DNA from: Pseudooceanicola sediminis
GTDB lineage: Bacteria > Pseudomonadota > Alphaproteobacteria > Rhodobacterales > Rhodobacteraceae
DNA: 33,414 bases
Direction of reading: 5' to 3'
Assembly: GCF_003575965.1 (NCBI RefSeq)
Contig: NZ_QWJJ01000025.1
Location: forward strand, 1 to 33,414
The notes under the pieces: model-generated
Seen by the model: only the letters and a program-made list of their open reading frames with translations
Told to the model about the DNA's origin: nothing
The model's database searches: none
In this document: one piece after another, positions 1-33,414 of the stretch
Numbering within the stretch: the stretch's first letter is position 1
How the letters are laid out: each line of letters starts with the position of its first letter
Position numbers and translations under genes: made by a program

Positions 1-2
1 GC

Positions 3-296
3 GGCCAGGTTGAAAGCATCGAAGCCTACGCTGGCGACGCCGAAGTCACTTTCCCCAAGACCCAGATCGCCTATGCCGCATTGACCTGGGACGACCCCGA
101 AGTCGAGATGCGGGCGCTTTCGCTCGAAGATGTCGTGGAGCAACTGGCGTACGACTTGCTGTCTGACACTCACGGCGGTTGGGAAAACAACGACGGGGCC
201 TACGGCGAATTCTGCTTCGACGCGCGCGCTCGCTCCATTCACCTCGAGTTCAACGAGCGCTTCACCTCGTCCGAACTCTACACGCACGATTTCTGA
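3..296 (+). CDS. DUF6878-like conserved protein, 3' part
   Basis: The frame is open from the first bases of the window, so the 5' end lies upstream; about 97 codons are visible before the TGA. The tail has the pattern GGWENNDGAYGEF followed by LEFNERFTSSE, which I recognise as the C-terminal signature of DUF6878 proteins found on alphaproteobacterial plasmids. No catalytic motif is apparent and the function is unknown. The next gene starts 10 bases downstream on the same strand, which suggests co-transcription with the other small genes here. The family name is from memory; the open frame and codon usage are directly visible. Confidence 0.75.
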   Translation, partial: GQVESIEAYAGDAEVTFPKTQIAYAALTWDDPEVEMRALSLEDVVEQLAYDLLSDTHGGWENNDGAYGEFCFDARARSIHLEFNERFTSSELYTHDF

Positions 297-306
297 GGGG
301 GCGGCG

Positions 307-684
307 ATGGCACATCCCTACCACCACGCCCTGTCCTCGGTGAAGAAATGGGGCGGCACGGTCGAGGATTTCCTCGCCGTGCATTCCTGGTTCGACCAGA
401 GCAAGGAGATCACAGCCGATTTTCGGCACCGGGCGCTGCGCCACCATGCCGAGGGCATCTTCATGGCCGAGACCATCTTTGGTCAGACCCTCACGCTCTC
501 GACTGGGCGCATCATCCCTACCCGGTGGGTCGGCGAGCAGCATGTTAAGGAGGACCTCGGCTTCATCCCGAGCTTCGCCGATTGGGTGAAGGCCATTCGG
601 CCTGAGCCTTGGATGGGTCGAACCGAACGGATCGAGGCACAGGTCGATCCGTATCTCGCTTCGCCCGTAGTCGAGGTCATGTGA
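307..684 (+). CDS. DUF6915-like conserved protein
   Basis: A 125-residue soluble protein of unknown function. It opens MAHPYHHALSSVKKWGG and contains the His-rich stretch ADFRHRALRHHAEGIF and the segment GEQHVKEDLGFIPSFADW, which match my memory of the DUF6915 family common on Rhodobacteraceae and sphingomonad plasmids. The ATG at 307 is chosen because GAGGGGG lies just upstream and because the longer frame from 130 would run through the preceding gene. The conserved histidines (HxxxxxxHH) could bind metal, but this is speculation. It lies between two other small genes in a tight + strand run. Confidence 0.8.
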   Translation: MAHPYHHALSSVKKWGGTVEDFLAVHSWFDQSKEITADFRHRALRHHAEGIFMAETIFGQTLTLSTGRIIPTRWVGEQHVKEDLGFIPSFADWVKAIRPEPWMGRTERIEAQVDPYLASPVVEVM

Positions 685-685
685 C

Positions 686-883
686 ATGACCGATCCCACT
701 TATCGACGTCTTGGCTTGCCGCCGGCCGCTTCGCGACTGGCAGTGGTTCGCGCGGCGGTCCGGGCGCTACACCCCGACACGCGCGCTGTTTGCAGTCTCC
801 GGCTGGCGCGCAAGCGCTTCTACCGGCAGATGCTCTGCGCTCATGCCGCACGACAGGCGGCGGGCGACACGTCGACCGGCTGA
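686..883 (+). CDS. Small protein with a J-domain-like start (HPD)
   Basis: A 65-residue Arg- and Ala-rich protein beginning one base after the stop of the previous gene. Its start, YRRLGLPPAASRLAVVRAA followed by LHPDTR, resembles the first two helices and the HPD tripeptide of a J-domain, the part of DnaJ-type co-chaperones that stimulates Hsp70. The resemblance is short: the third and fourth helices are not convincing and there is no glycine-rich or zinc region. It may be a minimal J-like adaptor, a degraded remnant, or chance. Coding potential is supported by tight spacing and GC-rich third positions. Confidence 0.55.
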   Translation: MTDPTYRRLGLPPAASRLAVVRAAVRALHPDTRAVCSLRLARKRFYRQMLCAHAARQAAGDTSTG

Positions 884-917
884 TCGTTCCCAACTACCCC
901 TTCATCCCAATCGATCG

Positions 918-935
918 CCCGGCCTCCTGGCCGGG
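918..935. terminator. GC hairpin between small genes
   Basis: Perfect 7-bp stem (CCCGGCC/GGCCGGG) with a 4-base loop in the 75-bp gap after the gene ending at 883. It is followed by TCTTCCCC rather than a real T-run, so termination would be weak. It could also act in RNA stability or attenuation ahead of the AAGGAGG ribosome site of the next gene. Confidence 0.4.
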
Positions 936-958
936 TCTTCCCCATTAAGGAGGTCCCC

Positions 959-1378
959 ATGGCGGATTACTTCACCCATTTCTCATGCCTGATCGACGTC
1001 GGCAGCCCCGACAAGGCCGCCCGCGCGCTCGCACTGTTTCAGGAACTTCGCGCTGCGGATCAGGACGCTGACGACCCAGATGTCGCTGGCTTCGATCTCG
1101 TGCACCAGGATGCCCCCGAGGGCAGCAGCCTCTGGATCCATGACGACGAACACGGCGATGTCGAAGCCGTCATCCGCTTCGTCTTGCGGCTCGCCGAAGA
1201 CCTCGACCTCACCGGCCTTTGGGGGTTCCAGTATGCTCTGACCTGCTCCCGGCCGCGGCTCGACGCCTTTGGCGGCGGTGCGCATGCCATCGATCTCGGC
1301 GCTCGTAAATCCATCGGCTGGTCCAGCACGCAAGAATGGTTGGTCGCGGCGCTGAACGGGGAGGACGCCGATGCCTGA
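959..1378 (+). CDS. Conserved plasmid protein of unknown function
   Basis: A 139-residue acidic soluble protein. The start at 959 is well supported: AAGGAGG lies six bases upstream. No known catalytic motif is visible. The sequence alternates predicted helix (PDKAARALALFQELRA) and strand (SSLWIHDDE), and the C-terminal half is rich in Trp and Gly (LTGLWGFQYALTC; IGWSSTQEWL). Its last codons overlap the start of the next gene by 8 bases, so the two are probably translationally coupled and work together. I do not recognise the family with certainty. Confidence 0.8.
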   Translation: MADYFTHFSCLIDVGSPDKAARALALFQELRAADQDADDPDVAGFDLVHQDAPEGSSLWIHDDEHGDVEAVIRFVLRLAEDLDLTGLWGFQYALTCSRPRLDAFGGGAHAIDLGARKSIGWSSTQEWLVAALNGEDADA

Positions 1379-2015
1379 GATCATCTGCGCCACTGTCTAC
1401 CAGTTCCCCGAGCTCTCGGATGCGGCCAAAGAGAAGGCCCGATGCTGGTATCGCGACCTCGGGCCCCACGACGACTGGTGGGACGCGGTCTATGAAGATT
1501 TCGAGCGGGTCTGCGAAATCCTCGGCATCAGCCTGAAGACCACGCCCGTCCGCCTGATGGGCGGCGGGACGCGCCAAAAGCCATGCATCTGGTTCTCCGG
1601 GTTCTGGAGTCAGGGCGACGGGGCCTGTTTCGAAGGATACTGGTCCCACGCCAAGGGCGCGGCCGCGCGCATTCGGGACTACGCGCCCACGGACGCGACG
1701 TTGCACGGCATCGCCGACCGGCTGCAGGCCATCCAGCGGCGAAACTTCTACCAGCTCGCCGCCGAGGCCAGCCACCGTGGTCGCTACTACCATGAATGCA
1801 CCATGTCGGTGGACATCACGCGGGACAGCGCGACCTGGCAGCCGCCGACTGAGGACGTGGAACAAGTCGTGACCGAGGCGCTGCGTGATCTGGCCCGCTG
1901 GCTCTACCGCCAGCTTGAAGCCGAATACGACCACCTCACCTCGGACCAGGCCATCGAGGAGGGTATCATCGTCAACGCGTATACGTTCACGGAAGGAGGG
2001 CGGCGGTTCGGGTGA
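1371..2015 (+). CDS. Conserved protein often labelled 'antitoxin of TA stability system'
   Basis: A 214-residue soluble protein beginning MPEIICATVYQFPELSDAAK. Conserved blocks include KARCWYRD, the aromatic-rich CIWFSGFWSQGDGACFEGYW, RRNFYQLAAEASHRGRYYHE, and the tail EGIIVNAYTFTEGGRRFG. Homologues on alphaproteobacterial plasmids often carry the name 'antitoxin of toxin-antitoxin stability system', but I see no partner toxin, DNA-binding fold or nuclease motif that justifies it, so the role is open. It overlaps the upstream gene by 8 bases and closes the + strand run; the next gene converges on it from the other strand after 56 bases. Confidence 0.8.
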   Translation: MPEIICATVYQFPELSDAAKEKARCWYRDLGPHDDWWDAVYEDFERVCEILGISLKTTPVRLMGGGTRQKPCIWFSGFWSQGDGACFEGYWSHAKGAAARIRDYAPTDATLHGIADRLQAIQRRNFYQLAAEASHRGRYYHECTMSVDITRDSATWQPPTEDVEQVVTEALRDLARWLYRQLEAEYDHLTSDQAIEEGIIVNAYTFTEGGRRFG

Positions 2016-2071
2016 GCTGATCTCGTTCCACGCTGACAAGCGGGGGCTAGTCTGTTGTCAGTCGGCAATGC

Positions 2072-2686
2072 TCACGGCTTCTGCCGCACGACCGTCATGA
2101 CCCGGGAATATTGTTTGATCCAGATGGCCTTATCTGGGCTCAACCATTTGATCAGTTCCATGATCTGACTATACTCAGCGGTGATATTTCGATGAAGAAT
2201 TGGTTCATGATGAAAGACGCGGTTGCGAAATTCACGGACATCGTCACAGCGCTTGTATAGTTGTGCATAGGAAACAGGCCCCGGCAGGTGAGGGAAGTCT
2301 CCATGCAGATTTGCCCAGAAGACGGGTTCGTGCCTTGGCAGCAGCATTTTCACCCAGAATCCAAAATTAAGCTCTGCGGTCATTCGCCCTGAGGTAACCG
2401 CGCCCGTTGTGACGAGCTTGTCGCGTGCTGTTTTTACTATGCGCTTGCCGTGGCTCTTGATCTGCAAGAGAAAGGCAGGGTCATCCCACCATTGCGGACC
2501 ATAGAGCGCGATGAGGCGAACGACGATTATGTTCCTTAGACTGACCTCGGCTGCGCTCAGTACAGGGAAGAAAGCCTCACTGAGCTGAATGTTCCAGCCA
2601 TAGAGGGCGAGAGCGCGATCTGGATTGTGACCAGCAGCAACGAGGTACTTCGTGAGGCGTTCTTGAGAAATTATATTTGTTACCAA
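2072..2686 (-). CDS. Abi-family HEPN protein (abortive infection / RNA toxin candidate)
   Basis: Belongs to the Abi_2/AbiD/AbiF-like group: ERLTKYL, then HNPDRALALYGWNIQLSEAFF and EVSLRN near the N-terminus, and the HEPN signature R-x4-H in EFRNRVFHHEP near the C-terminus. HEPN proteins of this kind are RNases that stop growth during phage infection. The frame is open back to an ATG at 2779, but those extra ~31 codons run through an 11-bp inverted repeat and a promoter and terminator facing the other way. I therefore prefer the TTG at 2686, 10 bases after GGAG, which places the conserved ISQERL block near the N-terminus as in relatives. GC content is visibly lower than in its neighbours, suggesting separate acquisition. 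Confidence 0.8.
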   Translation of the reverse strand: MVTNIISQERLTKYLVAAGHNPDRALALYGWNIQLSEAFFPVLSAAEVSLRNIIVVRLIALYGPQWWDDPAFLLQIKSHGKRIVKTARDKLVTTGAVTSGRMTAELNFGFWVKMLLPRHEPVFWANLHGDFPHLPGPVSYAQLYKRCDDVREFRNRVFHHEPILHRNITAEYSQIMELIKWLSPDKAIWIKQYSRVMTVVRQKP

Positions 2687-2709
2687 GTACTTAATGCTCC
2701 GATCGACTG

Positions 2710-2748
2710 TTCGCACGACTTTCACACTGCGCTTGACAGTCGTGCGAA
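2710..2748. repeat. 11-bp perfect inverted repeat (operator candidate)
   Basis: TTCGCACGACT (2710-2720) and its exact complement AGTCGTGCGAA (2738-2748) are separated by 17 bp. The right arm overlaps the last base of the + strand -35 hexamer (TTGACA, 2733-2738). The size and position suit a dimeric repressor site or a DNA/RNA cruciform controlling the divergent Abi gene and small RNA. Confidence 0.6.
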
Positions 2749-2762
2749 GATACCCATATATG
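2733..2762 (+). promoter_or_regulatory. sigma70-type promoter of a small RNA
   Basis: TTGACA at 2733-2738 is a perfect -35 hexamer. TATATG at 2757-2762 lies 18 bp downstream, or ATATAT at 17 bp. Transcription would start near 2768-2770 and reach the terminator ending near 2846. No protein-coding gene explains this promoter. Confidence 0.6.
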
Positions 2763-2767
2763 AGAGC

Positions 2768-2846
2768 AATCGAAGGCAAAGTCAGGCCTTCAAACCCTTA
2801 GAAGCCCGCGACAGCCGTTACAGGTCCTCGCGGGTTTTCGCTTTTT
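2768..2846 (+). ncRNA. Predicted ~80-nt RNA beside the Abi gene
   Basis: The transcript is bounded by the promoter at 2733-2762 and an intrinsic terminator. It can fold into hairpin 1, GAAGGC/GCCTTC (2772-2777 with 2786-2791, 8-nt loop), then a linker with AAACCC, then the terminator hairpin CCCGCGA/TCGCGGG. AAACCC (2792-2797) could instead pair with GGGTTT (2832-2837), an alternative fold competing with the terminator stem. It encodes no convincing peptide. AbiF-type HEPN proteins are reported to have partner non-coding RNAs, so a role as guide, antitoxin or regulator of the Abi protein is plausible. That link is inference from position; the promoter and terminator are seen. Confidence 0.5.
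2802..2846 (+). terminator. Intrinsic terminator
   Basis: Stem CCCGCGA (2805-2811) with TCGCGGG (2828-2834), extendable by AAG/TTT pairs including G-U, followed by TTTTCGCTTTTT. It points in the + direction although no + strand gene precedes it, which supports the small-RNA reading. Confidence 0.7.
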
Positions 2847-3047
2847 ATACATCTACTTACGGAAATCCAAGAAGATTTGGCGAGGCAAACTCTCAGCCCA
2901 ATATGGTGCGGTGGCGCTTGGTCATCCCACTATTCTGCTTCTAGTCGACCTTCACCAGGAATAGCTTTTCCAAGCTCAGAGTTATGACGTGTGAAGATAC
3001 CGCAGGCCTGTGACCCCGTTCGTCGGGGGGCGAGCGCCCCGTTCCTG

Positions 3048-3333
3048 TCACTTGTTCCCGTCGATCCACTTCGACATGAGCCCCTTGTCGCGGAAGCATT
3101 CGTCCGGTACGGCGCGCCTTTTGATCCGGGCGAGTTTCTCAGCGAAGGCCACCTGCTTGGACGTGGGCAGCTGGTCCATGTCCGATACCGGCTTCAGCTG
3201 GGCCTGAGCCTCGATCCAAGCGCTCAAAGAGCTGAACCTCCCAGGGCAGGAGCGTCCGGTTGCGCAGGGCGAGCGACCGCGCATAGGCAATCTGCTTGGG
3301 CGTTACGGGCAGGACGTGCTTGGTGCTTTCCAT
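3048..3333 (-). pseudogene. Small conserved protein, frameshifted
   Basis: The ATG at 3333 has a strong AAAGGGGG ribosome site and starts MESTKHVLPVTPKQIAYARS, continuing to NRTLLPWEVQ. The sensible sequence then moves to another frame: SLSAWIEAQAQLKPVSDMDQ continuing to KRRAVPDECF and ending KWIDGNK at 3048. Skipping one C near 3229 (GTT CAG (C) TCT TTG AGC) joins the halves into a ~94-residue protein. Unshifted, the first frame runs into unrelated residues and stops at 3139. Two similar PTSKQ/TPKQ-x-A-x-A motifs suggest an internal repeat. Either the gene is broken or a base was added in sequencing; programmed shifting is less likely because no classic slippery site is evident. Confidence 0.65.
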
Positions 3334-3361
3334 GGTGAAACCCCCTTTCTGGCTTGGCTCC

Positions 3362-3390
3362 AAAATAGAACATAACAAGAACAACATCAA
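3362..3390 (-). promoter_or_regulatory. Promoter with LexA-type box
   Basis: On the minus strand TTGATG (3385-3390) and TATTTT (3362-3367) are spaced exactly 17 bp apart. That spacer contains GTTC-N7-GTTC (GAAC at 3368-3371 and 3379-3382 on the + strand), the alphaproteobacterial LexA motif. A bound repressor would block the promoter, implying SOS control of the frameshifted gene at 3333. The box is also 128 bp upstream of the divergent gene at 3510. Confidence 0.6.
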
Positions 3391-3509
3391 GCTAAGCGTC
3401 GGGAACACTTTGGTGCGAGAGGGAGAGAGGGGCCGGGAAAGATCAGGTCCGAGGCTGCCCGAGAGAGGGTGTCCGGGCCTGATCCTGTCCTTCATTCCGG
3501 AGTTTCCCG

Positions 3510-6500
3510 ATGACCCATCTTGCCCCCGTTGCGCAGGCGTCCTTGCCTGCGCCTATTGTCCCGTTGGCAGCAAATCCTGCCCCTGCGATCGTTGCTGTTG
3601 CCGAAGCGCTGCAGCCCGATCTGGCGCAAGGGCATCAGATCGACGCGCTGCGCCTGCGCCGCGAGATGGAACATGCCTTTGGCGGTTCCGATGCGACCGG
3701 TGCCTGGGACTGGAAGCTCGCCTATGAGGCGGGCGAGGTGGCGCTAATCCTCTTCCTGCGAAAGTTCGGTCGGGCGCTGCTCGCGCGTGCCGGCGCGCCT
3801 GCGGCGCTCTTGCCGATCCTCGCCAAGGTGGCAGGCCTCTTGCCCACGCACACCCGGCGGTCGGAAGAGATGGAGCGCTTTCAGCAATTCTCGACGCCGC
3901 TGCCCATGGGGCTCGCGGCTGTGGCGGCAGCACAGATCACGCCCCGTGATCTTGTCCTAGAGCCGTCTGCCGGGACCGGGCTCCTGGCGATCCTCGCCGA
4001 GATCGCCGGCGGCACTCTGGCTCTGAACGAGTTGGCGGACACCCGCGCCGACCTTCTTCGCTTGCTGTTCCCGGGCCGACCAGTCACGGGGTTTGATGCC
4101 GCGCAGATCGACGATCATCTCGATGCCTGCTCAAGCCCGAGCGTCATTCTGATGAACCCGCCCTTCTCGGCCCAAGCCAATGTCGATGGTCGGTCGACCG
4201 AGGCGACGGCCCGACATCTGCGCTCGGCCCTTGCGCGCTTAGTTCCCGGCGGACGGCTCGTCGCCATCACCGGAGCCGGTTTCGCGCCGGATGCGCCTGC
4301 CTGGGCCGAGACCTTCGGCCGTCTGACCGAGACCGCCCATCTCGTCTTCACCGGCGCGGTGTCGGGCGCGGCTTTCGCCAAGCACGGCACCAGCTTCGAG
4401 ACGCGGATTTCTGTCTTTGACAAATGCCGCGGCGGTGAGCCGGGCGGCATCACCGCAGACCTGCGCCAACCCACATCCTCGGACGTGGCACATCTGATGT
4501 CCCGGGTCACTGCCGAGGTTCCGCCGCGCCTCGAACTGGATCTAGCTCCTGCTGCGGGGCAGGGCCATTCTTCCCCCTTTCCGGGAAATTCTCACCTCAC
4601 CACCCGCAAACCCGTCCGCCGACCGCACGCGACCTCTGCAGCCAATCCGGCGAAGCCTGAAACCCAGACTGAGGCCGAGGACCTAAACTACGCACTCCGC
4701 GACGCCGCCGAGGACGAAGACGCCGCACGGCTGTCCGATGCGATCTACGAGACCTTCCGTCTGCAGGCTATCGACATCCCAGACGCCGCATCGCACCCGA
4801 CCAAGCTTGTGCAATCGGCGGCCATGGCCTCTGTCGCACCGCCGAAACCCACGTACCGCCCCAAGCTGCCCCCGGCCGTCCTGCGCGACGGCCTGCTGTC
4901 CGACGCGCAGCTCGAGACCGTCATCTACGCGGGCGAGGCGCATGGCGCGCATCTCACTGGGTCTTGGACCGTCGATGAGACCGGAGACGTGGTCTCCGCT
5001 GCACCGGACGATGCCGCTGACGCCGTCCGCTTCCGCCGCGGCTTCTTCCTCGGCGATGGCACCGGGGCGGGAAAGGGCCGTCAGTCGGCCGGGATTCTGC
5101 TCGACAACTGGGCCCGAGGAAGACGCAAGGCGCTCTGGATCTCGAAGAGCGACAAGCTTCTGGAGGATGCGCAGCGCGACTGGTCGGCGCTTGGCCAGGA
5201 GCGGCTTCTGGTGACGCCGCTGTCGCGTTTCGCACAAGGGCGCGACATCCCTCTGACCGAGGGCATTCTCTTCACCACCTATGCGACGCTGCGCTCGGAA
5301 GAACGGGGGGCCAAGAAATCCCGCGTTGAACAGATCGTCGACTGGCTCGGGACGGATTTTGACGGGGTGATCATCTTCGACGAAAGCCATGCCATGGCCA
5401 ATGCCGCCGGGGGCAAAGGCGAGCGGGGCGATACCATGGCATCGCAGCAGGGCAGGGCGGGTCTGCGCCTGCAGCACAAACTTCCGAATGCCCGCGTGGT
5501 CTATGTCTCGGCCACGGGCGCGACGACGGTCCACAACCTTGCCTATGCTCAGCGTCTCGGGCTCTGGGGCGGGGAGGATTTCCCCTTTCAGACCCGGTCG
5601 GAATTCGTGGAAGCCATTGAGGCTGGCGGGGTCGCGGCGATGGAGGTTCTGGCCCGCGACCTCCGGGCGCTCGGCCTCTACACAGCGCGGTCGCTTTCCT
5701 ATGACGGTGTCGAATACGAGATGCTGGAACATGCTCTTAGCTCCGAGCAGCGCGGCATTTACGATGCCTATGCCGGGGCCTTCGCCATCATTCACAACAA
5801 CCTGACCGCGGCGTTGGAGGCGGCGAACATTTCTGGCGCGGCCGACGGGCCGAGCGGGTCGGGCACGCTGAACCGCCAGGCGAAATCCGCTGCGCGGTCA
5901 GCCTTCGAGTCAGCCAAGCAGCGCTTCTTCGGCCATTTGCTCACCTCGATGAAGACCCCCATGCTTATCGCATCCATCGATGCAGATATGGCTGCGGGTC
6001 ACGCGGCGGTCATCCAGATCGTCTCGACGGGTGAGGCACTGATGGAACGCCGCCTGTCGGAGATTCCGACCGAGGAGTGGAACGACATCCGGGTCGACAT
6101 CACGCCCAGGGAATACGTTCTGGACTACCTCGCCCATTCCTTCCCGGTGCAGCTCTACGAGCCTTTCACCGACAGCGAGGGTAACCTCTCGTCGCGCCCC
6201 GTCACGCGCGACGGCCAACCGGTGGAGTGCCGCGAAGCCGTCCGCCGTCGTGACGCGCTGATCGAGAAACTGGCTTCGCTTCCGCCGGTGCCGGGTGCAC
6301 TCGACCAGATCGTCCAGCGCTTCGGCACGGATCTCGTGGCCGAAGTCACGGGGCGCTCGCGGCGCATCGTGCGGAAGGGCGAAGGGCATTCGGCACGGCT
6401 CGTGGTGGAGAACCGGGCTGGAGCCGCGAACCTCGCGGAAACCCAAGCCTTCATGGATGACGAAAAGCGTATCCTGATCTTCTCGGATGCCGGCGGCACC

Positions 6501-7904
6501 GGGCGCAGCTATCACGCCGATCTCGCGGCGAAGAACCAGCGCCTGCGGGTCCACTACCTCCTGGAGCCCGGCTGGAAGGCAGACGCGGCGATTCAGGGCC
6601 TCGGGCGCACCAACCGCACCAATCAGGCGCAGCCGCCGCTCTTTCGGCCGGTCGCCACCGATGTGAAGGCGGAAAAGCGGTTCCTGTCGACCATTGCGCG
6701 ACGTCTCGACACGCTTGGCGCTATAACGCGCGGCCAGCGCCAGACCGGCGGGCAAGGGCTGTTCCGGCCCGAAGACAACCTCGAGTCGCCCTACGCCCGC
6801 GACGCCCTGCGCCAGCTTTACCGCCGCATCTATCGCGGCGATCTGGCCGGATGTTCGCTCGGGGCTTTCGAGGATGCGACCGGGCTCAGCCTGACCGATG
6901 AAAACGGGCTGAAGGATGACCTGCCGCCGATCACGACCTTCCTCAATCGCCTGCTGGCGCTGACGATCGACATGCAGGCCGTGCTGTTCGCGGGTTTCGA
7001 AGAACTCCTCGATCAGCGAATTGAGGGCGCCATCGCCGCCGGGGTCTATGATCTCGGGCTCGAGACACTCCGTGCCGAGAGCTTCCGGGTGACCGACGTA
7101 CAGGTCATCTACACCCATCCGGGCTCCGGCGCGGAAACCCAGCTGCTGACCATCGCGGAAAAGCGCCGCAACACGCCTACCGCGCTCGCGGATGCGCTGG
7201 ACTGGCTCGATGACCCGAAGGCACGCTTGCTGGTCAACAGCCGCTCGGGTCGGGCTGCAGTGCAGGTGCCCGCCACCAGCCTGATGCTCGATGATGGCAC
7301 CATCGAGCCGCGCCTGCGCCTGATCCGCCCGCTTGATGCCAGCACGGTCCCGGCCAAGGTCATGGAGGACACCCACTGGCTCGAGGCCGACCGCGCGGCC
7401 TTCACTGCGGCGTGGACTGCGGAACTGGCCGAGGTGCCGGAGTTTTCGGTCTCCACACTGCACATCGTGGCAGGTCTGCTGCTGCCGATCTGGAAGCAGC
7501 TCCCCCAGGATGAAACCCGCGTCTACCGCCTGCAGACCGATGACGGTCAGCGCATCATCGGTCGACGAGTCTCGCCTGCCTGGGTCGCGACCACGCTGGC
7601 CGCCGATGCGCCCAAGCTCTCGGCCGCGCAGGTCCATGCCCTCGTTCTGGAGGGAAAGACTGTGGTGCGCTTGGCCGAAGGGATGGAGTTGCACCGCTCC
7701 CGTGTCATGGGCGTGAACCGGATCGAACTCTCGGGCTTCTCGGAGGCCGCCAAGGATCGGCTCAAGGCCGATGGCTTCTTCTCGGAGATCATCAGCTGGA
7801 AGCTTCGGCTGTTTTGCCCGACCGACGCCGATGGCATCGAGATACTGGATCGTCTGCTTGCACGTTGTCCTGTCGCAAGGCTACATGATCGCGGAGGTTG
7901 TTGA
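3510..7904 (+). CDS. Methyltransferase-strawberry notch helicase fusion
   Basis: A 1,464-residue protein. The N-terminal part is an N6-adenine-methyltransferase-like domain, with a SAM-binding loop EPSAGTG at 151-157 and the catalytic-type NPPF at 216-219. After a Pro-rich linker (~350-390) comes a strawberry-notch superfamily 2 helicase/ATPase: Walker A GDGTGAGKG at 515-523, DESH at 624-627, and the arginine-finger region GRTNRTN at 1032-1038. The ~400-residue C-terminal tail is of unknown fold. Such proteins are common on Rhodobacteraceae plasmids and some phages; their role is not settled (DNA modification, anti-restriction and chromatin-like remodelling are all guesses). The ATG at 3510 has GGAG upstream. 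The Toprim gene follows after 3 bases, so the two are probably co-translated. Confidence 0.9.
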   Translation: MTHLAPVAQASLPAPIVPLAANPAPAIVAVAEALQPDLAQGHQIDALRLRREMEHAFGGSDATGAWDWKLAYEAGEVALILFLRKFGRALLARAGAPAALLPILAKVAGLLPTHTRRSEEMERFQQFSTPLPMGLAAVAAAQITPRDLVLEPSAGTGLLAILAEIAGGTLALNELADTRADLLRLLFPGRPVTGFDAAQIDDHLDACSSPSVILMNPPFSAQANVDGRSTEATARHLRSALARLVPGGRLVAITGAGFAPDAPAWAETFGRLTETAHLVFTGAVSGAAFAKHGTSFETRISVFDKCRGGEPGGITADLRQPTSSDVAHLMSRVTAEVPPRLELDLAPAAGQGHSSPFPGNSHLTTRKPVRRPHATSAANPAKPETQTEAEDLNYALRDAAEDEDAARLSDAIYETFRLQAIDIPDAASHPTKLVQSAAMASVAPPKPTYRPKLPPAVLRDGLLSDAQLETVIYAGEAHGAHLTGSWTVDETGDVVSAAPDDAADAVRFRRGFFLGDGTGAGKGRQSAGILLDNWARGRRKALWISKSDKLLEDAQRDWSALGQERLLVTPLSRFAQGRDIPLTEGILFTTYATLRSEERGAKKSRVEQIVDWLGTDFDGVIIFDESHAMANAAGGKGERGDTMASQQGRAGLRLQHKLPNARVVYVSATGATTVHNLAYAQRLGLWGGEDFPFQTRSEFVEAIEAGGVAAMEVLARDLRALGLYTARSLSYDGVEYEMLEHALSSEQRGIYDAYAGAFAIIHNNLTAALEAANISGAADGPSGSGTLNRQAKSAARSAFESAKQRFFGHLLTSMKTPMLIASIDADMAAGHAAVIQIVSTGEALMERRLSEIPTEEWNDIRVDITPREYVLDYLAHSFPVQLYEPFTDSEGNLSSRPVTRDGQPVECREAVRRRDALIEKLASLPPVPGALDQIVQRFGTDLVAEVTGRSRRIVRKGEGHSARLVVENRAGAANLAETQAFMDDEKRILIFSDAGGTGRSYHADLAAKNQRLRVHYLLEPGWKADAAIQGLGRTNRTNQAQPPLFRPVATDVKAEKRFLSTIARRLDTLGAITRGQRQTGGQGLFRPEDNLESPYARDALRQLYRRIYRGDLAGCSLGAFEDATGLSLTDENGLKDDLPPITTFLNRLLALTIDMQAVLFAGFEELLDQRIEGAIAAGVYDLGLETLRAESFRVTDVQVIYTHPGSGAETQLLTIAEKRRNTPTALADALDWLDDPKARLLVNSRSGRAAVQVPATSLMLDDGTIEPRLRLIRPLDASTVPAKVMEDTHWLEADRAAFTAAWTAELAEVPEFSVSTLHIVAGLLLPIWKQLPQDETRVYRLQTDDGQRIIGRRVSPAWVATTLAADAPKLSAAQVHALVLEGKTVVRLAEGMELHRSRVMGVNRIELSGFSEAAKDRLKADGFFSEIISWKLRLFCPTDADGIEILDRLLARCPVARLHDRGGC

Positions 7905-7907
7905 CCC

Positions 7908-8939
7908 ATGTATTCCGAGACCGAAGACCTCGTGCGCGATCTGGCTGAAAATGCCGAAGGCGTCTGTCGTGCCTACCTTCCCGCCGGACGGCGGGAAGGA
8001 TCCTACTGGATCGTCGGCGATCTGCAGAACAACCCCGGCCGGTCGCTCTTCGTGCGGTTGACGGGCCCTGCGTCGGGACCAGGGGCAGCGGGCAAGTTTA
8101 CGGATGGGGCCACAGGCGAGCATGGCGATCTCTTGGACATCATCCGCGCCCGGATGGGGATCACGCGCTTCCCCGACCTTCTCGCCGAGGCCCGAGCGCA
8201 TCTTGGCCGTCCGCAGCCGGTCGTCCCGGATAGGCAAGAGCCGAGGAAGGCCAAGGCGCTCGGTGGCACTCCTGCGGCGGCGGCGCGTTTGTTCGCTGCC
8301 TCGAACCCGATCACAGGCACGCTTGCTGAGACCTACCTCCGTTCCCGAGGCATCACCCAATTCGGGGCGAACGGCGCCTTACGCTTCCACCCGAAGTGCT
8401 GGCATCGGGAAGAGGGGCAGACCCGGAACATCCCCAGACCGGCGATGATCGCGGCGGTTACCGATGGGGCAGGGGCCGTTCAGGGCGTGCATCGCACCTG
8501 GTTGGCCGCTGACGGGCAGGGGAAGGCGGCAGTGAAGCCAGAGCGTCGGGCTATGGGTCACCTCCTCGGCAATGCTGTCAGGCTGACCCCGCAGGATGAC
8601 ATCCTCGTCATCGGCGAAGGCATCGAGACCATGCTGTCCCTGTCCGAGGCAATCCCAGGTCTGCCCGTCTGGGCGGCGCTCTCGTCGGGACACCTCGGGG
8701 CGGTTCTGCTGCCGGAGGGGCTCCAGCGCCTCTACATCGCCATCGATCGCGATCCGGCCGGGCATCGCGCGGCAGAGAAGTTGAGCGCCAGAGCCTCCGA
8801 GGTCGGGGTGCACGTGCGCGTGCTGGAGCCGCGGCTCGGGGATTTCAACGATGATCTTCGGGCAAACGGCAAGGACGCGCTGCGCCAGCATCTGGCGGGT
8901 CAGATCGGGCCAGAGGATCGGCATCGCCTGCCCAGCTGA
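7908..8939 (+). CDS. Toprim-domain protein (DUF7146-like primase relative)
   Basis: A 343-residue protein with a primase-like layout. The N-terminal region has SYWIVGDLQNN and RSLFVRLTG, standing where a zinc/primase core would be. The middle region has PITGTLAETYLRSRGI and ALRFHPKCW. The Toprim domain carries the catalytic Glu in IGEGIET (236-240) and the DxD in AIDRDPAGH (D280, D282), with SSGHLG between. Toprim domains coordinate magnesium in primases, topoisomerases and nucleases. It starts 3 bases after the strawberry-notch gene and probably forms one unit with it, perhaps priming or processing plasmid DNA on entry. No Cys-rich zinc finger is seen, so full primase activity is uncertain. 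Confidence 0.85.
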   Translation: MYSETEDLVRDLAENAEGVCRAYLPAGRREGSYWIVGDLQNNPGRSLFVRLTGPASGPGAAGKFTDGATGEHGDLLDIIRARMGITRFPDLLAEARAHLGRPQPVVPDRQEPRKAKALGGTPAAAARLFAASNPITGTLAETYLRSRGITQFGANGALRFHPKCWHREEGQTRNIPRPAMIAAVTDGAGAVQGVHRTWLAADGQGKAAVKPERRAMGHLLGNAVRLTPQDDILVIGEGIETMLSLSEAIPGLPVWAALSSGHLGAVLLPEGLQRLYIAIDRDPAGHRAAEKLSARASEVGVHVRVLEPRLGDFNDDLRANGKDALRQHLAGQIGPEDRHRLPS

Positions 8940-9023
8940 GCTGCATCGCGCAGGGGGGGCTGGGAGTACGGGGAAGGGGGCTGCATCCCAGTCGTGGCTT
9001 TGGATCGTCGTCCTCACCCCATC

Positions 9024-9288
9024 CCGGGCCTTCCGCATCCACCCGTCACCCGAGCGGCCTTCAAGAGATGGGCAGGCCGTCAAAGCAGTTGCCCCTGCAA
9101 GGTCGGAAGGGAAGCTATTTCCGCCGGCGGCAAAGCCGCCTTTGCATCGCGAGACAAATAGCTTCCCTGCCGACCTCCTCCACGTTGTTCCGGCCCCGGT
9201 GAAGCCGGGGTGAAGGGGCAACCGCCCCGACGGCTCGGGTCTGCCCATGAAGGCCGCGCGGGATGACGCGCGGACGAGACAGGCCCGG
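9024..9288. repeat. ~265-bp nested inverted-repeat element
   Basis: The 362-bp gap 8940-9301 has no convincing gene but folds almost end to end. From outside in, paired arms are: CCGGGCCT 9024-9031/9281-9288; CGTCA and CCC 9044-9051/9260-9268; GCGGCCTTC 9054-9062/9249-9257; ATGGGCAG 9068-9075/9241-9248; GCCGTC 9076-9081/9229-9234; GTTGCCCCT 9088-9096/9214-9222. Inside sit a 21-bp arm pair with one mismatch (9100-9120/9156-9176), enclosing GGCGGC/GCCGCC, and a second hairpin CCCCGG/CCGGGG (9194-9210). It ends 13 bp before the next start codon. Possible roles are a structured RNA leader, a small RNA, or a single-strand DNA promoter or origin used during conjugation. Confidence 0.75.
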
Positions 9289-9301
9289 AGGCAAGAAACC
9301 G

Positions 9302-10234
9302 ATGACGATCCACACCCACGACGACGCGTATGAACCCGCCCATAGCGCATCCCAGACCGCCCATGCGCTCGACGAGCTCCAGCTCTACGGCTATCGCCCC
9401 TTTGACGGGCCCGATCCGCGCCCGATGCCCGATGGGCAGCGCCTCGCCGTCGCCGTCGCCGACATCTTCGACGCCCTCGTCGCGACCCTGGAAGACACCC
9501 GTATGGAACCCGACCTCGAAGAGGTGCTCTGGGGCCAGGTCAACCTCTTCCACCGCGCCACGGCCCGGATCGAGCGGACGCTCGATGAGAACGAGCAGGC
9601 GCAGCGCCGCCTCCAGCGCGAGCAGGACGGCTCCGAAGTGAAGTCCGTCGAACTCGAGCGCCTGACGGCCGAAGGCCTGACTCTCGTTGAACGGCGCAAC
9701 TGCATGGACATGATGCGCGATCACGCCGCCACCGAGTTCGTCCATCACACGGGATCGACCTGGCGCCCCCGCACCGGATCAATCGTGAACCGCCAGCACA
9801 TGACCGCCGCTCTGATCGACAGCCGCGATTTCCTGGCCGCCAAGCGCCGCGCCGAGACCGAAGTGATGCTGCCCGCTGGTCCCAAGGTCGCCCTCACCGG
9901 CGGGACCGATTTCAACGATCACCGCCTGATCTGGGGCAAGCTCGACCAGGTCCGGACCAAGTATCCCGACATGGTCCTCCTGCACGGTGGCAGCCCCAAA
10001 GGCGCAGAGCTCATCGCCGCCAAATGGGCCGAGGCTCGCAGCGTGACGCAGGTGGCCTTCAAGCCCGACTGGACCAAGCACGCCAAGGCAGCGCCCTTCA
10101 AGCGCAACGACGCGATGCTGGATGTGCTCCCGGTCGGGGTCCTCGTCTTCCCCGGAACCGGTATCCAGGAAAACCTCGCCGACAAGGCCAAGAAGCTCGG
10201 CATCCCGGTCATGAAGTTCGAGAAGGGGGCGTGA
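9302..10234 (+). CDS. DUF2493 (SLOG-type) protein
   Basis: A 310-residue protein. The first ~190 residues are charged and helical (ATARIERTLDENEQAQRRLQ, then LTAEGLTLVERRN), probably coiled-coil. From ~194 it has the DUF2493/YspA-like domain of the SLOG superfamily: PKVALTGG at the first strand, then LLHGGSPKGAELIAAKWAE and VGVLVFPGTG. SLOG proteins bind nucleotides or nucleotide-derived ligands, and their role on plasmids is not known. The ATG at 9302 is preferred over an upstream start at 9263 because the latter lies inside the folded element. The gene follows that element directly and may be controlled by it. Confidence 0.85.
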   Translation: MTIHTHDDAYEPAHSASQTAHALDELQLYGYRPFDGPDPRPMPDGQRLAVAVADIFDALVATLEDTRMEPDLEEVLWGQVNLFHRATARIERTLDENEQAQRRLQREQDGSEVKSVELERLTAEGLTLVERRNCMDMMRDHAATEFVHHTGSTWRPRTGSIVNRQHMTAALIDSRDFLAAKRRAETEVMLPAGPKVALTGGTDFNDHRLIWGKLDQVRTKYPDMVLLHGGSPKGAELIAAKWAEARSVTQVAFKPDWTKHAKAAPFKRNDAMLDVLPVGVLVFPGTGIQENLADKAKKLGIPVMKFEKGA

Positions 10235-10318
10235 GCCCTCTCTTTCTTTTCGGGACAGAACAATGTGGAAACGTCGAAGAGCGCTTGATATTGTGGTCTG
10301 GAGAGAGGCGCCAACAAC

Positions 10319-10591
10319 ATGTTCGACACGTCGCAGCAAATGGAAGTGTTCCCGACAACGGTCGATCTCAAGCGGATCGACCCGTCTCTCAACATGCGGC
10401 GCTTCTATCGAATGAGCGTTCAGCCGGACCTGTTTGGCGGCGCATGCCTTGTGCGGGAATGGGGCCGTATCGGGCTTCGAGGGCAGATGCTAATCGAACA
10501 GCATGATGACGAGGGCAGGGCGGTCAACGCTCTGATGAAGCTGTCGGCGACGAAGAAGCGGCGGGGCTACAAATTATTGGGCGAAATTTGA
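10319..10591 (+). CDS. WGR-domain protein
   Basis: A 90-residue protein consisting essentially of one WGR domain, named for W48-G49-R50 in VREWGRIGLRG. The fold is confirmed by RRFYRMSVQPDLFGG before and NALMKLSATKKRRGY after the motif. WGR domains bind nucleic acid in PARPs and in bacterial proteins; stand-alone copies are common on plasmids and have no settled function. GGAGAGAGG lies shortly upstream of the ATG. The 261 bp that follow up to 10852 hold no gene I can support. Confidence 0.85.
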   Translation: MFDTSQQMEVFPTTVDLKRIDPSLNMRRFYRMSVQPDLFGGACLVREWGRIGLRGQMLIEQHDDEGRAVNALMKLSATKKRRGYKLLGEI

Positions 10592-10852
10592 AGAAGCGGC
10601 CCGATGCAGCCACTGACTTTGAACTCAAACGCTGCACGGTCATTTCCCAAGAGATGTATTGCTTTGAAGCGATACGCGAAAGGCTGTGAACGTGAAGCGC
10701 AAGCCGACCAAGCACGTGATCTAGAGCAGGAGCGGCAGGTGTACGAACGCATGCTTGGGAGACAGTCTGAGGCATCTCGTCAATACAGCGTGGGTAAATT
10801 TAAGTCAGCTTGAGCACTTGCTGGGTGAAGAAGCTATTGAAGTTGTGAATTT

Positions 10853-11641
10853 TTATCGCGCCATCATGTATTCGCTCTTCAGGACCAGCAAGGTCATGAC
10901 CTCGTCGTCACCCACACGGAACGACTGCTCAGCAAGCTCATACCGATCGGCGCCCTCTGTATCGAACCAGGTGTCCGCGTCCATAAGAGACAGCGAGATG
11001 TCGTCCCGGGCTCCCTTGTGCAGGATATCGTGAGCGTTGCTCTGCGGGTCAAGTGTTCGACGCAGGAACCATCGCTCCCCGACGCTCTTCGATCTCTTGA
11101 ACCAGTTGAGGCCGCCGCGGCTGTAAGAGGCCAGGAGGCTCGGCTCGAAATCCAGATCCACCAAGCGATACGCCATGGCCGTCTTGCTGACAGAAAAGGC
11201 GTCCGAAAGAAGACGGACGGTGCGCATATCGAATTTCTTGAAGTCATTCAGAGCGCTCTTGAGCATGAACTCCGGCATCAACAGCTCTGAGGCGAACCGG
11301 TTGGCGCCCTTCTCTCGGGACATTCCTCGTTCCCGCCCCTTGCTACCCCCGATATCCTCTTTTGCACAAAACAGATGTTCTCCCCTGTGCCATTCCCAGT
11401 GCCCCAGTTCGTGTGCGAGGGAGAACCTCTGGCGCCGTAGATTTCCATGCGCGTCATTCACGGCGATTATCGCGCGGCCGACGTCAGCTCGACCATGGAT
11501 GCAAGCCTCACATCCGTCCATTTCCCGGTAGTCAACCTTGGCACCTTGAAGCCAGGCAATGGCTTCAAGGTTGATGTCTTCCGGTCGCTTCAGGCGCAAA
11601 GCCTGGAGGATCTCCTCAGCACGACGCGGAGAATGAGTCAT
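10853..11641 (-). CDS. ImmA/IrrE-family metallopeptidase
   Basis: A 262-residue zinc peptidase. The catalytic motif is HELGH at 77-81 (FSLAHELGHWEWH), and the third metal ligand is probably E119 in FASELLMP. Relatives include ImmA, which cleaves a phage-element repressor, and IrrE/PprI, which cleaves DdrO after DNA damage. The C-terminal ~80 residues (from about GLNWFKRS) form a separate domain that could sense a signal. It is the last gene of a tight trio: its ATG overlaps the previous stop as ATGA (11638-11641). The natural substrate could be the sigma-like or acidic protein encoded just upstream, or the XRE regulator at 15561; this is inference. Confidence 0.88.
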   Translation of the reverse strand: MTHSPRRAEEILQALRLKRPEDINLEAIAWLQGAKVDYREMDGCEACIHGRADVGRAIIAVNDAHGNLRRQRFSLAHELGHWEWHRGEHLFCAKEDIGGSKGRERGMSREKGANRFASELLMPEFMLKSALNDFKKFDMRTVRLLSDAFSVSKTAMAYRLVDLDFEPSLLASYSRGGLNWFKRSKSVGERWFLRRTLDPQSNAHDILHKGARDDISLSLMDADTWFDTEGADRYELAEQSFRVGDDEVMTLLVLKSEYMMAR

Positions 11642-12051
11642 TCTTCATCGCCGTTTTTGTCAGGCCAAGCGTCATCGTCGAACAGGTCTTCCAAGTCCTT
11701 CTCGATCCCTTTTCTGTCTCTCTCCGACAGCTTCTTTCCATGACGAGCGGCCACCGTATCGGGCATGAAGTTGCCAGGCCTGTTCGCAGGCCTGCGTTGA
11801 GCCATGGAGACGACATTTTGGTCGCGCGTTGCACGATCTTGCTCAGCTGCGGCCTTGGCTTCCTTCATTGCCATTTCGGCGACCTCGTCTTTCGCGGTCT
11901 CCAGCCAAGCTCTCATGCGATCACCGAAAGCAGCAATGTCCTCCCCGGCCTCTTCAGCCTCTTTTCGAATATCCTCGTCTGAAGCGTTCGTGATAGCTTC
12001 GTCGATTTCCTCCGCCAGGCGATCTTGAAAGGTTTTCTTATCCTTCGCCAT
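11638..12051 (-). CDS. Acidic helical protein, middle gene of sigma/ImmA trio
   Basis: A 137-residue highly charged protein with no recognised domain. The N-terminal half is a long acidic helix rich in Glu and Ala (DRLAEEIDEAITNASDED and ETAKDEVAEMAMKEAKAA), likely coiled-coil. The C-terminal half is more basic and Pro-rich (QRRPANRPGNF), then acidic again (DLEDLFDDDAWPDKNGDEE). It overlaps the upstream sigma-like gene by 14 bases and the downstream peptidase gene by 4, so all three proteins should be made together. It may bridge the other two, act as an anti-sigma-like partner, or be the peptidase substrate. None of these roles is shown by the sequence. Confidence 0.75.
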   Translation of the reverse strand: MAKDKKTFQDRLAEEIDEAITNASDEDIRKEAEEAGEDIAAFGDRMRAWLETAKDEVAEMAMKEAKAAAEQDRATRDQNVVSMAQRRPANRPGNFMPDTVAARHGKKLSERDRKGIEKDLEDLFDDDAWPDKNGDEE

Positions 12052-12628
12052 TGAGCATCTCTTTCATTTCCGGGTGTGCGTTGCGTGTCCTTTTGACCCG
12101 CTGCACCACCGTGTTGTATTCCCTTTCATTCCAGTCGAGGCCCGTCATGATCTCGGACTTCGATTGCCCTTCCTCCAGAGCCAGGAGGTATAGCTGTGAA
12201 TCGTCATCACCCTCGAAGAGCGCCATGAAGCGGGCCATAAATTCTTTCTCGAAGAGCTGCCCTTCTTGGTTGCACGACGAGGCAATGTCCTTCGCGGCCT
12301 CCATGTCTTTGTCGGCGTTCTTGCGAAACCCGATCTTAGGCCGCTCCGATGCAATGCTCCGCATCACGCCGGAGAGAAAGTCCATAAGTGCAACACCTTT
12401 GGGCCATTGGCGTGTCCCGGTGATCTCACTTTTCATCACCCTCATGACGGCCTCTTGAAGGACCTCCTCCTCGTCGCCGACTCGGTTGTTCCGAATGCAC
12501 CAGTTACGCGCCTTCTGAAGGAGCTTTCTGAGTGCGACATCATCGCGGAAGAGAAGGTCCAGTTCGTCAGTGAATTCCTTGAGGGTATTGAACTCTTGGG
12601 GTGTGTCTTTCGCCATGCCAATCGCCAT
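12038..12628 (-). CDS. Sigma-70-like protein
   Basis: A ~196-residue protein laid out like a small sigma factor. The region-2-like part contains LLQKARNWCIRNN, then DEEEVLQEAVMRVM and FLSGVMRSIASE. The region-4-like part is LLALEEGQSKSEIMTGLDW with NEREYNTVVQRVKR, a helix-turn-helix that would read a -35 element. It is most like the divergent sigma-70-type proteins of mobile elements. Starts are possible at 12628 or 12616; an ATG at 12679 would reach into the AT-rich divergent region. First gene of the trio, facing away from the ubiquitin-like operon, whose start is 162 bp away. It could activate that operon or its own, but no matching promoter motif can be assigned. Confidence 0.7.
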   Translation of the reverse strand: MAIGMAKDTPQEFNTLKEFTDELDLLFRDDVALRKLLQKARNWCIRNNRVGDEEEVLQEAVMRVMKSEITGTRQWPKGVALMDFLSGVMRSIASERPKIGFRKNADKDMEAAKDIASSCNQEGQLFEKEFMARFMALFEGDDDSQLYLLALEEGQSKSEIMTGLDWNEREYNTVVQRVKRTRNAHPEMKEMLNGEG

Positions 12629-12790
12629 CTTCGCTGCTCTTAATATACATATGCGCACGCAGCGACCTATCGCAGTCAAGAAAATTCAAAAAAATATTAA
12701 GGCTACGAACGCGAACACTCTTGTGCCGCGCATACACCATTGATGGCGCCTGCTGCGGGCGTCGAGCAGACAAGAAAAGGATTTGCTGCC
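12629..12790. promoter_or_regulatory. Divergent AT-rich regulatory region
   Basis: These 162 bp separate the sigma-like trio from the ubiquitin-like operon. The part from about 12640 to 12705 is far richer in A/T than its surroundings (TAATATACATATG; AAAAAAATATTAAGG), as expected for back-to-back promoters. I cannot assign -35/-10 pairs with confidence. AAGAAAAGGA lies just before the ATG at 12791 as a ribosome site. Confidence 0.45.
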
Positions 12791-13330
12791 ATGACTACCG
12801 AACAGATGGAAATCGAAGATCTCCAGGCCGCCCTGAAGGCCGGCCGCAAGCCCCGCGACCACGGACCCTACAAGGTCAAAGTCGGCGACCACGACCTGAA
12901 GTTCACCGACGCCGTCATCGACGATCCGACGCCCACCGGCCGCCAGATCATCGAGGGGGCCGACTTCCGTAAGGCCGAGGAACACCTCGTGTTCCAGGTG
13001 CTGCGCAACGGTGAACTTGAAGAACTGCGCCTCGAGGAAACCACGGATCTGCGCCCTGGCCAGGTCGAGCGCTTCCTGGTCTTCCCGAGCGCGGAATCCT
13101 TCCGCTTCGACATCGATGGCAAACGCCTCGAGTGGGGCCACAAGGTCATCAGCGGGCGCGTGCTCAAGAAGCTGGCCGGGGTCGATCCCGCGAAGTTCGC
13201 CGTCTGGCAGGTGATCCCCGGCAAGGATGACATCCTGGTCGGCGACACCGATCTGATCTGCCTCGCGGATGCTGGCCTGGAGCACTTCTTCACCGGCGTG
13301 CCCCAGACCACGGAAGGGGGTGCGGCATGA
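12791..13330 (+). CDS. Tandem ubiquitin-like protein (multiubiquitin domain)
   Basis: A 179-residue protein made of two beta-grasp repeats. Repeat 1 runs from about 25 (GPYKVKVGDHDLKFTDAVID) to about 100. Repeat 2 runs from about 101 (SFRFDIDGKRLEWGHKVISG) to about 168. Both share the strand pattern, G-[RK]-x-[IL] in the first helix and a W/F-Q-V strand. The tail reads TTEGGAA, a Gly-Gly near but not at the C-terminus, so two residues would have to be removed before conjugation. This matches the multiubiquitin-domain proteins of bacterial ubiquitin-like operons. The stop overlaps the next start as ATGA. Expected role: the modifier that is adenylated by the E1 and attached to targets; targets are unknown. 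Confidence 0.85.
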   Translation: MTTEQMEIEDLQAALKAGRKPRDHGPYKVKVGDHDLKFTDAVIDDPTPTGRQIIEGADFRKAEEHLVFQVLRNGELEELRLEETTDLRPGQVERFLVFPSAESFRFDIDGKRLEWGHKVISGRVLKKLAGVDPAKFAVWQVIPGKDDILVGDTDLICLADAGLEHFFTGVPQTTEGGAA

Positions 13331-13707
13331 GCCTCCTCCCCCGTCAGGATCGCCTCTACCTCGAGGGTCGCGGCATCACCGTTCGCGAGGTCATCGAAGG
13401 CGGAAAGAAGGGCGTGATCCTCACCGGGATCACGCTGCCGGAAGGCAAGTATCAGGTCGCCCAGGTGGATATCCTGATCCTGCTGCCGCCCTCGTATCCC
13501 GAGGTCGCCCCCGACATGTTCTACGCCGTGCCGCATCTGAAGCTCCTTGCCGGCCAGCGTGAGCCCCGCTGCACGCAGGCACGCCAGGCCTTTGATGGCC
13601 AGAACTGGCAGCGCTGGTCTCGCCATAACAACCAGTGGCGTCCCGGCACCGACGGCATCTGGACCATGCTGAAGCGGGTCGAAGAGGCCCTGGAGGTGGC
13701 GGCATGA
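13327..13707 (+). CDS. E2-like (UBC-fold) protein
   Basis: A 126-residue protein of the prokaryotic E2-like group. UBC-fold cues are YQVAQVDILILLPPSYPEVAPDMF, cut here as QVDILILLPPSYPEVAPDMF at 46-65, which is the strand followed by the YP-x-x-P turn of E2 enzymes. The region after it is SRHNNQWRPGTDGIWTMLKR. The only cysteine is C82 in EPRCTQAR, so it is the sole candidate for a thioester carrier; if it is not catalytic, transfer must use another chemistry. The stop overlaps the E1 start by ATGA, giving tight coupling in the Ubl-E2-E1 order. Expected role: accepts the Ubl from the E1 and passes it to a target. Confidence 0.8.
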   Translation: MSLLPRQDRLYLEGRGITVREVIEGGKKGVILTGITLPEGKYQVAQVDILILLPPSYPEVAPDMFYAVPHLKLLAGQREPRCTQARQAFDGQNWQRWSRHNNQWRPGTDGIWTMLKRVEEALEVAA

Positions 13708-15113
13708 AGCGCAGCGACATCACCCTCCACGCCCGTCACCGCGACAAGCTGCAGGCGCTGCTCGCGCACCCCCGTGGGCACGAGGGCGCCGCCTACATGC
13801 TGCTCGGCAAAAGCGAGATCGCGCAGGACCCCTGGGACCTCGAGCCGCGGACCCGTTACACCTCCTACGAGGTCATCGCGATCCCGCAGGAGGACCGCGT
13901 CGATGCCAGCGACAAGCACGTCACCTGGAATACCAACTCCTTCGCCCAGCTCTGTCGCCGGGCCAAGGAGGAAGGCCTGGTGCCGGCGATCGTTCATAGT
14001 CACCCGGGAGGCTTCGACGGTTTCTCGGACCAGGACGATCGCAACGAGCGCGACCTCTTCACCATGGCTCGGAACCGTAACGGCGAGGGGACACGCTTGG
14101 TGAGCGTCGTGCAAGTCGGTGACGGCCTCTACCGGGCACGGGTCTGGGAAGACGACATGGCACCCTTGCCCTGTCACCGCGTGACCGTCATCGGCATTCG
14201 GCTCGAGATCCAGTCGACCGACGTGCCGACCCCGTCGGAAGCCTTGGCCCGGCAGGCACTGGCCTTCGGGCCGGAGGTCAACGGACTCCTCAAACAGCTC
14301 TCCGTTGCCGTGGTCGGCTGCGGCGGCACCGGCAGCCCGGTGGTCCATCTCCTCGCTCGCCTCGGCGTGGGGCGCATCTTGGTCATCGACGATGACGTGG
14401 TCGAGCATTCCAACCTGAACCGCCTGTATGGCGCGACCCGAAAGGATGCCGAAAACGCGGTGCCCAAGGTCGACGTCATGGCGCGCGAGGTGACGATGAT
14501 GGGCCTCGACGTCGAGATCCGGTCGATGAACGGCTGGGTGGATGCGCCGCATATCCGTGACGCGCTGAAATCCTGCGACGTCATCTTCGGATGCACGGAC
14601 GATCACGCCGGGCGCCTCTACCTGAACCGCGTGGCGCACTTCTACCTGATCCCGGTCATCGATGTCGGGCTGGTCCTCATGCCCCGTGACGATGGTGAGC
14701 CCGGCCTCCTCGAGATGGCCGCGCGGGTCAGCGTGCTGTTTCCCACGTCGGCGTGCCACGGCTGCCGCGGCACAGTCGATCGCGTCAGGGCTCGCGAGGA
14801 GGACCTCCAGCGATCGGACCCCGCCGAATATGAACGGCAGAAGACCGAAGCCTACGTCCGCGGCGGAGGTAATCCCGCGCCGGCCGTCGTGACCTTCACC
14901 TCCGAGGCCGCCACCATGGCAGTGAACGAACTTCTTGCCGGTCTCGTCGACTTCCGCGGCGGCGGTGGATGGACATGGCAACGCTATCGCAAGCTCGACA
15001 AGGGTTTAGAGCGTTCGCAGGCGGCGCAGCCCCGGTCCGACTGCCCGGTCTGCGGCAGCGAGGAATACTGGGGTCTCGGCGACATCGATCCGTTCCTGGA
15101 TCGCATCGGGTGA
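13704..15113 (+). CDS. JAB protease-ThiF/E1 fusion
   Basis: A 469-residue fusion. Residues ~1-160 are a JAB/JAMM metallopeptidase: E27 (GHEGAAYM) and HSHP-x6-SDQD (H98, H100, S108, D111). Residues ~180-430 are a ThiF/E1 adenylating domain: GCGGTG at 206-211, VIDDDVVEHSNLNR with R240, K255, and FGCTDDHAGR. Two CxxC pairs (C351/C354 and C447/C450) fit the structural zinc of MoeB-like enzymes. No cysteine lies between them, where an E1 catalytic Cys would be expected. JAB domains remove or trim ubiquitin-like tags, so one polypeptide could both activate and remove the tag. The start at 13704 overlaps the E2 stop. Confidence 0.88.
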   Translation: MKRSDITLHARHRDKLQALLAHPRGHEGAAYMLLGKSEIAQDPWDLEPRTRYTSYEVIAIPQEDRVDASDKHVTWNTNSFAQLCRRAKEEGLVPAIVHSHPGGFDGFSDQDDRNERDLFTMARNRNGEGTRLVSVVQVGDGLYRARVWEDDMAPLPCHRVTVIGIRLEIQSTDVPTPSEALARQALAFGPEVNGLLKQLSVAVVGCGGTGSPVVHLLARLGVGRILVIDDDVVEHSNLNRLYGATRKDAENAVPKVDVMAREVTMMGLDVEIRSMNGWVDAPHIRDALKSCDVIFGCTDDHAGRLYLNRVAHFYLIPVIDVGLVLMPRDDGEPGLLEMAARVSVLFPTSACHGCRGTVDRVRAREEDLQRSDPAEYERQKTEAYVRGGGNPAPAVVTFTSEAATMAVNELLAGLVDFRGGGGWTWQRYRKLDKGLERSQAAQPRSDCPVCGSEEYWGLGDIDPFLDRIG

Positions 15114-15118
15114 GCGGG

Positions 15119-15478
15119 ATGATGATCGACATTCTGCGGAAGAGCCTCGAGCTCTTCCGCCTCATTCCACGAAGTGATCTGCTTGCCAGGGTAACACCCA
15201 CACACCCGACGCCGGATCAGATCGTGCCGGGGGAGATGACCATCGTGCGCGATGGCGTCGACAAATGGGCCTGCTTCCACTGCCCTGGTGGGTGCGGCGA
15301 GACCATCAAACTGTCCCTCAGCAAGAACCGGAGGCCCAGGTGGACGGCCATGTCAGACTGGCTGAGGCGCCCGACCATCTCGCCGTCGGTCCGCCAGACG
15401 AACGAATGCCGGTGTCACTTCTGGATCCGGCAGGGGCGGATTGACTGGTGCAAGGACAGCGGCCCCGGGGCGGGATAA
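15119..15478 (+). CDS. DUF6527 protein, fourth gene of ubiquitin-like operon
   Basis: A 119-residue protein with the DUF6527 pattern: WACFHCPGGCGE (C52, C55, C59), then RWTAMSDWLRRPTISPSV, and CRCHFWIRQGRIDWC. The conserved PTISPSV serines and the His of CHFW look like a catalytic pair, and as I recall this family is reported to act as a serine protease linked to bacterial ubiquitin-like operons, perhaps trimming the Ubl tail. Here that would mean removing the two residues after GG. The start at 15119 (MMID) is 5 bases after the E1 stop. It is probably the last gene of the operon. Confidence 0.8.
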   Translation: MMIDILRKSLELFRLIPRSDLLARVTPTHPTPDQIVPGEMTIVRDGVDKWACFHCPGGCGETIKLSLSKNRRPRWTAMSDWLRRPTISPSVRQTNECRCHFWIRQGRIDWCKDSGPGAG

Positions 15479-15487
15479 CAGTCGAGC

Positions 15488-15502
15488 GTTCGGGTTGCGT
15501 TC
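15488..15502 (+). promoter_or_regulatory. GTTC-N7-GTTC match upstream of XRE gene
   Basis: GTTC at 15488-15491 and 15499-15502 with a GC-rich 7-bp spacer, 58 bp before the XRE gene. It fits the LexA core motif, but about one such match is expected by chance in a window this size and no promoter can be aligned with it, so this is weak evidence. Confidence 0.25.
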
Positions 15503-15560
15503 GGGGCCCCCCCAGAGCCGGCGTGCCATGCTATTCCTGTCAGCAACATGGAGTGATCTG

Positions 15561-16247
15561 ATGGAAACGATGGAACGAGACGCCGAGTATATCGCCAACC
15601 AGTGCAAGTATATCCGCAAGATGTTCTCTCTAACCCAGGAGAACCTTGCGGACACCTCCGGGTTGACGGTCCGCACGATCCAGAAGGTGGAAAGCGGACG
15701 GCACGTGCCCGAGGTGCAGACCTTGCGAAGCCTCGCGCGCGGCCTCGGGTTCGACATCAAGGTCTTCTCCAAGCCCACCCCCGAGGAGGAGAAGCGCCAG
15801 CAGGAAGAAATGGAGCGCGCGCTGAAAAAGACGGTGCTTGTGCCCACGTCCCCCATCAGGAAGCCCAACGACTTCTATTCCCGTAACCGCGAATGGCACG
15901 GGCTCCTGATCAACGCCGGCGCGGTGGAGGCCGGCAATGCCCTCGAACTGACTGCCGCGATTTCGGACTGGATGACCGATCTGGACGGGATCTGGGATAT
16001 GAGCAGCGCCGGCCAGCGGCTTGAGTATTCGGCCGCGATCTCTGCGCTGTGTCTCGAGTTGGAGGGCCTCGGATATCTCATGCACTTCGGTCACTTCCGA
16101 CAGCAGCACATGCACGACAAGGGGATGATCCTGGATATCGGGATGATCACCTTTCTTCCGAAGGCCGGCCACGACGGCGTCCGCTACGGCATCGTCACCC
16201 TGGAAGACCCGTGGGAGGTTCCAGAACAGGATCGCCCCAAGCTGTGA
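15561..16247 (+). CDS. XRE-family regulator with novel C-terminal domain
   Basis: A 228-residue protein. Residues ~12-70 are a classic Cro/C1-type helix-turn-helix (RKMFSLTQENLADTSGLTVR, then TIQKVESGRHVPEVQTL). After a charged linker (EEEKRQQEEMERALKK) comes a ~120-residue domain I do not recognise, helical (EAGNALELTAAISDWMTDL) and ending in mixed strand (DIGMITFLPKAG). The start at 15561 has GGAG upstream and removes a 40-residue extension with poor coding character. It lies 82 bp after the ubiquitin-like operon on the same strand. It may repress that operon and be an ImmA/IrrE substrate, as XRE repressors often are; that link is inference. Confidence 0.82.
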   Translation: METMERDAEYIANQCKYIRKMFSLTQENLADTSGLTVRTIQKVESGRHVPEVQTLRSLARGLGFDIKVFSKPTPEEEKRQQEEMERALKKTVLVPTSPIRKPNDFYSRNREWHGLLINAGAVEAGNALELTAAISDWMTDLDGIWDMSSAGQRLEYSAAISALCLELEGLGYLMHFGHFRQQHMHDKGMILDIGMITFLPKAGHDGVRYGIVTLEDPWEVPEQDRPKL

Positions 16248-16303
16248 TTTGTTCTCGACGGGCCTCTCTGTCTGGTCATGACCATCATCTGCACGTCTGT
16301 CGC

Positions 16304-16337
16304 AGGCCTGGCCATATCGGCCGGGCCTCTACTTTTC
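16304..16337 (+). terminator. Intrinsic terminator after XRE gene
   Basis: Arms AGGCCTGGCC (16304-16313) and GGCCGGGCCT (16319-16328) pair with one mismatch around a 5-base loop, followed by CTACTTTTC. It lies between convergent genes and its downstream edge touches the stop codon of the minus-strand gene at 16329. Confidence 0.65.
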
Positions 16338-16784
16338 AGAGCTGACCGTCATGAGACGACAGGCGAGCTCACGGTCGCCCCATCGGGCCGCGAAGGCCTC
16401 GCTTGTCGAGAACCAGCCGCCATCGTCGCCCTGGCCGTGGTTGGCCCCCATACAGGAACACTGGCACTCATGGCCGATGGCGTTCATGCAGGCCGGAGCG
16501 CAGATCTCCTGCTCCCGGTAGGGTTGGATGACATAGATCAGGCCCCAGCGGCGAAGACAGCGGTTCACGAGGTCATTGAACCATGCCTTGGGACTCTCCC
16601 AGCATCCCAGTGCCGAGTTCCAGCTTGGCCGGATACGCCGGCCATTCCTGAGCCAGGCATAGTTGTCGTCCGCATAAGGAAGGCGGACCCTGACCCGTTC
16701 GCCCTTGCCGTCACGGCGAAGCGCGACAGGGATTGTCTTCTGGTTCCATGCCGCCTTCAGGCGGCCTTCGTCCTGTATCGTCAT
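16329..16784 (-). CDS. Cys-rich protein of unknown function
   Basis: A 151-residue protein. The first half is basic with WNQKTIPVALRRDGKGERVR and RLPYADDNYAWLRNGRRIRP, then WNSALGCWESPKAWFNDLVN. The second half has a tight cysteine and histidine cluster, CAPACMNAIGHECQCSCMGANHG, cut here as CAPACMNAIGHECQCSCMG, that could bind zinc or an iron-sulfur cluster. The tail contains WFSTSEAFAARWGDREL. I do not recognise a named family. The start has only a weak ribosome site. The upstream 183 bp (16785-16967) are AT-rich and hold no visible gene. Confidence 0.7.
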   Translation of the reverse strand: MTIQDEGRLKAAWNQKTIPVALRRDGKGERVRVRLPYADDNYAWLRNGRRIRPSWNSALGCWESPKAWFNDLVNRCLRRWGLIYVIQPYREQEICAPACMNAIGHECQCSCMGANHGQGDDGGWFSTSEAFAARWGDRELACRLMTVSSEK

Positions 16785-16967
16785 GCTCGTTGCAGCTCAA
16801 ACAGGCTGAATCCGGGGAAGCATTCTCAATAAAGCGCTACTTGGAGCTATTTTACCGCGCTGGTTTTTTCAGATTCTTAGCTAGCCCGATTCAAATATCA
16901 ATAGGGCAAAAAAATTACATAAAACGAATTATCGGATTTTTTATAAATTGTTGTTTTCATGCAATTT

Positions 16968-18080
16968 TTATTCACTCCAGTCGAGTTTCAACCAGTATCG
17001 CGTGTGCCTCCGCTCGCCGGTTCGAGCGAGCACGCCCTTCTCGACCAGATCCTGCAGATCGCGGGTCGCGGTCGCGCGTGAGGTTCCGGTGATCTTGAGG
17101 TAGTTGTCGGCGCTGAGGCCGCCTTTGAAACCGCCAGGGCCTTCCCGCAACATTCGAGCGATGGCCTTGGCCTGGCGTTCGTTCAAGTGGTCTCTGTGAC
17201 GATCGTAGAAGTGTGCCTTGCTGATGAAGAAGCCGACGCGGTCGAGTGTTGCCTGTTGGGCTTTCAAGACAACTTCCGCGAACCAGACGAGCCAATCGGT
17301 CACATCGAGCGTTTTTTGATGCTGCTCGAGCTGGTCGTAGTATGCCTTGCGCTGCTTCTCGATGGTGAAGGCGAGCGAGATGAGGGTCGGCTGGCCAATA
17401 TTCTGCGCCAGCGACTTTTCAGCGAGGGCGCGACCCAAGCGTCCGTTGCCGTCTTCGAATGGGTGGATGCTCTCGAAATAGAGGTGGCTTAGCCCTGCGC
17501 GCGTCAGCGCTGGAAGCGGCTCTGCTCCCCCCGGCCCGGTCTTGTTGTACCAATCCGCGTATCGCTCCATCTCAGGCATGACCCGCTCCGAGGGCGGCGC
17601 TTCGAAATGGATCGTGGGCCGGTCAAGGCGGCCGGAAACGATTTGCATCGCCTCGGCGTGTTGTCGGTAGGCCCCGATGGTTTCCAACCGACTGTCATGG
17701 GACAGGAGCATTCGATGCCAGCGGTACAGCGTCTCATGGGTCAGCGGCTCTGCAAAACTGGAATAGACGTCGACCATCATTTCCGCGACGCCCTGTTCGC
17801 GCGGTTTGGCAGGGTAGCTGTCCGGATCGAGGCCCAGATGGCGGCGCAACGAAGACTGGACACTGAGCCGGTCGAGGATTTCACCCTCGATGGCGCTCGT
17901 CTGCATTGCTTCCTCGCTGAGCAGTTCGATGCGGAGTTGCTCGCGCTCCGGCTGGCTGACATGATGGACCGCGCCGAGGATTTCTCCGGACGACAGCAGG
18001 AACGTCTGCTCAAACGGCTCCAGCGCGGAGGCGTCATACCGGAAATCCGGCCAATCAGGCAGCGTCCAGTTCCAAGCCAT
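16968..18080 (-). CDS. Fic AMPylase with DUF4172 and winged helix
   Basis: A 370-residue three-domain Fic protein. The N-terminal DUF4172-type domain (from WNWTLPDWPDFRYD) includes the inhibitory helix T61-S-A-I-E65-G66, matching (S/T)xxxE(G/N). The Fic core motif HPFEDGNGRLGR is at 206-217, with catalytic H206. The C-terminal winged helix from ~318 has LSADNYLKITGTSRATATRD. Fic enzymes attach AMP to target hydroxyls; the inhibitory Glu keeps them off until displaced. A 10-bp-arm palindrome touches the start codon, which suggests self-repression through the winged helix. All key residues are present, so it should be active. Confidence 0.92.
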   Translation of the reverse strand: MAWNWTLPDWPDFRYDASALEPFEQTFLLSSGEILGAVHHVSQPEREQLRIELLSEEAMQTSAIEGEILDRLSVQSSLRRHLGLDPDSYPAKPREQGVAEMMVDVYSSFAEPLTHETLYRWHRMLLSHDSRLETIGAYRQHAEAMQIVSGRLDRPTIHFEAPPSERVMPEMERYADWYNKTGPGGAEPLPALTRAGLSHLYFESIHPFEDGNGRLGRALAEKSLAQNIGQPTLISLAFTIEKQRKAYYDQLEQHQKTLDVTDWLVWFAEVVLKAQQATLDRVGFFISKAHFYDRHRDHLNERQAKAIARMLREGPGGFKGGLSADNYLKITGTSRATATRDLQDLVEKGVLARTGERRHTRYWLKLDWSE

Positions 18081-18107
18081 GAGTTATAGATATCCTTTCT
18101 ATAACTC
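18081..18107 (-). promoter_or_regulatory. Palindromic operator at fic start
   Basis: Perfect 10-bp arms, GAGTTATAGA (18081-18090) and TCTATAACTC (18098-18107), with a 7-bp spacer. It begins at the base next to the fic ATG and covers the likely -10 to ribosome-binding region. No SD-like sequence other than AAAGGA in its spacer is seen. Confidence 0.65.
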
Positions 18108-18200
18108 ACAGATAGATCACTTTTGAGGCATAGAAGTCAACTCTATCGCTCAAAGGACCTGCGGGATGGGATGACCCACAAACCGACGCGAGGCCTTGAG

Positions 18201-18440
18201 CTAGGCCTTTTCAAGGTGCGTCAGATCTTGCTGACGCGGTCTGGGGGTCTTCGGATCGACTGGGTTCTGTTCCGTCGCTTGAATGAATGGTTCATAGCGA
18301 ACGTCCGCCATGGCGCCGTCGAACCAGGCAGGCTGCACGTCGCCATTGTTCCATTGGTACAGGTAGCCAACCAGATTTTCAGATGTCTTGCAGAGGATGC
18401 GCATGATCGGTTCGCCAGTCAGGCGGGGCTTCGTGTTCAT
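18201..18440 (-). CDS. Small protein of unknown function
   Basis: A 79-residue protein starting MNTKPRLTGEPIMRILCKTS. The start is well supported by TTAGGAGG seven bases upstream. The core, NLVGYLYQWNNGDVQPAWFDG followed by RYEPF, looks like a small beta-rich domain; the C-terminus is basic and disordered (PKTPRPRQQDL). I recognise no family and see no catalytic residues. It stands alone between the fic operator and the virC2-like gene; 161 bp to each side hold no other gene. Confidence 0.6.
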   Translation of the reverse strand: MNTKPRLTGEPIMRILCKTSENLVGYLYQWNNGDVQPAWFDGAMADVRYEPFIQATEQNPVDPKTPRPRQQDLTHLEKA

Positions 18441-18601
18441 AATGCGTTCCTCCTAAATGGACCTCGTAACTCGTCACCACTGAGGTCTGAAAATCTATAT
18501 GACGCTCAATAGCGCCACGTTTTCCGCAACTGCAAGGCGAGCTTCTGCCGTTGGGCGAAAATCCACCGGCGAAATGCAAGTTATCTTTTCAGATAGATCT
18601 C

Positions 18602-19264
18602 TTACGGTGTGTGCTGCTCATGCGGCGATGCAGCGCGAACGGCAATTTCTTCCAAGATTTTGTCGATCTCGCCCCATATGCGTGGTTCCACTTGGCCGCG
18701 GATCAGAGCCCATTTACTCAAGACGTCGAGGGGGTCGTGGTCCCGAAGGAGCATACCCAGGCTGGCCGCATCGACTGCCAGTGATGTCCGGGCCTGCCAC
18801 TGCGTGTTTCGAGTGCGCCGCTCCTCAGCAATTGGCGCGAAGACCGGCGACAGTTGCCAGCCTTTGACTGCACGGCGCAGGGCGGCACGCACCACATGTG
18901 CCGGCTCAACACCACAAGTTTCCAGCGCTGCTTCCTGTCGTTCGAGTGCGTTGACCCTGATGTCGATCTTCCGGGTCGGGCTCAAAGCTCGTGCCGAAAC
19001 GGGAGCTCTCAGGCTGGTATGCGGGTCAGAGCTTTCCGCGGTGACTTGGTGCGGCGCCACGGCACTTTTCGGCGCACGCTCTGACTCGTGCCGATCAGCG
19101 CCAACGTCAGCGACTGGGGTGCCTGTCTTTGTTGCTGTGACCTGTACCTCTTCCTCCTTCTCGGGAACCTCGCGGTCACCCTGTTGCAGGGTGGCGGCGT
19201 AGGCTGGGTCGGGCCTAGTGATGGTCGGGATCTTCTTGCGCAATCGACTGTCCTCACGCAGCAA
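18602..19264 (-). CDS. VirC2-like protein beside oriT
   Basis: A ~220-residue protein following the VirC1/ParA-like gene. The N-terminal ~90 residues are charged and likely disordered (EVPEKEEEVQVTATKTG). The C-terminal half has a ribbon-helix-helix-like start, KIDIRVNALERQEAALETCG and then VVRAALRRAVKGW, and a second block, RTSLAVDAASLGMLLRDHDP. The layout resembles VirC2 of Ti plasmids, a DNA-binding protein that helps relaxase act at the border or oriT. The start is uncertain: TTG at 19264 overlaps the parA stop; an ATG at 19312 is also in frame. The VirC2 assignment rests on pattern and neighbour, not on a search. Confidence 0.55.
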   Translation of the reverse strand: MLREDSRLRKKIPTITRPDPAYAATLQQGDREVPEKEEEVQVTATKTGTPVADVGADRHESERAPKSAVAPHQVTAESSDPHTSLRAPVSARALSPTRKIDIRVNALERQEAALETCGVEPAHVVRAALRRAVKGWQLSPVFAPIAEERRTRNTQWQARTSLAVDAASLGMLLRDHDPLDVLSKWALIRGQVEPRIWGEIDKILEEIAVRAASPHEQHTP

Positions 19265-19973
19265 GAATGTTGTTGAGAATGTCCGTCGCCTCCTCAAGCG
19301 CCTCGACGACATGACGTACATGTGGACGCATAAGGGGGTTCGGATCGGATTGCTTTTCCAGCGCCAAGGCGTGGAGAAGCCCCTTCTGATCCATCTCCTT
19401 GTAAGTGTTTCGTCGCATCATGACGGTCTCAATCACCGGAAAACGGGTGAGCGCTTCTTCAATCAGGGCGGCGTCAGCACGGGTCGTTTTCGGGTCGACC
19501 ATGTTGAGGACGACGTGGTGGCGCGGAAGGCTGGAGGGGTCGTCAACACGGGATTTCAGTTTCTCAAACCAATCAGAAGTCTGCGCTCCGACATCGAAAT
19601 CAGACGTCGACAGCATGACGGGCGTCACGATGTGGTCCGCAAGCACCGCAATGCCGTCTGACCATTCGGCACCGACCCCTGCGGTATCGATGAAGATGAA
19701 GTCTGCCGTGCCTGCCATGTAGACCTGATTGATCTGATCCTCGACACCCGCCACGCTTTCGACGGTGACCGAGCAGAGAAGCGGCGAACTCAGCCCACCG
19801 GTTTCCGCCCGAGCATGCCAGGCACCGAGTACTCTCGTGCTGTCCGTGTCGATCAACATCACTCTGCGTCCGGCGGCGATCGCGGCGCTGATCAAGGCGC
19901 GCGAAAGCGTCGTTTTTCCACTGCCCCCTTTCCGGGCCATCGCTGCGATCACCACAAGATTTTCGTTCGGCAT
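19254..19973 (-). CDS. ParA/VirC1-like ATPase
   Basis: A 239-residue ParA-type ATPase. The deviant Walker A is K15-G-G-S-G-K-T21 (ARKGGSGKTTLSRAL). Walker A' is MLIDTDSTRVLGAW, and Walker B is FIFIDTAGVG. The ATG at 19973 has GCGGAGGATC immediately upstream, so the longer frame from 20033 is not used. Compared with plasmid-partition ParA it is short and lacks an N-terminal HTH. Its start, its later sequence (RRNTYKEMDQKGLLHAL) and the position beside relaxase genes resemble VirC1, which recruits relaxosomes to the VirD4 coupling protein at the pole. No clear ParB follows, which also favours a transfer role over partition. Confidence 0.82.
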   Translation of the reverse strand: MPNENLVVIAAMARKGGSGKTTLSRALISAAIAAGRRVMLIDTDSTRVLGAWHARAETGGLSSPLLCSVTVESVAGVEDQINQVYMAGTADFIFIDTAGVGAEWSDGIAVLADHIVTPVMLSTSDFDVGAQTSDWFEKLKSRVDDPSSLPRHHVVLNMVDPKTTRADAALIEEALTRFPVIETVMMRRNTYKEMDQKGLLHALALEKQSDPNPLMRPHVRHVVEALEEATDILNNILAA

Positions 19974-20149
19974 TCTGATCCTCCGCAAAAATAGTGAATC
20001 GCAACGATAATACCCAAATGTCGCTAAACGCATGAGGCGGAGGGGTCAAGCAGAAGTCGGGATGCGACCCGCGTTTGGCATGCAGCGGGCGGCGTTGTGC
20101 GATGACCGTGCGACGTCTGCCGTGGCGCCATCAGCATTCGCCGCGGGGC

Positions 20150-20500
20150 ATCACACACCCTCCAAGTGTCGGGATACGCTTGGCGATGCGCTTCGGACAG
20201 AATGCAGGTGACGGTTAGCGCGCTCCAGACGACGGGAGGCAGTCTCGCGTATGTCGTTCTGCGGGTGACGCGAGCCGGTTAGCACGCAGCAAAACCCGTC
20301 TTGCGGGGTGCAAGAGACGGGGCGCGAAAGACGCGATGCGCGATGCGGAGACCGCATCGCGTGGTGCAATGAGCGCGACGCGCGATCCATTTGACAAAGG
20401 ACGGAAAATCGCCCCTGCAGGGCGATTTTCTACATTGAGTACAAGCCCTTATGGTCGACTCCACTTGCGTTGGGAGTCGGCGGGCTTGTACGAAGTTGGC
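20150..20500. other. Candidate oriT region
   Basis: The 552-bp gap between the divergent virC1-like and mobC genes has no believable gene but several hairpins: CCCGTCTTGC/GCAAGAGACGGG (20295-20304/20310-20321, 2-nt bulge); CGCGATGCGG/CCGCATCGCG (20339-20348/20352-20361); GAAAATCGCCC/GGGCGATTTTC (20404-20414/20420-20430); and a two-layer hairpin with outer arms GTACAAGCCC/GGGCTTGTAC (20439-20448/20482-20491) and inner arms CGACTCC/GGAGTCG (20456-20462/20473-20479). Repeats of GACGCG are scattered through it. Position just upstream of mobC and relaxase is standard for oriT. I cannot place the nick site; CCCTGCA at 20413-20419 is only a loose match to the MOBP nick core. Confidence 0.55.
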
Positions 20501-20525
20501 AAGAAATAGGAACGTTAACTTCAAA

Positions 20526-21113
20526 ATGCCCCGCCGCCGCAGACTGTCAGTGATCGAACGATCGACCATCTCCCAAGAGCGCCGGAACGGCGTCTCCGCG
20601 GTGTCGTTGGCAGCCCGCTACGATGTCAGCCTGAAGACGATCTACAACGTGGTGAACCACTGGGATGAGCGTCAGACAGCGAACGGCAGCCGATCGCGGG
20701 TTGTGGGGATCCGGGTCTCGGACGACGACCTGCGCCGGTTCGACGCGGCGCTGTCGCGGCGCGGGATTGCGCACCGCTCGGATGCCATGCGCCGCCTGAT
20801 GCTGGCGGCCGAAGGTGTTTTCCTGCCCGACGACGAGATGTGTGACGAGTTGCGCAACCTCGGCGCCGCGCTCAACCGGGTCGGCAACAACGTGAACCAG
20901 ATCGCGCGACGTCTGAACGAGGCCAAGGTGCGGGGCGAGAGACTGTCCTACCCGGCCTCAAGTCACCGTGACGTCCGCGCCCTTGCGGGTCTGGTCTTCG
21001 ATCTGGCCGACCAGGTCCAGGAGATGTCGCGTGCGCGGCGCAGCGTGCTGGACCTTGAGATCAGCTCTGCCCTGGCGGGCCTCGCCGAGAGGAATGAGAA
21101 TGGCGCGGAGTGA
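20526..21113 (+). CDS. mobC: MobC-type relaxosome accessory protein
   Basis: A 195-residue DNA-binding protein. The N-terminal ~50 residues form a helix-turn-helix (SQERRNGVSAVSLAARYDVS, then LKTIYNVVNHW). Next is a ribbon-helix-helix-like part, VVGIRVSDDDLRRFDAALSR. The C-terminal MobC domain has the signature LGAALNRVGNNVNQIARRLN. MobC proteins bind oriT and melt DNA around the nick site so that relaxase can cut. The start at 20526 is taken because the upstream extension would run through the oriT hairpin; no strong ribosome site is seen. The 3' end overlaps the relaxase gene by 14 bases, the usual mobC-relaxase coupling. Confidence 0.85.
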   Translation: MPRRRRLSVIERSTISQERRNGVSAVSLAARYDVSLKTIYNVVNHWDERQTANGSRSRVVGIRVSDDDLRRFDAALSRRGIAHRSDAMRRLMLAAEGVFLPDDEMCDELRNLGAALNRVGNNVNQIARRLNEAKVRGERLSYPASSHRDVRALAGLVFDLADQVQEMSRARRSVLDLEISSALAGLAERNENGAE

Positions 21114-23448
21114 CCGGGTCCGTGGCATCGACCCGGCGCTATTTGACCGCGGCTGGAGCCGAGTTTCGGGATCCTGGCAGGGGCTTTCCAGGGGCGCGCA
21201 GATGGTTCGGGCCGCGCGCGGCTATTCGCCAGCGATCTTCAAGGCTATCTCGAAAGGGGGCTGTCACACCGGGGCGCAGCTACGGGCTCAGCTCACATAT
21301 CTCACAACAAAGTCGACCCATATCCTCGACAGTCGCGGCACCCATGACGGGAAGAAGCAGCTCTCGGAAGCCGAGATCAACCGAGTGGCGCGGCGGTTCG
21401 AGAACCAGTGGAACGAGCGCTACAGCCCCAAGCTTGGCCATACGTCGCATCTGCTGATGGCATTCCCGGTTGGGACCAGGGGTGAAGAGGTGCGCGATAT
21501 CACCCAGGCGGTCTGCGAGAAGTTCTTTCAAGGTGAGGGGTCGCAATTCGACTATATTGCTGCAATACACCAAGATCGCGCGCATCCACATGCGCATATT
21601 GTTCTGAACCGCCGCAGCAAGGATGGCGAAATGTTCTTTCTCGGGAAGGATCATCACTTCAACTACGACGCCTTTCGCGAGGCGATGGTCGAGGCGGCCC
21701 GGGTTCATGGGATCCGCCTTGAGGCGACGCGTCGTCTGGATCGCGGCGTCACGACCTACCGCGCCGAGATCGATGAAATCTACAAGGCTCGCGACGAAGG
21801 TCGTCCCCCAGTTGAGCGCCAGAGAACCGGCGCGGACCTGGGGGCCGCTCTGGAAACCGTCAGGCACAAGGCGTTGATCTACCGTGGGCTCGCGGCGGAG
21901 GCGTCACGTTCGAATTTCGACGACGTGGCCGAAGCGCTCGAGCGGGCCAGCACCATCCTTGCCAGTGGCGGTCAGATGCAAGCTGACGGAGCCATCTACA
22001 TGTCCCAAGACGAAGCAGCGTTCGACACGCTGATCACCGAGTTTTCTCAGAACATTCGCCAGATCGAGGCGGCGATCGACAGGGCGCCGGCGGCCGAGAG
22101 GCCGGTGATCGAGCGCAAGCTGACCGACGTTCTGGCCTCGGTCGCGCATTTGAACCCGCTCGGGGATCGCTCCGCCGCCCTGGTCGATGCTCCGTCCCGG
22201 GACGGCATCTATGCAAGGCCAAACGCCAGTGAAGATCACCTCGCGCGTCTTGACGATGGAGAGGTGGCACCAAAGCTGGCCGAAGCGTTGCAAGGCACGG
22301 GCATCGATGCCGAGGCTGTGGCCGCGCGCCTGCGGGAGGGGGCAGGCAATGCCGCATTGGAGCGCCAGTGGCTGGCACAGGATCTGCAGGGGATTGCCAA
22401 AGCAAGCGACCTCGATCTGGAGAAATCTGCGGACCGGGAAGACGCGCTCGACCGGCTGGAAGCCGTGCATGTTCGGCTGGGCGATGTTTTGACCGATGTA
22501 CGCGTCCTGCGCGCGCCAACCGAGGTCGACGAGGTGGATGACGCTGAGGCAGCGCTTGGTGAACGGTTGACGACACCTGGGAGTGATCTCGCGCAAGATG
22601 GGTCCGACATCTTTGCCCCATCGGAGCGGCAGGCGTTCAGAGCGCTGGTGGCGCAGTTCCGCCGGACGGATTTCGATCATCCGTTCTTCGACGACCCGTC
22701 CGTCCGGCGGGCAGGTGCCGTGGAGGTTGAAGAGGCCCGCGCCGCGTTCGACGTCTACGCGCAGAAATCGCCGCAACATGCCGAACTGGCCTCAATGGCC
22801 TGGGAACAGATCACCGACAGTCGAATGCCGCCGCAATATGCGGTATCCGAGCAGGACCGCACGCTTCATGCTGGCGACATGGACCTCGCCTTGCGGGATC
22901 CTTCGGATCATCTCGGTCCGATTGCCGAAGAGCTCCGCACCCTCGCCCGCTATCGCACGGAGATGCCGGATGATGAATTCGGGAAGGCCGTCCAGGACGA
23001 AATCAATCACCTTCGTTCGCTAGGCGCGTCGCGTGCCTATATCAGCGAGCGCAGTTTCGAGATCGAGGACCAGGCGCGACAAGACTACGCCGAGCGCCGG
23101 TATCTGGAAGAGACAGCGCCAACCGTCATGGCCTTTGTGCGAAACGCCGACGTCGAGGGCCCGCTCTCCGAGTCAGAGCAGCAGGACATCGTCCGGCAGA
23201 TAAACGAGCGACTAAGCCACGACGCAATCGACGCGCTGCGGGCCGGTAACGCGGACGTCCTGGACACATTCACCGAGGATCCGCTGCGCCAGCTGGAACT
23301 CGCCAAGACCTATCTCCAGAGCAGCGAGGTCACTGCGCACGGCCCGGCGATGGAGCGCGTTCTCGATGCATTGGCGGAAGAACAGATAGAGGCGCAGCGC
23401 GCACGCCACGCTGCGGCAGATGGCGAGAAGGGGATCACCCATGGATAA
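21100..23448 (+). CDS. MOBP/VirD2-type relaxase
   Basis: A 782-residue conjugative relaxase. Motif I contains the candidate nucleophile Y67 in GAQLRAQLTYLTTKS. Motif III is H157-x-D-x-x-H162-P-H164-A-H166 (AAIHQDRAHPHAHIVLNRR), the metal-binding HUH triad. The nuclease domain covers about the first 250 residues. The remaining ~530 are acidic and helical and probably serve recruitment to the coupling protein. It cuts one strand at oriT and leads it into the recipient. Two ATGs are close; 21100 is chosen because AGAGGA is at proper distance. It overlaps mobC by 14 bases and virD4 by 8, so all three are one operon. Confidence 0.9.
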   Translation: MARSDRVRGIDPALFDRGWSRVSGSWQGLSRGAQMVRAARGYSPAIFKAISKGGCHTGAQLRAQLTYLTTKSTHILDSRGTHDGKKQLSEAEINRVARRFENQWNERYSPKLGHTSHLLMAFPVGTRGEEVRDITQAVCEKFFQGEGSQFDYIAAIHQDRAHPHAHIVLNRRSKDGEMFFLGKDHHFNYDAFREAMVEAARVHGIRLEATRRLDRGVTTYRAEIDEIYKARDEGRPPVERQRTGADLGAALETVRHKALIYRGLAAEASRSNFDDVAEALERASTILASGGQMQADGAIYMSQDEAAFDTLITEFSQNIRQIEAAIDRAPAAERPVIERKLTDVLASVAHLNPLGDRSAALVDAPSRDGIYARPNASEDHLARLDDGEVAPKLAEALQGTGIDAEAVAARLREGAGNAALERQWLAQDLQGIAKASDLDLEKSADREDALDRLEAVHVRLGDVLTDVRVLRAPTEVDEVDDAEAALGERLTTPGSDLAQDGSDIFAPSERQAFRALVAQFRRTDFDHPFFDDPSVRRAGAVEVEEARAAFDVYAQKSPQHAELASMAWEQITDSRMPPQYAVSEQDRTLHAGDMDLALRDPSDHLGPIAEELRTLARYRTEMPDDEFGKAVQDEINHLRSLGASRAYISERSFEIEDQARQDYAERRYLEETAPTVMAFVRNADVEGPLSESEQQDIVRQINERLSHDAIDALRAGNADVLDTFTEDPLRQLELAKTYLQSSEVTAHGPAMERVLDALAEEQIEAQRARHAAADGEKGITHG

Positions 23449-25396
23449 AGGCAAGATTGCCTTAGGAGTGTTGAGCCTCGTGCTGGTCGGTCTCGCCATG
23501 GGCTATGTCGTGGCGACCGGCTTTGTCATGTTCCGCTATGGGCTTTCTCCCACCCGTTTCGACGTCACCCTGCTTGCCCGCGAATATCGGGGTCTGTCTC
23601 AGTCTGCACCGAAAGACTTCCTCTGGGTGAACCTCATCCTTGGCAGCTTCGGCCTGGCATCGCTGATGCTGAGCGTCACGCTTCTGGGGGATGCATTGAC
23701 CCGCTTCGGGACGACGCATTGGCAGACCCGCAGCGAGATGAACAGGAACGGTTTCTTTGCCAAGCCCGACGGTGGCTTCCTTCTGGGCAAGCTCGGCTCC
23801 CCGAAATCCAAGCGCCCGTTCCTAGTCTCAAAAACCTTCCCCCACGCGCTGATCGTGGCGCCTACAGGCCGGGGCAAGGGCGTGGGGTTCGTGATCCCGA
23901 ACCTGCTGACCTACAAGGGCTCCGCCGTGGTGCTCGACGTGAAAGGCGAGAACTTCCGCGAGACCTCGCGCTTCCGCGCCAGCATGGGGGACAAGGTTTT
24001 CCGCTTCGCGCCGACCGACTGGGACCGACCAACACATCGCTATAATCCGCTGGCGCGCATTGCTGCCATGACCAACCCCGACCGGCAGCAGATGGAGCTT
24101 AAACTCACCGCGAAGCTCTTCCTGCAGACCGACAACGAAAAGCTGAGCGGCCTTCTCGCAGGCGGTATCGACTTGTTCGTGGCGGCCGGTCTTCTGGCCT
24201 TCGAGCGCGGCGTGCCGACCATCGGCGAGATCTACCGCATCACCGCCTCGGGGGGCGACAAGCAGAAGGAATATCTGAAGCGTTCGCAGGAGGTGAAGAA
24301 CACCTCGGCCAAACTGATCTTCGAGCGTATGGCCTCGACCAACAACGACACCCTCACCTCCTACCTCTCGCTTCTCATGACATCGGGTCTCGACACCTGG
24401 GACAACCGCGCGATCGACGCGGCCACCGCGACCTCTGACTTTTCCTTCCGGGATATCCGCCGTCGCCCACATGCGATCTATCTTGCGGTCGAATCCGAGA
24501 TGATCCGCCCGCTTGCCCCGCTGATCCGCCTCTTCTTCTCGGACCTGATCGCCTCGCTGCAAGCACAGGAACCCGGCGATGACGAGCCCTGGCCGGTGAT
24601 GATCATGCTCGACGAGTTTGACCGGCTCGGGAAAATGCCAATCGTCGCCGAAAGCATAAAGACGCTGCGCTCCTTCGGCGGCAACCTCGCCATCGTGACC
24701 CAGACGATCCCGGCGCTGGACGAGATCTATGGTGAAAACACCCGCAGGTCGCTGCAGGGCGGCGCCGGGGTAAAGCTCTACCTCACCCCGTCCGAGCAGA
24801 AGACCATCGAGGAATTGAGCCAGGCTGTCGGCAAGACCACCAAGCGTGTGGTGACCCGCTCCCGTGCTGTTGGACGCAATCCATTCGAAGGGCGCAGCGT
24901 CTCGGAGAGGACAGAAGATACCCCGCTCCTGACCGAGGATGAGGCCCGACGCATGGACCTCGACGAGGTCATCCTCGTGATCGACGCGCAGATGCCGATC
25001 CGGGCAAGAAGGGTGAAGTATTTCGAGGACCCGGCGTTGAAGGTTCTGCACGCCTGTCAATCGGGAAGCTTCCCATATCCGGACGAGGACGGCCTGCGGC
25101 GGGATCGGCAGATGTCTGAGACCCGGGAAACGGTGGAGAGGTTGAAGCAAGAACTGCAGGAAGTGCGGGCGGCTGCGGGACCGCGGGAAGTCGGCCACAA
25201 TGTGCCTAACGCATCGAAAACTGACCCTGTCAGCGCAGCGAAGGCCCGCGGCCGCGCGGCTCGTGCTGCTGCAAGCGGAGGTGGCCAAGGTCAACTGTCG
25301 CTTGATGTTGAGGGCCTAGGTATCACGAACACAGACCGGACAACGCTTGCTTCGGCAGTTCAGACAACGAGAGCTATCATCGCGGAGCACGGATGA
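23441..25396 (+). CDS. virD4: VirD4/TraG coupling protein
   Basis: A 651-residue type IV coupling ATPase. Two N-terminal membrane segments lie at about 7-31 and 62-84. Walker A is APTGRGKGVG at 140-149, and Walker B is MIMLDEFDRLG with D391-E392. VLDVKGENFRETS and TQTIPALDEIYG are family motifs. The C-terminal ~80 residues are charged and disordered. It links the relaxosome to the VirB channel and pumps DNA and relaxase. The ATG at 23441 gives an 8-base overlap with the relaxase gene. The rest of the secretion genes appear ~5.5 kb downstream on the opposite strand, with the mer block between; 25397-25621 holds no gene I can support. Confidence 0.93.
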   Translation: MDKGKIALGVLSLVLVGLAMGYVVATGFVMFRYGLSPTRFDVTLLAREYRGLSQSAPKDFLWVNLILGSFGLASLMLSVTLLGDALTRFGTTHWQTRSEMNRNGFFAKPDGGFLLGKLGSPKSKRPFLVSKTFPHALIVAPTGRGKGVGFVIPNLLTYKGSAVVLDVKGENFRETSRFRASMGDKVFRFAPTDWDRPTHRYNPLARIAAMTNPDRQQMELKLTAKLFLQTDNEKLSGLLAGGIDLFVAAGLLAFERGVPTIGEIYRITASGGDKQKEYLKRSQEVKNTSAKLIFERMASTNNDTLTSYLSLLMTSGLDTWDNRAIDAATATSDFSFRDIRRRPHAIYLAVESEMIRPLAPLIRLFFSDLIASLQAQEPGDDEPWPVMIMLDEFDRLGKMPIVAESIKTLRSFGGNLAIVTQTIPALDEIYGENTRRSLQGGAGVKLYLTPSEQKTIEELSQAVGKTTKRVVTRSRAVGRNPFEGRSVSERTEDTPLLTEDEARRMDLDEVILVIDAQMPIRARRVKYFEDPALKVLHACQSGSFPYPDEDGLRRDRQMSETRETVERLKQELQEVRAAAGPREVGHNVPNASKTDPVSAAKARGRAARAAASGGGQGQLSLDVEGLGITNTDRTTLASAVQTTRAIIAEHG

Positions 25397-25621
25397 GTTT
25401 CGCAGGAGTTGACGTTCATTCTCCTCGCGGCGAATGTAACTGAAGAGCCCACTTTGACCGATGCTGCGTAAAGGATGTATCGCTGCTTTCGAGGGCGGTA
25501 GAAAACCTGCTTGATCGCAGCCGCGATGCGGAGGGAAAGCAGCGCCGAGTTGTCGGAACGCGTGAACCAAAAGGCGATCTAATCGAACGATTCAGCGCTT
25601 CACCCCGTCTGCGGCTGCCTC

Positions 25622-25948
25622 TCAAATACTGCGCGGTGCCCAGAGAATAATACCCGCACCGACAAGGCAAATGACCGCTCCAACTACATCCCATTGATCC
25701 GGGCGATGCCCTTCTACGCCCCATAGCCACAGCAGGGACGATACGATGTAAACGCCACCGTAGACTGCATAGGCGCGGCCCGCCTGATCGGCGGGGCTGA
25801 GCGCCAGTAGCCAGGCGAAAGCGGCAAGGGACAGCATGCCCGGTGCCAACCAAAACACGCTCTTGTCCAGCCGAAACCAGGCCCAGAAAGCAAAGCATCC
25901 GGCAATTTCGGCCAGCGCAGCGGCGAAGTAGATAAGAACCGTCTTCAT
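25622..25948 (-). CDS. YnfA-family (UPF0060) membrane protein
   Basis: A 108-residue protein with four predicted membrane helices, starting [20 protein letters not shown]. The signature [21 protein letters not shown] and the final [10 protein letters not shown] are typical of YnfA. YnfA is a small-multidrug-resistance-like membrane family and is often carried at the end of alphaproteobacterial mer operons. The start at 25948 gives exactly the length of E. coli YnfA; an ATG at 25960 adds four residues. Last gene of the mer-direction run, separated from the oxidoreductase gene by ~56 bases. Its substrate here is unknown; metal or drug export is a guess. Confidence 0.88.
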
Positions 25949-26004
25949 CGGGCCAGACATACGTTCCGAGGAGGATCGGGTCTATTGCGAAAAATCTTTC
26001 AAAT

Positions 26005-27357
26005 TCAGAGAAGCGAGCCCAAATCCGATCCAACACTTGGATAGGCCGCCGTCATCGACTTAAGTTGCTTGGCCGCCAGGCCCAGCTTGATTGCCAGCCC
26101 GAAGAAATTGATCAGTTCGCCGTATTCCGGGCCGAACAGGTGCGCGCCGAGGATCTTGCCGTTCGACTTGTCCACGAGGACCTTCGCGGCAGCAGAGGTC
26201 TCGCCGATCCGGTAGTTCGAATACCAATCGCCAGTGTCGGTGAACCGAACATCGACATCATACCCGGCGTCCCTTGCCTCACTTTCCAACATACCGACAC
26301 GCGCCACTTCCGGGACTGTGAAGACGGCTGTAGGAATACCGGCATAATCCGGTGCGGTCTGAGTGTCTTTGAGCATGTTGGAGGCCGCGACCTTCCCTTC
26401 GATCACTGCGACTGGCGTCAGCGGCATGCCATCGGTGTCGGCGCAATCTCCGGCGGCAAAGACCGCGCTGTTCGTCGTGCTTTGCAGATGCGGGGCTACA
26501 ACGATGCCCTTGTCGCTGTAATCAACACCAGCCGCCTCAAGATTCAGATCGGCCAGGGCTGCCACACGGCCCGCGCCATGCACGACCAGATCGGTTTCGA
26601 TTGTTCGGGTTTCATCGCCCGACTTCACCTCGACAGTGAATGCTCTACTGGCTTCCGAGACCGACACGATTTCGGTTTCGCGCATCAGGTCCACGCCGAT
26701 ACCGCCGCTGCGGTCGATCAGCATTTCGACCAGATCGGGATCGAAGCCGCGTAAGGGCCGGGCGCCACGATCCACGATGATCGGGTTGGCTCCGGCCCGT
26801 GCGGCGATATGCGCAAACTCGAAGGACACGAAGCCGCCACCGATAAAAAGAACCCGATTGGGAAGGGCCTCCAGGTTGAGGAAATCCGTGCTGTCGATCA
26901 CGAGATCGGCCCCTGTGAAGCTCAGCGGCCTGGGCATGGCACCGGCGGCCACGAGGAACCGTTCCGACTGATATGCCGTTCCATCGACCTCCAGCGTGTT
27001 GCTTCCCGTGAACCGCGCGGCTCCATGCAGGGTTTCGACGCCGTTGCCCGACAGGCCCTTTTCCATCTTGTCCGGCACGGGATCGGTGAAGCCACGCTTG
27101 TGTGCCATCAGATCGGCCCAGTTGATCGACAGATCACCGGGATCGATCCCCTTGCCCTGCATGAGCCGTGCCGCGTCCATGATTTCCGCACCGCGCCGCA
27201 GGATTTTCTTTGGATCGCAGCCGCGCAATGCGCAGGTGCCGCCGTAGGGCAGCGCATCGACAATGGCGACACGCCATCCTGCCGCGCCACATTTGTTGGC
27301 CGCGGCCACGCCCGCCATGCCCGCCCCGATGACGATCAGGTCGTAGTCTTCATTCAT
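26005..27357 (-). CDS. FAD-dependent disulfide oxidoreductase, mer operon
   Basis: A 450-residue flavoprotein of the glutathione reductase/dihydrolipoamide dehydrogenase family. The FAD fold is DLIVIGAGMAGVAAA. The redox-active pair is C42/C47 in GGTCALRGCDPKK. The NAD(P) fold is VLFIGGGFVSFEFA, and the second FAD motif is AVFAAGDCADTDG. The C-terminus reads AAYPSVGSDLGSLL where the family usually has HPTxxE, so the catalytic-base His is Tyr and the Glu is absent; the reaction must differ from that of true glutathione or lipoamide reductases. It lacks the MerA C-terminal Cys pair. It starts 22 bases after merA with CGGAGA, so it is part of the operon; it may reduce thiols that carry mercury. 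Confidence 0.85.
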   Translation of the reverse strand: MNEDYDLIVIGAGMAGVAAANKCGAAGWRVAIVDALPYGGTCALRGCDPKKILRRGAEIMDAARLMQGKGIDPGDLSINWADLMAHKRGFTDPVPDKMEKGLSGNGVETLHGAARFTGSNTLEVDGTAYQSERFLVAAGAMPRPLSFTGADLVIDSTDFLNLEALPNRVLFIGGGFVSFEFAHIAARAGANPIIVDRGARPLRGFDPDLVEMLIDRSGGIGVDLMRETEIVSVSEASRAFTVEVKSGDETRTIETDLVVHGAGRVAALADLNLEAAGVDYSDKGIVVAPHLQSTTNSAVFAAGDCADTDGMPLTPVAVIEGKVAASNMLKDTQTAPDYAGIPTAVFTVPEVARVGMLESEARDAGYDVDVRFTDTGDWYSNYRIGETSAAAKVLVDKSNGKILGAHLFGPEYGELINFFGLAIKLGLAAKQLKSMTAAYPSVGSDLGSLL

Positions 27358-27379
27358 TCTCCGGTCCTTGTCCTGATCT

Positions 27380-28810
27380 TCATCCGGCGCAGCAGCTCAA
27401 CTTTGCCACGTCCATATCGAAGGTTTGCGCCGCCAGCTTCAGCCCTTCCACGGTCGTCAGATAGGGGAAGATCGTCTCCCCGAGCGCCTTTGTGGTCATG
27501 CCAAACTTCAGCGCCATAACGAGGGTCTGGATCGTATCGGACCCCTCGGGCGCGATGATCTGGCCGCCAAGCAGCCGGTCGGACTTTCTGTCCGCCACCA
27601 GCTTGATCAATCCGCGCGTGTCGCGTGCGGCCAGTGCGCGCGGCACCTGATCGAGCGGTACGATGGACGTCTTGACGTCGAGGCCCGCGTCCCGCGCCTG
27701 GGCTTCACCGAGACCGACGCCCGCGACCTGCGGGTCGGAAAACACCACCCAGGGCATCGCGGCGTTGTCGTAGCGATGGTCTTCGCCGAGAACCGCATTT
27801 TTGGCCGCGAGCTTTGCACCATAGGCCGCCATATAGACGAACTGGTCGCGGTCGGTCACATCGCCTGCGGCATAGATGCCGCGCACCGATGTCTGCATGT
27901 CCTCGCCGACGACGATGGACCCACGCGCGTCGGTTTCCACGCCGATTGCGTCCAGGCCCATATCTTTGGTATTGGCCCGCCTGCCAGCGGTCGAAACGAG
28001 GTGATCCGCCGTCACTTCGACAGGCTTTCCGTTCTGGATCACGCGCAGTGTCACGCCCGCGTCGTCGCGGCGCACAGTGTCGTAGCTTAACCCGGTCAGA
28101 AGAGTGATGCCTTCGGCCTCGAACGCCGCCGCCAATGCCTCCGAGACCTCTGGTTCCGCGCCGGGCAACAGATGCGAACGGGCGACAAGCGTGACCTTCA
28201 CGCCCATGCGGCTCATCATCTGGGCCAGCTCCGCGCCGATGTAGCCCGCGCCGATGAAGATCAGGCTTTTCGGCAGTACTTCGAGTTCCAGAAGACTGGT
28301 GCTGTTGAGCGCGCCGATTTCCTCGATGCCGTCGATGGTCGGCAGAACGGGACGCCCGCCCGTGGCGATGATGGTCCTCGGTGCTTTCAGGGTTCGCTCA
28401 CCGACTGTCACGCCACCTTCGATCAGCCGCGCGGGACCGGCGTCGATGTAATCGACATCCTCATATTCCGGCAGAAGGTCCGCGTATTTCTTCTGGCGCA
28501 GGGTCGTGACCAGATCGTCCTTGGACTGAACGAGCGTCTGCCAATCATCCACTTGTGCCCGTCCCGACAGGCCGGGGAACCGCTTGGCAGCCCCCGCACA
28601 GTGCACGGCCTCTGCCGCACGGATCATCGCCTTGGAGGGCACGCATCCCACGTTGACGCAAGTTCCGCCGATGGTGCCATGTCCTACGAGGGCGACACGC
28701 TTTCCGGCATCCGCGCCGGTAATTGCGGCGGAGAACCCCGCCGATCCGGCCCCAAGAACGATCAGGTCATAGCCGCCCTGTTCATCGTCGGTTTTGTTCA
28801 GGTCTTTCAT
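27380..28810 (-). CDS. merA: Mercuric reductase, short form
   Basis: A 476-residue NADPH-dependent flavoenzyme that reduces Hg(II) to volatile Hg(0). The redox pair is C51/C56 in GGTCVNVGCVPSK. The C-terminal pair C473/C474 in KLSCCAG hands Hg to the active site of the partner subunit. LTTVEGLKLAAQTF is the characteristic MerA end. It has no N-terminal heavy-metal-associated (HMA) domain, so Hg must arrive directly from thiols or transporters. The ATG at 28810 is preferred over 28828 because it begins 1 base after the stop of the 45-residue gene and follows GAGG. Confidence 0.95.
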   Translation of the reverse strand: MKDLNKTDDEQGGYDLIVLGAGSAGFSAAITGADAGKRVALVGHGTIGGTCVNVGCVPSKAMIRAAEAVHCAGAAKRFPGLSGRAQVDDWQTLVQSKDDLVTTLRQKKYADLLPEYEDVDYIDAGPARLIEGGVTVGERTLKAPRTIIATGGRPVLPTIDGIEEIGALNSTSLLELEVLPKSLIFIGAGYIGAELAQMMSRMGVKVTLVARSHLLPGAEPEVSEALAAAFEAEGITLLTGLSYDTVRRDDAGVTLRVIQNGKPVEVTADHLVSTAGRRANTKDMGLDAIGVETDARGSIVVGEDMQTSVRGIYAAGDVTDRDQFVYMAAYGAKLAAKNAVLGEDHRYDNAAMPWVVFSDPQVAGVGLGEAQARDAGLDVKTSIVPLDQVPRALAARDTRGLIKLVADRKSDRLLGGQIIAPEGSDTIQTLVMALKFGMTTKALGETIFPYLTTVEGLKLAAQTFDMDVAKLSCCAG

Positions 28811-28811
28811 C

Positions 28812-28949
28812 TCAGCGCGCCTCGCCATGTTCGGGGTCTTTTGGTCTGGCGGCGAGCAGATATATGACCGCGCCGATGGCGATCAGCGGTGTCAACATGC
28901 CGAGGAGGCCGAAGACCATGCCGGTGGCGGTGCAACATCCCATCATCAT
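28812..28949 (-). CDS. 45-residue Cys-pair membrane protein in mer operon
   Basis: A 45-residue protein, MMMGCCTATGMVFGLLGMLT followed by one hydrophobic segment and the tail AARPKDPEHGEAR. The vicinal Cys pair (5-6) next to a membrane helix is the arrangement by which MerT, MerF and MerC bind Hg(II). The start has AAAGGAT upstream and overlaps the previous stop (ATGA, 28946-28949); the end lies 1 base from merA. It is too short for a complete known transporter, so it may be an accessory Hg-relay peptide or subunit. I know no name for it. Confidence 0.7.
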   Translation of the reverse strand: MMMGCCTATGMVFGLLGMLTPLIAIGAVIYLLAARPKDPEHGEAR

Positions 28950-29332
28950 AAGAGCGATCCTTTCTTTTGCGCACGGTTCAGGAGAACCGCGTAGAGTGCT
29001 GTGGCGGCGAAAACGCCGATTGTGATCCGTATTGCGAACCTGAATTCGAGAAGAATGATCAGGATCGACAGGGCCACCGCGAGGCCGGTGGCCCAAAGTT
29101 TCGGGGCCGGTCCCGGTTTGCCAGCGCGCAGCCAAAGGGCCTGTGCCACCACGGCGAGGCTGAAAAACAGCAGCGGGAACAGGGCGTAATCGAGCCAGCC
29201 CGTGAGGGCCGACAATCCGACGCCAGCGACGATGACGACCAGAAGCGGTGTAAAGCAGCAGAGCGCGGCGAAGAGCGCACCGCCAAGCCCCCATTTCAGC
29301 AGACGGTCGGAATTTTCAGGTGTGTCAGTCAA
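28946..29332 (-). CDS. MerF-like mercury transporter with extra membrane part
   Basis: A 128-residue membrane protein. Residues ~12-65 match MerF: FAALCCFTPLLVVIVAGVGL with the CC pair at 25-26, then SALTGWLDYALFPLLFF. MerF is normally ~80 residues with two helices; here a further ~60 residues add about two more helices (LWATGLAVALSILIILLEF; ITIGVFAATALYAVLL). The start is TTG at 29332, supported by a TTGA overlap with the upstream stop; no ATG fits. It carries Hg(II) across the inner membrane toward MerA. The second Cys pair of MerF is missing, replaced by the extension. Confidence 0.75.
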   Translation of the reverse strand: MTDTPENSDRLLKWGLGGALFAALCCFTPLLVVIVAGVGLSALTGWLDYALFPLLFFSLAVVAQALWLRAGKPGPAPKLWATGLAVALSILIILLEFRFAIRITIGVFAATALYAVLLNRAQKKGSLL

Positions 29333-29580
29333 GGAGCCGTCTTTCTCTGTGATGGGTCGGGGCCGGAGGCGCGTTTCATTTGCGAACGACGCAGTGCGCG
29401 GACGATCAGGTAGGTCAGACCCGCCAAAACCAGCACGGCAATGCCACTCATTCCAGAGAGCCAAGCCCCAACGCCGCCGAACAACGCTGCAAGCACGGCA
29501 GTTCCGCCGCCGCAGCAGACGACCACGACCGGAGCTGCTATTCCGAAGGCCAGCAGGCCACCCATCAGATTGTCACGCAT
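29329..29580 (-). CDS. 83-residue Cys-pair membrane protein in mer operon
   Basis: An 83-residue protein with two membrane helices, MGGLLAFGIAAPVVVVCCGG and then a Gly-rich turn and SGIAVLVLAGLTYLIV, ending in a basic tail. The CC pair at 22-23 inside the first helix matches the Hg-binding pairs of Mer transporters. No family name can be given. The start is uncertain: ATG 29580 lies in a 20-bp tandem duplication, no good ribosome site is visible, and an in-frame ATG at 29565 is possible. It overlaps the next gene by 4 bases. Confidence 0.65.
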   Translation of the reverse strand: MRDNLMGGLLAFGIAAPVVVVCCGGGTAVLAALFGGVGAWLSGMSGIAVLVLAGLTYLIVRALRRSQMKRASGPDPSQRKTAP

Positions 29581-29606
29581 TGCAGGAGATTGTCACGCAT
29601 TGCAGG
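29567..29606. repeat. Perfect 20-bp tandem duplication
   Basis: AGATTGTCACGCATTGCAGG occurs at 29567-29586 and again at 29587-29606. The unit contains the start ATG of the 83-residue mer gene on the minus strand, so a second ATG appears at 29600. Because 20 is not a multiple of 3, that upstream copy opens an 11-codon frame ending in TGA, out of frame with the gene. Confidence 0.9.
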
Positions 29607-29610
29607 CGGC

Positions 29611-29913
29611 TCAGGAGGCTGTGTCGGGCAGCACCTGCGCCGGATAGCCATTGGCCGTCACCGCGCCGATGATGCTTTCGATGGAAGTTTCGGCGTCATC
29701 GTAGGTCACGCTGTAAACACCCTGCCCGTATTCGGGGCCGTCCTCGAATGCGGCGATCTCGACCGACGGAACACCGCGCATCGAGCTGGCAACAATGAAC
29801 GAACAGGACGGGCATGTCAGTTCGCTGACGGCGATCTCGACCTGGCGCTCTTCAGCGAGGGCCGGGGTCGAGAGTGCGACGATGGCCAGGGCGGATAACA
29901 GGAGATGCTTCAT
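29611..29913 (-). CDS. merP: Periplasmic mercury-binding protein MerP
   Basis: A ~100-residue protein with a signal peptide, MKHLLLSALAIVALSTPALA, cleaved after ALA at 20. The mature part is an HMA-fold domain with Hg-binding C34-P-S-C37 (SELTCPSCSF). The typical GMTCxxC start is LTCPSC here. It takes Hg(II) in the periplasm and gives it to the MerT cysteines. The start at 29913 has GAGGA at good distance; an ATG two codons upstream is possible. It follows merT by 15 bases. Confidence 0.92.
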   Translation of the reverse strand: MKHLLLSALAIVALSTPALAEERQVEIAVSELTCPSCSFIVASSMRGVPSVEIAAFEDGPEYGQGVYSVTYDDAETSIESIIGAVTANGYPAQVLPDTAS

Positions 29914-29928
29914 GGTCATGGTCCTCGT

Positions 29929-30336
29929 TCAGAATTTCAGGATGAAGGGGGTGATGTAGGGAAAGATCATGGCGACAGCGACAATCGCGGAAGCGGCCCA
30001 GAGGGTTGCGCGCATGATGCGGCGGTCGATGGGGCGGGCGCAGGTGCCATCGGCACAGGCCTCGGCATCTACAGGCTTGTAAGCCTTGTAGAAGCCGTAT
30101 CCCAAAAACGCGGCGCTCAGCGCGAAGGTGTACCATTTGTAGGCATAGAGCGCCCCGAGCTGCGCGATGAACACGCCTGTCACGCCAAAGCTGACCAGCA
30201 CCAATGGAAGGATGCAGCAAGAAGTCATCGCCAGCGCACCGAGGACGCCGAGGCCGGTCACGCCCCATCCCTTGGTGGTTTCGTCGCCAATTTTCTGCGA
30301 CTGAGATTGCGGAAGTTCCGCCAAATGTTGTTCCAT
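29929..30336 (-). CDS. merT: Mercury transporter MerT
   Basis: A 135-residue inner-membrane protein with three helices: ~27-50 with the Hg-binding pair C40-C41 (AMTSCCILPLVLVSFGVTG), ~60-85, and ~108-133. The cytoplasmic loop has the second pair C94/C99 (EACADGTC) that passes Hg to MerA or thiols. The start at 30336 follows AAGGAAG; the longer frame from 30486 runs through the mer promoter and merR start and is rejected. First gene of the operon, read away from merR. Confidence 0.95.
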   Translation of the reverse strand: MEQHLAELPQSQSQKIGDETTKGWGVTGLGVLGALAMTSCCILPLVLVSFGVTGVFIAQLGALYAYKWYTFALSAAFLGYGFYKAYKPVDAEACADGTCARPIDRRIMRATLWAASAIVAVAMIFPYITPFILKF

Positions 30337-30365
30337 CGAATCTTCCTTGAACAGATGTTTCCACC

Positions 30366-30396
30366 GTTCTAGGGTCTGTAGTTGATACAGGCTCAA
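30366..30396 (-). promoter_or_regulatory. mer promoter/operator (MerR type)
   Basis: On the minus strand TTGAGC (30391-30396) and TAGAAC (30366-30371) are 19 bp apart, the overlong spacing that MerR corrects by twisting DNA when Hg binds. The spacer holds the dyad CTGTA-GTTGA-TACAG (30376-30390). It lies between the divergent merT and merR starts and would control both. Confidence 0.88.
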
Positions 30397-30412
30397 GGGA
30401 TTTTTCGGCACA

Positions 30413-30826
30413 ATGAGTAACACAAGCGTGAGATCAATTCGGCGGGGCGATTTGGCCCGCGCAACGGGCTGCAACCTGGAAACCATTCGCTATTACGAGA
30501 AAATCGGGATCATGCCGGACCCGCCGCGCAGTACGAAGGGCTACCGAAGCTACGACGATGCCCACGTCAAGCGGCTGAAATTCGTCATGCGGTCCCGCGA
30601 TCTAGGCTTTTCTCTCGAAGAGGTTCGCGGGCTGCTTGGGCTGGTCGATGACCGATCCCGGACATGCGCCGAGGTGCAGATCATCGCCGAAGATCATCTG
30701 ACTGACGTTCAGGCCAAGATTGCCGATCTGCAGCGCATCGAGCGCGTCCTGTCGGACACTGTTGCGCGATGCACCGGCGATGCTGCCCCAGAATGCGCGG
30801 TGATCGATGCGTTACTCGATGCTTAG
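30413..30826 (+). CDS. merR: Mercury-responsive regulator MerR
   Basis: A 137-residue MerR-family regulator. The winged HTH is RRGDLARATGCNLETIRYYE with KGYRSYDDAHVKRLKFV. The dimer helix and Hg-binding cysteines follow: C85 (SRTCAEVQ), C120 and C128 (VARCTGDAAPEC). The C-x7-C spacing is one shorter than in Tn501 MerR (C-x8-C), as in some other proteobacterial MerRs. It binds the 19-bp-spaced dyad just upstream, repressing merT without Hg and activating it with Hg. It is divergent from the rest of the operon. The 114 bp up to virB6 hold no gene. Confidence 0.92.
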   Translation: MSNTSVRSIRRGDLARATGCNLETIRYYEKIGIMPDPPRSTKGYRSYDDAHVKRLKFVMRSRDLGFSLEEVRGLLGLVDDRSRTCAEVQIIAEDHLTDVQAKIADLQRIERVLSDTVARCTGDAAPECAVIDALLDA

Positions 30827-30940
30827 TCCACCCTGAAGAAGAGGGGGCAACGGACCTTCGTGAACGGCGCAGCGAAAGCCCGAAAAGTCCCGCATTGTGT
30901 GAGTTCATGCACAGTGCGGCGAAAGGCTGCTTTCTCCTTT

Positions 30941-31966
30941 CTACTCTCGCAAACGTTTTGCTCGTTCCGCCATTCTGACCACCTGCGCGCTTGTCGTTGC
31001 CGCGGCGCTCCGCACAGCGGCAGGCGTCTGCACCGCGCCTCGTCCGATTACTTCGCTTGTCGTGAGCGCACCGATCCGCGCCCGGCCCTTCACGCCGTCG
31101 GTATTGAAGATCCCCCGCATGATCCCGGTCGATCCAGCGACCACAGCGGGCGCTGCGGCTACCATCAGGTTCCCAGAGATCCCCCGCACAATCAGGGGCG
31201 TTGCAGCGACGAAGCCCTTGGCTAGGAACACCATGACGAAGAACGGCACGAGCGATCCGATGTTGGTTGCCGAGTTTGGATCACCGAGCTGCGCGAGAAG
31301 CGAATTCGCCATGCCGACGACGGTCGAAAACATTGCTGCGATGACGATGGGGTAGAAGGCATAGCTGACCGTCGTCGAGACCCACCTATGGAAGAAATCC
31401 TTGGTCGCGTCGAAGAGCGACAGAGCGATCATGATCGGAGCAAGGCCGAGCATGAGGGTCAGCATCATCTTGGCGAATATGAGGACGATGCCGGTCATGA
31501 AGCCAAGGAGGCTCAAAAGAATAAGCCCGATGCCGCCTAGGATCGCGCCCGTCATCCAGTTCAAATTGCTGCCGATGGCATTCAGGTACTGGCTGAATTT
31601 TTCGATCAGGATGTCGAATTCGCCGGCAAAGTGTGTGGCTCCGGCTCCTCCGCCGCCAACCGAAGACACCAGCGCGCCAGCGACGTAGTCCAAGCCTCCA
31701 ATGACGGCGTTCGCTACTGCATTGAAGTTTGCCCAGTTGAAGGCGAAGAGCCCTATCAGCATCAGCTTGATCAGGTACCAGAAGAAGCTGGCCCCATCCA
31801 TGCTGCGGAACTGGAATGCCATGTTGATGCAGACGCCGATTAGCGAAAGCGTGACCATCAGCAGGACGATCGTGCCGGTATTGCTTGCCACGGCCCCGAA
31901 CTGGGACTCAGCCGCATCGACAAGGAACGCGTCTGCCGTTCCGACCATCCAGCTGACGACGCCCAT
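30941..31966 (-). CDS. virB6: VirB6/TrbL-family T4SS membrane protein
   Basis: A 341-residue polytopic inner-membrane protein. At least five hydrophobic segments are visible: ~31-52, ~64-78, ~140-180 (GGIGLILLSLLGFMTGIVLI), ~200-216 and ~240-262. The family-typical central loop has FDILIEKFSQYLNAIGSNLN, and the region LGLAPIMIALSLFDATKDFF is characteristic of VirB6/TrbL. It forms part of the conjugation channel base. The Ala-rich C-terminal tail (RGAVQTPAAVRSAAATTSAQ) is cytoplasmic. The start forms TAATG with the previous stop. Its 3' end faces the mer block. Confidence 0.9.
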   Translation of the reverse strand: MGVVSWMVGTADAFLVDAAESQFGAVASNTGTIVLLMVTLSLIGVCINMAFQFRSMDGASFFWYLIKLMLIGLFAFNWANFNAVANAVIGGLDYVAGALVSSVGGGGAGATHFAGEFDILIEKFSQYLNAIGSNLNWMTGAILGGIGLILLSLLGFMTGIVLIFAKMMLTLMLGLAPIMIALSLFDATKDFFHRWVSTTVSYAFYPIVIAAMFSTVVGMANSLLAQLGDPNSATNIGSLVPFFVMVFLAKGFVAATPLIVRGISGNLMVAAAPAVVAGSTGIMRGIFNTDGVKGRARIGALTTSEVIGRGAVQTPAAVRSAAATTSAQVVRMAERAKRLRE

Positions 31967-32385
31967 TACCAGTTGCCTTGAGCTTCGCAGATTGTACGCA
32001 CGCTCGGCTCGAGTTGCTTCCTTACTTCAATCCAGTCGCGGCGAAACGCTGAATGCTCGGCTTGGCTAAGGCCTGCATACCTTTCATGATACTCGCCATC
32101 GGAGCTACCCCAAGCGGGAAAGCGGGTTTCACAGCCGCAGTCGCCAGATTCAGCGATCTCCTCCCAGGCCCGAATTTCGTACAATTCCATCAAAGCTGCT
32201 GCCTTGTAGGCTTCCCGCGGATTGATTTCGTCCATCCAGGTCGGGCGCGCCGGACGATCGTTGCAAATCCGGTACTTTTGAGGCGACATATCGACCGTGA
32301 GATCGTTTGAGATCGGAGGCGAAGTCTGCGCCACAAGGGGGCCCGCCAAGGCGGCAAGCATGAGTGCGAGAATTGGTTTTCGCAT
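31966..32385 (-). CDS. Secreted protein of the T4SS locus
   Basis: A 139-residue protein with a signal peptide, MRKPILALMLAALAGPLVAQ, then a mature domain of ~119 residues. It has four cysteines, KYRICNDRPARP, GDCGCETRFPAW and TICEAQGNW, which may form disulfides in the periplasm. The start at 32385 follows AAAAAAGGAACC; the frame from 32415 would overlap virB11. It lies between virB11 and virB6, linked to virB6 by TAATG. I see no Cys at the lipobox position, so it is not a clear VirB7 lipoprotein. It may be a pilus or channel accessory factor; function unknown. Confidence 0.78.
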   Translation of the reverse strand: MRKPILALMLAALAGPLVAQTSPPISNDLTVDMSPQKYRICNDRPARPTWMDEINPREAYKAAALMELYEIRAWEEIAESGDCGCETRFPAWGSSDGEYHERYAGLSQAEHSAFRRDWIEVRKQLEPSVRTICEAQGNW

Positions 32386-32401
32386 CTGGGGGGTTCCTTT
32401 T

Positions 32402-33414
32402 TTACTCAGCGGCAACGGAGGGGCTCTTGTTGCCTCTGCCGTCGACCGTGTCGAGGTTCAAATCTGTGGTTTGACCCGGGAGGAAGAACTCGGTGATCCC
32501 GCGCGCGCCTTCATGGCGGCCTGCCTGAATGATCACGTCGATCGAGCCCTCAATGTAATCGATCATGTCGGCATAGGTCATCGGCACATCGGTTTTCAGG
32601 GCGGCGATGGCGAGGCGGCGAACAGCAAGTTGTGGGGTCTCGGCATGCAGCGTAGTCAGCGATCCACCGTGGCCGGTGTTGATTGCCTCGAGAAACGTCA
32701 TCGCCTCGCGACCGCGGACTTCGCCTAGGACAATCCGGTCGGGTCGCATGCGAAGCGTTGAGGCCAAGAGCACATCGGCACTGCGGGCATCCGTGTCCCG
32801 GTCCGCGATCAACGTCACGGCATTGGGCTGCTCGGGGCGCAGCTCGGCCGCCTCCTCGATGGTGATGATCCGCTCTTCGGGCGGAATCAGCGAAAGGATC
32901 TTGCGCGCCGCAACCGTCTTGCCGGTCGACGTGCCACCCGAGACGATCATGTTGAGCTTGTTCTCGACGCAAAACCGCAGCGCGGCGCCGATGTCGCCGG
33001 ATGTCACCACATCGCGCAGTGCGGCGTTACGTTCGCGGCGCAAGCCTTCGAGGCTGCGCTCCTTGCCATAGAGAAATCCGAGCCGGATCGCCTCTAGCGG
33101 CAGGGAGGAGAAAAACCGCAGTGATATCGAAAACCCGCCCTCGACTGCCGGCGGCTGGATCACCTGCGCGCGGATCGGGCGATCTCGATATAGGATCGAG
33201 ACCGAGACGATAGGCTTCTTGGTGCTGAGTGTGGTCGAGGCGGCGGAGGCAATCTGGTTGCCGAGGTCCTTGATCTCGGTTGGGCTCAGCGGGCTGCCGA
33301 GACCTCGCATGAAGTGGTCGCCCTGGAATTCGCCCCAGACTTGTCCGTCGGGATTGATGCAGATCTCGATCGTGTCGTCGCGCAGGACCTCGGGGCCGAA
33401 ACGGTCGAGCGACG
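32402..33414 (-). CDS. virB11: VirB11-type secretion ATPase, 5' end outside window
   Basis: The frame is open to the end of the window and continues beyond it; ~337 codons are visible, beginning SLDRFGPEVLRDDTIEICIN, the N-terminal domain with NPDGQVWGEF. The first ATG in frame (33310) would cut this domain and is not the start. The ATPase core has Walker A SGGTSTGKT, the Asp box-like IITIEEAAEL, Walker B RIVLGEVRGREAM, and the His box GHGGSLTTLHAET. The hexameric ring on the cytoplasmic face drives pilus assembly and substrate transfer. The stop is 16 bases before the next start. Confidence 0.93.
   Translation of the reverse strand, partial: SLDRFGPEVLRDDTIEICINPDGQVWGEFQGDHFMRGLGSPLSPTEIKDLGNQIASAASTTLSTKKPIVSVSILYRDRPIRAQVIQPPAVEGGFSISLRFFSSLPLEAIRLGFLYGKERSLEGLRRERNAALRDVVTSGDIGAALRFCVENKLNMIVSGGTSTGKTVAARKILSLIPPEERIITIEEAAELRPEQPNAVTLIADRDTDARSADVLLASTLRMRPDRIVLGEVRGREAMTFLEAINTGHGGSLTTLHAETPQLAVRRLAIAALKTDVPMTYADMIDYIEGSIDVIIQAGRHEGARGITEFFLPGQTTDLNLDTVDGRGNKSPSVAAE

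Follow-up and report, generated by a model that had tools for sequence, protein, structure and literature searches.

The question raised by positions 12,791 to 15,478 of the analysed window (a 33,414-nucleotide stretch of Pseudooceanicola sediminis DNA that is a single contig, C23 of the assembly, starting at base 1) is which conjugation system its four genes encode, how that system would transfer its modifier and what controls it. The four genes form an operon of the Bub (type 6e) class of ubiquitin-like conjugation systems, and the best explanation of the locus overall, which we consider probable, is such an operon under divergent sigma/anti-sigma/CapP control.

In a Pfam search of the window proteins, all four products of the operon gave matches exceeding the curated cut-offs: the Ubl matched PF14452 (Multi_ubiq, 3e-28, in two stretches), the E2-like protein PF14462 (Prok-E2_E, 6e-49), the JAB-E1 fusion both PF00899 (ThiF, 4e-39) and PF14464 (Prok-JAB, 2e-7), and the last gene product PF20137 (DUF6527, 8e-25). 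Solved relatives were found for the enzymes and the modifier, with the Ubl matching multi-ubiquitin structures (PDB 9d5b and 8u38, E = 2e-32), the JAB-E1 fusion matching Citrobacter BubCD (E = 3e-44) and the E2-like protein matching Citrobacter BubB (E = 1e-12). The window and Citrobacter proteins (PDB 9ea4, 9eae, and 9eav) share a Prok-E2_E domain with a QRWSRH block and an N-terminal JAB fused to E1; the window E1 differs in having two CxxC pairs, the first absent from BubCD in the alignment and the second lying outside it, and the putative regulator at the window is the sigma-like triad. A search for a solved relative of DUF6527 returned none that was convincing (best E = 0.047), and its AF2 model was unusable (pLDDT 47.9).

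Multi_ubiq Ubl, Prok-E2_E, JAB-E1 fusion and DUF6527 (protein Y) in one operon is the content of the type 6e operon of Iyer et al. 2006 (PMC1779556), described in the accessible part of that paper as polyUbl, a cysteine-less E2/RWD fold, a JAB-E1 fusion and the metal-binding protein Y; the same part names no regulator for type 6e. The gene order is identical at many loci, with Ubl and E2 fused in some, and a chance arrangement is therefore excluded. One Aestuarium locus (L083), considered as an unrelated new operon, was rejected as its three genes again encode this Ubl, this E2 and a truncated E1. Bil (bacterial ISG15-like) also combines a two-domain Ubl with E1, E2 and JAB, but according to the accessible text (PMC11354881) its E1 and JAB are encoded separately and its E2 is a cysteine enzyme (CEHH). 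In the window operon JAB and E1 are fused and the E2 lacks a conserved cysteine, and it thus is not Bil. The preliminary description was correct that a four-gene operon for modifier, activation, transfer and processing is present here, with tandem Ubl and fused JAB-E1, coupled by two ATGA overlaps and one 5-bp gap. Its view of this layout as little known does not stand, given the publication of type 6e, so far as that paper was accessible (PMC1779556), and the solved Bub relatives of the enzymes. The operon type is already known; its proposed control by a triad is of a kind for which no description was found.

Table 1. Features of the window and their coordinates
Feature	Position	Strand	Remarks
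CapP-family ImmA/IrrE metallopeptidase, 262 aa	10853..11641	-	HELGH at 77-81
Small acidic middle protein, 137 aa	11638..12051	-	37 D/E, 24 K/R; C-terminal TVAARH motif
Sigma-factor-like protein, 192 aa	12038..12616	-	ATG 12616, alternative ATG 12628
Promoter-like pair TGACTGC-N17-GCATA	12650..12678	-	33 nt upstream of sigma-like gene; 9/12
Promoter-like pair CGAACGC-N17-GCATA	12706..12734	+	56 nt upstream of Ubl start; 8/12
BubA-like Ubl of 179 aa with two Multi_ubiq domains	12791..13330	+	ATG 12791, TGA 13330
E2-like (BubB-like), Prok-E2_E, 126 aa	13327..13707	+	ATGA overlap with Ubl
JAB-E1 fusion (BubCD-like), 469 aa	13704..15113	+	ATGA overlap with E2
DUF6527 protein, 119 aa	15119..15478	+	ATG 15119 (alternative 15122), 5 bp past E1 stop
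ParA/VirC1-like	19254-20033		
Relaxase	20968-23448		
T4SS coupling protein	23420-25396		
TrbL/VirB6	30941-31966		
T2SSE-family (VirB11-like) ATPase	32402-33310		

Conservation was counted over 25-26 aligned relatives, with L096, a partial E1, kept in the 26-row counts. The JAMM residues of the JAB-E1 fusion (Glu27, His98, His100, Ser108, and Asp111) and the adenylation residues of its E1 (Lys255 and Asp299) are invariant (26/26). The C-terminal region of the Ubl consists of TTEG followed by a short GAA tail; the motif is found in 19 of the 26 aligned rows that reach it and its glycine in all 26. The JAB is predicted from the sequence to cut after this glycine and would thus trim the two-domain Ubl, whose C terminus the E1 module would adenylate. 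No cysteine of the E2 is conserved among the aligned relatives, as expected of type 6e, whereas Ser98-Arg99-His100 is invariant (26/26), which fits a cysteine-free route; the E2-like protein would hand the Ubl to its target without a catalytic cysteine, probably via the invariant serine. Conjugation by Bub reportedly proceeds via oxyester intermediates. The sole invariant cysteine of the E1 in the aligned relatives lies within the adenylation motif. The CxxC pairs Cys351/Cys354 and Cys447/Cys450 are kept in 21/25 and all four of these cysteines are absent together in the same four relatives (L088, L190, L191, and L192), a joint loss expected of a structural metal site.

Taken together, the pattern of conservation argues against cysteine thioesters in E1-E2 transfer and opposes the ordinary E1-E2 chemistry that had been presumed for this operon. 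A working catalytic Cys82, and with it canonical thioester ubiquitination, would accord with Cys82 being the only cysteine in the window E2 and being retained in close relatives, but the residue is present in only 15/25 and replaced by alanine or glycine in the other 10, including L014, whose E1 is 65% identical to that of the window. The 2006 authors already termed the type 6e E2 cysteine-less (PMC1779556). We regard a catalytic Cys82 as very improbable, and the canonical thioester E2/E1 was rejected on the conservation test. With conservation extending across 26 rows, the idea of a cysteine-free E2 in the Bub core can be tested at one residue.

In DUF6527, Cys55, Cys59, Cys97, and His100 are invariant (25/25) and likely form one metal site, judging from the alignment. 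At a guess, this likely metal-binding protein is a target adaptor and may select the target. The Bub paper is said to report a Ser-Lys protease; DUF6527 was rejected as a candidate for this role, as Ser90 is invariant but no lysine is (best Lys49, 21/25).

The divergent triad at 10,853 to 12,616 is the less known part of the locus. The preliminary description began at 12,791 and therefore overlooked it. The sigma-like protein reached TIGR02937 (sigma70-ECF) with E = 0.04 and 13.5 bits against a cut-off of 42.9, and the Pfam search gave no Sigma70 match for it; among 10 relatives, one (L190) passes Sigma70_r2. Sigma regions 2 and 4 are thus not recognized above cut-off by a curated profile in the window protein, and it is therefore termed sigma-like rather than a member of the family. 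Relatives are annotated as sigma-70 in their records, including those of two full triads (L188 and L194). An ECF-type sigma factor would be expected to have two helical domains with a flexible linker between them; the AF2 model has two helical domains (pLDDT 72.8), and its Foldseek matches are mostly sigma factors, but with E of at least 0.17. The middle protein is net negatively charged, both here and in 14/15 relatives; it matches no Pfam family above cut-off and no HTH family, and is matched by the PADLOC capH profile with E = 1e-5, as are four of the other nine middle proteins tested (L084, L193, L194, and L196). A TxAAR motif is present in 17/19 middle proteins adjoining CapP and in 0/4 without CapP. 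The middle protein is predicted to be an anti-sigma factor and the substrate of CapP. The third protein is a CapP-family HExxH metallopeptidase, as in CapH+CapP systems (PF06114, 1e-16 in Pfam; PADLOC capP, 3e-59; CapP structure PDB 7t5t, E = 5e-8).

Classification by hand of 34 named Bub loci, many of them near-identical, placed a full triad (sigma-like, middle, CapP) divergent and adjacent to Bub in 16; L010, L013, and L017, at contig ends or truncated, remain unclassified within the 34. Three further triads beside Bub (L171, L172, and L174) were counted outside this set. On other plasmids the triad is divergent to CBASS (L084 and L193, the latter with a 92-aa gene between), to an E2-E1-JAB set with MBL-fold and patatin genes (L194, 6A-MBL-like) and, on three plasmids, to a 92-aa protein of unknown function (L089, L195, and L196). 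Triad and promoter can differ beside Bub genes that are 96-98% identical. Similarity between the window and L005 starts at 12,745, 11 bp past the GCATA box, and promoter and regulator were therefore exchanged together.

The relatives have a promoter geometry in common. The motif TGTCCGA-N17-GCATA, which resembles -35/-10 boxes, was found at 10/12 or better on at least one strand in 13 of 16 divergent regions and on both strands in eight (L079 omitted). With the consensus set on four regions, the spacing was examined on 10 others (near-duplicates L007 and L080 omitted), where 17 bp scored 9.4 and 10.0 of 12 compared with 7.1-8.5 at the other spacings from 11 to 23. The motif also occurs at L173, L174, L086, L087, and L090 and is absent from the upstream regions of L112, L113, L190, and L191; one upstream scan covered 250 nt, which leaves the operon-side box of long regions of the L005 kind outside, and placed the start codons of L085 and L174 wrongly. 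The motif is strong in most relatives examined, and the boxes of the window itself are degenerate. The score of the pair upstream of the sigma-like gene was reached by 37/500 shuffles and is no more than suggestive of a promoter, whereas that of the pair upstream of the Ubl was reached by 178/500; in the latter, the GCATA box is placed as in relatives and the -35-like box is unrecognizable. A regulon search of the host genome with a loose motif was uninformative.

In our reading, the triad is a variant of the CapH-CapP DNA-damage switch built around a sigma and an anti-sigma factor, and it would set Bub expression. The acidic middle protein would restrain the sigma-like protein until the CapP-type protease, probably triggered by ssDNA as CapP and PprI are, cuts it near the conserved TxAAR; the freed sigma would then start transcription at both mirrored promoters, towards its own operon on one side and towards Bub on the other. 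In its full form, a self-amplifying immunity switch in which a probably ssDNA-sensing CapP destroys the anti-sigma factor, the sigma fires for itself and for whichever operon lies opposite (Bub, CBASS, or 6A-MBL-like), and the unit plugs in and swaps together with its promoter, this reading is only somewhat favoured. If true, DNA damage would lead to immunity via an alternative sigma factor and not just by removal of a repressor, the response would amplify itself, and mirrored boxes plus triad would serve as a sequence tag for unknown immune operons, such as those encoding the 92-aa protein.

Known systems share parts of this arrangement. CapH+CapP, in the accessible descriptions, likewise places a CapP-family peptidase beside Bub or CBASS; the triad adds a sigma-like gene, and its substrate candidate has no recognized HTH. 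CapW, CapH, and CapS are there said to act by relief of repression, and the triad would instead supply an activator. In Deinococcus PprI/IrrE-DdrO, the metallopeptidase, related to that of the triad, is ssDNA-activated and a cleavage-loop Arg of the substrate is required, but DdrO acts as a repressor rather than as an anti-sigma factor (PMC10904395, accessible part). SigN of Bacillus subtilis pBS32 is a plasmid sigma factor acting after DNA damage; it reportedly activates itself and is LexA-repressed, and the accessible text mentions neither a CapP-type protease nor an immune operon (PMC6751061). For CapK + CapS, through which DNA damage controls Bub and CBASS, parts resemble anti-sigma regulation, but these are a kinase and a wHTH repressor, and neither a protease nor a dedicated sigma factor is mentioned in the available portion (PMC13373217). 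None of the titles and abstract openings among the matches listed linked a sigma factor with CapP.

The triad could instead be an ordinary CapH-CapP pair. Its middle protein would then be a diverged CapH repressor that binds the mirrored boxes as operators, and the sigma-like protein would be a cofactor that binds DNA but does not serve RNA polymerase. The capH matches of the middle proteins agree with this, the mirrored boxes might be palindromic operators, and CapW or CapH+CapP is reported at 219/544 Bub operons (PMC13373217, in the part available). However, the middle protein is acidic and without an HTH family, an HTH-bearing CapH (L182) reaches the capH profile with 3e-26, two different boxes at a constant 17-bp gap in mirrored orientation resemble two promoters, and records label the sigma-like protein sigma-70; we consider a diverged CapH unlikely. 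That the triad has a separate role and hitchhikes beside Bub as part of a defence island is more improbable still: Bub does have other neighbours elsewhere (RES-Xre-like genes in L009 and L011) or no recognized neighbour (L016, L183, L185, and L186), but all 16 loci with a full triad bear it divergent and adjacent, and eight of the 16 divergent regions scored have the motif on both strands at 10/12 or better.

The putative purpose of the operon is anti-phage. Action against phage had been suggested for this set from related systems, a point not borne out for Bub, for which phage protection is not demonstrated in the accessible text of PMC13373217. It is therefore possible, if doubtful, that Bub serves in this host as a system for general stress or for maintenance of the element; general stress would also be compatible with a DNA-damage trigger. 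Against this, the same control module faces CBASS, an anti-phage dCTP deaminase adjoins Bub in L188, and Bub is sporadic, occurring in 14/380 genomes of the host's order, its own included. Matches were found in 18 phage records, none covering 80% of the E1, and an IMG/VR search returned one contig. The earlier placement of the operon on a conjugative element holds to the extent that the contig carries conjugation-type genes, namely those for a relaxase, a coupling protein, TrbL/VirB6 and a VirB11-like ATPase.

The window's operon belongs to Bub. Its four genes are placed and coupled as in the preliminary description, with ATGA overlaps (Ubl/E2 and E2/JAB-E1) and 5 bp between JAB-E1 and DUF6527. 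Each gene has a Pfam family above cut-off, and the contig also carries conjugation-type genes. In searches of the PDB (phmmer), JAB-E1 matched Citrobacter BubCD (3e-44), E2 matched BubB (1e-12) and Ubl matched multi-ubiquitin domain structures (2e-32), with nothing convincing for DUF6527 (best E = 0.047). The layout had been described as little known; however, the listing of type 6e in Iyer et al. (2006; PMC1779556), where a polyUbl and a cysteine-less E2/RWD fold are joined by a JAB-E1 fusion and a metal-binding protein, gives the same gene set, so that the layout was already known.

Features of the window; the minus strand is opposite to the Bub operon
Feature	Position	Strand	Length	Match
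Ubl	12791-13330	+		Pfam family above cut-off
E2	13327-13707	+		Pfam family above cut-off
JAB-E1	13704-15113	+		Pfam family above cut-off
DUF6527	15119-15478	+		Pfam family above cut-off
Triad, whole	10853-12616	-
Sigma-like protein		-	192 aa
Acidic middle protein		-	137 aa
CapP-family ImmA/IrrE peptidase		-		PADLOC capP 3e-59; PDB CapP 7t5t 5e-8
Abi-like gene	2072-2779	-		PADLOC PD-T4-5 1.5e-16
Strawberry-notch-like helicase gene (large), then Toprim gene	3510-8939	+
Fic/DUF4172 gene	16968-18080	-		PADLOC SoFic 1.7e-42
Two adjoining pyridine nucleotide-disulphide oxidoreductase genes	26005-28828	-

Divergent to the operon lies a triad of sigma-like, middle (predicted anti-sigma) and CapP genes, which on the evidence is the CapP switch in a sigma-type version; its sigma function, a cleavage step and an ssDNA trigger are inferred, as is an anti-phage effect. 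Among 34 named Bub loci (L-numbers) classified by hand, the full triad stands opposite Bub in 16 (L001-L008, L012, L014, L015, L079, L080, L083, L085 and L188), although the 17 genome loci are closely related, so that the counts are not of independent events. Two further loci have the sigma and middle genes without CapP (L088 and L190), and one, from Bacteroidota (L191), has a weak triad (sigma profile 7e-9, CapP 3e-30) with the middle gene unmatched. An HTH gene and an ImmA gene are found at six loci (L181, L182, L184, L187, L189 and L192), and RES-Xre-like genes at two, where the regulator's place is taken by a 248-aa protein resembling a RES toxin and by a putative Xre/MbcA-like antitoxin (L009:7817-9089 and L011:7816-8932). 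None of these regulator types was recognized at L016, L183, L185 and L186, and the other three (L010, L013 and L017) are either truncated or located at the end of a contig.

Comparison with locus L005 shows exchange of regulator and promoter as one beside a constant operon. The Ubl, E2, E1 and DUF6527 of L005 are 96-98% identical to the window's, whereas its CapP is 46% identical and its sigma and middle proteins gave no significant match to the window (tblastn); those of plasmid pP73C (L079), of the L005 kind, share 28-32% with the window's (blastp). DNA similarity sets in at window position 12745, which is 46 bp short of the Ubl start and 11 bp past the -10-like GCATA box, so regulator and promoter were swapped together.

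The triad also faces other operons. Its divergent partner is CBASS in L084 (cyclase 3e-121, E2 2e-88, SAVED-HNH 4e-130) and, with a 92-aa gene in between, in L193 (cyclase 1e-200, SAVED-HNH 1e-124). In L194 it stands opposite an operon labelled 6A-MBL-like from its content, namely E1-E2 and JAB (7e-32 and 2e-20), together with an MBL-like protein (RTasMBL 1e-9) and one patatin-like gene. In L089, L195 and L196 it faces the gene for the 92-aa protein, perhaps a novel immune operon; the two members checked were unmatched in PADLOC. This protein is conserved on four plasmids (L089:5081-5359, L193:3561-3839, L195:3571-3849 and L196:3550-3828), its gene adjoining a DUF2188 gene in two, and in L196 a strawberry notch gene comes after the triad. 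At L086 and L090, where CapP is absent, the sigma-middle pair lies opposite a small hypothetical gene and one of the rRNA adenine N-6-methyltransferase family. At L188:7267-8967 an anti-phage dCTP deaminase (PADLOC 5e-160) adjoins the Bub operon, and T4SS genes are present to either side.

Reading of the divergent regions revealed mirrored promoter-like boxes. A consensus, TGTCCGA-N17-GCATA, was fixed from L089, L193, L195 and L196 and scored (maximum 12) in 16 regions, each against 500 dinucleotide shuffles; 13 of the 16 reached at least 10 on one strand and eight on both, in a scoring that is no blind test because all regions had been inspected by eye. At spacing 17 the ten test regions scored 9.4 and 10.0, compared with 7.1-8.5 at spacings 11-16 and 18-23, and regions upstream of 33 other sigma-profile matches gave means of 7.5 and 7.5 (best single 9 and 10). 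The mean across 35 triad-type rows, a set with many duplicates, was 10.0 for the sigma side and 8.1 for the opposite one. The window's own boxes are weak (operon side 8/12, equalled by 178 of 500 shuffles; sigma side 9/12, equalled by 37), but GCATA occupies the corresponding position on each strand. Boxes are also present in L173, L174 (GCCTT form), L086, L087 and L090, and absent from L112, L113, L190 and L191. A loose motif gave 13 matches in the window's own genome versus nine for the reversed control, which leaves a wider regulon unsupported.

The window and the fetched loci supplied the sequences aligned to follow conservation (26 E1, 26 E2 and 25 DUF6527), with open frames chosen by profile. 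The JAMM and checked adenylation residues of JAB-E1 are invariant, as are W97, S98, R99, H100, W104 and D109 of E2; C82 of E2 is kept in 15 of 25 relatives and is Ala or Gly in the rest. Bub conjugation reportedly works by oxyesters. The sole invariant E1 cysteine (26/26) is C297, which lies in the adenylation site's CTD stretch, and C291 is retained by 23 of the 26 sequences. C351, C354, C447 and C450 are present in 21 of 25, and L088, L190, L191 and L192 lack all four together. MoeB and ThiF carry structural zinc, and this joint loss fits a similar structural site rather than a catalytic one. The Ubl motif TTEG occurs in 19 of the 26 rows reaching it and its glycine in all 26, which makes this glycine the likely JAB cut site; it is also kept where Ubl and E2 are fused. 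The stretch between the window's two Ubl domains is without the motif, so the tandem probably stays whole.

The operon is sparsely distributed. Counting the window's own genome, 12 of 385 genomes from the class had Multi_ubiq at E<=0.001 (11 of them over cut-off), and 14 of 380 from the order had E1 at E<=1e-40; of 236 plasmid records matched by E1, 107 cover 80% or more of it in one place. The E1 region is interrupted on more than one occasion, truncated after about residue 96 in Aestuarium (L083:5023-5916) and separated from E2 by an IS256 transposase gene in pP73C (L079:13691-14962). A decayed copy on IMG/VR contig 3300038696_000376 (L197:2318-6435) has CapP and the middle gene intact, sigma and E2 matches limited to residues 135-192 and 46-126, and Ubl and DUF6527 unmatched. 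Its E1 match ends at residue 226, and a 544-aa serine recombinase follows directly, with apparent phage genes after it; the E1 gene may be the site at which a phage integrated. Within the window, the Abi-like and Fic/DUF4172 matches suggest further defence cargo of the element, and the oxidoreductase pair has the coupling-protein gene on one side and the TrbL and T2SSE-family genes on the other.
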